64,000 bases of DNA from Isoetes taiwanensis (lineage: Eukaryota > Streptophyta > Lycopodiopsida > Isoetales > Isoetaceae), in the NCBI GenBank assembly GCA_021234155.1, contig JAJEKV010000012.1, forward strand, positions 9,638,448 to 9,702,447. The letters run 5' to 3'. Below are positions 1 through 64,000 of this stretch, piece after piece. The notes beneath the pieces were generated by a model that was not told where the DNA came from, did no database searches, and saw only the letters and a program-made list of their open reading frames with translations. How positions within the stretch are numbered: position 1 is the first letter of the stretch; every line of letters starts with the position of its first letter. Both the position numbers and the translations under genes were made by a program.

Positions 1-811
1 AGTAGATATGCAACTAAAGTAGTGCAAAATATTATAAGCAGAATGTCAAGACATGGAAATAATATGAGATTTATAAATGAATGGGTTAAATTAGTTCAGA
101 ATATTGGATTGGAGGCTGCTATTCTGTAAAAACTCTAATTATATAGAAAGGAATCAATGGGTGACATACAGGTTTTGGAAAAAGATCTCGAAAAATAGTG
201 ACAAGGCAGGGCAATAATAGTATCTCAATCTGATTTCAATGGAGCATGTGTAATAGGTGCATAGCCACTTGCATTCAATATCTGATATAACACATTCAAG
301 TCACTTCAGATGTCTAAAGTTTTGCCATGCAGGTTATTAGCCTGTAACACGATAAAATAGGAGCAATATCTACACATGCTTGCAACACTTAAAGTACAGA
401 AACCAAGGAATAGGCAAAGCTTAAGATTCTTCAAGAAAAATTGCAGCAATAGGCTTCAGACAAGAACGACAAGAGAATGGACATAAATCTGCATTCCTCA
501 GAACAAAACGTGCTTCAAATAGAACCAGCAACGAAACCACTATACCTGTTTTTGCAAATCCGACTGGAACGACAAACTGTTCTTGCCGGCCCTGTTTTTG
601 TAGCCATTGGCTCTTCCCATGCCATCGCCATGCACCGGCATGCCCTTCTATTCCGCCCCGTAGAGACAAAAATAGAGTCATGGAGGAAGGTGGATCTTAG
701 GACCTATAACAGGTACGACAAGCAATCTGTTGCAGATGTTCCGGCATTTTGGAGTGTTTTGGAGCTACAAGTTAACCGGTTTCCAGAGGGGCTCCCCTGC
801 AACATAAATGA
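1..811. other. No gene recognised
   Basis: Moderately AT-rich sequence. The short open frames in it, on both strands, show no family motif and no splice pattern I can defend. The right part (about 400-800) is less AT-rich and on the minus strand runs into the dispersed repeat at 812-950, so it may belong to the same mobile element. Function unknown. Confidence 0.4.
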
Positions 812-950
812 CTGCGAGTTTACGGCCAACAGTGGGTTTTGAGCAGTCATTAGCATATCCCATGTATATACTGGCATATACTTGAAATATGCCATAAACC
901 CACATAAACAAGGGTTTGCCCCCTTAGGGGCAACCCAAAAACAAGTTAGA
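812..950 (-). repeat. Dispersed repeat, copy 1 (second copy near 46 kb)
   Basis: Read on the minus strand this stretch closely follows 45955-46080 on the plus strand. The shared order is a GGGGCAAACCC-like block, a TTTATGTGGG block, an A/T run with CAAGTATAT, and then GCTRATGACTGCT. The two copies diverge outside. They are copies of one mobile or duplicated sequence of unknown class; no inverted ends or target duplication were found. Confidence 0.55.
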
Positions 951-1296
951 ATTCAGAGCAAACCCCAAAAAAATCAAATATTTACCTTCTTCAGCACGTA
1001 ATCCATTGCCATAGCGAAAAAGCAATAAGCGCCCGATTGATTCAAGCAAAACTCAACGGAAAGATTAAACAGACTCAAAACTAAGTGCCTGAACGGAATA
1101 AGCAAACCAAAACTAAAACCTTCAGGTATGAATTTTCAACATCATTGAGGATCATTGCCAAAGGTGATTTCGCGTGCATTACGAGGCTCGTCAGAACCCT
1201 TCACGAAGATTCAGTGGCAGCCTTCATTCATACCGGCGCTCTTCACTGAACTGTACGGGCCCATCGGACGAGGTGCTGAGGAGGTGCTGGAATTTT

Positions 1297-1640
1297 GTTT
1301 TTTTGTACACCGTCAATAAAAAAAAGACCCTATATCTACCCATACAAATATACACTTAAATGCTGGTCATAAATAAAATTGCAGCTAATATAAATCTCTT
1401 TATCTATCTATTTAAAGCTCCATGGACGTTAAAAATATCTTATCTTTATCTATTTAAAGCTGTTTTCATTTTTTTTGTACACCACTAATAAAAAAAAGAC
1501 CCTATATCTACCCATACAAATATACACTTAAATACTGGTCATAAATAAAATTGCAGCTAATATAAATCTCTTTATCTATCTATTTAAAGCTCCATGGACG
1601 TTAAAAATATCTTATCTTTATCTATTTAAAGCTGTTAGTA
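1297..1640. repeat. Tandem duplication, 172-bp period
   Basis: Two near-identical copies, the first from about 1297 and the second from about 1469, lie head to tail. For example GACCCTATATCTACC starts at 1326 and again at 1498. Each copy ends with CTTTATCTATTTAAAGCTG. The unit is AT-rich and non-coding. Only a few substitutions separate the copies, so the duplication is recent. Confidence 0.85.
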
Positions 1641-2724
1641 TTTTTTTTTTATATAAAAAATGATATTAAACTACTGGTTCCATCTTCCCCAGTTCGATGA
1701 AGCAAGAATGTGGCACAACCCATCCTAGTAGATGCGAGCTAAAAGACCATGGTGCACCACGTTCTTACCCGACTCAACTCCACTGGGACGACACATAATC
1801 TAGGCGGCATCATACCCATACTCTAGTTACATGCAGTGGTAGACTATTACGTCTAGCATGCTACATAGCCCTACTAACCACCAAGGTATCCATCAAGGCC
1901 TCCGTTGTTCATCCCAGTACTGCACGTCAGGTAGGCTCTTATGCACATGCCGACCTAATCGACAATATGAGGCATTTCACTAGAAGCATATCTACTTACA
2001 ATTTCTAAATCTCTGCCCCCCTTCCCCAAGTACAAGAGGTCTCCATGACTTGGCTTTCAGTCCTAGCATTAAAAAGCTTTATGCCATTTTAATGTCATCA
2101 ATCCGGGCCACAACATCGACATTCTCGTGGAGAACAAGTGAAATTTATAGCAATCTTTTACTCTTTCTTCTCATTCGTTGTTCTTCTCACAATAGTTTAC
2201 TACAATTGTCTCATTGTTTCCCTTCCTTCCATCCATCTGTCTCCACCCTTTTTTCCAGTCCTAATTTGCAAGGTTCTTCATCATGGTTTTTGCTTTTTCC
2301 TGTCGATTGAGTTTATAGCTCTAATCTCGTTGCAAGTATTTATATGCCCTTCTTGCTTTTTTATATTTTGCCCAGAAGCTCTAATTATGTTATACGAATT
2401 GGATCTGTTTGGTTTCGATTTGCAAAGCTCTTATTGCATTTAATTTTTTATGCTTGGTTTGAGTTTTGCAAAGCTTTTATTGCAATTACTTTTTGTTTGC
2501 AAACATGCAAGCTCTTGTTGCATTTACTTTTTCATTGCGGACAGCAAAGGTAAGTAGTTAAGAAGAAATCATTTTGCTATTGATTGATAATTTTTGCATT
2601 TTGTTATTGATCATTCACTTTGCTTTTGTGTTTATTTTTAAGAAAGCAACTATCTGGCTAAGCAAGATCGATTTGTTTGTTGGATGATTCTTTTGGATTT
2701 ATGATTTTTCTCAAGTTGGATGGA
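1641..2724. other. No gene; degenerate LTR-like and T-rich sequence
   Basis: About 1930-2045 resembles the middle of the LTR at 20675-22198: both carry CTCTTATGCACA, then a GAGGC block, then a TCTCTGCCCCCCTTCCCC-type run. The relation is distant. From about 2400 to 2530 a GCAAAGCTCTTATTGCATTTA-like unit of about 50 bp occurs three times. No coding sequence is supported. Confidence 0.35.
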
Positions 2725-3226
2725 CTCTTAAATCTTTTTTTTTTGAAGGACGTGAGACTCTTTTCATTGACAAGAACAAAGGCGCAATACACAATGCACA
2801 GCCAGGAATAAAACCCTAGTGGATGGGCTGACCCAACTAGGCACAAGCACCCGTCTATGCATAAGAAGAACACCGTAAATACGTCTGCCAAATTATCTAT
2901 TTTTTATCATCAGCTAGAGATGAGCAACGATAAGCTTTAATGATCTTCTGCTGAGCACAATGAAGAAGTTGTTGATCAGAGATGTGTGCATTGGAAAATA
3001 TACAAACGTCGCCTCTGCCAGATAGACCATAAAGTCCAACTAGAAGCAAGATGAAATGTCTGCTTACGCAAGTTCGGCCAAACAGAGGGATAAAGTGCAA
3101 GTAGGATCTCATGGCTAGTGACAGACACACTGAAAAGAGTGAACAACTATGCCCAAGCAAGCCATAGATGATCGCATAAGAAGAAGCAGTGTTCAATAGT
3201 TTCAACGCGTTGGGCTCTTAAATCTT
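2725..3226 (-). mobile_element. 5'-truncated LINE insertion with 12-bp target duplication
   Basis: CTCTTAAATCTT occurs at 2725-2736 and again at 3215-3226 and flanks a 478-bp insert. Just inside the left copy is a T run (2737-2744), which is the poly(A) tail of an element inserted on the minus strand. Reading inward from the right on the minus strand, one frame gives the motif ETIEHCFFLCDHLWLAW. This matches the C-terminal zinc-binding stretch (zf-RVT type) found at the end of plant LINE ORF2 proteins. The insert is therefore the 3' end of a LINE, truncated during target-primed reverse transcription. The coding frame is not kept open. Confidence 0.8.
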
Positions 3227-3899
3227 AGCTTCACCTTTCCTCTTTAATCATTTATTCGGAGTTTCTCAAAATTGAACATTTAATACATCTAATCATTGAA
3301 TTTATTATTTTGCATGTACGCTCCTAACAAAATGCGTTGTTCTTGCAAAACAACTTTGGCACCTCATACGCATTCCAGGTAAGCATTTAAGTTTCAATAT
3401 GCTAAAAAAATGTTAGTGATTTATTTAGATTAAACAAAGTTTGGGGAGACTTGGGCAAGGGCATGGTCAACTCCATCTTGATGGAGCGGACTAGGTGTTC
3501 CGGGTCCAAGCTCACCGTTTACTCTTGTAAATTTATTGATTAATGTATTTAGCTTAAAAAAAAATTGGGGAAACTACATTCTATGAAATAATTTGAACTC
3601 AAAATTTCTTTTTTATAGTTATTTTTGGAATTTCTCATGATAACTGTGAATTTTTAGGATCTTTTCAATGATTAATTGAAATTTCTATGATTGATTTAAA
3701 TTTTTGATACTTAATTATAATTTTCTGGAATTTGTTACGATAAAATTATTTTTTTTTTTTGGATTTTTTCAACAATTAATTGAATTTTTATATGATTAAT
3801 TTAGATTTGTAGTATTAATCTTATATTTGTTTACTGGTTAAATTCAATTTTTTTTTATAGGTATTCATATTAACATGTGTTAACTTTTCTCATTTATAC
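3227..3899. other. AT-rich stretch without genes
   Basis: Long T runs and AT-rich sequence. Short repeated phrases of the form TTTTTGGAATTTCTCATGATAA and ATTAATTGAATTTTTATATGA recur between 3590 and 3800. No open frame of note and no recognisable element ends. Confidence 0.5.
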
Positions 3900-4378
3900 T
3901 GTATTTTAAAAGGTTTTTTTTTTTTAAATATATTTAAGCAACGTCGTTGAATGACGTCGCTTACGTGGCACGTCACGTGCCCCAGCTATGCATCACTACC
4001 ACTAGGCATTACATGGCATGTGGTGGCTACCATGTATGGCATGCCGTTCAACGATGTAAACAGCGTGGCGCCGCACTGGCATTCGCATGGCGCGAACGAT
4101 GCCGGCCACGCTAGCATAATTGTTGCCACATGGTTAATATTGTTAAACGATGTTGACTGCGTGGCGCCGCGCTGGCATAAGCAGATGTTGACCGCGCTAG
4201 CATAGCTGTTGCCACATTTACGTAAAGTCTTATGTCACGACATCGTTAAACAACGATGCGATTGACATCTAGACGTCGTTATAGACGTCATTGAACGACG
4301 ACGTGATGTCGTTCATCGACGTTCAACGATGTCTAGGCATCAATATAGACGTCGATATACTAAATTATTTTTGTAGTG
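3900..4378. mobile_element. CACTA-type (En/Spm-like) transposon end
   Basis: The block ends at 4378 with TTTTTGTAGTG, the reverse complement of CACTACAAAAA, the standard plant CACTA terminus. Inside, from about 3935 to 4365, the motif ACGTCGTT and its relatives (ACGACGT, GACGTCATT) recur in both orientations, as expected of subterminal transposase-binding repeats. The element interrupts the Ty3 coding sequence that starts at 4379: the Ty3 minus-strand frame reads through the junction into the CACTA end. The opposite terminus was not found, so this is one end only or a solo remnant. Confidence 0.65.
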
Positions 4379-7130
4379 CTTATAATGACGAAAAGCTTCA
4401 TGCTCCTTATCTGTCCTAGCCTCATTAGACAAGCTTTGGCAGACCTCTATAAATTTCGAATCTGCTGGAAGAACTTGCTCAATTTTCTTTCCAAACTCAC
4501 TGGTAAGAGTAGAGATGACATTACAATGCGTGTGAGTCACTAAAGAATGTCTAGGAAGGGCATCGACGACAACATTATACTTGTTCGGTTTATATACAAC
4601 CTCAAAACTATATTCTTCCAAGAATTCCATCCATCTTCGTTGTCGAAAGTTAAGATGGGGTTGCGTGGATATATTAGAGGCTTTGATGATCGGTGTCCAA
4701 TTGGAACCTTCTCCAAGAAGATAATGCCTCCAAATCCGCAAAGCCCGCACAACCCCAAGCAACTTCTGGTCCCGGGGGATTCACCTTTGATCAGCGTATA
4801 ACCCGTGAGAGTTCAACGGAGGGGTGTTTTTTGGACAATTTGCGTACGTATACTTAGGGGTTAGGGGTATTTTTAGGCACTAATTTGGAGCAATATCTAT
4901 ACACAAAGGGGTCAAATTGCCTTTTAAAATTGCGTATACAAGGGGGGTTTTTTGCTACCTACCGAACACAGATGCCATACCCCCTTATGTATAAGTGCAC
5001 TCCCCGGGCTTCTGGTCATGCATTAGGTATCACTTCTCAGCATCATTCATCTTCCTAAAGTCATAGGCGATAGCTCGTCCCTCTTGTATAACACACCTCC
5101 AGTAGCTATCTTACTCGCATCGGTGGCAATCCATTTATCATTCTGAGGATCTGGTATGGAGCAGTGGTCAATGCTTTCTTCAATTGCTTGAATCCTAACT
5201 GGAATTTCTCCTTCCAATGTGTCATCATCCAATCTCTTACTTTCTCATGCTTTGTGAGGTTGGTGTGTGTGGGGGCTGCTATCTTAGCGAAATCCTTAAC
5301 AAATTTTTGATAATACCTCGCCAAACCCAGAAAACTTCTGACCTCAGAAACATTTGTAGAAGCGGACCATTCCTTAATTGCTTCAATCTTAGCTAGATCT
5401 GTGGAAATGCCATCAATAGAGACGATGCGTCCTAAGTATTCCACCTTGGTGGTCGCAAACTTGCTTTTGGAGAACTTAGCAAAAAGTTGATGGCGTCACA
5501 ACTTCTGTAGGGCCAGCCGAAGATGGCGTTTATAGTCTTCCAAGATCTTACTGTAAATAAGTATGTCACCAAAGAAGATGATGACAAACTCGTCTAGATA
5601 TTCACGGAAGACATCGTTCATTAGTCGTATAAATGTTTCTGGGGCATTGGTTAACCAAAAGGGCATAACAGTGAACTCATAATACACATAACGAGTCCTC
5701 CTCCTTGATTCTTATCTCTTGATACCATGTGTTTAGGTTGGTACGACAGCCCTGTGTATGATGGACAATCCCACTAGCCAACGTAACTGGCATAGCTTAG
5801 ACCTCAAAGGTGTGAGCTGCAAAGCTTCGGCCAGCCTAGGAGATGCAAAATTATGTGTACTACCGGCATCCATAAGAATGACAAAAGGCTACTATCAATC
5901 TGGCCCACATTGCCTATCCACATTGCCTATTGACTATCCACATTGCCTATTTCAATTGCAGCAAAGATATGGGACTCACCTTGGATGTAATCAGGCATTT
6001 CCTCGTCGATGAGGGTTGAAAGGTCGTATAAAGCCGACATCTCCTCCCATTCCACTTCAGCTAAGGCTGCTTGAGCTGCTTGGGTCACATAAGAACAATC
6101 ATGCATACGGTGCCCCCATCAAAAGCAACGGAAATAAGCTTTTGTCCCTCCTTAACTGGTCTCGAGCTTCCCCATGAATGGATTGAAGGATTTGCTGCAT
6201 GGTACCCATAGCAGTTGCTGGTTTATCTGGCACATTAAAAGTCACCTTCTTGTCTGGCTTTTGGTAGGCAGGCTGCTGAGAAGGCCCAGGGCTAGGAGAG
6301 CATACTTTATAAGGTGCATAAGCCTTGCCTTGGCCAAAAATGGAGGAACGCTGATATGAGAACCTGGGGGTTATCCTCTTTTATGCTACGTGCTTTGGCC
6401 TATGCTTGTGCCACTGTCTTTTTAAGGGTTTGAGATAACCCCTCGATGTATCCTTTAACCTGCGATGCTCTATGATACCTAGAACATATAGTCGCAGATG
6501 CATAAATTCGTCTGTATAGGCTTGCACTGACATGCTTTTCTGTTCCAATCAATAGAAGCTCTGTATCTGTTGATATCGATGCGCCCTTGGAACATAGTGA
6601 GATTTAAATGCCTTTGCAAAGATTTTGAACTTGCATCTGCCTCCGGTTAGACCGTGAAACCTAGCATATCCCTTCCATCAAATCCTTGCGAATCTTGTAA
6701 GATTGGTGGTCGCCACCTTACCAATATTTTTCTTGGTCATACTATATGACTTACTAAATTCATGCATTTTGTCGAGCCACAACTCTATGTCAACATCAGA
6801 TATTGACTTGCCTGAGAATTGCGCAAGCTTGCGATTCTTCCAGATACTGGTGACTGCAGAGTTAACTGTCTTTTGGTAGTCTTTTTTACGGGACTTGGCA
6901 TGATCTTCTTATGAAGTTGAGTGGAGCCAGAAGAATCCGAACTAGCATCAGATGAAGAAGAGCTACGAGCATGCTTGGAACATGTCGGCATAGCAGCACG
7001 CGTCAGTGCAGGTGGGGGTGGCACTTGATTAACTTCAATTGCAGTGTTTGGGGTCTGGGTTCGGGAACGCCTGCAAGACAGCCCTCTGTGAGGACCCTTG
7101 GATCTAACAGGAGAATCCGGGGGACTGTGT
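4379..7130 (-). pseudogene. Ty3/gypsy gag-pol remnant A
   Basis: Minus-strand order is gag (about 7.1-6.4 kb, with a C-F-K-I-F-A-K-A-F-K-type block), a damaged zinc knuckle near 6.1 kb, protease (about 5.9-5.76 kb), reverse transcriptase (5687-5100) and RNase H (about 5100-4379). The protease box reads DAGSTHNFA where retropepsins have DTG. The reverse transcriptase palm carries [12 protein letters not shown] and then [10 protein letters not shown], so the first aspartate of the catalytic pair is glycine. The RNase H end has VVYKPNKYNVVVDALPR, close to the family's Y-P-G-x-N-x-V-A-D-A-L-S-R. Sequence between protease and the palm is missing. Multiple frameshifts and stops, a small transposon at 4772-5008 and truncation at 4378 show that it is dead. 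The integrase is not present. Confidence 0.85.
4772..5008. mobile_element. Mutator-like MITE with perfect 9-bp target duplication
   Basis: CTTCTGGTC occurs at 4763-4771 and 5009-5017 and brackets a 237-bp insert. The insert begins CCGGGGGATTCACCTTTGAT and its other end, reverse complemented, begins CCCGGGGAGTGCACTTATAC. These are imperfect inverted ends starting with a CCSGGGGA block. A 9-bp duplication with GC-rich inverted ends points to the Mutator-like superfamily. The insert has no coding capacity. It lies in the RNase H region of Ty3 remnant A: the protein motif reads A-E-K on one side and resumes L-L-G-V-V-R-A-L-R-I-W on the other. It is therefore younger than that Ty3 copy. Confidence 0.8.
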
Positions 7131-7638
7131 CACGCGGGATTTGCAAGAAAAGAACAAGAAGAAGAAAACAGAACAAAAGAGAACAATGAGAGGAAAATGA
7201 TAAGCTTCCTTGATATCAATGATGAACATACATGAGCTCTCGCAATCGAGAGAAGACTGAAGAGAGACAAGACTCAAAACTCATCTAAAACTCATGTGCT
7301 AGCTCTACTCATATATATAGTACAATGGCCTTTGGCCCAATATAGACACTCGACCGATCTCGGTGCCGAGCTCACGGAAGGAGGCCTCGATTTGCAGGAA
7401 TGTTGGCGGTGCCTCTTGAAGTGCCTAGAATCACGCCGACGCCGACACAAAGCGGTGGACGGGTCATCACTTGTCGCGGCGCCTCTTGGTAGCGTGCACC
7501 GTGCTTTGGCTGGGTCCGGCCGCTTTGGTCTTTCTTTGGGCCTTGGATGACTGACCCGCGCTCGCCTCGTGGATCCTTGGACTTGACTTGGTCCGTCGAT
7601 GCATGAATAGTCCCCGCATCAGAGGCTGGGGACTAACA
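7131..7638 (-). repeat. LTR (3') of element C
   Basis: On the minus strand the sequence starts TGTTAGTCCCCAG at 7638, immediately after a purine tract, which is the usual start of a 3' LTR. A TATA-like ATATATATGAG run follows near 7310. The last part contains a T-rich stretch before a GACACAGTCCCC block at about 7130-7150. The far end of the LTR is not resolved, so the left coordinate is approximate. The matching 5' LTR is not in the window. Confidence 0.55.
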
Positions 7639-7650
7639 CTCTCCCCACCA
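7639..7650 (-). other. Polypurine tract of element C
   Basis: On the minus strand TGGTGGGGAGAG directly precedes TGTTAG. Position and composition fit the plus-strand primer of LTR retrotransposons. This sets the orientation of element C as minus. Confidence 0.6.
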
Positions 7651-10127
7651 AACGACACTCGGGTGAAGAAAAGGAGGGAGTGTCTCCGAGGGGGAAGCCA
7701 TCGGGCCTGAAAGTGATCCTCTCACGGAGTGAGGGACGGCACCATTATGGTAAATGCCAATGAGATCCCGGGCGTATTTGAAGAGCGGGAGGAGTGTTGA
7801 GCCCAAGGGCGGGATCGGGATCAATGAGAAAATGAGAGCGCACCATGTCTTCAAGGGCGGCATGGGCGCCGGAAGAAACAAACCGGCACTCCGTGAGAAG
7901 GGCGGTCACGGAGACCAAGGCACCGGGCCGGCATTCGGATTGCAGTGAAAGATGGGACGCTGCCGATTTAAAGAGCTGACCAGGATGCATTTGAGAGCAG
8001 CCACGTAAACGGCGGCGCTGACTTGAATCAAGGATACGGTGAGGTGGCGGCGTCGCAAGAAGGTGTCAAGACCATGAAGAGCATCATCAGGGCGTTGCCA
8101 ACCACGCTCATTGGGAATATAGATCCAATTAGTAGTGTTATCAAGGGTGGCACCATCCTCCCAATTGGAGCGGCGCACAAAACGGGGATCCCACCCAGGA
8201 GATCCGGCCGAGATCGGGAGGGAGTCCATCCAGCATGGCCATCCATGACCTTGGTCCAAAAGGGGAGACGCCAATCAGAGGTGAGGAACCTGGGGCGTGG
8301 AGGGACACCCAGGGAAGCATAGGGAGAGGGGACCATGCCCGTGGGCGTGGAGGCTGAGCCCGCCCCCCCGAATTCCACCGGACAAGAGGCGGATCAAGAG
8401 CTTTGCACCAATGGTCCCATGAACGTGGAGTCGAGAATTTACTGGGAGGGCTATCCCAACCCGTGGGGGACTGTCTTGCTATCGTAAGAGCACGGATTGA
8501 TTGTAACTGCGAGGTCTTTGCATATAAACTTGTGCAAAGGGAAGATCCTCAGGATGTCCCAGATACTTCCTTATCTGTTGCAGCGCCTCAGCTTGCCAGA
8601 GAGGCAAATGATGAGCGAGCTCCGGCATGTACTCTTGATGAAGAGCATGTGTCTGATCATGATCGTATTGAGATAGGGTTGTTATCCAAAAGCAACCATT
8701 GAAGTGTGGGATCACCCACGAAAGTTCGATGTGGCCCATCTCGAAATTTGTCCCGTGTATCGGCCGGATAGAAATCATGGAAAATGTGCGCCATTGGCTG
8801 AACAACTCGAAGGTGATCATATCCGGATCGTCCACGGTTGAATGAGATCAAAGACTAAAAGGGCACAGAATAAACCTTTGTCTTCAACGAGAGAGGTGCG
8901 GCCGGATCGAAGAAAATCCGCTGCGATCGCCAGGGGGGAACATCAACGGGACCATCAACCGTATGCCACTTGAGGAAGAAAGAGGTGGCGGCGGGCAACC
9001 ACATAATCGTGATAAGCTGGAAGGAATAGGGAAGTCAACAAAGCGGGTTGAGAGCAATGGTAACATAGCCTTCAAGTTTGGCTGAGCCTCATCGCCAGGC
9101 CCGAATAGCCTTCTTTGTAGTTTGTGTTGAGATCACGGATCCGGTTCTCCTTGTCTACCGTGAGCGTGATGGCCGGGTCGCGGACCCGTTTCGGAGAAGT
9201 TGTGACATGGGAGGAGGATGGCCCAGGAACCGTGAGTCGGAGCTTGGCAATCTCAGCGTCATCAAGAACTTTTACGTTTCGAGCCTCCTTAAAAGGCGAT
9301 CTTGAGAGATGTGAGTGAGAGGTTTGGCGTGGAAAGCCGAGCTTCCAAAGAGGCAATTTGGCGTCCACGCATTGTAAGGTCTTGAGCTTGAGTGTTGTAA
9401 TGCCGAGAGAGCTCTGTATACAGCGTGTCCAGTTTGGCAATGTTTTTTTCCTTATCAACCAAGAGAGTCTCTCTTGTCTTGACCTGCTCCGATAATTCCT
9501 GAAGGGTGGTCTGCAAGTGAGCCTGCTGATCGGTAAGCAGAGTAATCTGATGTTGGGCAGCCTTGAGATCTTCATGGGCCTGTAAAAGAGCCTCGTGCTT
9601 GTCTTGAAGCTGGGTCTCCAGAGTATTCACTTGCGTGGTAGCAGCTTGAAGGTCACGGTGAACCGCGTCGGAGGCCTCCAGGGCCGTTTGAACCCCATTC
9701 ATGAGAGCTTCTTGGGATTCTTGTATCTTGAGAGCAGCAGCTTGAACATCCTGGCGATCTTGATACAAAAGGCAGCGACGAGGGTCTTTGTGGTGGAGGA
9801 GCTTCTTTGTTGCCTTGTTTTTGCGATGTTTGTGAGACATGATGTGAACTGGAATGCTTTGATTACAGTAGCGGAGGAGGAGACGTGACATGTGAGTCGC
9901 GAATTTTGACATGACCCGAGGAAGAAGAAGGGCGTGAAGTGCCGACTTGGTGAGTCTGAGGAAGGGACCGCTGAGTGGAATCATGAGAATGAGGAGGTGT
10001 GGGAGGAAAGTAATGACAGATGAGGGCTTGAAGATGGCCTCCCACAGAAACTTCAGAGATAGAAGGGGTAGCCCGAAGACGGTCAACTTCTTGGAGAAGA
10101 CGGTAGAATAACAATTGGGGCCAATCA
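7651..10127 (-). pseudogene. Internal region of element C with coiled-coil ORF
   Basis: The clearest frame starts with ATG at 9840 on the minus strand (MSHKHRKNK) and runs to about 9289. It encodes a basic start and then about 150 residues of heptad-like Leu/Ala/Gln/Glu sequence (for example LETQLQDKHEALLQAHEDLK), a strong coiled coil. The reading then continues in other frames through 9.07 kb and, with weaker blocks, down to about 7.7 kb (for example HPEDLPFAQVYMQRP near 8.55 kb). I recognise no protease, reverse transcriptase or integrase. This fits a non-autonomous LTR element with a gag-like or captured coiled-coil protein. It is shifted in frame several times. The upstream part joins Ty3 remnant B abruptly near 10128. 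Confidence 0.45.
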
Positions 10128-13100
10128 TTAGTGACTTTTCGCTTCCCACAATCAATCACAGCTCTAGTCGGGCCAAGGTATTCCATGGCTATGATCAAGT
10201 CATACTTGCCGATGTTCATCACGTCTGCCCCCATGCCAAGATTGATACCTGGCAAGTCTATGTCGAAGTTGATCCTCTTTCTTACTGTGTGTCAGATTGT
10301 CCCACTTTCCAACACAACAGGCCTAGGCTTGGACTTCAAAGGCTTCAGCTTCAACATCTCTACCATCCTTGGCGAAGCAAAATTATGGGTGCTCCCCGTG
10401 TCTATCAACATTATGAAGGACTTGGCTTTGACTTTCCCAATCGTCGAGATGACCTAGTATTGACTCTCGGCATTCTCGGAGTCAATGGCAGCAAAGATAT
10501 AGCACTCATCCTAGATATAGTTGCAAGCATCTTCTTCGTCGTTCTCTGGGAGTGTCTCCCATCCTCCTAGCTCTGCTAGTGCCACATTCATCACAAAGGG
10601 ACAGTTGTGTGTCCGATGTCCCAGTTGGAAGCACCTGAAGCACAACTGCTTTTCAATACATTCTTGTTTCTTCTCCTTCGTAATGGACTGCAAGAACTGC
10701 TTCACTGTTTTAGAGTAGTTTGAACCACCCGCTTGCTCTTTATCCCTGAAGCTGACCTGCTTCTTGTCCTGCTTATCAAAATTTGCATTCCCTTGCTTTC
10801 CATAGTTTGCATTATACTGAGGTCTAGTAGCTGCCGGGCTTGTTGCTCTTGGACTATAGCTTCCCATAGCTTTTCCCTGTCCTGATAGTACTGCTGCTTC
10901 TATCCACTGCCTTGGGGAGTTGTTCCCTGTAAGCTCACGGTCCTGGACTCTGCTTCTGACGCTGTTCTGGGGTTGATGGCTCTCACAAGCTTCCTGATCT
11001 CCTCATTCAAGCCTTCAATGTACTCTTCTACTGCATGTCTTTCGCTCAACTTTGGCACATAGAGCCTAAGCCTCATAAACTCTTCGGTGTACTCTTGTAC
11101 CGTCTGCTGCATCATATGACATTTGTGTTCCCTCGGCATATAATGACGCTTAAATGCCTTGGAGAACTTCTTGAATCTGCAGCTATCTCTACTTAAACCA
11201 TGGGTTTGGCAAAGCCTTTCCACCAAATTCTGGCCGCTCCCTTGAGGTTGGTTGTCGCTACTCTGCCCTTGTCCTTATCTTTCATACTATAATCATTCCC
11301 GTATTCTCTCATTTTGTCCAATCAAGCCTCGGCTTTCATCCCTGACCTGTTATCTCCTGAGAACTATTTCAACTTCCTGGCTTTCCACACATTTCTCAGT
11401 GCGGAGTCGACTTTCTTCTGGTAGTCGACCTCATTCCTGCCCCTATCACGGTTGGGCCCTTCCCGGTGGTCCTATCAATCGTTATCCTGCTCCTCTGATT
11501 CTGAGTCAGTCAGAACTGGTGTTGGAGGAATCCGTACTAAGATATCTCCTTCTCTGGTTTCTCTTCTTTGTCTTGTCTATTCTGTCAGCAGGTGTCTGGG
11601 GTAGCTGAACGTTCTGGTCTGGTGCAATTACTGCCCTCCATGCCAGCAAGGCTCTTATCTCGTGGATCCGATCTCATTTGAGAGATCTCCTCTTCTGGGG
11701 CTGGTGCCTCGAACTCTTGGAATAGGTTCCTTGGTTGAAATCACCTTGCCAGTGTTTGCCCTTCCTGAGGGTGTCGATCTTGTTCTACATTCTTGGGTGC
11801 TCTAGCTGCATACACATTAGATTGCACTTCTATAATTAGCTTTTGTTTCTTGTTGCCTTGTTGTTTGATGATATAGTTGTGGGGACAAAATATATCAAAG
11901 AACATTCATAATGCCATCAATTATATTCATAAGGTACAATATTATTACAATCAAATAATAGAGAGAAGAAAAATTTTTAATCTATTCTTGGAATCTTCGG
12001 TATGCCGGGTTGCCTTCCAGGAATTTCTTCACTTGGGATGTACCAATTGTACGCCCCAAGTTTCTGAGAATGTTGGTGGGCGTACCACCTTGCAGTGCCA
12101 TTACTAGGTCTTCCACCTTTCTATTCGACGTATAGGTCGCAGTGACGAGCAATCTGCCCTAACATTTATATGGGACTGCGAAGTCGAATATGCTCAAGGC
12201 TATTAACCTCTTTATCAGTATGACATGGTCAATGTTCGGAGGCATCCGAGTATGCCTACCAAATCCTGAGAGGGCAATGAGCATGAACACCCTTTCTTCT
12301 CCCCTTGGGCTGAATTGCTGATGTATCACTGTTATCCTTCCGTCGATGAGGAGTGGAAGATAAAACCGGAGGGCCTTATCGTGTCCTCCATCTGCTGCCT
12401 CTTCTCCAATTATGATGCTTGCCCTGTGTCTTCCAGAGTACTCGTCCACTGGTACCGCTGTCAAGTCCCTGTAATCTGTAAACATGGACCTAGAAGAGGT
12501 CAAGTTGATGCCGCCTCTTTTGATCCCCGCTGACGCTGCTGATGAGGAGCTGGGCAGGAGCGTGCTTGTTGTCTTGCCCCTAATGTCCATCTATTCCTAG
12601 ATGGCTATAAATTCCTCCTCTGAGGGCAGCTCTTGTTGCGTCATCATTTGCCGAATGTTTCTGTAAGCTTCGATGTCGGATGATGACTGCCCCATGAAAG
12701 TGTGGGCTTTCCTGATGCTGATAGGGAAGTCTTGCGTCTCCCGTCGATGAAGTCATCGAGGTCGGCCTGTTGGCGCAGGAGATGCATGAGCTCGTCCAAC
12801 CTTTAGCCTTTGCCTCTGCACTCTGGAAGGTTCTTTATGTCGTGCAACATCATGTACTCTTGGCCTTCGATGATGATCGGGGTTAGGCTGGTGATGCCTA
12901 ACCCAAGTGGGGGAGCTGTCCTTGTTACCCTCAAGCCTTCGTCGAAGCCCTGAAGGTCTTGTTCTGCTTGTTGTCGTTCTTGTATGAGATCGACATCGAT
13001 GATGTCTTCGACGTCATATCCTTGTCCTTCTTCTTTCTCTTCCTCCTATTCTGACCCTTCATACTCCACGAGCAGTTGCTCTTCTGCTGCTAAGACAACG

Positions 13101-13200
13101 AGTTCTATGGCCATTGGCTGAATGGAGGGTTCACCTGTTTGGGTTTGGGCTCTATGGGACAAAAAGATGGCTACAGTAATAGTGTATGAGAAGTACCTCT
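10128..13200 (-). pseudogene. Ty3/gypsy gag-protease remnant B
   Basis: Minus-strand order is a gag N-terminal part (about 13.2-11.3 kb, broken into several frames), the gag core (11226-10900, with CRFKKFSKAFKRHYMPREH and a conserved EEYIEGLNEEIRKLV stretch), a zinc knuckle at 10642-10601 (C-F-R-C-x4-H-x4-C) and a retropepsin with intact LIDTGSTHNFA (DTG at 10402-10394). Then come LGMGADV and AVIDCGKRKV, typical of the end of plant Ty3 proteases. The sequence stops at about 10128, where element C begins. It is a different, better preserved copy than remnant A: the gag, knuckle and protease are present in both. It has the same orientation as the LTR and primer site at 20.66-22.2 kb, so it may be the body of that element. 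Confidence 0.8.
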
Positions 13201-16200
13201 TCCAGTTTATGGATATCTTCTTTTTTATTTTGGGATGGCTTTGATTTTGTGCTGAGAACGCCGCATGTAATGCTGCATGCGGCATTCCCTCTCCCCCTTC
13301 CGGCACACTTTTCTCTTGACAGGTCCTCCTCCGCTATTTTCAAAATCTAAAATTTTTTGGGCACATTTTCGAAGGAAAAGCATTCGTTTGGAGCAAAGGT
13401 AGGTAGCGGAGGTTAGCAGCAGCTGCATACAATCTGGTTTCTGCTTCAAAAGTTTCAAGGCCTTTCAAAGCTTTGTCTCTTCAGCATTAGCGACCCTTGG
13501 ACAGGGCGATGTGCGGCATTTGGCTCGCCTTTATCTCGAATGGGTTGCTTCCCAGACTTGCATTTTTCAGGTCCTTTTTTTCACTATCTTTTCCATGGCA
13601 TCAGATCTGCATCAATCGGCTCCTCCTTGCATTATCTTCTTTCCCCTTTCGTTTTTGACCGGTTTCGTCTTACCTTTTTGCTTCATCTATCCATTTCTGT
13701 GTTTGTAAGTTATTTTAGCTAGATTTGTCTGCCGCTAGAGCTCCATTCTTATGTTTCTTCCTGCATTTTAGAGTTTTTGTAATCTTTTGTTCCTCTCATT
13801 TAGAAGTTTGCTTGCGTCTGGCGTCTACAGGGATCTTCTGTTCAAGGGAAACCGTATTCAAAAGAAACAAGTTGAGATCTAATTCGTTTTCTTATCTATT
13901 GCAGATTTGGAGCAAGGGACATGCGCATTCCAGATTTTGTCTTGAGATGTCGTCTTGCTTTGGATCATTTCACATTATAATCTTTCTACCAACTGCATGA
14001 GGCCTGAGTGTTGTTTCATCTCTGCGGTAAATCTCTACCTCTCCATTTTTGCTTTCGTGTGGGCATTTAATTTAAAAGCTTTTAAGTTATCCATTTTTCT
14101 AACAAAGTTCCATCTCTGCTTTTGTGTGGGCACTCAGGTTCGGTTTTAAGCTTAGGTTGCTGCATCAGTTAACTGTTAAGCCTAAATCTTACAGGAACAC
14201 ATAGTATATGATGAACTAAATGCAGGAATCTGCAATCCTTAGCTCTGCCAGATGCCGGTACTTCACTATTCTTTTAGCTTGGTTTGTCTTTTCCAATATG
14301 CTTGCTCACTTGAATGTTTTGAATGCAGCTTTTTTGAGGGCAGGAAGGAAATTTTGGTAACAGAAAGAAATGAAGTGTAAGCATCTGCTTGAATGTAATG
14401 CTTTTATGTTATTACTGTATGTCTTCAGAGTCATGATTTGGAGTTCTGCATTGCTAATAAATGCCATGTTATGTAGGACAGGACTTGGTTATGTGTTGAA
14501 CAACATCAGATTTTATGTCTGGATTCTTCATGGTTATTTTACTTACTTGTATGTATCTTATTTGATAAAATAATGAGTGTTTGTGCAGAACTTAGAGCAA
14601 AGGGGATATACATAGTGGATGTACGCATAAATTCGTTTTTCTTACTTTAGCTGCATGTGGTAACTCCAGCTCTTTTTTAGCTGCATGTGGTAACTCCAGC
14701 TCTTTTGCAGCTTATTTGCCAAACGCCGTTAATGTGGTGAATGGTAACAAAAAGTTAAGGGAAAGCTGGGACTATTTACAAATAGGAAGGTAAGTCATGC
14801 TTTATTGTGACTCTATTATCCTTACATAGTGGCTTTGCTTTCTATCTATCTTTAAGGCCCCAAGACAAATTGTTGGCTGTTTGTGATAGTTCTTGCATTT
14901 AACATTCTGCATAGCAGCGTTTGCAGGTTAACTCCTGCATTTATAGCCATTGAGTTGAATATCGTCAACCTTGATGTGCTAACAAATTACAAAATCTGCT
15001 CATTCTTCTTTCTGCTCCAAAAGATTCTAAAATTATGCATGCCAAATAGTTGGATTTGCAAGGTTCAAATCCTTGGATAATGGATATCTGAATATGACGT
15101 AGTTTTCTGAATATAACATATACGACATTCGATCACATCTCTGTTTTGTGGGAGAAATATCAATATGACAACAAGTGCACATTTTAATGTTATGATAATA
15201 ATTATGGTGGCATTCAATTTGATTGAACTCTTGGTAGTGGAGAACATGGGCATAACATTAGCAACCTTATAAATTATCTTTTGTTTTCTTTTGTTAGAAT
15301 CCATTTCCATCCTTCATAAGGAAACTCTTGCTGGATACATTTTTGGAGTGATATGCATACCTTCCTCTTAATGGCTATTGTTTTTGTAGTTTGGTACATT
15401 ACCAAGTCTATAGCACATTCAAGTGCCTTCATATATAGCATACACACTGAGGATAAACACAATCTATGCTTATTCACACAGTGAAACATGACTATTATCA
15501 TTTCATGTTATCATGAACAACCACAAGTATGTATTGTGGTCATATTAACCAGTTCTTTATTCTTCCAACATTTATGCAATTTGCTCGGCTCAAACTTTTT
15601 AAATTGTTGTATCATTGTGCCAACAACTCTTTCTAAAAAATTTGAGTAATTGTTTTAAATGCAAAGCGTATAGCAAAGACCTTATGTCGGCAAATTATCA
15701 CGGACTAGATCACATCCATGTTTTATGTGAAGCTATTTACGTGAAGAGCTTTGGATGTTCTAGATAATACCAAGGATCTCTTATTTTGTTGTGAAATCAG
15801 TGAATAAGTTGGTGCACAAGCCCATGTATCAAAGAAGCATATATCTGTGCCCGTTCGACATCCCATGCAGCAAGGCAACGAATCAACAAATCTTTGTAGT
15901 ATGGTAAGAATGCAATCAGTAACATGGTTGCATGCTTCAAATAGCTCTCTTTCCAGTTTTAGCTGTTACTTTGCAAAACTGTACACTTCTTATATTTATG
16001 TTACAACTCTATGAGCTTTATGTGTTGCAGAGTAATTGTTGTTCTAGGCATTGGTGTTCAAGACAAAATTCCATGCAGGAAGGGGGGAACCAAATATTCC
16101 ATGCATGAATGCAGAAAGCACAAAAGTTCAGACCAACAATCTTAATCTAACATACCTTTGGTCATGCTGTCTCAAGATCTTAGATCTGCAAAGGATGGGG

Positions 16201-17651
16201 AAGAATATTGCGCCAAGCTTTTCGCCTTATTCTGGTCTGTATAGATTGAGATTTAAAGCATTAAATATGTTTCCACTTCAGGACTGGTCTGAATGATGCA
16301 GCACTCATAAGATTAGAAGCTCGTCATTGCAGTAAGTCAAGTATATGTTCTACTACAAAATAGTGGAAGCAAAATGTCATCAAGGGCTTCAATGTTGATT
16401 TCTCTCAGGTATTCACGACGTCCTTAGGGAATTTGATAGTTCTCATTTTATGCAGGGTTGCATCAGTGGCTGAGGGCTCACCTCTATGTAGGCATGTGCA
16501 GGCATCTTGCAGCCAAGGTAAGCAAGAAATCCTCCTTTTTATTTGTTAGAAATGTGTTTACCATGCTTCTATGATCATGACGGCAATTGGCATTTCAAAT
16601 AAGGTAACTACATAACATTGATGTTTTTTACTGTATATGTCTTATATGCGCATTAAGTTTCAGCTTCTTATGTAGATCAAAGAAAAAGCATTATACAATA
16701 CATGATGGGATAAGATTAAAATGAGGAGCTCATATTTGCTACATTTGTTGCTCACTGCAGCATTTGCTGACGCCTGTCAATGAGGTAATATTTTGTACCT
16801 TTTTGTTTTATGACATGCTATGCTGTCAAATAACCATATCAAGTTCGAGCTGCGGCATTTATGTTTTTTGAGCATTTTCCACCATAGAGATGTTGAACAT
16901 GATCATACATCCAGCTGTATTTTTTTATGAAACCATGTGACAAAATGGAAACACAAAACCACGTGATGCATTTTCTCCGAAACTTAAAAGAGATGTTGAG
17001 CCACCAAAATTAGGCTCACAGCCTGTTTGGAGCAGCCCTTTTGCCTCTTGCAGATTTCATGAATGCCCAAGAAAATTGACAAACTATGCCAAGTAATATT
17101 TAATTTGGCTGATGAAGCACTTATTTCTGTTTGGATTTGAACCAGGGAAGTCTCTAATTTGAAGGATGAGGCGACTGTAGTGTAGACCCATACCAGCAGT
17201 TTGCAATACTTTCTATCTTTGTACAACTTGAATATATGATGGCCATGGCTTTCACTTAGTTGAAATGAAGAAATTATACAATATAAATGTTAAATGGTTT
17301 CACTTAAGTGTTACTGTATTTTTCTAATTGTGAACAAACAAGTTTATGCAGTCATGGAAATAAATTTCTATATAATGTTTTTGAAGTACTACTACCAATT
17401 TTATATTGGCCACAAAGAACTTTCATTATTATAAGTAGGGTGTACAAGATTTGGCCTTTAACTTCTGCAAGGAACCGTCAACCCACGATAAGACATCTTT
17501 CACTTCACACACACTGGCTACAACATGTGTTTGCCAAAATGTATTTTTTCTTGAAACACCATTGTTTGACTACGCATTGGATCTGCGATCTTCCATAAAA
17601 CCCTAAATCATTGCACAAACTAATTCCCTCAACACTCTGCACCCATATATC
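13201..17651. other. 4.4 kb without a recognised gene
   Basis: Mostly AT-rich. On the plus strand a few short stretches look like exons framed by splice sites. An example is about 14711-14790, after TTTTGCAG and before GTAAGTC, which reads YLPNAVNVVNGNKKLRESWD in one frame. Another is 13511-13570, ending CATTTTTCAG. I cannot assign them to a family; they may be captured gene fragments. A 30-bp tandem duplication (TAGCTGCATGTGGTAACTCC unit) sits at about 14648-14707, just before that acceptor. No transposon ends were found except the Helitron end on the right. Confidence 0.35.
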
Positions 17652-17850
17652 ATCTACCCATTCAATTCCACCCTACACATTCATTATTCATATTCATACC
17701 ACGTGTTGCGGCTAATGTTCGACCTCTCTAGACCCTTCACATTGTGGACACGATCACATTTACAACTTTATCCACATAGAAACCCTATTATGTCTACTCA
17801 TTCCATACGTCTACGATTAATGCCCGGCATCGCCGGGCACACATTTCTAG
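17652..17850 (+). mobile_element. Helitron 1, 3' end certain, 5' end tentative
   Basis: The right end carries the hairpin GCCCGGCATCGCCGGGC (17822-17838), then ACACATTTCTAG ending at 17850, followed by host T. Hairpin plus CTAG before T is the diagnostic 3' end of plant Helitrons and is very close to the ends at 27270 and 40292. A candidate 5' end, A followed by TCTACCCATTCA, lies at 17652; it starts TCTAC like the other two Helitrons and would give a 199-bp non-autonomous element. If the true 5' end lies further left, part of 13.2-17.6 kb belongs to it. It is inserted in the second histone-fold-like gene. Confidence 0.6.
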
Positions 17851-18151
17851 TAGTCATGTAGTCAGGCATGCGAGCAGCTCTATTTTTTAAGTACTTGTCG
17901 ATGTTTGGAACATCATTCAATGCTGCTCGAAGGGCTGTTCTAGGTGCAAAGTACCCTATGCATGGGGGGAGATCTACCAGTGAAGGGCCTATCTTGGCTT
18001 GGAACTCTGTGATGATGTCTTGGTAGAATCGTGTGGCATTTATGGTATCCACGTCAATCTCCTTCTAAAAAACAGTGAAGACAGAATTGATGTCAGCCTT
18101 GGCCATATGAGCAGTGGCGCTGTACCATCGCCTGAATGATGAAGTGGCCAT
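17851..18151 (-). pseudogene. Putative divergent histone-fold gene (H2A/H2B type?)
   Basis: The frame opens with ATG at 18151 (MATSSFRRWYSATAHMAK), meets an in-frame TAG at codon 29 (18067-18065), then stays open in the same frame to the Helitron junction at 17850. The post-stop part has a long helix-like block (TRFYQDIITEFQAKIG), then FAPRTALRAALNDV and IDKYLKNRAARMPDY. The last part resembles the H2A segment in which P-R is followed four residues later by A, then N-D and K-L-L. An alignment to the end of the H2B fold is also possible. This is by eye and weak. Support comes from context: the TATA box and paired palindromes match those of the H3-like gene beside it. The stop and the Helitron make this copy defective. 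Confidence 0.35.
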
Positions 18152-18262
18152 TGTGCTGATGTAGATGGGATTAACAAACAGATGTGTGAGCACCTCTGTG
18201 AGCTGGAAAATCGCCTTGGAATGAGGAGTGATAATGTAGAATGCAAATGAGGGCGATGGTCA

Positions 18263-18270
18263 TATTTATA
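18263..18270 (-). promoter_or_regulatory. TATA box of the second histone-fold-like gene
   Basis: Minus-strand CCTATAAATA, with TATAAATA at 18270-18263, lies about 112 bp before the ATG at 18151. The identical CCTATAAATA stands about 105 bp before the H3-like gene, so the two promoters look like copies of one design. Confidence 0.6.
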
Positions 18271-18454
18271 GGCAGAACCCTAATTTGAAAAATTTTTAGG
18301 ATTTGGGAATGTCTATCACTTCAAGGTCCTATTAGGTATTTGATAGGTAATCTAGGGTTATGAGTAGATAGAGTACTTTCTAATGATCCTATTGCACAAA
18401 TTTCATCTAATTTGGAGGTAGTTGGAGTGAGCTAGGGCTATTTGACTCAGACCA

Positions 18455-18507
18455 CTCACACATCAAACAAGAGCCACTTTCAAAATTTTTGAGGCGCACT
18501 CTGTGAG
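18455..18507. repeat. Imperfect palindrome P1
   Basis: A 53-bp version of the repeated palindrome. It begins CTCACACATCAAACAAGAG, carries CACTTTCAAAATTTTTGA in the middle and ends GCGCACTCTGTGAG. About 10 bp are missing after the AT core compared with P2-P4. It lies about 185 bp upstream of the TATA box at 18270. Confidence 0.75.
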
Positions 18508-18647
18508 GCGCGTGCTCCTATTTGTGTCCTAGATGGCTCTAAAATTATGGTATAAGGGTAGAATCCTACTTATCTCGCGGAGTTAAGCCGGATATGCTCT
18601 TAGTTTCTGCTTTTGGACAAGTCTAGGCATAGATCAGTGGCCAAACA

Positions 18648-18710
18648 CTCACACAGTATGCGAGAGGCACTTTCAAAATTTTTGAAAAGGGCCCTGGCGC
18701 ACTCTGTGAG
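18648..18710. repeat. Imperfect palindrome P2
   Basis: 63 bp. Outer arms CTCACACAGTATGCG and GCGCACTCTGTGAG are complementary to each other apart from a few bases. The core TTTCAAAATTTTTGAAA is itself self-complementary. It stands between the end of the H3-like gene and P1. Confidence 0.8.
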
Positions 18711-18818
18711 GGGTGGGGTCTATTCAGTCACTTTTTGGCCAAATTAATTAATACAAATTACACATGCCATTAATACAACCATAATAAGTACATTATTACA
18801 TTACACTTTGCAACTTAA

Positions 18819-19951
18819 TTAAAAACACTTTTTATATTTACAATTATAAGTACATATGAATCTGGCCAGTTTCATATCCCTAGGCATGCACATGACTCTT
18901 TTCGCATGGAGAGCACATGCTAGGGAGTCTTCAAAATGCTCGGCTGCCTCCTGCAATGCAAGCAACATGTCGTCTGTCACTCGCTTCTCCTTGTTGAACT
19001 CTTGCAAGATCTCGCGGGTCAGTCTTAAAAACGCGGCTCTTGGTATAAGAAGTCCATAGCTTCTCTGGAAATGCCAAATCTCCTGAGTATCTTTTGCGAA
19101 GTATGAATCTGTCTTCCTCTTCATGGACTTCTTTGATAGTAAGGGTCTCTCTGGGGGCGGCTTCACAGTGTTCCCTCTTGTTGGCCTTCCTCCTTCCACG
19201 TACGTGACCTTTTTGCTTCATAGTACCTGAGTACGCCTCGTACATCTTCATGTACTCCTTGTACTCCCTCAGATTCTTCTTGTACTCCTGCTCATGCTTG
19301 AGTACGTATGGCTCACGTGCCGGCTTGACCTTCTTAGGATCTATTGTTGCCTTTGGCCATGTCGGGTAGGGAGGTGGTGCTGCAGCTTCTTCATTCTCGA
19401 AATTGAAAGGTCCCGATCCTTCTGTTGGGGCGTGGAATCCTCCAAGCATCATCGTCCGACTCCATTTCAAATGAAGAGGATGGCGGCCTATCGGGCTCTC
19501 GCTCAGTTATTTTAACCCCTTTACTTGATGTGCTATTGGTTTTCCTTCGGGGTTTCTTCAGCAACTCTGGGCCTTTCCCTTTCGCCTCCTTCTGCTTCTT
19601 GCGCTCCTCCTTCTCTGCAAGTCTCCTTCTTTTGGCTGCCTTCTTCATCTTGTCGACTTTCCTTTGGCGCCGAGCCGACTCCTCTTTTGCTGCACGGTCC
19701 TCCTCATTCTCCTCCTCTGCATCCCCATGGCTCTGATTCTCCGGGTTCTCTTGATGATCAGGATCTTGTTGTTGCTCTTGTTGGCCCTGATACTGTTCGT
19801 TGTCCTCTTGAGTGTCAGGGTTTGGGTTTAAATATTCTTCATTTCTGGCTCGCTCTCGAGCTTCCCTCGCCTTCTGTTCTGCCGCGAGAACTTGAACGCT
19901 TGTAGATCCATCTGGCATAACCACTCGAGCAGTCTGTTTGGTGCGGACCAT
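18819..19951 (-). pseudogene. H3-tail and H3-fold protein with long charged middle
   Basis: The ATG at 19951 is followed by VRTKQTAR, seven residues of which equal residues 2-8 of mature histone H3 (A-R-T-K-Q-T-A-R), with Val replacing the first Ala. Next come an acidic, Gln-rich part (about residues 35-80), a Lys/Arg/Glu-rich basic part and, in a second frame, a Lys/Tyr-rich helix (EYKKNLREYKEYMKMYEAY), weakly like the last HMG-box helix. In a third frame, 19094-18858 aligns with the H3 fold: HFQRSYGLLIPRAAFLRL matches KYQKSTELLIRKLPFQRL, then LTREILQEF, LALQEAAE and ACALHAKRVMCMPRD. H3 residues Cys110, His113 and Asp123 have counterparts. About five residues of helix 2 are missing after LQEAAE. 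Frame changes near 19440 and 19213 (an A run) mean that this copy is a pseudogene unless an intron or editing joins the frames. Confidence 0.7.
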
Positions 19952-20055
19952 ATTTTGAAATAATTCGATCGCCTTCCGAGCACCTAGAAATCGCCTTCTT
20001 GGTCGGAGAGCGGCAAGCTGGAGGAGTACGGTGAAAATGAAGAACCCTAAGGGTT

Positions 20056-20063
20056 TATTTATA
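20056..20063 (-). promoter_or_regulatory. TATA box of the H3-like gene
   Basis: Minus-strand CCTATAAATAAACCC, with TATAAATA at 20063-20056, about 105 bp before the ATG at 19951 and about 115 bp downstream of palindrome P3. Core sequence and distance match the neighbouring gene's TATA box. Confidence 0.65.
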
Positions 20064-20177
20064 GGTCTGGGAGTTTTAGGATTCCGACCTGCAATTTCAT
20101 GTTATGCCATTATTTAAAACATTAGTATTTGCTGGATTAAGACATTAGATTCTTTTAGACAAAAAGTATTGCTATCA

Positions 20178-20240
20178 CTCACACCGTGCACGAGAGGCAC
20201 TTTCAAAATTTTTGAAAAGGTCCTGGGCGCACTCTGTAAG
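20178..20240. repeat. Imperfect palindrome P3
   Basis: 63 bp, arms CTCACACCGTGCACG and GCGCACTCTGTAAG, core TTTCAAAATTTTTGAAA. Closest palindrome upstream of the H3-like gene. Confidence 0.8.
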
Positions 20241-20390
20241 GGGTTACTCCCTTTTTGCTCTATTTTTTATTTTCTATACAGTTTCTTAGTGTTAGAATAT
20301 GTTTTCATGGCTTAAATTCAAAATTTAAGCTACCCTGAGCTATCAGATTACTCTAATCATGCATTTTTCTAGGTCAAAATTGGTCATACA

Positions 20391-20453
20391 CTCACATAGT
20401 GTGCGAGAGGCCTGTTCAAAAATTTTGAAAAGGGCATGGGCGCACTCTGTGAG
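20391..20453. repeat. Imperfect palindrome P4
   Basis: 63 bp, arms CTCACATAGTGTGCG and GCGCACTCTGTGAG, core TTCAAAAATTTTGAA. It lies 150 bp further upstream than P3, and about 205 bp from the tRNA primer site of the LTR. Confidence 0.8.
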
Positions 20454-20658
20454 GGGTTGCTCCCTAATGGCCAATTTTTTTTAGGGTTTCTACTATTTCT
20501 TTCTTAATTAACATTATCTTAATTTATTGTTCTAAGGATTGGAATTTTTTTCCCAAATTTTGAGGTTCATGCTTAGGTTGTTATCCCCAAGGCTGAAGGT
20601 CTACTGTTAGTCCTATCACGGAAATGGTCAATGCCTGATCTTGGTCTACCAAGGTCAT

Positions 20659-20671
20659 GGCTCTGATACCA
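20659..20671 (-). other. tRNA-iMet primer binding site
   Basis: Minus-strand TGGTATCAGAGCC lies three bases after the end of the LTR at 20675. This is the standard plant LTR-retrotransposon primer site complementary to the initiator tRNA-Met 3' end. It marks this LTR as the 5' LTR of a minus-strand element whose body runs to lower coordinates. Confidence 0.85.
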
Positions 20672-20674
20672 CTA

Positions 20675-22198
20675 TGACGTCCCCTACTTCGTCTACGATG
20701 CTCCCATCATATCGGAAGGCGGAGTTCATCCCCCTGGCAGCCAAGCTGGCAGAGGTTGTCCACCTGACACCAATCCTTTAGCAAGGGATCGATGAGGAAG
20801 AATGGACGGGTCATTTGTCCCTTCCCTCGGGACCGTCCTAGCTACAGAAGCATAAATAAACATAAGCGCATGACATCAAATACAAATAGAGCCATCTCGA
20901 AGGGTGGTTATACCATAGCATCCATGTATAAGCACATCAACAACATCATCATCAAATGGAAGATCCTATCCAAGGCTCAGACTCTAAAGGTATGGACTGA
21001 CGGCTTGGGTCTCCAGAAGCCGCATTGCAGACATAATTCATGAGAGTGGATTGGGCTGGCATAGGAACATGGCTGTCGGGAAGTCCTCTCCATCCGCCCC
21101 TCCTGTGCATACTTTGCAAAATAGATCGAAGAGCCTTGGGACTGGACCGTAGCCTGCCGGGTGCATAGCCAAGAGGGCTACTACTGGGTTTCATCTTCTT
21201 AGCCCCAATGAGGCAGAAAGGGGATCATCTCCTCCAGAGGCACACATGTTCATCACAGGCGGCTAGAGGGCCACTACTCGTCTACGGCTTGAACCTCATT
21301 GAAGGTGACGCATCACCCAAGAGGTGTCGAGCACATGCCTTGCCCACACGCAGTGGCAAGCCATTAAGCCTAGCCCGCTAAGATCGCTGGTAGGATTTAC
21401 ACACCAGAGGGATCAATCTGCAATGGGACATGTTCTCCTTATTCCACCGGTCTAGCCCCGCCACTCACGAAGCTCTTATGCACAGGCCGCATTAATTGGG
21501 AATTATTGAGGCTATCTAAATACATCGATTACCGAAGCTTTCAGGGTCTCTACCCCCCTTCCCAATACACAGGAGTGCGCATAGAATAGAACAGCATCAT
21601 CATCATCAAAGAACTGAAATACAGAATAATATCTAATCTATCTACCTAAACATACATGGTTAGATTCATTAGTTAGGGCTTGTGATCTCAGGATCTATAA
21701 GGCCGCTAGCGCTGATCTAACATGCTATCCCAGCTCATTGTCGGACTAAAAGTCGGCATTGCACAACAGAATCACTGGTTACCTGATCCCTGGCTTGCTC
21801 CTGCTCCTCTAATCACGTCCATGCCTTTGCTTGGGTCGAAGGCAGCTGATCCTGGAAGATTCTTTGTGCAAAATCGGCTTGGCGGCGTCTAGCACTGCGA
21901 AGTAGCAGCTTGGCTTGGTCGGAATGGCCCAAGGAAGCCAAAATGTGAAAATAGAAAAGGTTAAGAGTTTCCCCTTTTGTTCCTTTTACATGACTTTTTA
22001 GGTTTAGGGTTAAAGGACATATGGGATTTTGCCATGAGGCAAGGGAGGGGTTAAATGTATATGTTTATAGACATGCAACATACAAGGTTGCCCCCTAGGG
22101 TGCAACCCTTTATGGTTCCCAAATACATGTCATCATGTACGAGTGGCGTGGCAGTATAATATACGTATTCAGACCGTGTATTATGCTGGAATGTCACA
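20675..22198 (-). repeat. 5' LTR, same family as 59084-61699
   Basis: On the minus strand it runs from TGTGACATTCCAGC (22198) to GGGGACGTCA (20675), with TG...CA ends, about 1.52 kb. Long blocks match the plus-strand LTR at 59084-61699, for example GATTGGTGTCAGGTGGA and GGGGGATGAACTCC near one end and TATTATACTGCCACG near the other. The TATA position of the other copy (TATATAAGG) reads ATGTAAAAGG here, so this promoter may be weakened. Confidence 0.8.
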
Positions 22199-25100
22199 GT
22201 ACTTGCAATTTCTTACGATTTTCAACATAGAGTATATCGCAAAAAAATGGAAGAGCTTTTGTTGATTGATGAAATCTCATTCGCAAATATTTGAGGTGAT
22301 TTCATTTTTCATATGCATTGCTCAAAGTTCAGTTTCTATTACGTGTGTTATGGCAAGAGGATTATCCTAGCAAATGATCAGGTTTCTCCAGGTCTGTTGT
22401 CTCAATAGGACTTTTTATTGAACATGCAGAAACTGAGCAACTACAAGAAATGCATTAGGGACTATTCTTAAATGAAAAGAAGATGTCAAATATCGTTACC
22501 TCTTTGCATCAAAAAACCATAGCATTAGTTTGCAAATATTTTTGCCTCGTTGCATCAGAGAAACAAAGCATTAGTTGCAGCTACAAGTAGATGGATGACC
22601 TTTTGGTATGCACTGTCATTTGCAACATTGGAGCAATTGTGTCAACAAAGTTTATTTGATAAACATGTAAATATAGACTTAGATATCTAGAATGCACATT
22701 CAATCTTTATTTTTTCTACCATAAGCTGCTATCTGCATTCAATCTTCTGTCTAGTTTGTTTGCCATTTTACCAATATAATGATGTTTGTACTGATGTAAA
22801 TGGTAATATTTGAAATTTTTTGTCTTTATTCTGCTCTTGCTTTAAGGAAATGTTCTTTAGGTCTCATAAAAGTGTTTCAGAAATTCAACCAATGCTAAAA
22901 GTCTTCAAATGTGGTGTTCCAGAAATGGCTTAGGGTGCTTAGATGTATCTCAACATGCATAGGTGAAAAATGCCTATGCATAATGCCATATGCATGTTGG
23001 TGCTTGACAAGTTGTTTAGACCAAAATCTTTTAATTGGAATGTTATGATGCATGTGCCAACATAATGACATAATGTAGTCTAGCTTGCAGGCTTTTCTGA
23101 AGGTGGCCATTTTTAAGAATCCCTTCAATTGTACACCCATCAAGGATGCTCGCTATTTGAGTTGAGACAGTTGGAAGTTGATCGTCAACAACTTGTTTGT
23201 CTAATTTCTAATGGGACCTTCCTGCTTTATACTAACATGAACCAAACAACCAGTATGTACATACATATACCTTTGAAACCATACAATGATTTTGCCGTAT
23301 CAATGTTGATCATCAAGTGGTAGTGATCGTACTCCTTACTTAACAGTCTAAGCATATGTTACCTTCTCAAAGTGGAATGTCAATTCATAATGTTGCAAAG
23401 TGGAATGTCAAATTATAATATTGCAAGAAGTATTGGGGCACTTAAAGCTCGAATTAGAAAATTTACCATCACAAAAGATTTTTGCATTAAACCATAGAAA
23501 GTAAAGCATTTTCTGGTATGTTGGATCAAGTCTTCTGGAAGTCACATTGTACTTTAGATGGTATAAGTGGTGTCTGCTACAAACTGATCAATTATAGGTA
23601 ATGGTCTAACATTGCTCTAATTGTTTCAGCATTTAACGAAGACATTCACAATCATTGTCAAGTAAAATTCCCTTTCATGTTCAGTCTTTCCTGGTCATTT
23701 CTTCCATGAATAGAAAGGAAATATTGCAGCAGATGTTAGTATAAGAAAAATTTGCAACGTTCATAGAGACAGTAGCTTCTCTTAAAGGCACAATTTCCAC
23801 TAGTTCATGAATAAGTCTATTACTGCAAGCAAAGAATGTAGTGATGATTTCCTATTGTGTGTAGAGCCTATGTGCGCATATTAGCCGAATACCTAAATTT
23901 GCTGAATTCCTTATTGGTATTTTAAAGCAATATGTGTTTTCTTCTTGTTATTTCAATTAAACAATCCATAATGCAATACCTCTTCATCCATCTGGGTATA
24001 TCTTGCCATCTAAAGGAGCTTCTATCAAAATGGTGTCCACACTGCAAAATTGAGCTCAGCCTAATGAATTTCTTGTGAAGAGAAATAATTGATACCATGT
24101 GCTCACACTCATTTTCCACTTGAAATCAATCAGAATATAATTCATATTTCTTTGTTTGGCCAAAAGAAGAATGATATTATGTTAAGAATTGACTAAAGAT
24201 AAGCTATTAGAGCATCTTTTTCTATCACAGCTTTGAGAGGCATCATATCCTTATTGCCCATGGTATACAACTTGTATTCATGGTTTCTGTTAATGCATGT
24301 GTCATGCAGATCAAGCAATTGGTTATACTAGAATATCAAGTGCATGTGAGAAATGTCATAACAAGTAAGCTATCTTAATTCTATGCAACCAGATAAGTTG
24401 CTAGGTAAATAAAGTGGCCAATGTTGCTATAAGCAAATGCCAATACAAAAGTTCCTTAAAATGCCTGGGGTATATTTTGTTCTTAATACTTAGCATGCAT
24501 AAATAAGGAAACTTTGACACCCACATTGCTAATAAAGAACATGATAATCCTTGGAACTATAAGAAGACAAACCATAGTTGAATGCTTTCACCTGGGATTC
24601 ATGGAAGTTACATTACTAAAGAAAATGGTCTCCTGTCTAATTTTAATTCTTCTTCTCCGCCACTGTATGGTTGGTTTTTTTTCTAGACTATAATAATTAT
24701 ACTTTTGCTCTTGCATTGCATTCCAAGTGTTTTGCAAAAGCTGCCCACTATGTTGAACATTGAACTTTAATTCTTGAAAACATATAATGTTCAAGGTAGC
24801 AAGAAGCACATCATTGGCAAAAGCATTCAAATTAAAATAACAACTAAAGTCCTAAGCAAAGTAATCAAATGGTGCTTTTAACTAGTTACTAGCATTTTGG
24901 TATTGAAACAGTGCCAAGTGACACGACGCTACTAGCATAGACTGTAAAATAGTGCCACGTGACACGACGCTACTGCCGTAGACCGCAAAATCTAGGTGTT
25001 TTTTTTATGGAAAATAAAAAGTGCGTTCGTCTGCCTTATATGGCAAGAAGAACATACGAAACTTAAAACAAAAACAAAGAATATTTCAATCTAGAAACTT

Positions 25101-26037
25101 CAAGCATAAGCTTGCAATATTTTCGTTTGGTATTTGCGGGCAATATTTCAGGCATGGTTGGGCCAAGATTTGGCCTTGTATTGTATGGGAAATTGTATTT
25201 AAACTGTATTTTTTAATTGATTTGAGCTGCTTGTTGGCCGAGATGAAGGTAGCATTCCAAAATCGGCTCAAGGCATGTGTTTTTTTTTTTGTTGTTTCTA
25301 TGCATGGTTTGAGGATAGAAGGATAAGAATACATGCTGCTTTCTTTTTTCAGCAAGGGCGGCAATGGATCCCAGCGGGCAGGCTTGAAGGCAAGAGTTCT
25401 GCCATCACCTATGGCGGATGAAGCCCACGACTTTTTCTTTTTGTGTTATGTTGTGTCTTTGTTCTATTTCTGTTTATGTTATGTGTTCTTCTTCTTGGGA
25501 TTGAGGAGAAGCGAGATTTGGTTGCTGGAGTAGCTGAGATTTGGTTGCTATGACCCTTACCATCTGCGCTGTCATCTGGTACCGACCGAGACCTCCCTGT
25601 TTTGTCTAAGGGGCAATGGATCCCAGCAGAAGGCGGGTTTAGAGGCACGTTGACAGTGTGGTTCGGCACAGGCTACCTGGTCGGGGGCTACGATTTCTAA
25701 GACCGATGAGCTTGATTCGGAGGCCCTAGAACAGAAGTCTAGTTGATTCCTAGGACCCCAAAGACTTTGTCAGACAAACAAGGAAATCAGAGACATGGAT
25801 TGTAATATTTTTTCAAAAAATCAAGGCCGCCCAGTTGGCGAGAGTTATAGTGTAGAAATCTAGCAAGGATAGTAGAGTATTCTTTTGATGTTAATGTTGA
25901 TGGATTTGCTGCTGTCATTTGCCATCGTGACAATTTAGGAAGTCTGGCTTAATATATCTATGCTTTGTTTTTCTTTACATTTAGGTGCCTCTCTGCACAT
26001 GGCAAGCCTCTTGTTCCAGCAAGATGTACAAGATGTA
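22199..26037. other. 3.8 kb without a recognised gene
   Basis: AT-rich sequence with scattered short open frames and no family motif. At about 24910-24992 a 41-bp unit (AGTGYCAMGTGACACGACGC) is tandemly duplicated. GGCAATGGATCCCAGC occurs twice (25362 and 25613), each followed by a G-rich stretch, suggesting an old duplication. No transposon ends identified. Confidence 0.4.
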
Positions 26038-26320
26038 CAAGACCAAATGTACATTTATGGTAGGTGGCACTAGGATGGTGAGCTAAAAAAGCCTTACTTT
26101 GTTTAAGGTCCATACTAGACTAATCTTGTACAGACTAGCTAGTTTATCGCACCGCCTTGCGGCAGCCAAAGTGGAGGACAAGACCAAATGTACATTTATG
26201 GTAGGTGGCACTAGGATGGTGAGCTAAAAAAGCCTTACTTTGTTTAAGGTCCATACTAGACTAATCTTGTACAGACTAGCTAGTTTATCGCACCGCCTTG
26301 CGGCAGCCAAAGTGGAGGAC
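26038..26320. repeat. Tandem duplication, 141-bp period
   Basis: Two almost identical units. GACCAAATGTACATTTATGG starts at 26041 and 26182, and AAGTGGAGGAC ends at 26179 and 26320. Each unit ends with the CTAGTTTATC plus CCGCCTTGCGG module described separately. The right unit runs directly into the roughly 390-bp repeat at 26321. Confidence 0.85.
26139..26162 (-). mobile_element. Helitron-like 3' terminus on the minus strand (1 of 5)
   Basis: On the minus strand, hairpin CCGCAAGGCGG is followed by TGCGATAAACTAG, that is hairpin, about ten bases, CTAG: the layout of a Helitron 3' end. The same module occurs at 26280-26303, 26671-26694, 40639-40662 and 41022-41045 (GGGATAAACTAG or GGGATGAACTAG variants). 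This suggests that the surrounding repeat derives from a minus-strand Helitron family. No 5' terminus was found, so the assignment is tentative. Confidence 0.4.
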
Positions 26321-26714
26321 ACTATAGGCTTTTAAGTTCTACCACGTCGGGGATCATCATCGTATACCCCTAGTAACCAACATCCAAATATAAATGACAT
26401 TGACAAGGTTTGAACCCATGACCAAATGTACATTTATTTTGGCATTACTAGGCCTATACCAACTCACCACACATCCGTTGGGCAAAACTTTTGCCTTACA
26501 TGCACACTTTGTAGGCAGGATTTAATCCCGCCTTAGAAAGTCTAGGTCCTAGGGCAACTCTAGGGGCATGGCTTTTTAGCCTCACCATCCTAGTGCCACC
26601 TACCATAGTTCCATTGTTTTTTTTATTACTTTGTTTAAGGTCCATACTAGACTAATCTTGTACAGACTAGCTAGTTTATCCCACCGCCTTGCGGAAGCCA
26701 AATGGAAGACACTA
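26321..26714. repeat. About 390-bp repeat, left part of the Helitron target site
   Basis: Starts ACTATAGGCTTTTAAG, contains GGTTTGAACCCATGACC and TAATCCCGCCTTAG, and ends GGAAGACACTA. Two more copies lie at about 40293-40683 and 40684-41045. The junction ACTA|TAGG between consecutive units is filled here by the Helitron pair: this copy ends in ACTA at 26714 and the sequence resumes with TAGGCTTTT at 40293. Confidence 0.85.
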
Positions 26715-27270
26715 TCTACTTGCTGGAACTTGAGGTATAAAATGGTTTCTGCAGCTATGTCATCTTTTTTGTCTGTAGCTCCACTTTGTCGTATAAGCAA
26801 GAAAAGCAGCCCATTTTGCAACTATCATATCTGTAGAGATAGAAGCGTATGCAATTATAGCACTCTGTTTTTAGATGGAAAGTAAAAAGAAGTTTGCTAA
26901 TGCTGTCAATAATTCTCTCAATGTATGATGACAATTTGTCTGTTATTTTATATCTATTGCAAGAAATACAGCTGGATTATTATACCACTGGATTCCTGTA
27001 CAAAGGTACCATTTCAAATGATTTTCATCCATAGGTGACTTAAATGCATCAACTCTTCCGGTTAATATTTGGGCCAAGATGAATTGCTGCAGAGAACGAC
27101 TTTCTTTGTGAAACAATCTGTTAATCATCTCACATCCGAAAATAGAATAGAATGAAGCAACATCAAAATTTATAGTTATAACACAAAGACGTCGTAGAAG
27201 TACGTCATAGAAGTACATGCCAGCCATTGTCAGGACATTAGCCCGGCAACGCCGGGCACCCGTTTACTAG
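26715..27270 (+). mobile_element. Helitron 2, non-autonomous (556 bp)
   Basis: It begins TCTACTTGCTGG after host A (26714). It ends with hairpin GCCCGGCAACGCCGGGC (27240-27256), then ACCCGTTTACTAG at 27270. It lacks Rep and helicase. Its last 45 bases closely match the end of Helitron 3, and its first bases (TCTACTTRCT) match that element's start, so it is a deletion derivative of the same family. It is joined directly to Helitron 3 without intervening host sequence. Confidence 0.85.
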
Positions 27271-29649
27271 TCTACTTACTTAAAAAGTTTTTGCCATCAT
27301 TTGTTGCAGGTGTCCGCATTTTCTAGGCGTGATTTTCAGGGCAAAAGCGTGATTTTTGGGACCTTATTGTTTTTCCGGCAACTTCTCGCCCATTTTCCCC
27401 TTTTCAATGTTTTGTCCGTTTCTTCTTCAATCGTCCACTCTTCTCTCAAAACGGCAGAGCCGCTTGGTGTCATGATCGAATCTGTAATAATGTTTGATTA
27501 TCCATTCCGGCATAATCTCTGCCGATTTCTTCAGGGATGGATTTAGGGTTTAGATTTATAGACAAAGCAGAGCGGGCAAGCAAGCGGCAGATTTTCGCCT
27601 TCGACCTTGAGATTTTTGAAGCCGATTCCAGAGTGCAGAGGATCACTGAAGCAGGTATGAAATCTATCAGAACAGAAATTCTATTTGTGCTTCTATTAGA
27701 AATTCGCCAGCTCCAAATCTCAGTGTTTTTGCTTTCTATTTGCAGTTGTTGAAGCTCAGGAGTCGCTGAAGAATATTTGGTAAGCATATAAGAGTTCCAG
27801 CAGCTTCAGATTTTGGAACAAATCCAGCTCCAAATCTTAGTATTCTTGCTTCTTTTTTACAGTTATTGAAGCTTAGGAGTTCGTTGAAGAACAGGAATCG
27901 GTGAAAAAAAAGCATCTAGGCTGAGACAAACGTTTTGGTGAGAGGCTTTATGCAGGAACATTCGAATGAAAAACTCTGATCTGTTGACGAGGTTTTTTCA
28001 CGGATCCTCTGCTTTGATTTCCCTGTAAAACTGCTTTTTCCTGCTTGCTTTATGTCTTTTACTGTTATGGCCACTGTTTTTCATCTGTAAAAAAACAGGT
28101 TCTTCGTTTCTGGATTTGATCTCTGGAGCAGCTTAAGATTCCATAAAATCCTTTATTAAGCTATTTGCTAATCTGTATTCTCTGTGCTAGCACCTCTTCT
28201 CCGCAGAATATTTTCTTCAATGCTTTGACATTCTGTATAATGTAAGGCCTTAGATCTGGAGCCGTGAATTGAATTCTGGAGGCTTTGGTATCCCCTGGAA
28301 TAGAAATGGCACTTTGAGCTTGAATCAGGTCATGACGAATGCCGTTAGAAAGCCCTAAAAATGTGGAGGAAGATTTCTGAAGTCCGTTCCTGTTTCACCT
28401 GCTTTTCTAAAAGCCAGACCTTAGGGGTTTTATCTTCGTCTTTAGAAGCTAATATAGCAGCTAAGCTACCAGACCCATCTCCTACATCACAAGGAACAAT
28501 GTTTTAGCAACAACTTTGCTCATATCCGAGACAAAGAATTAAAATCAGTAAGAGCTGTGTGTTTCTGCTGTGTGTTTCTTGGTGTGTGTTCATACCTTAA
28601 CAAGGTAGAGCCAGCGTTTTTGTCAACTGGAAAATAAGTTAAAGATGTGGATTTATCAAGTTCATGTGAATGTCATGGTTTTTTATTATGTAGTTTGGCA
28701 TGCAGGAGAATTTGGGATGCCTTAAGAGGGGAGTTGCTACACCCATTTGAGCACAAATACATAGTCTAGAACTGTGCATTTTCTAAGGTCCGTATTCTCC
28801 TTTCTTTTCTTTTTTTATGTTGTAGCATATGCTTTTTTGTTTCTTGCAATTGCATTCAAGATTTTGCACATATCTGCTAGATGCAGCAGAATAATCCATG
28901 CCTCAGACAGCCTGAAACAGGTGCACATATTAACAATTCTGGGTTCATGAAAAAAAAAATGCATAATGTATTTTTGTTCATGAAAAAAAAATGCATAATG
29001 TATTCGTCTATGGTTGCCAATTTGAGCATCCCTGTTTAAAGTTTGAGTTTTCTACTTTTAATAATTTTTTGTTGTTCATGCAGGCACATTATCCTCAAGA
29101 GAATCTAAGGTGGTTATTTTTATTCTTAGGGGCATCTAACTAGGCACATCGATTTTTTCTGGAATTTAAGTTTGTTATCTACTTATTCAAATGTGACTAA
29201 CCAACCAAATAACTTTGGACATCAACTAAACTGCAATAACCAGACCACTTTTGAACCTCAACTAACGAATCAATTCTTCATCCACAATAAACTAGATCAT
29301 TCAACATTCCAAACATTCAATCTATGTCTATAAATTTACATCCACAACCATTCTCCTAATGACATAACTATTTCATTAGGGGCGATGTCAGCATGTGCAT
29401 ATATAAATTTTTTAAGAATACTTTAATGTACATTTAAGTAGATTAATGTTATGAAGTTTGAAAGCAAAATTGCTTGAATGAAGGCATTGATAATAGCTCA
29501 TCTAATATTATGAACTATCTAATCACTAAGAACCTCATTAATAAATATAAGCTCACACTAATGAACTTTGAAACCAATATAGCTCGAAGAAAAACATTGG
29601 TGGTTTGCATAAAAATAATGCAGTCACAACATACTTCCCTCCATGCAGA
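27271..29649 (+). other. Helitron 5' region with exon-like pieces
   Basis: Possible first exon 27537-27656: MDLGFRFIDKAERASKRQ and on to a GCAG|GTATGA donor. Candidate second exon after CTATTTGCAG at 27746, reading VVEAQESLKNIW before GTAAGC; a diverged copy of this exon follows after TTTTTTACAG at 27863. I do not recognise the protein. Such short spliced pieces inside a Helitron are commonly captured host-gene exons. Further right, to 29649, only AT-rich sequence and a 33-bp duplication (CATGAAAAAAAAATGCATAA, about 28947-29003) are seen. Confidence 0.4.
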
Positions 29650-30089
29650 TGGTGGCTTTGAATGTTCCATGGGATTCTTATCCAAGATTTGTGGAACAAT
29701 TCTTTAGAGATGGGCATTGGGTTTGGTTGCCACCAGTTGATGATAATTTTGATGCATATTTTCAATACCTTGCCGAAGAAGAGGATTTTAAGAGCATAAT
29801 GGAGGATATTGCAGAGAGTTCTGCATTGGGAATTTTGGGAATGCAAGTGCACATTGATCACCTGATATGGGTTGTGAACTTTTATGGAGAATGGTACAAA
29901 ATCCTACAGTCACTCGGAGTTGAAATACGTCCAGGGTTTAAGGTTGAGATAGACTTTGAGAATTTTGTCAAGCAACTGGACAAACACTTTCGTAAACGCA
30001 TCTACGTGAGACTCCATAAATTTCTTGACGCCATGGAAACTATCTTGCATGTGCAATACCTTATGCAACATGGTTTGGACATGTCATAA
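29650..30089 (+). CDS. Hypothetical Helitron-borne protein
   Basis: The ATG at 29650 follows a splice-acceptor-like CTCCATGCAG. The open frame of 146 residues begins MVALNVPWDSYPRFVEQFF and ends at TAA 30087-30089. It is rich in aromatic and acidic residues (EQFFRDGHWVWLPPVDDNF), with no recognised domain, signal peptide or membrane segment. A downstream exon-like block (reading HIFLLDIEGEYLATSK before GTGAGT) lies at about 30310-30359, and part of this ORF (about 29909-29975) is repeated at 30451-30516. It may be an upstream exon of the Helitron protein gene that continues at 30793, or a captured gene. Confidence 0.5.
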
Positions 30090-30299
30090 GTTTATTAGGA
30101 TTCTTATAACAAAAGACCATTGGATTTGCTTAATGTCAACACTATATTCTTTTTATATGTATGTTGTGTTAACAAAGTTTTTGAAGGAGTTTCCTAAACA
30201 AAATCAATCCATAACCCTAATGCGTTTAAGCATTGTTTTCTAAACCATTTCTATAAGTTTTAGTTATGTTCTTAATGTATGGTGTAACAATGTGTTCTC

Positions 30300-30716
30300 A
30301 TGTTTACAGAACATATTTTTCTCCTTGACATCGAAGGAGAATATCTCGCTACATCAAAGGTGAGTCATGTTCTACTTTAGATTAGATGTCACTTACACAC
30401 TAAAATTAGCCTAAATTATAATGTTGCAATAAACCTACTGCGCATACCAGTCACTTGGAACTGAAATACGTCCAGGGTTTAAGGTTGAGCCAGACTTCGA
30501 GAATTTGTCAAGCAGGAGTTTCCTAAACAAAATCAATCCATAACCCTAATGCGTTTAAGCATTGTTTTCTAACCCATTCTTTAAGTTTAACTATGTTCTT
30601 AATGTATGGTGTAACAATGAGTTCTCATGTTTACAGGACATATTTTTCTACTTGACATCGAAGGAGAATATCTCGCTACATCAAAGGTGAGTCATGTTCT
30701 ACTTTAGATTAGATGT
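30300..30716 (+). repeat. Duplicated exon-intron block in the Helitron
   Basis: The block ending in acceptor TTTACAG, exon HIFLLDIEGEYLATSK and donor GTGAGTCATGTTC occurs at about 30300-30390 and again at about 30628-30716. The second copy is preceded by a shortened copy of 29909-30240 with an internal deletion. Splice sites are intact in both. The next acceptor, CGCGTATCAG at 30792, leads into the Helitron N-terminal ORF. Confidence 0.7.
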
Positions 30717-30792
30717 GAATGCTTATAATGTTGTGGATAGCCTAAATTATAATGTTGCGATAAGCCTAAATTGATATATGATTGCGCGTATC

Positions 30793-32731
30793 AGGGACTC
30801 CTATGGGGAGATCTCATAAAAAAATGCCACCTGCTGTGGCCAACAACCCCTCATATATGACGCCCGTGAATGAAAGCAGGTCTGGTAGGAAGAGACGTTT
30901 GGCACGCAAGCGTGCTGCAAAGGCTAGAGCCTTGAGGCTTGAGTATGATGTAACAGAGGTAGTTCATGTTGGCCAATCATCCAGTGCACTAGCAATTGGG
31001 GAGACAGTCACGACAGAGCCAATGCATTGTCTGCCTGGTCAACTGGATGAGCTACCGACAGATAGCCATCATTTGAATGACATGGTTGTGGAAGGAACTA
31101 TTGCACATATGGGGGATTCACATCACATGACATCAGAAGTAAATGATATTAGGATGCATTTAATTTCCACAATACAGGAACAAGTGGATGATCATGGAAT
31201 GTTGCTGCAAGCTAGGGAGATCCCACACGTACACGTACCAGGGACTCATAAGGAAATGTCTCACAAAAAAATGCCACCTTCTGTGGCCAACAACCCCTCA
31301 TATATGACGCCTGTGGATGAAAGCAGGTCTGCTAGGAAGAGACGTTTGGCACGTAAGCGTGCTGCAAAAGCTAGAGCCTTGAGGTCAGAATATGATGTGG
31401 CAGCTACAGAGATAGTTCATGCTGGCCAATCATCCAGAATACTAGCAATTGGGAAAACAGTCACCCCAGAGCCTCTGAATGACATGGTTGTGAACGAAAC
31501 TGATGCACATAGAGGGGATTCGCATCTTATCACATCAGAAATAAATGATATTAGGATGCAAACTACGGACATGAATGTTGATTGCTTTAGCACACCATGT
31601 CAAGCAGGAGTCACTGGTATCTCTTATCGACTAACGCCACCTACCATAGCAAATAATCCCTCCTATAAGACACCTGAAAATGAGAGTAATACTCAGAGAA
31701 GGAGACGCATTGAGCGCAAAAGAAAGGCAAAGTGTAGATCCTTGAGGTTACAATGTAATGATGATATAGGATTGATAAATGCTGAGCCATTGTCTACAGC
31801 AATAGAAAATAACCCGTCTTATGTGACACCTTCAACTGAGAGCAATAGTCAAAGGAGAAGGCGCATGGACCGACAAAGAAGGGCAAAGCATACAGCTGTG
31901 AGGTTGGATTACACTACTCCTATTGGTCCTAGAGAACGTCCTGCTGGTAAAAGCGGTTTCAATAAGATAGCATGGACGTGGATTTTACCTCCTCCTCATG
32001 ACTTTGGCAACATGCATTATAGATGTTTGTATTGTGGGGCTATGCAATGGATAGAAGAGCTCTCAGTTGAGAAGAAATGCAAGGCATGTGCAAATGGAAA
32101 GATTCAGCTGCCATTGATTCCTGAACCACCACAGGCATTATTTGACCTATATACGAGAACAGATAGTGTAGGTGATCACTTTCGCACGAACATCAGGAAG
32201 TACAATAATATATTCTCATTTGCCTCAGTGGGCGTGAAAATTGATGAGGCGGTGGCGAATGCTATTGGTGGGGCCTATACCTTTAGGGTCAATGGCCGTA
32301 TGTGCCATAAGATGGGAACGCTATTGCCACCGCAAGGCCATCAAGAGCATGCAAAATTCGCACAAATATACATCATGGATGGTGATGACATGCAAGTTGA
32401 ACGTAGGATGTCTATTTTTGATGGATTGAAACAAGAAATAGTGGTGCAGTTGCAGGCCCTTATGACAGAACACAATCCATTTGTTAGCATATTTTTGAAT
32501 GCGGCACAAATTATGCGTAATCATCCAACCATGGATATCCGTTTGCGTATACCTTCTTGCAACGTGCAAAATCCTGTGAGGAGGCAATATAATGCTCCAA
32601 CTGCAAATGAGGTGGCTGTCTTAATGCCTATTGATGATAAGCCCGAGGATGGTCAGAGAGATATTATTATACACTCTAAGGATGGTGGCTTGAAACTTAT
32701 AGATGCATATCACTCAGCATATGACCCATTG
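30793..32731 (+). CDS. Helitron protein, N-terminal part (four basic repeats)
   Basis: A likely exon starting after CAG at 30792; the frame is open from 30782. It contains four copies of a roughly 40-residue module: NNPSYMTP followed after a few residues by a basic run such as RKRRLARKRAAKARALR. The first two are nearly identical; the third and fourth diverge (RRRRIERKRKAKCRSLR, RRRRMDRQRRAKHTAVR). After them come WTWILPPPHDFGNMHYRC, a CxxC...CxxC pair (CLYCG, CKAC) and the conserved region preceding Helitron Rep. The frame is cut after ...AYDPL at 32731 by a DNA transposon and resumes with HFVLLIPYGTDGW at 36333. The basic modules may bind DNA or act as nuclear-localisation signals (inference). 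Confidence 0.8.
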
Positions 32732-33478
32732 AAGTCGTATTTAATTAAAGTGGGACTCATTCCATTCCCACTTTTTTTCGGAACTCTGTTATTTTACACA
32801 AAAAGGAGCACCCCGACCCAAAAACTGTCCTTAATTCGAATTTTTGTCTGTTACTGTGCATCCAAGCTTTCTCCCAATTTTCTTGGATAGCGAGTCGAGT
32901 CCCTGTTTTGGGGCTTATTTGTCATTCAAAATAAGAGTTTTTCGCGTGAGGGTGAATTCCTTTACCAAGACATTTTGGCTCTATTTTCTTAGGTGGGTAG
33001 ACAAGAGATCACAAATTCCAACAAAAATTAAGCACATTGTTTACTTAATCACCAAAAAATACTAGTTTTGAGATACCTTATATTTATAAATGGGCTCATT
33101 ACAATATATATTACAGTGGGTGAAGCGACCATAGTGGTCATTATTATCACAATGATTATACCCTCTTCACACATGAACCACCTAGTGCAAAGCGTGGAGC
33201 TGGGTCCAAGTTTACGTAGCAACTTACGTGACGATAGAAATTTGTATGAGGAGTTCCTTCATAGGCCCGCGTGCTTGTATGTCCAACCGATGTCACCACC
33301 CTCTTCTCAGCATCTTTCTTCAATGAACTGGTCTTTTCATTGCTCCCAAGCATGTACTATCTGGTCGAGATAAGGACTGCAAAAGACAAAATCAAGTTAG
33401 TGAAGTGATGCTACAGGCAAAAAAATTAAAATAAAACACAGTTCTTAGGACCATTTTTGGAAAATACAGGCCTGAGAG

Positions 33479-33869
33479 CCTTTCTCGACTCGCGAGTCGA
33501 GAAAGGGGCAACAAAAGCAAAAAACGCGGGTTTTAGGGGTGAAGGCCTTTCTCGACTCGAAAGTCGAGAAAGGCGACTCAAAAGTTAGAACGGGTTTTGG
33601 GGTCGAAGGACTTTCTCGACTTCGCGAGTCGAGAAAGGCCTTCGACCCCCAAAACGTTCGCTGAGCTGCCTTTCGGCGAAGTCGAGAAAGGCCTTCGCTC
33701 GTTCCTAAACTCCAGCAGTACGCCTTTCGACTTCATGAAGTCGAAAGGCCTTCGACAAAAATCAAGTTAGGGGTCGAAGGCCTTTCTCGATTCATGAAGT
33801 TGAGAAAGGCAAAAGCTCAAAAATGCAAGTTTGAGGGGCCTTTCTCGACTCCGCGAGTCTAAAAAAGGC
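33479..33869. repeat. Array of about seven TCGACTNNNNAGTCGA palindromes
   Basis: Palindromes with core TCGACTCGCGAGTCGA or CGACTTCATGAAGTCG and flanking CCTTTC/GAAAGG arms start at about 33479, 33548, 33609, 33675 (half only), 33723, 33780 and 33839, roughly every 60 bp. The first (28 bp) and fifth (26 bp) are perfect. Isolated relatives lie at 32889-32900 and 35818-35840 in the same transposon. Confidence 0.85.
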
Positions 33870-35999
33870 GACTTCGAGTAAAAAAAAGGGCAATTTCAAA
33901 GCTCGAGTGGTGCGAGAAGGTCGAAAATGAATAACCTTCAAACATCCTATGTATTTTCTATGAAAAAGTACCCTCCCCATAAATTTCCTCACATTATTTT
34001 CCATGAAAAATAGACCTAAGGTCGAGAAAAGCAGCTAAGAGCAAAATGCACAGTTCTAAGAGAGAAAAAATTACATTAAGATTTTAATCATTTAATCGTT
34101 TTTCAACTTATCTCATCCTAACCGAGTGTTTTATGGCCACTCGACACCCCTTTCTTATGTCATCCCTAGACGTTGGCCACATCCTTTAAAAAACCCAAGG
34201 CATTCCTAGGAAATCTCCTTAGTCTAGGTTGTGCCCATAGAACATACCCCAAGAATGATCCTATAGAGTCTACAACAAAGAAGCATACAACAACCATGTT
34301 TTAGATGACAAGAAGGTATTGCTAAGGAAGTTTCTAATTTTATTTTAAACAATCTTCTTTCAATCTTTCAAGGTCTAAAACTTTAAAATTTAAAATTAAT
34401 ATCTCTGTAGCCTATCATTACCGATTTCAACACCAATTATTATGTTGGACATCCTTATTTTTCAAATATCCCCCCATATATGATATTTTTTATTTTTTTC
34501 CAATGTTATTTCTATACCCCGCTTTTTTTTCCCACCTATTTTTAAATTTTAAAATTTGGTACACACACCTTTGAGCCGGAGATACCGTTGTACCACTTGA
34601 AGCTGCCATAATCTGCCATAGCCATAGCTCCGACCAAATTGATTCTTCAAGTGATCCTACCTGAATCGGAGTCTTGGTGTGGATGCGGAGCAGGAAAAAC
34701 ATGCGAATGTGGAGTCTTGGTGTGGAAGCGGAGCAGAAGAACGAATCGTCAAAAGACATCAAGCAGAAGAAGCATCACCTGCAATACCTTCTTTTCTTGA
34801 CTATGGTCGAACCATGGCGGCATCCCGGGCAGCGATGGCGGATCCGGCATTGAGCTTGGCCTCACGATGTTTGCTTCGAATATGAGCTTCAACATTTCTT
34901 GCTTCGAATCTGAATCTGGCTGTGGAAATCTTGCTTTGAATCTCAATCTGGCTGTGGAAATCTTGCTTCGAATCTCAATCTGGCCGTGGAAATCTTGTTG
35001 GAGGCGCTTTACCCTTTGAATCTTGCATCCCGGAGATAAGGGAGCGGCAGATAGGAGATAAGGGAGCGGCCGGAGCAGAATCGCCAGAGCTTTTGGGGTT
35101 CGATGGAGCTTCCCTTGCAGGTTACAGAAGAGGGGCTGTCGGCACCAGCAAAGGGCTCCAGCAAAGGGCTCCTGTCAGCTATTCCGGCATATGTAAACCG
35201 GTCTGGGCAACATGGCTTTCTATCCCGGCTCCAGAGAGTTGAATCCCTGTTTGTAGATCCCAGATCCTATCCTGTTTGCAGATGTCCGATCCTATTTGCA
35301 GGTGTTGGCAGTGACTGGAGTTCTTGCTTCCGGAGTTGTTTTGCCTCGCCTTTTCGAAGTAGCACAGGTCTTTCCTTCAAATAAAAACAAAGGTCTACCT
35401 TCAAAGAAAAACAAAGGTCTGCGTGTGGCGGAAAGCTCACCTTCTTCAGGAAAGACTCTTCAGGTAAGATATTGATCGGCCTCACGTTCTGGAAGTTTAG
35501 TTTCTAGTTGCAAACTGAGACCTCGCATTTCGCACCGGAGTTGGCCGGCTGTCAAGATTTTGCCTCTGCTTTTTGCCTGAGTCTGTGAGGCAGAGTTGCA
35601 GAGTCTTCCTTTGCATTTGAGGGACGTTTTACCTCAGCGGCATGGACATGAATGTTTGTATTGAATTTGTGTAGGTTTTGGATAGGCTTTTTGTATCACG
35701 TGGATATAGTCCTCCGAAAGCATAGAATTTCGAGCAACGGGCATATAACATAAGGGGCAAACAGAGTGGAGCCTCGGTTGAATTCTGGTTGCATAGGTCT
35801 TCAGGAAAGACTCTTCAATTCTCGACTCAGTAGTCGAGAACACATATTTTTTTATTAAATCAATTAAATTAAATTGTTTTATATTTAATTAAATTAATTA
35901 TTAATTATATTTTAATATTATTATTTTTAATCTCAAGGGGATATATTCCCCTTTAGTTATTTTGGTTTTCCCCTCTCCCCTTCCCCCTTCATCTCTTCC

Positions 36000-36140
36000 C
36001 CAACTCCTCCCACTTGCCCTTCTTCTCACCCCCTTTCCGAACTCACCTCGCCTTGCCCCTCTTCTCACCCCCTTTCCGAACTCACCTCCCCTTGCCCCTC
36101 TTCTCCTCCCCCCTTAGAACTCACCCCCCCTTGCCCCTTT
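36000..36140. repeat. C-rich minisatellite
   Basis: Two close copies and one diverged copy of a 38-39-bp unit (CCTTGCCCCTCTTCTCACCC, then a CCGAACTCACCT block), in a pyrimidine-rich stretch running from about 35940 to 36230. Non-coding, near the right end of the DNA transposon. Confidence 0.7.
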
Positions 36141-36332
36141 TCAAACTTCCTCCCTCCCCCTTCTTCCAACTTATCCCCTTCCATTACTTCTCTCAACTTT
36201 TCCCCGAACTTCTCCCCTTCCCTTCCCCTTCCCCTTATCTAACAACGATTCAATGTAAAAAAATTTGTCCCATTTTCAGTCTGAGTCCCAAAATTCGAGA
36301 TTTGTCCCACTTTAATTAAATACGACTTATTG

Positions 36333-38128
36333 CACTTTGTGTTGCTTATTCCCTACGGTACAGATGGATGGCATTTTAAAATACCTCATGGACGGAGTGG
36401 TGCAAAGGAAGTAACTATTATGGAATACTACAGATATCATCCGTTCGCTGACGATGGACATGCATCCACCCTTCACATGGCTGGCCGGTTGTTTCAAGAA
36501 TACATTTGTGATATGTTTGCGAAGATGGAACAAGAAAGGCTACAATTCATTGTGTTGAATCAACACACCATTCGAAAAGACATGTTGCAGGGTGTTATGG
36601 ACTTTGAAGGAGATGATGCAAGTGCTATTGGCCGAAAAGTTGTGTTACCATCCTCACATGTAGGAGTTCCGAGATACATGACCCAACGGTATCAGGATGC
36701 CATGTCTATTGTTCGCGAACATGGCAGGCCGGACCTCTTTATAACCATGACTGCCAATGCGAATTGGGAAGAAATTAGGAGGGAATTATTATATGGCCAA
36801 TCGCCAAATGATCGACCAGAGTTAATAGCCAGAGTATTCCATATGAAAGTAAAGGAGCTGGTAGATCTGATAACTAATCATGGTATATTTGGCCGCATAA
36901 TCGCAAAAGTCTATGTTATTGAGTTCCAAAAGAGAGGCTTGCCACATGTACATTTGTTGACTATGTTGGATCAGGCCGACAAGCCCTTCACAGCCGAAGA
37001 GATTGATCAAATCATTTGTGCTGAAATACCAGATAAGGATGCATATCCCGAATTATATGAGGTTGTCACCCGTAATATGATGCATGGGCCATGTGGTACT
37101 GGATATCCGAATAGTCCGTGTATGCAGGATGGTAAATGTACAAAACGTTATCCACGTGCATTTTCAGATGAGACGACAGTTGTTGACGGATATCCATTGT
37201 ACCGAAGAAGGGATGATGGTCGAAAGGTGAAAAAAGGGGATATACATTTAGACAACAGATGGGTCGTGCCATACAATCCGTGGCTTACATCCTACTTCAA
37301 GTGCCATATCAATGTTGAGGTGTGTGCTGCCGTCAAGGCCGTTAAATATCTATACAAATATGTATACAAAGGGCCGGATATGATCAATGTGAACTTAGAA
37401 GCAGCGAGTGATGGTGCATCTACTAGCACCAGACCCACCATAAACCATGATGAGGTTGAGCAATACTTGAATGCACGCTATTTCTCAGCTTCTGAGGCAT
37501 CATGGAGAATCCTCTCATATGAAATACAACAACAGTTTCCTCATGTCACTAGATTGGCTGTGCATCTCCCAATGCAACAAGATGTATACTATCGAGAAGG
37601 TATGAGCATGGACAGTATAAGAAGCAAGAATAATGGAACAACATTGACAGCATTTTTCGAGATGAATGCATCTGGGGGTAGAGAGGCTAGAGAGGCTACT
37701 CAATTGCTCTATCATGATCTTCCTAAAAAGTTTACCTACGATCAACCCAGTCGAAAATGGAAGGTCAGAGAGAATACCCAGAAGTTTCCCACTATTGGAC
37801 GCATGTACTTTGTTAATCCTTCAGAAGGAGAGCGATACTATTTACGACTGCTGTTGACCCGCGTGACAGGTGCAATTAGTTTTGAAGATTTACGCTCTTT
37901 TGACGGGGAGTTGTGTGCAACATATAAAGAAGCTTGCATTCGTCGTGGGTTGCTTCGGGACGACACAGAATGGCTCGAGTCTCTTCAGGAAGCAGCAGCA
38001 TGGGGCATGCCACCACAATTGCGACATATTTCGCCATGATACTTTTAAATTGCGAACCATCGAATCCGCTGCAACTGTGGGAAGAAGTCAAGCTTTCTAT
38101 GGTCGATGACTTCTTGCATGAGGCATGA
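36333..38128 (+). pseudogene. Helitron Rep (HUH endonuclease) part
   Basis: Continues the N-terminal part after the DNA transposon. It has the Helitron-like N-terminal domain (HFVLLIPYGTDGWHF...), then the Rep catalytic core: HUH motif in RGLPHVHLL (near 36940) and the two-tyrosine motif YLYKYVYKG (near 37360), separated by the usual Cys-containing stretch HGPCGTGYPNSPCMQDGKC. Rep nicks and joins DNA at the element ends in rolling-circle transposition. The frame slips by one base near 38030 (LRHIF...), and a TGA stop stands at 38126-38128 before the helicase. Confidence 0.9.
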
Positions 38129-39604
38129 AGGGTTGCGGAGGATCAAAGTGTGCAAGTGTGTGATCGGTTTTTTGATATGGCACTTCTAGACATTGAAGAC
38201 TACATGAATTCTGGCGGACGATCTTTGAGAGAGTTTGAATTCATTCTTCCCGAGCGTGCAATAGATCCATATATGATATTTCGGGATGAGGTGTTTCAAG
38301 AAGACATGGCAGAGGTGCAAGAAGTTGTGGACCGCCTATATCACGACCAACGTATTATCTTTGACCGTGTGATCCATGAGCACGTGATGTTGGAAAAAGG
38401 ACGGGTGTTCTTTGTTCATGGTGCAGGTGGATCGGGAAAGAGTTTTCTTTTTAACACCATGTTGTCTTATGTTCGTGCCAGAGGTATCATTGCACTTGCA
38501 GTTGCTTCCTCTGGAATTGCATCCACTTTATTGAAGGGCGGGCGCACTGCACATTCAAGGTTCAAGATACCGATAAATATAGATGAGACATCAACGTGCA
38601 ATATTCCAAAGCAGTCTGAGCTGGCAAAATTGATAAGAGCGACACGTATGATTATATGGGATGAGGCCCCAATGATGCATAAACATGTTTATGAAGCATT
38701 GGAGAGAACGCTCCGTGATGTGATGTCATGTGACAAATTATTTGGAGGACTCATTGTTGTTTTAGGAGGAGATTTTCGCCAGGTTCCACCTGTGGTACCA
38801 CGAGGAAATCGACCCCAAATTGTGCAAGCTTCCTTGAAGTACTCTTACATATGGGATCATGTCGAGGAACATAAGCTCAACACAAACATGCGGGTAATGA
38901 ACAATGTGGGGAGCGATCTGGAAGAGCAAAGGGCATTTGCTGACTATCTTCTACGGGTTGGAGATGGGCTCGAAACCACATTTCCCGACATTGGGTCGGA
39001 CGTAATATGTCTTCCGGAAGAGATTTGTGTCAAGTCACAGGACTTGAATGATTTGCTACACGTGGCATTTCCGGATGTTTCCACGAATTATGAAAGTGTG
39101 TCCTATTGGGTGCAAAGGGCAATCCTTACGCCACTAAATGACGATGTAGATGAAGTAAACAAGAGGATGACAGGGTGGTTGCCTGCTACCCCTGTTGATT
39201 ATTACAGTGCCGATCGAGCTGTGGATGAGAATGATGCGGGGTCTATCTGTTGAATTTTTGAATCGCAAACTCATTTGGGATGCCTCCACATCAATTGACA
39301 TTGAAGGTTGGCATGATTGTCATGTTGTTGAGGTCAGTTTCTACCCGGAAAGGACTCTACAATGGAACTCGCCTCATCATACGTTCATTGGGAAGACAAT
39401 AAGTCCCAGGGCCAAACGATGAAAATGGTTGGTTTGTATTTGCCAAACCCAGTATTTAGTCACGGACAACTCTATGTGGCACTCTCGAGAGCTCAAGGAA
39501 TCCAAGGAATAAAGGTACTCATTCTATCGAAGGATGAAGATGCTTCCACAGACGTCGACCGATCAAGATATACAACAAATATTGTATACAAAGAACTCCT
39601 CTAA
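38129..39604 (+). pseudogene. Helitron Pif1-like helicase part
   Basis: Same frame as the Rep tail after the TGA. Motifs in order: Walker A GAGGSGKS (near 38425), Walker B IIWDEAPM, GGDFRQVPPV, then, after frameshifts near 39235 and 39400, NKSQGQTM and [10 protein letters not shown] (motif VI) to a stop at 39604. Pif1-family SF1 helicases unwind DNA during Helitron replication. The stretch between EFLN and NKSQGQ is shorter than in intact Helitron helicases and lacks the usual LMLLRN-like block, so there is also an internal deletion. Not functional as it stands. Confidence 0.88.
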
Positions 39605-40245
39605 TTGTGAGCCTAATACTTAAATGTCTCTACCTTCGATTTCTCTTTTTTTCATTGATTTCTTTTATTTTATTTCTTTTTTGTCTTATGTACTTACTTA
39701 CTTCTTTATCCATGTAGATGCTGCGTATTTTGGTCCCTTGGTATGTCTTTGGTCACCACATCGCCAAATGCCTAAAAGGTGACAGGAGTTATCACGTTAC
39801 CAGTGTTATTTTTATCGTACGTGCTCTTGGGTCATGGTATGATTGGGAACGAAAATACCACGCTCTTAGGCCCTTGGTGATGTGCGCCATGTGGAGATGC
39901 ATATTTAGAGTTCCATCATGAACTAAAATACGTCAATGAGCCAGGACAAAATTTTGTGTTTTGTATTTCTGTACCTATTTTTTGTTCGTGTACTTAACTA
40001 CTTCTAAGGGTGACATTTTGAGCATAAGTTTTGGATCCAGCTTTCCAAAATTTTGTTTTCAGAGGTAGATTTAACACATTTGTTACAAAGCATTGTTTTC
40101 TCTGTTGAAATTGATAAACGCAAAGTTAATACATTGATGATACTGTCATTAGACAAATTTCAATAACAAAAAAATTACAAAAGCAAATATTGTCTGATCT
40201 TGCCTACATCAACGTGTGTATGGACGTTAAAGGCCGAGGAAAAAC
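39605..40245 (+). other. Helitron 3' non-coding region
   Basis: AT-rich sequence between helicase and terminus. A 67-residue open frame at 39718-39921 has no recognised motif. The last 45 bp before the terminus (AGGACATTAGCCCGGCAACG) are shared with Helitron 2. Confidence 0.5.
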
Positions 40246-40292
40246 ACATGCCCAGGACATTAGCCCGGCAACGCCGGGCACACGTTTACTAG

Positions 40293-41045
40293 TAGGCTTT
40301 TAAGTTCTACCACGTCGGGGATCATCATCGTATACCCCTAGTAACCAACATCCAAATATAAATGACATTGGCAAGGTTTGAACCCATGACCAAATGTACA
40401 TTTATTTTGGCATTACTAGACCTATACCAACTCACCACACATCCGTTGGGCAAAACGTTTGCCTTAGATGCACTCTTTGTAGGCAGGATTTAATCCCGCC
40501 TTAGGAAGTCTAGGTCCTAGGGGCAACTCTAGGGGCATGGCTTTTTAGCCTCACAATCCTAGTGCCACCTACCATAGTTCCATTGTTTTTTTATTACTTT
40601 GTTTAAGGTCCATACTAGACTAATCTTGTACAGACTAGCTAGTTTATCCCACCGCCTTGCGGCAGCCAAAGTGGAGGACACTATAGGCTTTTAAGTTCTA
40701 CCACGTCGGGATCATCATCGTATACCCCTAGTAACCAACATCCAAATATATTGGCAAGGTTTGAACCCATGACCAAATGTACATTTATTTTGGCATTACT
40801 AGGCCTATACCAACTCACCACACATCCGTTGGGCAAAACTTTTGCCTTACATGCACACTTTGTAGGCAGGATTTAATCCCGCCTTAGGAAGTCTAGGTCC
40901 TAGGGGCAACTCTAGGGGCATGGCTTTTTAGCCTCACCATCCTAGTGCCACCTACCATAGTTCCATTGTTTTTTTATTACTTTGTTTAAGGTCCATACTA
41001 GACTAATCTTGTACAGACTAGCTAGTTCATCCCACCGCCTTGCGG
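40293..41045. repeat. Two tandem copies of the roughly 390-bp repeat
   Basis: Units at 40293-40683 and 40684-41045. Each starts TAGGCTTTTAAGTTCTACC and ends with CTAGTTTATCCC, CCGCCTTGCGG. The first is the right-hand continuation of the target interrupted at 26714. The second breaks off right after its hairpin, where unrelated sequence begins. Confidence 0.85.
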
Positions 41046-41499
41046 CATCTGAAGGCCCTAGATCTTGATTCTTGCTTCCACTGGCGAAAAGTCCCAACAG
41101 GCTGAGTAAAATGGTCGGCTTCTACACAGGTAACTAAATAGGGCTTTATGCCCACAGATGAGAACAAAATAGAATAGAATAGAATATAATTTTTATCGTC
41201 CATGGAGACCAATTGGCCTATGGGACCCAAACAGGAGGCACAACAAGCGTATTACTGTCTGGGTTAAATCCCCCTGCACCGAATGGTTGTTTGGGGGGAA
41301 AACCGTGACAGGAATAGGTTTGCTGTCAAACTGTACAAATATAAATACAAATATATATACATCATATGGGAGATATATATGTACACGTATCAGGTAAGTG
41401 CCCGAGGACCGAGCTGATCTCGGCGATCCATCATCTCTTGGAGGTATGATCCCAACCTTTGTATTGAGCTCGTGCTCAGCATCTTATGCAAAGGCTGGC
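41046..41499 (-). other. Probable 3' untranslated end of the minus-strand LINE
   Basis: No coding frame of note. On the minus strand it follows the reverse-transcriptase reading. At about 41160-41185 it has a short TATTC repeat (three units), a type of tail seen in some non-LTR clades. Confidence 0.3.
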
Positions 41500-42988
41500 C
41501 AGGGCGGACCAGCTTAGCGTAACGTATCTAAATATCATTATATGCCGGACAACTCTGAAGGGTATGGCATTCGTCTTCCACCACTCCAACTTGGTTGGCA
41601 AAGCCTCTCCTGACGTGGTTCCCCAATCCATCTCCCCGTCTCAATCCAGAGATGGTGTACACCTGTGCAGATAGAGGCAATGGATCTGCGTTTTTTCATG
41701 GGTAGATGAGTGCGCAGATAGTAATGCGGGTCCCGCCCCAACATGAGATTTATGTGGCATTGATAATGTGCCGTCTTGACCTGTTCAAGGATGCTGGCAT
41801 CCCATAGCTTGCTGAGGAAGCATATGCCAAGGTACTGTCTGAGAGTGTGGCGATCTGCCTCCGTTTGCACTCAGATGCACCTGTGCTCCTGCACATTCCA
41901 TCTGGCCAGCCACTGAGCTCTCTTTTCCCGCCAGCAGGCATTTAGGTGTTGAGGGACAGTGGACTTCACCCCTAGGGCCCATGCCAAGAAAGCTTTCTGC
42001 ACCCGCTCCAAGTCATTCCAAGTGGTGCGAGTAATCACCGCGCCCCAGACCTCGACCCTATACAGAATCATAGGTTCTACTAGCACCTTGAATAGGTGCG
42101 ATTGATGGGCCCAATCATACAACTCTGCCTTGTGGGTATTGTTCTGCATTGCATAGAGTGCCTTCTAACCTGTTGCGGCTCCCAACCGAATGAAATTATC
42201 CCAGTTCATGGCCGACAGAAACTCCACCCCCAAACATTTGTAAGCGGACACCGCTTCAACATTTTGGCCACGATAAGTTAGGGTGGGGCCCTTGGCTGGT
42301 GTGTACACGATACGAGAACCACCTTGGTCTTGGCTAAGTTGACGCGCATGTCAGTAATCTGGCAAAAGTGTCCAGGGCATCAAGATGGCGTTGTATGTCT
42401 GCCTGAGTGTGTGCTAGGAGGTCCACATCATCAGCATAGATCAGCTGCCTGGTGGCTGGTGTAGGAGTTGCGCCCCAGTGCCTCCATTATCAGCGAGCCA
42501 TCTCCCCAGCTGATCAATATACAGGCCAAATAGTGTAGGAGAGAGAGGGCATCCCTGGCAGACCCCGATACTGCTCACGAATGGTTGGCCCGCTGGTTGC
42601 AGTCGGCCTGTGCATGTCTCATATAACCTGTACACCGCATTTTTGCCTAGCTGCTGCAGTCTTGTCCACAGCTTTTCTCAAGGCACAGGGTCAAAAGCCT
42701 TGGCGAAGTCTACGAAGCAGCAATACAGATCTTGTCAACAGTTCCTGCTGTCCTCAACTAGAGTCCACAGCATGAATATATGATCTATGGTTGAGTGCCT
42801 CGGCCTGAATCCTGCTTGTGTGAGTGCCCCCACTTCTGCTGCCTCTGCCCATCCTATCAACTGCTGCTCGAGGATCCCGATGAGGAGCTTTGCAAAGACT
42901 GAGCTGGTCATGATGGTTCGGTAATTGGCGGGGCAGTGCAGGTCTCCTGCCTTGTAGATTGGAACAACCCTGCTAGTGGTGACTGTCC
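41500..42988 (-). pseudogene. Non-LTR retrotransposon reverse transcriptase
   Basis: Minus-strand reading from 42988: VVPIYKAGDLHCPANYRTI, AGFRPRHSTIDHIF, then, after a frame change, CFVDFAKAFDPV, GVCQGCPLSPTLFGLYIDQL, and an intact YADD box in QLIYADDVDLL (near 42440). Further down are LVEPMILYRVEVWGAV and the LGVK block of the thumb/C-terminal region. This is the palm and thumb of a jockey/RTE-like non-LTR reverse transcriptase. The endonuclease and upstream part are missing, and several stops and frameshifts interrupt it. It abuts a plus-strand LINE at 42989. Confidence 0.8.
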
Positions 42989-44239
42989 CTTTAATCTGAA
43001 GAAAAATTCTAAACTATCCAAAGTATCTAAGAACATCTCAAATAAATTTGAGTCTCCAGCCTTGAACACTAGATATCAAACTAGAAGGAGTACTAAGAGC
43101 CAAAAGAAAAAATTCCATTAGAATTTTTTCCCTGCTGTATTCTTCTCTTTCCCTATGAAGATTCTGTCCTGGAAGCTTAGACGTATTAAAGGCTCTCTAA
43201 AGAGAAAAAGAGCTATTGCTCAGATTAGAGAATACAATGTTGATATTATCTTGCTTCAAGAGCTAAGGCTTCCTAATTTTGAATGCTCTAATCTTGCTAA
43301 TTGGATTGCTCCTGGTTACTCTTCTTGTTGGATTGAAACCACTGGTACTGCTGGTGGTATTTGTATTATGTGGAAAAATATCGATCATCGCCTCATTTAT
43401 AACAGCCCTGATAAAAATTGGCAAGCTGTAGTGCTCAAAATAAAGAACTTGCCTTTGAGGTTCTTAACATCTATGCTTCTATCAATTTCAACGATAGAGA
43501 GAAGCTCTGGCCTCAGATTAATAGCTGGCTTGATAATCAAAATTCTATTTCCTGGATTATGGGTGGAGACTTTAATAACACTCCTACTTGGGATCTTAAA
43601 CTTGGCAAAGACCTGAACATGTCTCGAACTGAGAAGTCCAACTGGGACAATCTCCTTGATAATCATCTATTTACTCATATTCCTTCTTCAACAGTTAAAT
43701 AGTCATGGTCAAATAAACAAGAAGGAAATAAAAGATTCTTCTGTGCTTTAGACAGATTCTATATTAATAATTCTGATAATTCTTTCTGGGATAGTTGTGT
43801 GGTTTATAGTGATGAGAGTACTTCGATTTCAGATCACCAACCTCAGTTCATGGAAACCAAGCATATGCTTAGCATTATGAGGCAAAGGAATTGTCCCTTT
43901 AAGTTTAATTATAGTTTGCTAAGTAAGATTTTAAAGCATTTTATGCTAGTCTCCCTAGAGTTCAATCTTCTAACTCTATAAGAGACTTTTATTCTAATAT
44001 TAAATCTTCCAAACCTTGGATCAAACAATGGTCTAAGAATCACTTTAGCCATAGGAAAGCACAGGAAAAAAGGTACATGATTGAAATGAAAAATATCAGG
44101 ATGAAGATTCAAGAAGATCTCTTTAACATTGATCTTCACTTAGAGGAAGGGAATCTTGAGCAAACCATTAAGGTTATGGAGGAGTATGAAGCCAAAGGTA
44201 CGACCATTAGAAGTAGAATTAAGTATCGTCGACTTGAAA
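42989..44239 (+). pseudogene. L1-type LINE copy 1: ORF1 tail and endonuclease
   Basis: The ORF1 end (SPALNTRYQTRRSTKSQKKK, stop at 43121) is followed by ORF2 from 43155: MKILSWKLRRIKGSLKRKRA, LLQELRLPNFECSNLANW, then in the next frame GGDFNNTPTWDLKLG and SDHQP. These are AP-endonuclease motifs of L1-like elements: LQE metal-binding glutamate, GDFN and SDH. Lesions are a frameshift near 43440, TAG at 43700-43702 and further shifts near 43980. The reading breaks near 44240 and resumes at 45408. Confidence 0.8.
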
Positions 44240-45407
44240 GGGGAAAAAATGGTTCTTGGCGCACGAACCTGCGCCTGCGGCTAGGGCGGCAGGGGAGGAA
44301 GGGAACCGCCCTATCCTCCCAGTCCGGCACTGCTTCGGCTCTTTAGCTCTTTCCAGATCAGAGATTCTGATGCTAGCAGGAAATTGGCGTCTGATGCAGA
44401 ACTTGTTTTCTGGAAATTCAAGAACCTGTAGCAGCATCAAAGCGGTTCTTTCTAGATCTCTTGCTGGTAAGCCACTAACGTGGCATTTTTTGCTCTTTAG
44501 CTTCAAGAGAAGCTCTATGTTTTTGCTCGGAAGTTTGGAAGGGCAGGCAAATCTCTAGTAACAGGTATAGGACAGATTCTTTATTGCTGGAGATGCTAGT
44601 TTCTACCTTTCTTTCTGGCCAAGACACATCGAAACGGCGCAGATGCCCATAAGATGGAGCAGAAATTGGGCAAAGCACTAGTAAGTGATGAAGTTTCAGA
44701 TTTTTGAATTAAATATTTTACCCAGGTTCTCTATCGGTTGGCTTCTTTTTCTTCGTCCTGCTCTTTCTTTCTAGCAGAAAGGTCTTGATGATGTTTGGGA
44801 TGATCTAGAATGATGTTTCTTGGAGAGTGGATTCTTGTGGATTGATCTTAAGATTTTGAGATTTGAATGGAAAGATTATAGGCAGCAGATTGTATGACAG
44901 TTTTGCAGATAAAATGATTAATTTAAGCACTCGGTTCTTTGGTACTGCTATGCCAAGAACCGCATAACCAAAACAAGTACTGATGCTTGGCTGGTTTATG
45001 CTCAAATACTGATATGTTTGGGTGAGTGCTTGCTCAGGTACTGATGCTTGAGCTTCATTCTATTTTACTTCTTTCATACATATACTATGTCAGATATTCC
45101 CATTTTATTTCCCAATATCTCAGGAAGATCTGCCTGAATTTTCTAGCTGAGTACCATCATTCGGGAGCCTACAGGGCTTGTTCATGTGTCATCATACGTC
45201 CTCTGGTTACCAGGCAGGATGACTATTTGATCCTTTCAAGTGCATCAGCTAGAGCAATTTATGTAAAATCTTGCTCTTAGAGCATCTAATAAGTTTCTGC
45301 AAGAACAGGATGAAGATGTTGAGATTACTCCTGTAGTAATTCTATTCTTGCTTTGAAACATATTGTACCTTTTATTATATAATATAAAAATCCACCCGTT
45401 CCCTCAA
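44240..45407 (+). mobile_element. Insertion in LINE copy 1, class unknown
   Basis: It interrupts LINE ORF2 between ...KYRRLERG and ...QTWTNRALRNQIVSV. It begins with a GC-rich stretch (to about 44345) and becomes AT-rich. It ends TATTATATAATATAAAAATC, then CGTTCCCTC and an A run, like the 3' end of a retroposon. No target duplication was found, so a replaced segment cannot be excluded. Confidence 0.45.
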
Positions 45408-45954
45408 AAAAAGAATTATCATTCAAACATGGACAAACAGGGCTTTAAGGAATCAAATTGTCTCTGTAAAAAATGATCAGCGGGTCTCTCTCAAAGATAC
45501 TAAAGAAATTGAAGATTTCGTCTATTCCAATTATTCGAGTATCTTCTCTGATAAAAATAATTTCTCCTGTATGTTTCCTGTGGGCGGCACTGGCCTCCTG
45601 AGCACTCTTCGCCAGAAGGTCCTGGGATGCCGTTCCAGGAGGAAGAACATTTCCTGTTGATGGGCCACAATGTACCTGGCCTCCGTAATTTCCAGAAGCA
45701 CGGCCCTGTAAATTGAAGCATGTTGGTACACTAAAAGAAGGAAAAAAGGAAGACCTTTCTGATGCATTGATTTGCCCTGCAGCCCATGGGAAGCTCCGAT
45801 CTGTGTTGAAACAGAGAAGAATTAGTGCAAAGTCTTCCAATCCTTCAGAGTTGGAGGATTTTTTTATCCAGATGCAAACTCTAAGAAGGGACTTCCATAT
45901 TCAGTTTGGGCACTTCCATACTCGGTTTGGGCTTCGATTAAATTTGCGTTTTTT
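45408..45954 (+). pseudogene. LINE copy 1, continuation, and a second broken piece
   Basis: 45408-45570 reads QTWTNRALRNQIVSVKNDQR, then DFVYSNYSSIFSDKNNFS, the region between endonuclease and reverse transcriptase. Around 45570 the plus-strand sense ends. From there to about 45720 the minus strand has a compact frame (ARYIVAHQQEMFFLLERHPR) that I cannot assign. No reverse transcriptase of this LINE is in the window. Confidence 0.5.
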
Positions 45955-46080
45955 TGGTTTGCCCCTAGGGGGGCAAACCCTCGTTTATGTGGGTATGTGG
46001 GCATATTCAAGTATATACTGACATATACCTAGCATATGCTGATGACTGCTAAAAACTGGCTGCTGCCTGTAAATGGTCGG
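45955..46080 (+). repeat. Dispersed repeat, copy 2
   Basis: Plus-strand counterpart of 812-950 (minus): GCCCCTAGGGGGGCAAACCC, TTTATGTGGG, CAAGTATATACTGAC, GCTGATGACTGCT. It marks the left side of the gene-fragment cluster at 46.9-49.2 kb. Confidence 0.55.
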
Positions 46081-46938
46081 TCATCCAGCACCATTATCAG
46101 CCTGCTACACAAACGCTATCCGCCGGACTTGGCTATGGCTTCTGCACCTCGGATTCTGCCCTCCCTTCCGCGCCTTCCGTCAGGGTTCTATCTCAAGCTT
46201 GCCTCAGCCTTGGTAAGCTAGAGCACTGGAGACAAGCACTTAATGGCTACAGCTGGAATACGAAGAACTGTATTGGGAAAGCCAAAGGGAGCAGAGGAAA
46301 CTCTTAATGCCTGGAGCTGATAAGGTGTAATTTTTTCTATTGCATAAATAGTGATACCGTAGGGAGACATTATCGGTCATGCGTTTTGCATAACTGTAAA
46401 TGAAACAGTTGGCTATTTCTCCACTGCCTGTAAAAGTTTCACAAGACCACTGATTTCATTTTCAGGGTAGTTTTGCTTTCAAAATGTTTCTAAATTTTCA
46501 TCTGTCAGGAGCTCCCAACGGCATTTGTCTCCTTCAAATCTCGATGGGGAACCACCCTTTTTGCGGCACAAACACGGTTATCGGTGGATGCCACAAAGCA
46601 TGGATTCTTGAATGGGCACCCGAACCGAGGGATATCTATTGGCCAAACTTAGCCATGCCATGCGACTTTAAAGACTCTATGCGGTTGGCGCCGGATCTGC
46701 TGTGTTCATCATTATTATTTTGTACTTTGTTCGGTTGGGCTTGTTCAAACCCTTGCGAAATTTGGATAATTTCTGAGATGGTTTCTGCAATGAACCTTCT
46801 ATTGAAAGTGTAAGGCTAATTATGCAAAGCGGTGCAGATTTGGTCCTCTCGATTAAATATCATTTTTGGTAGTTGTAAAGTCTTCTTTGAATTGTTCCTT
46901 CCTTTTTTGTAGCCCCGGTTTGAACCGGATCATTCTGA
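46081..46938. other. No recognised gene
   Basis: Contains a 109-codon open frame (46484-46813) with Cys and Trp but no family motif. It may hold more fragments of the same captured genes as the following region. Confidence 0.35.
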
Positions 46939-47591
46939 GTGGTATCTTCCAAGTTTGTTGATCTTCTTCTATACTTCATATCATCAGTTATGCTGTTCCT
47001 ATCAAAAATAGAGGGAAAAGTATCTATTAGCAGCCAAGAAAGGGAGGCTTGCAAAAAGGTTTTCTATTTTCTTGTTGGAAACGTCTTCTTCATATCTGTT
47101 TTATCCGGATCCTTACTGGATCAGTTGAACGAGCTTATTTCAAACCCAAAGGATCTCCCCAAGTACAATAACTTGGCTTTCTCCACTTTCACATTATGCT
47201 TTTCAGTAACATTATGCTCGCAATAGTCAGACCTGCAAATTTTTGTAAACTTTTATCTATGATACTATTAGTTTTTGGCCTATTTTTTGGGTTGAAACAT
47301 TGATCGCTTTGATGCATTTTGTTGCAGGCTACCTTCTTTATCACGTACATACTAACCTCTGGGTACGCAGGTTTCCCTTTAGAAATCCTTATGCTAGCTG
47401 ATATATTGCTGAACTTCATCCGAAGGAACATTATGGGAAGAACCAAGTTTGATCCCCGCGAATCGTTTATTCATTCTTCAAGATTCTGAGGGCCATGCCT
47501 TATGTCCAGCTGTTCGTCTTACTGGGGCTTATGTATGCTGTTCTTGCACCACTGCTGCTTCCATTTCTTTTGGTCTACTTCATGCCCTAGA
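46939..47591 (+). pseudogene. OSCA/CSC1-type ion-channel gene fragment
   Basis: Three coding pieces match the seven-transmembrane core (RSN1_7TM type) of hyperosmolality-gated calcium channels. First, to about 47205: VMLFLSKIEGKVSISSQERE, then FYFLVGNVFFISVLSGSLLDQL. Second, after acceptor GTTGCAG at 47327: ATFFITYILTSGYAGFPLEI. Third: MPYVQLFVLLGLMYAVLAPL, then LLPFLLVYF, to TAG at 47591. Intron borders are preserved between the first two. A one-base shift separates the second (stop at 47485-47487) from the third. The N-terminal and C-terminal parts are absent. It is a captured or dead fragment, not a working channel. Confidence 0.8.
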
Positions 47592-48693
47592 GATCTAGTG
47601 CAGGTATCTATGAGAAGTGTTCAAATGGGCATAACTATACCAGGTGTAATATCAGTCGCACCCATTACAGCCTTCACTAATCTGTCATTACACTTGGCAT
47701 TACAAGATTGTCAAACAATCGTTGAGGCAAGGACTTCTAATGGGAAAAGGAAAGGTGCTAATGGTTGTCTGTTGCCATTACGGGTATGCATTCTAATCTT
47801 TGCCAACTATCTGTCTAACCTGAATTTTGTTGACAGGAAGTTTTTTTGGATTATGGCAGGATAAGATGGATACTATTCTGACGGATTTGACGGATTGGAC
47901 AGAAGAAATGATGAAATCAATCTTACAGAAGGAGCTTGATACCTTCTCAAAACAAGGCGAAGGGTTTGCTTCTTCTGTTAGACGTAAAGTCGACGCTTGA
48001 GAAAAAACTCTTTAGAACGAAGTTTTAAGTAATTCAGTCGACATTGCGGATGACAACAAGATTTCGTGGTGCGACTTGTGAATCATTAACTCTTGAACTG
48101 ATTACGAGGAATGCCACAAAAGAAAGGTGCCTCAAATTTGCATGCAACTTTTTCAAGTCAGCATTAATAAGCTTTCTGCCACATATGCTGCAAAGCTGGT
48201 CCAGTTGTGTTTGAAAGGCGATGATGGGACTTTACTTCCTAATGCAGTGGAACTCTCGCATTATCTTTTCCATTTTCTAGCATTAAGTGAGCAATATGAA
48301 GAATTGTCTTCAATATCCTTATTATCTACCTTTAGACAGTGGATGCCAGAGCTTATTTACGGGTCGCGGATGGATGCAAATGATGATGACTTTTTGCTGG
48401 AACCTCTGAGGGAGTCAGCTGGTCAGTGTTCATCAAGCAAAATAAGCCCAAACTCAGATTATTGGCTTCCCATGTCATAACAATCGCATTCAACACCATG
48501 AAGCTTGAGCCAGACGGTGATGAGGTCACGGAATCTTGTTCAAACCAGACAACAGTTAGCGGGGAGCCCGATAAGAGTCCAAACAACAAAAAATCAGGTG
48601 AAGACAAGATATTTCCAAATGATGCCCAGAGTGATGAATTCAGATGATCAAATAATTCTCTTCTATGATTACCTTTAGTATTGCACTTATCAG
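47592..48693 (+). pseudogene. Unassigned gene fragments
   Basis: Several exon-like frames. 47610-47864 reads VSMRSVQMGITIPGVISVAP; about 47868-48000 reads DKMDTILTDLTDWTEEMMKS with an amphipathic helix; 48127-48480 reads QLFQVSINKLSATYAAKLVQ and FLALSEQYEELSSISLLSTF. The last is the longest and looks like real coding sequence (helical, Leu/Ser-rich). An acidic, Ser/Asn-rich frame follows to 48647. I do not recognise the source gene or genes. They lie between fragments of two identified genes, in the same orientation. Confidence 0.45.
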
Positions 48694-48793
48694 GTGATTG
48701 AAATCCCAAAGGGAAGCAAAGTAAAATATGAGCTTGACAAGAAGAGTGGCATCATAAAGGTTAGTGGCTGCCTAGTGGCGTGACGTTAAAATA

Positions 48794-48876
<83 letters not shown>

Positions 48877-49201
48877 AAAGAATTCGAAAGTAATCCGTGT
48901 ATATTGATGTTCTGATTTTAGTTGCCATATCATTGTGCAGGTGGATCGGGTTTTATATTCATCAATAGTGTATCCACACAATTATGGATTTATACCAAGA
49001 ACATTCTGTGAGGACAATGACCCTATGGATGTGCTCGTTTTGATGCAGGTGACAAGCTTGTGTGTCTTTCTCAGAAATGAGGTTTGCTGATCTTGTTCTT
49101 TGTAGCTTTTGTATTAATATGGGCGTCTTAAATCAGGAACCTTTATACTAGGGTGCTTCCTCTGTGCAAGAGCCATTGGTCTTATGCCCATGATTGATCA
49201 G
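48694..49201 (+). pseudogene. Soluble inorganic pyrophosphatase gene fragment (three exons)
   Basis: Exon 48694-48759 reads VIEIPKGSKVKYELDKKSG; exon 48941-49048 reads [20 protein letters not shown], then [14 protein letters not shown]; exon 49137-49201 ends GCFLCARAIGLMPMIDQ. All are bounded by AG and GT. This is the plant family I soluble pyrophosphatase (PPi to 2 Pi), including the Lys, Glu and YGFIP active-site stretch and DNDPMD metal ligands. The third exon has lost one base after EPLY, and the remainder of the protein on both sides is missing. The first intron contains a long CTAT microsatellite. A captured or duplicated fragment. Confidence 0.88.
48794..48876. repeat. (CTAT)n microsatellite, about 20 units
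   Basis: Uninterrupted tetranucleotide repeat in the first intron of the pyrophosphatase fragment. Confidence 0.97.
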
Positions 49202-50104
49202 GTGAGGGCGTATCAATTACCACTGGAGATTCTGAAGTTTTTTCAAACTCTTCTTTTTCTACTGCCTTGATTGTATAAACAAATAAGTTTGTTATTGATA
49301 TTGTTGGTAATTTGGATGCTTGCAGGCAATGGAAGCTCTCGACTTATGATTATTGTTGTAGTTATTGGACTGGAAAGTCAACGAGACCTTTTCAAGCTAC
49401 AAATGGACATCAAAGCATTCTAGATTATTCTAGTGTATATGACACGCTTCGCTCTTTCTTTGCCAGAGGAAGTCAGAAGGAATTATGGGCATTGCAGAGA
49501 ATTTTCAATATTGATTGGAAGGGGCAAGATTAGAAGGATGCCTTCCAAGCTCTTGTAGATCAGCTTGAGACCGTGCTTGAACACGATTGCCACAGACATC
49601 TGTAATATGTCTTAGTATTCTATTTGATTGAACTGGATTCCCATAGAGAGCTGTAATAATATGTCTCACAACAATGGAATAAAAATAAGAAACAACATAC
49701 AAATTTGGGGTCGAGTAATAGTTTCTAGAATTGCAACTCCTTCAGTAGCTGATAAAAAACATTTAGGTCGAGATATAGTTCCCGAAATTGTTCTTCAGTA
49801 GCAAACACTACACTTAGACCTTCCTTTGAGTTTGAAGTAGATACCATCGAACCCAGACCTCTATTTGAAACAAAAAACATGGAAGTTAAAGAATTGAAAT
49901 GAAGGTAGGTAAAGTGATAATGGAAATTTAGCTGTGAGAGCTATAACATGGATACTTTATTTTGTTATGATTGAAGCTGCCATCAGATTTTACACCCTTC
50001 AACAAAATAATATCACTTTTGGGCAAACATTTTAAGTCACATGACACAATAAATATAACTAGGCCTCGCTTGCGTGCATTCATCGCCCCAAAAAATGGCT
50101 CTCG
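49202..50104. other. No recognised gene
   Basis: 49325-49550 has an exon-like reading (LMIIVVVIGLESQRDLFKLQ) with a stop, after a GCTTGCAG acceptor; source unknown. The rest is AT-rich. It separates the gene-fragment cluster from the polyubiquitin upstream region. Confidence 0.35.
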
Positions 50105-50375
50105 TTCCTTGGAGGGGGGAGGGGGAGGGAGAGGGAGAGGGAGAGGGAGAGGGAAAGAGAGCAATTCCCTTGTCTAGAAGTAGCAATTAAATTGATTGTC
50201 AAAACATGACTTTGAACTATGAGTTAAGCCACTTTTTGGGGAGAGGGAGAGGGAGAGGGAGAGGGAAAGAGAGCAATTCCCATAAAGTCATGGTATCAAG
50301 TATTCCATTGCCTAGAAGTAGCAATTAAATTGATTGTCAAAACATGACTTTGAACTATGATTTAAGCCACTTCAC
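50105..50375. repeat. GA-rich tract and duplication upstream of polyubiquitin
   Basis: A run of GGGAGA units at 50116-50160 is followed by GCAATTCCC and a block with AGAAGTAGCAATTAAATTG and AACATGACTTTGAACTATGA. The whole arrangement is repeated at about 50240-50370 with a small insertion. It lies 370-630 bp before the ubiquitin ATG. GA repeats are common in plant promoters, but I see no clear TATA box in the last 120 bp before the ATG, so an intron in the leader is possible. Confidence 0.6.
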
Positions 50376-50730
50376 TCTCCGGCCATGGAGGGCAACCCTC
50401 CGTGCGCAGCACCTTGTTTTTTTTTTGCTTCGAATCGGTTTGGACCATTGGAAGTGACAGGCAAATTCTTGATGAAAGCCTTTGATCTGGTATAACCACG
50501 GAATATTCCAGAGATCAATGGTCTGAAATAAAAGATGCAAAAAAAGCAATAAGCAAAGAAACTTCAAGATATTATTGACGTGTTCTAATTCGCGTCCGAA
50601 CTCCAAATATTTCTTCAATCGAGCGCATAGTTGATCTTTAAAAGGCGCAATGTCCCTTGCCTTTTCCACAACAGATATCCTCTTTTCGTTCTATTGTGCT
50701 GTTTCGGTGCGCCTCTTTGTGCCGCCCTAA

Positions 50731-51657
<927 letters not shown>

Positions 51658-51717
51658 ATTTTAATGTCTTCAAGGGCTTGGGCATGTTGCTCATGTATGA
51701 ATTGTAGATGGGTCAGA

Positions 51718-51723
51718 AATAAA
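51718..51723 (+). terminator. Polyadenylation signal of polyubiquitin
   Basis: AATAAA lies 61 bases after the stop codon, in a T-rich 3' region. Confidence 0.6.
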
Positions 51724-51729
51724 TGAAGT

Positions 51730-53284
51730 ACTTTTTCAATAATCTTAGTATTCTCTTAATTTGATACGGTTTCTGATAATTTGTTTGTTTCAGAAAGATG
51801 TAAAGTACGTTTCAATTCGAGATGGTTTCTGATTTCGTTTTAGAAAGTGGTACTGGGTATGTGATCACAGGGGGTCGTAGAAGCGATTAGGCTAGCTTTT
51901 GTGGGTTTACAGAGATTATTTCCGGTAAATGTTTAAATACAGATGTTGAGGTTAACACCGGTGGAAATAATCCATTAGAATGGAAGAAAAGAGGCAACAG
52001 TTTGTAAGTACTCTTTTATCACTGAGCAAGTTTCTAGCAATGATCTGAAAATTGCAGCATCTGGTCCAAGATAGTTCTTGTGCGTGCAAATCAGTCTGAT
52101 TGCTGTGCCTTACTGTTGTTTTTGCTTTTTTGCTTGTTTCTATAGGCGGAATTTTTACTGATACGAAAGGAAATAGGTATGGCTTGCTGACCTGTCTTGC
52201 TTTCTGCGAGCCAGACTTGGTGTCCTTGCTTTTCATATAGCTAAGGTGATGGGATTTTTATATATTCTTGTTTGTTGGAGTGGTAGAGTGGTATATGTTT
52301 TGTAATTGTTTCATTTCCGTTTCCATATAAACTATTTGGTAATGATGTTGCCCAAGTCTGCCTAATTGGTTTTACCACAGTTAGGTACTGGTAAAGGAAA
52401 TTGAACGCATGGTGGCCAATTGTACAGAGCTCACAAGAGGAAACATACCAGATTGCTCTCTAACTGGCTTTTATGTGTCTCAGCTTGCTGCAGTGGAAGG
52501 TCATAATTATCATAATTACTGCATCATTAGTCCATTAAAGTATCTGCAACCAGCTCAATTGATACATATGATGATCATCCCATGACAATGGCCTTCCCAC
52601 TGGCTGAAGAGTTGAAGATCAACGCATAGTGTTCAGGGGGAAAACCGCACATTGTTGATCCGAAAAGTTCAAGATAGTAAACATACATATTTTCTCAGAT
52701 ATTTTGATATTGTATTTTCGTCCAAGGTGTTATTGCTTGACAACACATTGAGGGTATCAGTAATTCAGTACCTACCTTGACCATATGTATACCACAAACT
52801 GGAGGAGGAAGGTCATGTACTGTACTTCAAGCAGGAAAGATTTATTGGTTCATTTTTTCTCGGGGTTTGCACAAAGACAAAGATAGCTCATACTGATGTA
52901 TTGAATTGTAAGTGAACAATTTGGCGCATGCTGCATGAACAGTAGCACCAGCCACGTGGAAACATCAACATAAGATTCTGAAAAGCCATGAGAGTTTGGA
53001 GATTTTGAGAGTAAATTAGGATTGTAGATTGAAGCATGCAGATGATGAATTTAGAAGCAGAAGACTCGTTGGTTGCAAAGTTGCATTTTATTCAATGAGC
53101 ATTTTGTTGTTCATTTTAATACTGTTCTGAGTTGTGTTTTTTTGTACAATAACGCATTTAATCATTATTTGCACAAGTATTTTTTGTCCAACTTGGTGAG
53201 TATTGTGGCCATTGTGTTATTGTGGTGACATGAAAGTGATGGGGGAGAATTGCAATGAGTTTTAGACCCAGATTTAAGTCATGT
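51730..53284. other. No gene recognised
   Basis: AT-rich 3' flank of polyubiquitin. Short open frames only; no repeat or element end identified. Confidence 0.45.
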
Positions 53285-53515
53285 AATTTGTTGTGTGTTT
53301 GTAATTTGTAGTCAAATATCCAGTGAAATTGTTATTTGTTTTGTGTTTGTAATGTGCATTCAAATATCTAGTGTAATTTGCTGGGTGTTTCTGTGTGTTT
53401 GTAATGTGCAATCAAATATCCCGTGAATATGCAATCCAATATCCCTAGGTGTTTCTGTGTGTTTGTAATGTGCAATCAAATATCTCGTGAATGTGCAATC
53501 CAATATCCCGTGAAA
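53285..53515. repeat. Minisatellite with GTGTTTGTAATGTGCAATCA units
   Basis: The phrase GTTTGTAATGTGCAATCAAA followed by TATCYMGTGAA recurs about four times at 60-75-bp spacing, with a shorter GTGCAATCCAATATCC element between. Non-coding. Confidence 0.7.
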
Positions 53516-54080
53516 TGAGCATGCTGTTTAATCCCTTGCCTAGTTTCTAGTTCTAGTTGATTAATACCCTCTATGATTCGATGGATGTGGGTTCTAGTTA
53601 GGCCTTAATGCGATGTTGCTTACGAAGGTGTAGACGTGGTTTCTAGTGAGGTCTTATGTGATATTGCGTATTGTAACAGGGATACACATATATATGTTAA
53701 CAGTCTTGCCTTTTCTTAAGATGCATATACGCATTCTATCTATCTATAGTTGATAAGGGCTCTCGTGCATTCTTAGCCATTGGATGTGGGAACATTTTTG
53801 AGAATATTCCTCCTAGGTGCATCCTATCCATGGCATTTGACACGGGTCAAATGCTTAGGTGGCTCTATTTCTTAGGGATTTGACAACCACTGGCATGATT
53901 TCACCTCAAACATTGACTCCAGAATAGAATGATGCGCATTAAATTAGCATGTTATCCATTAAAAGCTAGCAGAAGCACGCCACACATAGTTATGCAAAAG
54001 ATAAGGATGCCATATATGCCATTTGCATCTTTTGCTGCACGCCTATAATGTCACAAATTTCCATTACATTATCATACCTG
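53516..54080. other. No gene recognised
   Basis: Non-coding sequence without identifiable repeats; it leads into the SINE-like segment. Confidence 0.4.
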
Positions 54081-54225
54081 GGAAGTTGAAGCTCTACTAT
54101 ATCAGCCCGCCACTGCAAGTATAAGCAAAAAGAAGATACAGGCTCGGGGATTCAAACCCCTTGCACAGAGCGTAGGTCCAAGCAGTCTGTTCAACCATTC
54201 CTAACATTCCTTTCCCCATTAATTT
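54081..54225 (-). mobile_element. tRNA-derived SINE head
   Basis: On the minus strand, TGGTTGAACAG (54204-54194) fits the pol III A box, and GGGGTTTGAATCCCC (near 54150) fits the B box and forms a T-arm-like stem with a seven-base loop. The spacing is about 40 bp, as in tRNA-derived SINEs. The 3' tail and target duplication were not identified, so the left border is approximate. Confidence 0.5.
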
Positions 54226-57105
54226 CTTTGTTTTTCAAAGCGTTCTACCATTCTTTAAAGATAAAATAAATAATAAATAATATGATGAAGTGATAAGTCT
54301 TTAGGGAATTTCCATCACATAGTATCCCTTGCAAACTGTAAATAAATACTATGCAAGAAACCTGTAAGTGTACCGTACACTGCCGCGATCGTCTTGCTCT
54401 TTCACTGCACATGCACTCACTGGGATTAGTCATCGTGACTAAGTAGGGATCCCTGGCTGCCACTGCATGCATAGAAATACTCTGAAAATCTTGGATAAGC
54501 ACAAACATAGACGAAAAATCCTACGTGAGTACAATGCTAAGACAATGACAACATAATCCAAGGAAATACCAAACATGAACATTAGAAGCAAAGAACATAG
54601 CCAAAACTACCAAACCATCATGACACACTTGGGGACAATGGGAAGCTTAGCCAGCCTACATGCAGGCCCTGTTAGCAGAGAAATGCCCAGCCAGCTCACA
54701 TTCGTATGCACATACCCTTCACAGCCCACGTCTGGCGCTGGAGGAACTCATACCATGGAGTCACAAGAGTTGACGGAGCATCCTGATCAGGGAAACTACG
54801 CCCCGTGTCACAGAGTACAAGAATACCACAGAAAATCACAGATGAACATGAGCATGCCAGAGCAACCTAGGCCACCGAACCTAGAAGTCCGACCCCGGAG
54901 GATCCAAGAGACATCAAAATACCAAGATAACAGTGGAACAATGCAAAGGCCATGACATGTGGTGTTCATTAGAATATTTACTATACATGTGCCTAAAGCA
55001 TACTTTTGCCGATGTTGCCCATACAACCTGCCCATGTTGAAGTAGCTAATCTAATGATGAAGATGATGATCACAATCCAAACACGTTGAGAAAGTCACAA
55101 ACCTAACTACCATTGATGTAGCTCCCACACCTATGTATTTCACTGAACAAGAAAAGACAGTAACATTACTGCATAACTTACCCCAGAACCATTCTCCCAT
55201 GAGGATAATCCATTAGCTATGACGTCTTTGATAAAATATTGCAACAACTGAGAAACTTACAGTTATACACTTAGAATAACAGTGCTCCACGCCATAGCCT
55301 CATATAGACACCCACATATGGCTCATATTGCTCTCTCGGCCCAACTTCACTTGATCTCCAAGGTTCCACCATTTATTTATTCTAACAATTGTTAGCTAAG
55401 GTTTTTAATATTCCAATTAAACCCTCTTTCTATAGCTAAGGACTATTAGTGCATCTAATGTGGAAACTCAAAGTTTCCACACTTCCAGGTTAAAAATCCA
55501 CACCGTCTCATGACCACAACTGCTTATACCAATTGTCAAATGATTCTGAACTATGGCTCCATCTCTGCGAACCAAAATATCCATGTCTCATGTTCTTAGA
55601 ATTATTAAATTTATGTTACTACATAATTTCATAGTTGAACAATTATTCAAGCAATGCATATTCTTATTATACTATTATTAAATCATTCAGATCTCCTAGA
55701 TCTCCTGCAACTGCTCGACTGGCTAATCTATATTCATACCATAGACCTTACACTTCCATTGTTCCCCTTTGGCTTCTATCTTTACCTATTACAAGAAATT
55801 TATCGCGGCAACCAAGGCCGCCGCGAACATTTCTCTTTATCAAATATTATGCTAAGTCAGAATGATATCAATTTTGGACATGTGAAAGCCAAAGCAATAC
55901 TAATGTTTGAAGATTTCGAACCTCCATATGTGGTAGAACATCTAGAAGCACACATGCATTCATTTATACAAATACCTGGATGAAATTAGCTCAAGAGAAA
56001 TAGTAAACATGTGGTTATGACGCATTAGCTCAAGAGAAATAGTAAACATGTGGTAACGAAGGTATAAGGGCATGGGTGTGTTTATATGGGCTCAATGCGA
56101 TTCACCAAGTATGAGATGCACCTCTCCATTTGGTTCGTGAACTACTGCAACAATAATTGGGCCTCCATTTTAACCTCTCAATATACGTTTTTTAAACCAT
56201 TTTGTAGTTCTTAGAACCATTGTGTAGCTCTAAAATGATCAATGTAGTGATTCTTTGAATATTTGTTATAGTCCATTAAATTATTTTTTGACATAAAAAT
56301 AGGTGCCTTTAGATTCTTTGAATATTTGTTATAGACATAAAAAATAGATGCTTTAACATTTCAATGCATTGCATAAAACCTTGCCAAATGAAAACCACCA
56401 CGAGCTGTCGGAATCAGCGAATATCTACATGGCGGCCAAAAGAGTAAGAGACCAATCCTGTTCATCTGCAAAAAAAAACGAACAAGAATGCAAAACCAGA
56501 CTAAAAAAGGCTTCAATCGCAAGCCCTGCAGCTCAATCGGAAGCCTTGGATGTCCCCTAGAGCCCCTGCTCTGCAAATAGAAAACATCCACAGCGAATAT
56601 GGGATTTGAACCGAGAAGCAAGCAAAGCTTGCTTCACCAAAGGCAAAGCCAAACCGCCCCTGCTCGACCTGCTCGCTCCATGCCGCTATAAAACCAAATC
56701 AAATTCATTCATTCAGGCACAGCAAATCGAGCTTCCAAACCACTGTGCATTCCCGTCTTCATCGGCATGAAGCAGCTCGCTGTCTCGCAAAGCCAAATCC
56801 ATCACCTGACATCCTCCTCATTCCATTTCCAGACATTGCAAATGGCCAGAGAAATTCCCCCTAGAGAAATTTCCCCTCGTTCCTCAAGGGACATCTAAAT
56901 GCCAATAAGCTCCTCAAATGCCTCAAATTATACGGTTTTCGATACTGTACACCAGTCAAATCTTAGCCCAGCCCACTGATTTCCAAATACCAAACTAAAA
57001 TCGTGGAAGTTTATAAGCACATAGTAAAATTTTGTATCAATTTCAACTAGAGAAAATATCCAATACCCAATCATGTGTTTCTGTATAGAATGACGATACT
57101 AGTTC
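54226..57105. other. Gene-poor stretch
   Basis: No recognised coding sequence. A 126-codon frame at 54575-54955 (Gln/Pro/Ser-rich) has no domain. A direct repeat of GCTCAAGAGAAATAGTAAAC occurs twice near 55988-56050. TTTGAATATTTGTTATAG occurs twice near 56257-56330. Confidence 0.4.
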
Positions 57106-59015
57106 TTACTCATGCAGACCCTTCACGCACTTATGTTGTCGAAGCTGATGCTTCTGATTTTGTTCTTGGTGGTATCCTATCACAGAAGGGGGATGATCAT
57201 GAGCTACATCCAATCGCCTATCACTCGCGAAAGTTCTAGGCTGCTGAAATCAACTATCCCATTTATGACAAGGAGTTGTTAGCTATAGTTGATTCTTTCG
57301 CGGAGTGGAAATGTTTTTTGGAAGGATCTCCTCATAAGGTCACAGTCAGTATGGATCATCAATCTAGAATATTTTCAGTCTACTCGAGTCTCAACCATCG
57401 CCAGACCCAGTGGCATATTCAAGTATTATCCTGCATTGATTTCGTGATCAAGTACTATCCTGGACCTCTCCAAGGGAAGACTGATGCCTTGTCTTGATGC
57501 TCCTATCTTGAGCCAAGCTGGATGATCCCCCGTTTGATCAGCAATCACAGGTTATCCTAGGGCCTGATCAGTTCCAGCTTATGGCCACCACTTTGTTCGA
57601 GAGATATCATGATACTGCCTTGTTGGGGATCTCGACCCTTGATCCATTGACCCAAGATGTACTTTCACATCTTGGCTCAGCATCATCTTCTCGACAAATG
57701 CAGTCGAACTATGATCGTTTTGAGAACCAAGATGGACTTCTGTTCTGCGATAGGCTTCTGTATATTCCAGATGATGATTCTCGACTTCAGGTTCTTTAGG
57801 CTTTTCATGACTCGCGTATGGCTGGACATTTTGGAGTAGCCAAGACTCTTCAACTTATTAGTCGGGAATATTGGTGGCCTGGGCTTCAATCCTGTGATAT
57901 CTGCTATCGAGTGAAGATTCCGAGACATCGTCCTCATGGTCTTTTGCAGCCACTTCCTATTCCAGATGGTCATTGGAAGAGTATTTCTGTGGACTTTATT
58001 CCGGAGCTGCCACTCTCTCGAGGAGATGATGCCATTATGGTCGTTGTTGATCGTTTCTCTAAGATGACTCATTTTATTCCCTGTGACATCACCATCACCA
58101 ATGAAGAAACATCTGATATTTTCCTTCGTGAAGTAGTTAGACTTCATAGACTACCAGGCAATAATGTCAACGATCGTGGATCCGAATTCATTGTAGGTTT
58201 TTGGAAGCGGCTTTTTGAGTTATTGTATATTGAACGCTCACTGACATCCGATCATCATCCAAAAAGTAATCGGCAAGCAGAATACACTAATCAGACTCTG
58301 GAACAATATTTGAGATGCTTTATCAATTATCAGCAAAAAGATTGGGTTGATTATCTTCCATTAGTTGAGTTTGCCTATAATAACTCAGTCCATGCTTCCA
58401 CTGGCCATACTCCATTTTTTCTGCACTTTGGCCAACATCCCCATTGGTCTTTTGTGTTCATGGCAGTGCCTCTATATATCCTAGTGCCGAGTCCTGACTT
58501 GAGAAACTCCAGGCACTTCAAGTAGATCTTCAGTACCATCTTCTTCAGGCGCAGGAGCACTATCGGCATTATGCCGATCTACATCGGCAGGCAGCACCGA
58601 CATTTCATGTTGGTGACCTTGTCTGACTTCTCTATAGGGACCTTCCTACCTCACATCCCTGCAACAAGCTTGATAATTGCCACCTTCATCCTTATCAAAT
58701 CTCGGCCCAGATCAGCGATGTGGCATTCTGGCTCAAGCTCCCTCCAACTGTTCGTCTCCATCTAATATTCCATGTTTTGCTCTTGGAGCCTTACGCAGTT
58801 AATCCTTTCCCGAACGACATTCCTCCGCCACCACCACCAGTGGAAATGGAATGAGAAGTTCGAAGTTTCCTAAGATTTTGGACTCCAAGTTTCTGCGTGG
58901 ACGCTTGTATTACTTTGTCGATTGGGATGCGTACTCACCAAGTGATAGAACTTGGGAACTTGATGAGAATCTGACTAATGTATCTGATAAAATTGTGGAT
59001 TTTTACTGACGTTAT
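57106..59015 (+). pseudogene. Ty3 chromovirus pol remnant: RNase H, integrase, chromodomain
   Basis: RNase H (VVEADASDFVLGGILSQKGD, then YDKELLAIVDSFAEWKCFLE, ending GPLQGKTDALS) is followed by integrase with the zinc-finger region (MAGHFGVAKTLQLISREYWW, SCDIC) and D,D,E core: SVDFIPELP, NDRGSEFI and QAEYTNQTLEQYLR. At about 58880-59010 a chromodomain reads KFLRGRLYYFVDWDAYSPSD, RTWELDENL and then YPNKP. Chromodomains steer integration to marked chromatin. The sequence style (LQGK-DALS, YPNKP tail) is that of fungal-type/Tcn1 chromoviruses. Stops (TAG after SRKF, stop after DALS), frameshifts and a short deletion before SCDIC show that it is inactive. Gag, protease and reverse transcriptase are missing upstream. 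Confidence 0.85.
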
Positions 59016-59070
59016 CCAAATAAGCCTAGTTTGTACCCCAATTCCAGCTCCTAGGACTCGTTGCCATCGT

Positions 59071-59083
59071 AGGAGGGGGCTGG
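59071..59083 (+). other. Polypurine tract
   Basis: AGGAGGGGGCTGG stands immediately before TGTGACG, the LTR start, at the end of the coding remnant. It fits the plus-strand primer and shows that the following LTR is the 3' one. Confidence 0.7.
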
Positions 59084-59159
59084 TGTGACGACCATATGGG
59101 TATTTGTATCATACAAGCGTTATGCATATGTACAAAAGATGATCGTCACACGGATGTAC

Positions 59160-59231
59160 AAAGGTAGTTACATGAGGTGGAATTTGAACTCGCAACCTTC
59201 TAGTTGCGAGTCAAGCATATTTGCCAAAGTT
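59160..59231 (-). other. tRNA-like segment inside the LTR
   Basis: On the minus strand TTTGGCAAATATGCTTGACT is followed by CTCGCAACTAGAAGGTTGCG, which can pair as an anticodon-arm-like stem, and then GAGTTCAAATTCCACC, a T-arm/B-box-like sequence. The order mimics a tRNA. It lies in the 150 bp absent from the other LTR. Not a functional tRNA gene as far as I can fold it. Confidence 0.4.
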
Positions 59232-59976
59232 CATGTGACGTTCCAGCATAAGTATATTATACTGCCACGTCACACGTACATGTCATCATGACAAGTACTT
59301 GAGAGCCGTAATAAAGGGCTGCACCTAGGGGGCAACTTCGTGAGTTGTGCATGTGCATTAAACATATACAACTAAACCCCCTTTGCCAAGTGGCAATAAC
59401 CCATTGGATCCTTTCTAACCTAACCCTAAAAGTTCATATATAAGGAACTAAAGGGGAAACCCTAAACCTTTTCTTCTTTCGCAATTAGGGTTTCCCTGAG
59501 CCATTCTGGCCAAGCCAAGACCCTAGTCCGCATTGCCAGGTATCGAAAAGCCGCATTTGCACAACAGATCTTCCAGGAGCAGCAGCCTTTAGCCTGAACA
59601 AAGGCATGGACGCATTCCGAGGAGCTGGAGCGAGTCAGGGATCAGGTAAATAGTCATTCTGTTGTGCAATGCCGATTTTTAGTCCGGCAATGAGCTGGTT
59701 TAGCATGTTAGTTCAGCCTTAGAGGCTTTATAGATCCCGAGATCACAAGCTCTAACAAAAGAACCTAACTATGGATGTTTAAGTAGATAGATTATACATT
59801 TCAGTTCTTTGATGATGATGGTTATTTCACTCTATGTTCTCCTATGTGTTGGGAAGGGGGGTAGAGACCCTGAAAGCCTCTGTAGCAGATGATCCTAGAT
59901 AGCCTCATTAATTCCCAATTAATGCGGCCTGTGCACAGGAGCCCGCCTGGTTGTGGGTGGCGGGGCTAGACCGGTT

Positions 59977-61384
59977 CACTACAAGAGAATGTCTGCTTCG
60001 CGTCAGAAAATTCGTCAGATTCCCTTCACAGATGTGGTTCAGGCCAGACACATATGGCTGACGCATATTCTGACGAATATTTTCTGACGAAATATCGTCA
60101 GATTTTTCGTCAGGTTATTCGTCACAAATCTTACGTTTATTCTGACGATTATGCGTTAGAATAATCGTCATAATTTACGTCACAACTTTCGTCAGAATAA
60201 TCGTCATATTTTTCGTCATAATTTTCGTCAGACTATTCGTCACAATTTACGTCAGAATTTTCGTCGTGCATTTCGTCATATTTCTCGTCATAATAGTCGT
60301 CAATGTTTTCGTTAGTTTTATCATCACAATTTTCGTTAGTATATCCGTCAATATGCATGGACATTCGTCAGAAAGTTTCATCATTTTTGTTATAATTATT
60401 AGGTAAAGATGTAAATTGAGTTTGTTTAAAGTGGTTTAGTATAACAATTGAAGTGTTTGGAGTAGTTTTCCAAGTAAAGTTGTTCAAAGACAACATGCTG
60501 CCATTTGGTTATTCTCGTCAAGCATATTTCACCTTTCTATTTTATAGAAAGGCTAATAAGGTACAATGAACAAGCTAGAAAACCCCAAAAGAAACTTTTG
60601 ATGTATTATGCAAAAATTTGATTCCAACAATCACTGAGTTTAGCCAATATTTTTACTCTCCGGTAACTTCTTTCTTACAAAGATAGCATACAAATACCAA
60701 TAGTGTATCAAAAATATACCTTTCCTCTACTAAGGTACTACAATGTCCTTTTTCATGTGTCCCTGTTGGCCATCAACGATGGCTTGGCCCAAATGCCACA
60801 TGTCAAGAGACGAGAACTTTCAAACATGTTCCAGAAAATTATCCTAAAATTGCTTGCAAAGACTCTGCATAAAAACAGGCATGCCCATCAGAATTCTTGC
60901 AACTTCGACAAACAACTTCTCAACCTTAAATTCACATGGTAAACTTACCACAATCCCCACATACGATATGTTACTATAAAGCCTTCCATTCTGATGCACT
61001 TGCCCACTATATTGAGCAAATTCCTCACACCTTCACGTTCCGTCCAATCCTGATTAGATCTAACCTCGTTATTATATGCCAATGATATTACTAAATCAAT
61101 TTTAATAACCGGCAATAGCTTTCTCAAAACTTTGTTCTACAACTAGAGGTGGGCATTACAATACATCATGGACCGTATTAGCAACTCTGCTACAGAGCGT
61201 AGACAGTTTGCTTACAAAAAACAGGACATTGAAATGAAATGTCTGAAAAGCTTTCATTTCCAATCCTATGCAGTATGCTATATCTCAGTCTTGATTCTTT
61301 GTGGTCCTATGAGAAATGGTAGTTTGTAAGCCTATTCTGAGCTATTAGTTTCACAAGCTTCCAATGGACATGAATCCCCCACAA
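59977..61384 (+). mobile_element. CACTA-like insertion in the LTR, one end only
   Basis: It starts CACTACAAGAGAATG after the LTR sequence CTAGACCGGTT and is followed by about twenty TTCGTCAGA/ATTCGTCA-type motifs in 59998-60370, a subterminal array. LTR homology resumes near 61385 (AGTCTGAGCCCTGGGTAGGA), but about 460 bp of LTR present in the other copy are missing and no opposite TIR is seen. The insertion was probably followed by a deletion that removed its right end. No transposase recognised. Confidence 0.65.
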
Positions 61385-61699
61385 GTCTGAGCCCTGGGTA
61401 GGATCCCCTTTATGTTGCTAGTACTTATGTTGATGTATTGTTCATGTGATGATTATGATGTATTCACTCTTTGGGTGACTTTATTGATGTATTGTTGTCA
61501 TGTGCTCATGTTTATTCGCGCTTCCGCAGCTAGGTCGACCTGAAGGAAGACGGGGCAAATGACCCATCTACTCTTCCCTTGCTGGCTCAGTCCTTGGGAT
61601 TGGTGTCAGGTGGATGGCCCTGCCGGTTTGGCTGTCAGGGGGATGAACTCCACCTTCTGATACGATGAGAGCATCGTAGAGGAAGTAGGGGACGTCACA

Positions 61700-62465
61700 G
61701 TTCATTATCAATACTTATTGAAGAGATTACTTTGCATTTTCCTTCATACATATTGATGTCCAGGGGGTTCTGGATTATTCTAGAACTTGGCACATATATC
61801 CCACATGCATTCGTGCAGAAAACAGGCTTCCAGTATATAAGGGGGCGTTCGACGCTAACAGTGGATATTCCGATTCAACGCCAGTCTTGAGCCTTCTAGA
61901 CATCTGTCTTGTGTTCCTGCTTGCTTTTGGGCCATTGTATTCTTGTTTCTCCATTATATATCAGATCTTTGTCGTTCTTGGCGTATTTCTTGTGTATTTC
62001 TTTCGTATTTTTCACATATTTCCCTTGTTTTCGCATAGGTTCATGACAATTTCCATTGCCCTGCTCGATTTCTTTGGCAAATAAATTAGTCTTCAACTTA
62101 GATGGGTTGGATTACCAACTTTTTGTCATGATTGCAACTCCAGACATTTTTCCTCCATGGTTTGTCAACATAAAGGCTAGGCCAAAATTGCAGATGGTGT
62201 ATAGATTGATGGGAGAGCTTTGAAGTCAGCTAATATAGCCACCTCTATGGTTATAAGAGAAAATTTATATCCCATCAACTTTATTAAAAACCAGACTAAT
62301 TGGTTGCCCTACTCTTCACGAAATAATATCGGTAATGATAACAGTTATGATGATGCTAGTCAAGCGCTTTCTCTGGGGGTTGAAGTGGACTATAATCAAT
62401 GGCAATAAGAAAAGAATTCAAAGGAGAAGAGAATAGAGACAGAAACTTACACAAAAGGATACAAC
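61700..62465 (+). other. LINE 5' region or other promoter; no gene
   Basis: A TATA-like AGTATATAAGGGGGCG at 61830-61845 and pyrimidine-rich sequence follow the LTR. It may be the 5' untranslated part of LINE copy 2 or the end of another element. No coding motif. Confidence 0.35.
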
Positions 62466-64000
62466 ATGCTCTGGAAGTTCACAATGCAGTCTGGAATCAA
62501 AATTAATCTTCTCAGGATTAATACTCATTCAGAGCAGCTAAGAGAGAATGAAGAATCCTTCATTATGGGAAATAAGGGAAAACGGGTGGATACTCCCATA
62601 TCCTCAAGTATCCGGAATTTAAATATTCAAGAAGCAATCACAGATAGTGAAATAAATAAAAACATTGCATCAAACAATGTCAACTCTAGAACCAAGGTTA
62701 TGTGTAACAATAAGTTTCGAGTTTTAACTGACATAAGTGATGAGTTTTGTGCAGATACTGAAGAGCCATTAACTCTCCACCAAGATTTACCATATGTCCT
62801 CAGCACTGATCCTACAAATATTCACATACACCCCCATCCCTGCCTCTTATTGATTTGGCTAACCAACCTTCTATCCCCCAATATAATAATTCAGTTTCTG
62901 AATTTGTTGCAAGGCAACTTTCTGAGTTACATGTGGACTTCAGTTTACATGAGGATATAAATGAGAAAGATATAACTACAGGCAAGAAGGTTAATTCGGA
63001 AGATGAGGCAACCCATTTGAAGGAAAGGAAAAAATAGGGAAAAATCAGTGGATGAGAATACAGGCAATATAGTGACAGGGACAACTTCCTCAAATTTGGC
63101 ACAAGAATATGTTGATGCTGATATAGTTCTATCCTCATTTGACAAGGACAAGGCGCATTACATAAACAATTCAGCAGTGGATGTTGCAGACAATCTTCTT
63201 GCCAGACAAGATCTAAACCATTGTATTTCTCAATTAATGGTAATAATCCACTTTCTCTTAATGATGTAGATAATATAATCCAAAATAACTGCTGTCAATC
63301 TAAATTTTGGGCCTGTCCTCATCTTCTAGATATTGATAGCTCTGATAAAGAAAATAATTGCTCATCAGTCATTAAGACTTGTGGTCAATTCTTATTCTTT
63401 TCTAACATAGCTTCTTCTAAGTCTAACCCAAAAAGGTCCAACTCAAAAAAAAGATTAAATTGAGGAGGCATTCGATATTGCTTGGCACCCCTGCTCTCCA
63501 TACTAGGCATCAATTTAAGAGAAACACTAGGAGCCAATCTAGAGGTTTAGTTTAGATTTCTTCCTTCTTCTTTCTGGATTTTCTCTCCCTTTTATCTGCT
63601 CATGAAGATCATGAGATGGAATCTTAGGGGTATTAAGGGCCCTCTAAAGAGAAAAAGAGCCATCTTTAAGATTAGAGATTATCATGCTGGCATTATATTG
63701 TTGCAAGAATTAAGACTTCCTAATTTTGAATGCTCCAATCTTGCTGATTGGATTGGCCTTGGATGCTTCTATCTGGATTGATGCTACAAGCACCTCTGGT
63801 GGTCTTCGCATTTGGAAAAACCTTAATCGCACTCTCATATACAACAATCTAGTAAGCAGTGATCTATGCATCTACTGTTTCCAAAAAGAGAGAAACCTTA
63901 TGGTCTCAAATTAATACTTGGCTCCAGAATCATTACTCCTTATCTTGGATTATGGCAGGGGACTTCAATAACACCCCAAGTTGGGACTTAAAGGTTGGGA
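62466..64000 (+). pseudogene. L1-type LINE copy 2: ORF1 and start of ORF2 (runs off window)
   Basis: The ORF1 region (62466-63549) is broken into several frames and ends with a basic tail (TPALHTRHQFKRNTRSQSRG) that matches copy 1 at 43.1 kb. ORF2 starts at 63602 with MKIMRWNLRGIKGPLKRKRA and has LLQELRLPNFECSNLADW. Frame changes near 63765 and 63860 follow, then SLSWIMAGDFNNTPSWDLKV at the window edge. It belongs to the same LINE family as 42989-45570. It is inactive, with a short deletion compared with copy 1 after LIYNN. Confidence 0.8.

What the first reader, a model, noticed from the sequence alone, without database searches (positions are those of the whole stretch)
17851..20671. Histone-like two-gene cassette next to a retrotransposon LTR
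Between a tRNA-iMet primer site (20659-20671) and a Helitron end (17850) lie two minus-strand genes. One combines a near-exact H3 tail with an H3 histone fold. The second is a possible H2A/H2B-type fold. They share the same TATA element (CCTATAAATA, about 105-112 bp before each ATG) and each has two copies of one palindrome upstream. A Ty3 gag-protease in the same orientation lies at 10.1-13.2 kb. One reading is that an LTR element picked up, or evolved, divergent nucleosome proteins with their own promoters, which could package its DNA or interfere with host chromatin. The other is an independent cassette that the LTR merely adjoins.
Basis: partly seen in the sequence, partly recalled or inferred. 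Interest (0 to 1): 0.9.

Follow-up and report, generated by a model that had tools for sequence, protein, structure and literature searches.

The report
Retrotransposon carrying its own histone H3
A large family of jumping genes in what appears to be a quillwort genome carries its own divergent histone H3 gene, which keeps the tip of the normal H3 tail and evolves as a working gene, so these elements may be able to dress or disguise their own chromatin.

Summary
The window holds a decayed chromovirus-type Ty3 LTR retrotransposon. Between primer site and gag it carries a histone H3-like gene (H3 tail tip, long charged middle, H3 fold; Pfam 1.8e-14) and a second gene, not a recognisable histone, split here by a 4.6 kb Helitron. 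The held host genome has at least 150 scored fold matches, many in frames of about 400 codons. Four insertions show paired LTRs and 5-bp target duplications; pol includes a chromodomain. dN/dS of the H3 fold is about 0.07, close to gag and integrase. Between subfamily C and A/B the first ten residues, MARTKQTARK, are the best conserved block. MARTKQT codons occur 2,727 times (reversed control 0), against 15 host-like H3 genes listed. A related family D (RT 79%) carries an H3 fold 84-87% identical to canonical H3. In the window each gene has its own TATA box and two hairpin elements upstream. Assembly size and piece count nearly equal those of Isoetes taiwanensis. Ten paper searches listed no retroelement-encoded core histone. 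Shown: an element-borne, selected H3 with an H3-tail tip. Not shown: expression, nucleosome incorporation, function.

The parts
20673..22198 (-). 5' LTR (about 1.53 kb), starts TGTGACATTCC, ends GACGTCATA next to the PBS
   Evidence: same-strand LTR at the matching position in 9 of 10 fetched copies
20660..20671 (-). primer binding site TGGTATCAGAGC (iMet type; tRNA name recalled)
   Evidence: same motif in relatives L030, L031, L032
20383..20463 (-). hairpin element D1, copy 1 of promoter 1
   Evidence: nhmmer; aligned with 38 other copies
20170..20250 (-). hairpin element D1, copy 2 of promoter 1
20056..20065 (-). TATA element of gene 1 (CCTATAAATA)
   Evidence: TATAAA at -109 in 4 of 7 relatives
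18819..19951 (-). gene 1: H3-like protein (broken here by two frame changes and a 15-nt in-frame deletion)
   Evidence: intact relatives 394-415 aa
19925..19951 (-). H3 tail-tip codons MVRTKQTAR
18855..19088 (-). H3 histone fold
18640..18719 (-). hairpin element D1, copy 1 of promoter 2
18448..18516 (-). hairpin element D1, copy 2 of promoter 2 (not in the alignment)
18263..18272 (-). TATA element of gene 2
   Evidence: TATAAA at -119 in 4 of 7 relatives
17852..18151 (-). gene 2, 5' part (one stop codon)
   Evidence: tblastn with an intact relative, 65%
13216..17850 (+). Helitron (TC...CTAG) inserted at an A|T in gene 2; not part of the element
   Evidence: gene 2 continues in frame across the joined flanks
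11985..13215 (-). gene 2, 3' part (stops and frame changes)
   Evidence: 61-64% to an intact relative
10328..11836 (-). gag (capsid, CCHC knuckle, start of protease)
10115..10324 (-). first 70 residues of the following pol frame; element is cut off beyond
59234..61699 (+). solo LTR of the same family, target duplication GTTCA on both sides, with an internal insertion

Best explanation
WHAT IT IS (shown). A lineage of chromovirus-type Ty3 LTR retrotransposons carries, between primer site and gag, a gene for a divergent histone H3 and a second gene of unknown fold. It is not a passenger: families that differ over most of the protein keep it, it evolves under strong purifying selection, and in the window's relatives (A, B, C) it keeps the tip of the H3 tail (ARTKQT, often ARTKQTARK), the best-conserved block between subfamilies. 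HOW IT IS EXPRESSED (inferred). TATA boxes at fixed distances before both genes, and conserved hairpin elements in A/B and at least one C-like copy, suggest two internal promoters. HOW IT WORKS (inferred, about 0.4). The fold keeps many H4- and H3-contacting residues and loop arginines, so the protein probably pairs with host H4 and enters nucleosomes on element copies or newly made element DNA. There the tail tip offers H3K4-type docking to host readers and writers while the long, element-specific middle replaces the rest of the tail. This would favour transcription of the element or guide its chromodomain-bearing integrase.
For: Copies: 150 scored fold matches (capped); 104 scored loci with a full-length query. 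Of 10 two-part copies fetched (chosen for long open frames) 9 have the LTR upstream, 8 the PBS leader, 10 gene 2 next, 8 gag. LTR pairs: C1033 96.2% TSD GCAGA, C1049 94.2% ACATC, C985 94.0% AAGTA; family D 93.5% CCAAG. Domains in relatives: Histone 6.6e-22, RVT_1 4e-41, integrase, Chromo 4.5e-10. dN/dS within subfamilies: fold 0.07 (A, 15 pairs), 0.09 (C1085-C952), 0.068 (C, 6 pairs of 4 copies), 0.08 (D, 1 pair); gene 2 0.06, gag 0.08, integrase 0.09, one pair each. Tail: block 1-10 identity 0.95 between one C copy and 8 A/B copies, 0.03-0.26 over residues 11-60, mostly 0.40-0.79 in the fold region. MARTKQT codons 2,727 sites, control 0; MARTKQTARK 1,051, control 0; 5 of 5 sites picked have an H3-fold fragment downstream. 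Residues R69, R72, R83, C110, H113, R116, T118, D123, L126 are kept in the one representative each of A, B, C and D looked at. Hairpin arm 19-mer: 1,070 exact sites, control 0.
Against: No transcript, protein or chromatin data. Helix alpha-2 chaperone-site residues 87-90 are not kept in A-C (DMLL/EMLL; D has FAIL), so canonical chaperones may not deposit it. R63 is lost in A-C. The two B copies read lack A7 and K9, and D has no ARTKQT tail (MAITKS...), so the tail role is not universal. Within subfamily A residues 1-40 as a whole have the highest dN/dS (0.32). Hairpins: none found in C copies L029 and L030, two in C-like L043 (E 6e-6 and 3e-5); D was not scanned with the hairpin profile, and blastn with the window's promoters gave no match there. 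Strict TATAAA near -109/-119 is missing in C952, C1045 and C1085. Many copies carry stops. In a 5.8-billion-protein set the window's gene 1 matched only two proteins, over 21% of its length, that is the fold; intact gene 1 was not searched there. AlphaFold of the window's broken fold was uninformative (pLDDT 55.5).
Confidence: 0.6

Rival explanations
1. Soluble H3-tail mimic: the protein is not built into nucleosomes but offers ARTKQT(ARK) as bait, tying up host enzymes and readers of the H3 tail that silence the element (for example H3K4 demethylases or H3K9 methyltransferases).
For: The tail tip is the best conserved block (0.95), the following 50 residues are not; the alpha-2 chaperone site is lost in A-C.
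Against: The fold is under strong selection too (dN/dS about 0.07), with interface residues kept; a pure bait would not need it. D has the fold but no tail.
Confidence: 0.28
2. Packaging protein: the H3-like protein condenses element nucleic acid inside virus-like particles or in the pre-integration complex, like a structural histone.
For: Gene sits upstream of gag; lysine/arginine-rich middle; histones are found in Marseilleviridae particles (PMC9145170, passages read).
Against: A separate internal promoter suggests it is not made with gag; a packaging role does not explain why the H3 tail tip is kept.
Confidence: 0.12
3. Passenger: a transduced host H3 gene without function for the element.
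For: LTR elements do pick up host sequence; many copies are broken.
Against: Low dN/dS in A, B, C and D; same gene order retained in diverged families.
Confidence: 0.03
4. Independent host cassette that an LTR happens to adjoin.
For: In the window alone the 3' LTR and most of pol are missing; one of ten copies (C1085) shows no same-strand LTR upstream.
Against: Repeated fixed order inside LTR pairs with target duplications.
Confidence: 0.01

Closest known systems
Single H3 histones of DNA viruses (xenomavirus, Dishui Lake phycodnavirus, sylvanvirus; reviewed in PMC9145170, passages read)
   Same: A mobile parasite carries a lone H3 with an H3 fold and sometimes an extended N-terminus; origin from a host H3 is likely.
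   Different: Those are DNA viruses with folds 73-87% identical to H3 of a possible host. Here it is an LTR retrotransposon with thousands of tail-tip sites in one genome, fold identity to canonical H3 from 84-87% (D) down to 46-56% (A, B, C), and a tail tip kept ahead of a replaced middle.
Bracovirus H4 with extended tail (PMC9145170, passages)
   Same: Single parasite-borne histone with a tail extension; the review says it enters host nucleosomes.
   Different: H4, delivered by wasps to caterpillars, not self-spreading by reverse transcription.
Plant chromoviruses (Ty3/gypsy with a chromodomain in integrase; description recalled)
   Same: LTRs, iMet-type PBS, gag-PR-RT-RNaseH-IN-chromodomain, 5-bp target duplications.
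   Different: Two extra genes before gag, one of them an H3.
LTR retrotransposons with captured ORFs (bdelloid rotifers, PMC5408684, passages read)
   Same: Accessory genes gained by LTR elements.
   Different: There exonuclease- or esterase-like ORFs; the word histone does not occur in that paper's main text.
CENH3 (centromeric H3)
   Same: Some fold residues (HFQ, LLIP, VTLMR in subfamily C) recall plant CENH3.
   Different: Loop 1 has canonical H3 length; the tree does not support a CENH3 origin (node support 41 and 50).

Membership tests
Core histone H3 | significant match to the histone fold, H3 type best | tested here: met
   Window Pfam 1.8e-14, PDB H3 4e-15; relatives 6.6e-22, profile vs PDB H3 1.6e-24
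Core histone H3 | tail beginning ARTKQTARK | tested here: met
   Exact in 6 of 6 A copies read and in 2 of 4 C copies whose start was found (8 C pieces looked at); the 2 B copies read have ARTKQT[VT]RI; window VRTKQTAR; D (2 copies) lacks it
Core histone H3 | tail residues 10-40 and RPGTVAL before alpha-1 | tested here: not met
   Replaced in A, B, C; D keeps RKPHRFRPGTVALREI
Core histone H3 | assembles into nucleosomes | not testable with these tools
   Needs an experiment; interface residues mostly kept
CENH3 | longer loop 1 than canonical H3 | tested here: not met
   Loop 1 same length as H3 (alignment)
CENH3 | groups with CENH3 in a tree | tested here: inconclusive
Chromovirus (Ty3/gypsy LTR retrotransposon) | LTR pair, TSD, PBS | tested here: met
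   in relatives; the window copy has only the 5' LTR
Chromovirus (Ty3/gypsy LTR retrotransposon) | RT-RNaseH-integrase with chromodomain | tested here: met
   in relatives; the window copy is cut off early in pol
Chromovirus (Ty3/gypsy LTR retrotransposon) | placement in a named chromovirus lineage by RT tree | not tested
   No named reference RTs at hand
H2A/H2B histone (gene 2) | histone fold | tested here: not met
   No histone match in Pfam, PDB, NCBIfam or PHROGs; by sequence only, no structure model
Helitron (insert in gene 2) | 5' TC, 3' hairpin + CTAG, insertion at A|T, empty site | tested here: met

The most novel reading that the evidence does not exclude
A retrotransposon lineage has evolved its own nucleosome identity: it makes an H3 that pairs with host H4, keeps only the tip of the host tail as a docking code, and, together with its chromodomain integrase and a second protein acting on its hairpin promoters, builds a private chromatin state that escapes silencing or guides integration, with H3 possibly captured more than once (diverged A-C, near-canonical D).
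Probability: 0.33. Interest if true: 0.97.

Novelty: new variant of a known kind. Interest (0 to 1): 0.92.

Why it matters
Core histones carried by selfish DNA are known to me only from DNA viruses and polydnaviruses (PMC9145170, passages; the word retrotransposon does not occur in that review's main text). Here an LTR retrotransposon lineage with thousands of tail-tip sites carries H3. Its host appears to be a sequenced quillwort, so transcripts, chromatin and protein can be studied directly. The copies form a natural experiment on which parts of H3 a parasite needs: in A-C the tail tip and the fold stay while the rest of the tail is free. They also test the idea of histone mimicry, because the same element encodes both an H3-tail tip and a chromodomain, the kind of domain that reads H3 tails.

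Tried and rejected
Second gene as H2A/H2B: no support; the only weak matches were unrelated and below curated cut-offs (for example NCBIfam PRK10183 for D gene 2, 21.5 of 77 bits). Introns as the cause of the frame changes in gene 1: rejected, since 8 relatives read straight through. CENH3 origin: unresolved, weak nodes. Structure: the AlphaFold model of the window's fold was poor (pLDDT 55.5), so no fold search was made. Viral-contig searches for gene 1 and gene 2: no relative. Protein database: the gene 1 read-through matched two H3/CENH3-like proteins of about 300 aa over the fold only; the fold ORF gave 16 proteins of at most 51% identity; gene 2 gave one relative, P0020, 45% over 99%, from an unnamed sample. 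Crossing the capped hit lists gave gene 2 within 12 kb of 17 of 150 H3 hits and H3 near 29 of 89 gene 2 rows; the lists are capped and favour different subfamilies, so these are lower bounds. Ten paper searches listed no paper whose title or abstract start names a retroelement-encoded core histone; the library is open-access only, and supplements were not available.

Rows left out before counts: the hairpin alignment used 36 of the 37 fetched copies found and 3 of the 4 window copies; the tail start was read in 8 of the 10 fetched A/B-type copies (not in C1045 and C146); C dN/dS used 4 of 8 C pieces; the second tree left out the window.
Full report
WHERE THE WINDOW LIES. The window is part of a 1,658,258,908-base assembly in 1,110 pieces. 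The published Isoetes taiwanensis assembly has 1658.30 Mb in 204 scaffolds plus 909 contigs (PMC8566536, passages read). I infer that the host is this quillwort; no tool named it. That paper reports LTR elements at 15.72% of the assembly; the word histone does not occur in its main text nor in that of the I. sinensis genome paper (PMC10541799, passages).

WHAT IS IN THE WINDOW. On the minus strand a 5' LTR (22198-20673) is followed by a primer binding site (20671-20660), two hairpin elements, a TATA box, gene 1 (19951-18819), two more hairpin elements, a TATA box, gene 2, gag and the start of pol, where the element is cut off. Gene 1 starts MVRTKQTAR and ends in an H3 fold. The copy is decayed: two frame changes, and five residues missing in helix alpha-2. 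Gene 2 is split by a Helitron at exactly 13216-17850; the joined flanks read RMPDYMTISINWKRY, where intact relatives have RLPNYMSISVNRRRY. A solo LTR of the same family, with target duplication GTTCA, lies at 59234-61699.

COPIES IN THE GENOME. A search with the window's fold scored 150 of 7,572 first-look candidates (a cap), all above threshold and including the window itself; with a full-length relative, 104 loci were scored. I fetched ten copies in two parts each, chosen for long open frames. All ten have gene 2 after gene 1, nine the LTR upstream on the same strand, eight the primer-site leader and eight gag; C1085 has no same-strand LTR upstream and, like C146, no gag match. Three have LTR pairs 94.0-96.2% identical with perfect 5-bp target duplications. 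The pol of relatives encodes RT (4e-41), RNase H, integrase and a chromodomain (4.5e-10), so the element is a chromovirus. Gene 1 was read in eight of the ten: 394-415 aa, beginning MARTKQTARKV (6), MARTKQTVRIV (1) or MARTKQTTRIV (1).

FURTHER FAMILIES. Subfamily C (gene 2 60-63% identical to A) also carries gene 1 between primer site and gene 2. Of eight C pieces, four show the start: MARTKQTARK twice, MARTKQTTRK once, MARTGVIARV once; the C fold ends KGERP, close to canonical RGERA. Family D, found with canonical H3 as query, has a 412-aa gene 1 with another N-terminus (MAITKS...) and an H3 fold 84-87% identical to canonical H3 (Pfam 3.8e-41), a distant gene 2 (hhalign probability 91, E 1e-6), and, in the one copy followed further, RT 79% and integrase 78% identical to A, LTRs 93.5% identical and target duplication CCAAG. 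In that search the first 15 of 150 scored loci are host-like H3 genes (96-98%), and the other 135 are 71-86% identical, many in frames of 400 aa or more; only two of these 135 were examined, and both are D elements. The fold tree puts A, B and C in one clade apart from everything else (support 100) and D beside canonical H3 (support about 70); whether there was one capture or two is open.

SELECTION. dN/dS (Nei-Gojobori, within subfamilies because dS saturates between them): A, 15 pairs: fold 0.07, linker 0.08, middle 0.15, residues 1-40 0.32; C1085-C952: fold 0.09; C, 6 pairs among 4 of 8 pieces: fold 0.068; D, one pair: 0.095 overall, fold 0.083; for comparison gene 2 0.06, gag 0.08, integrase 0.09, one pair each. 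The fold is thus held about as tightly as the element's core genes.

THE TAIL TIP. Comparing one C copy with eight A/B copies in blocks of ten residues, identity is 0.95 for residues 1-10, 0.03-0.26 for 11-60 and mostly 0.40-0.79 in the fold region. Codons for MA(R/S)TKQT occur at 2,727 places, with 0 for the reversed pattern; MA(R/S)TKQTA(R/S)K at 1,051, with 0. These counts are conditioned on the pattern and include host H3 genes. Five recurring codon variants were picked by hand; all five sites have an H3-fold fragment on the same strand 0.7-1.3 kb downstream, though in all five the frame that starts at this ATG is broken before it. Codons vary while the residues stay, so the constraint seems to be on protein.

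THE PROMOTERS. In eight copies including the window, gene 1 has two hairpin elements upstream (one of them incomplete in some copies) and gene 2 two or three. TATAAA lies at -109 to -112 before gene 1 and at -119 before gene 2 in the window and four relatives (5 of 8); in C952, C1045 and C1085 it is missing there as a strict motif. Of five further copies, three have TATA at -109 to -113. Two C copies show no hairpin element, a C-like copy has two, and D was not scanned with the profile. The hairpin arms are near invariant over 39 aligned copies, and two inner pairs change on both sides in 14 and 12 copies while staying paired; the copies are related and were found with a profile from the window, so these are not independent events. 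The arm 19-mer has 1,070 exact sites, control 0. On contigs C1 to C901, for which the printed site list reaches, I compared the listed gene 1 loci with the sites by hand: 12 of 16 loci have one within 1.5 kb on the same strand; C69, C112, C289 and C723 do not.

MECHANISM. Shown: an element-borne, selected, H3-fold protein with an H3 tail tip. Kept in one representative each of A, B, C and D: R69, R72, R83, C110, H113, R116, T118, D123, L126 (their roles in H4 pairing, the H3-H3 bundle and DNA contact are recalled). Lost in A-C: R63 and the alpha-2 chaperone site. The most economical inference is a protein that pairs with host H4 and puts an H3K4-type tip on chromatin linked to the element; a soluble bait is the main rival. 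The chromodomain in the same element makes a role in targeting possible, but K9, the classical chromodomain target (recalled), is missing in B and D.

NOVELTY. Ten full-text searches (listed under Tried and rejected; listings seen) found no retroelement-encoded core histone. The review of viral histones (PMC9145170; passages) covers DNA viruses and polydnaviruses and does not contain the word retrotransposon in its main text. Subscription literature and preprints were not searched. One gene 2 relative (45% over 99%) comes from an unnamed sample, so the element may exist in another species; whether it carries gene 1 there is unknown.

LIMITS.

Noticed in passing
window 4352-6881, minus strand: A second, older relic of the same retroelement clade (gag about 50%, RT 63% to relatives), without a detectable gene 1.
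   Followed up: partly
window 57093-58973, plus strand: A different chromovirus, pol only about 28-40% identical to the H3-bearing lineage; no H3-like gene was detected on that strand of the window.
   Followed up: partly
window 27267-27271 and 40289-40293, plus strand: Two more Helitron 3' ends with the same hairpin type (GCCCGGCAACGCCGGGC...CTAGT).
   Followed up: no
L031 and L032: Family D elements seem to lack a usual CCHC gag between gene 2 and RT; an unknown ORF of about 165 aa sits there instead, yet the L031/L039 element shows an LTR pair with target duplication.
   Followed up: partly
L023 (G000:C952:8521342-8531341): One H3-bearing element appears to lie within gene 2 of another H3-bearing element closer to the window's subfamily.
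   Followed up: no
window 50740-51662; 26037-26715 and 40288-41047: Long tandem or dispersed repeats, 80-100% identical.
   Followed up: no
window 30782-39250, plus strand: Large open frames of 702, 584 and 374 codons, not identified.
   Followed up: no
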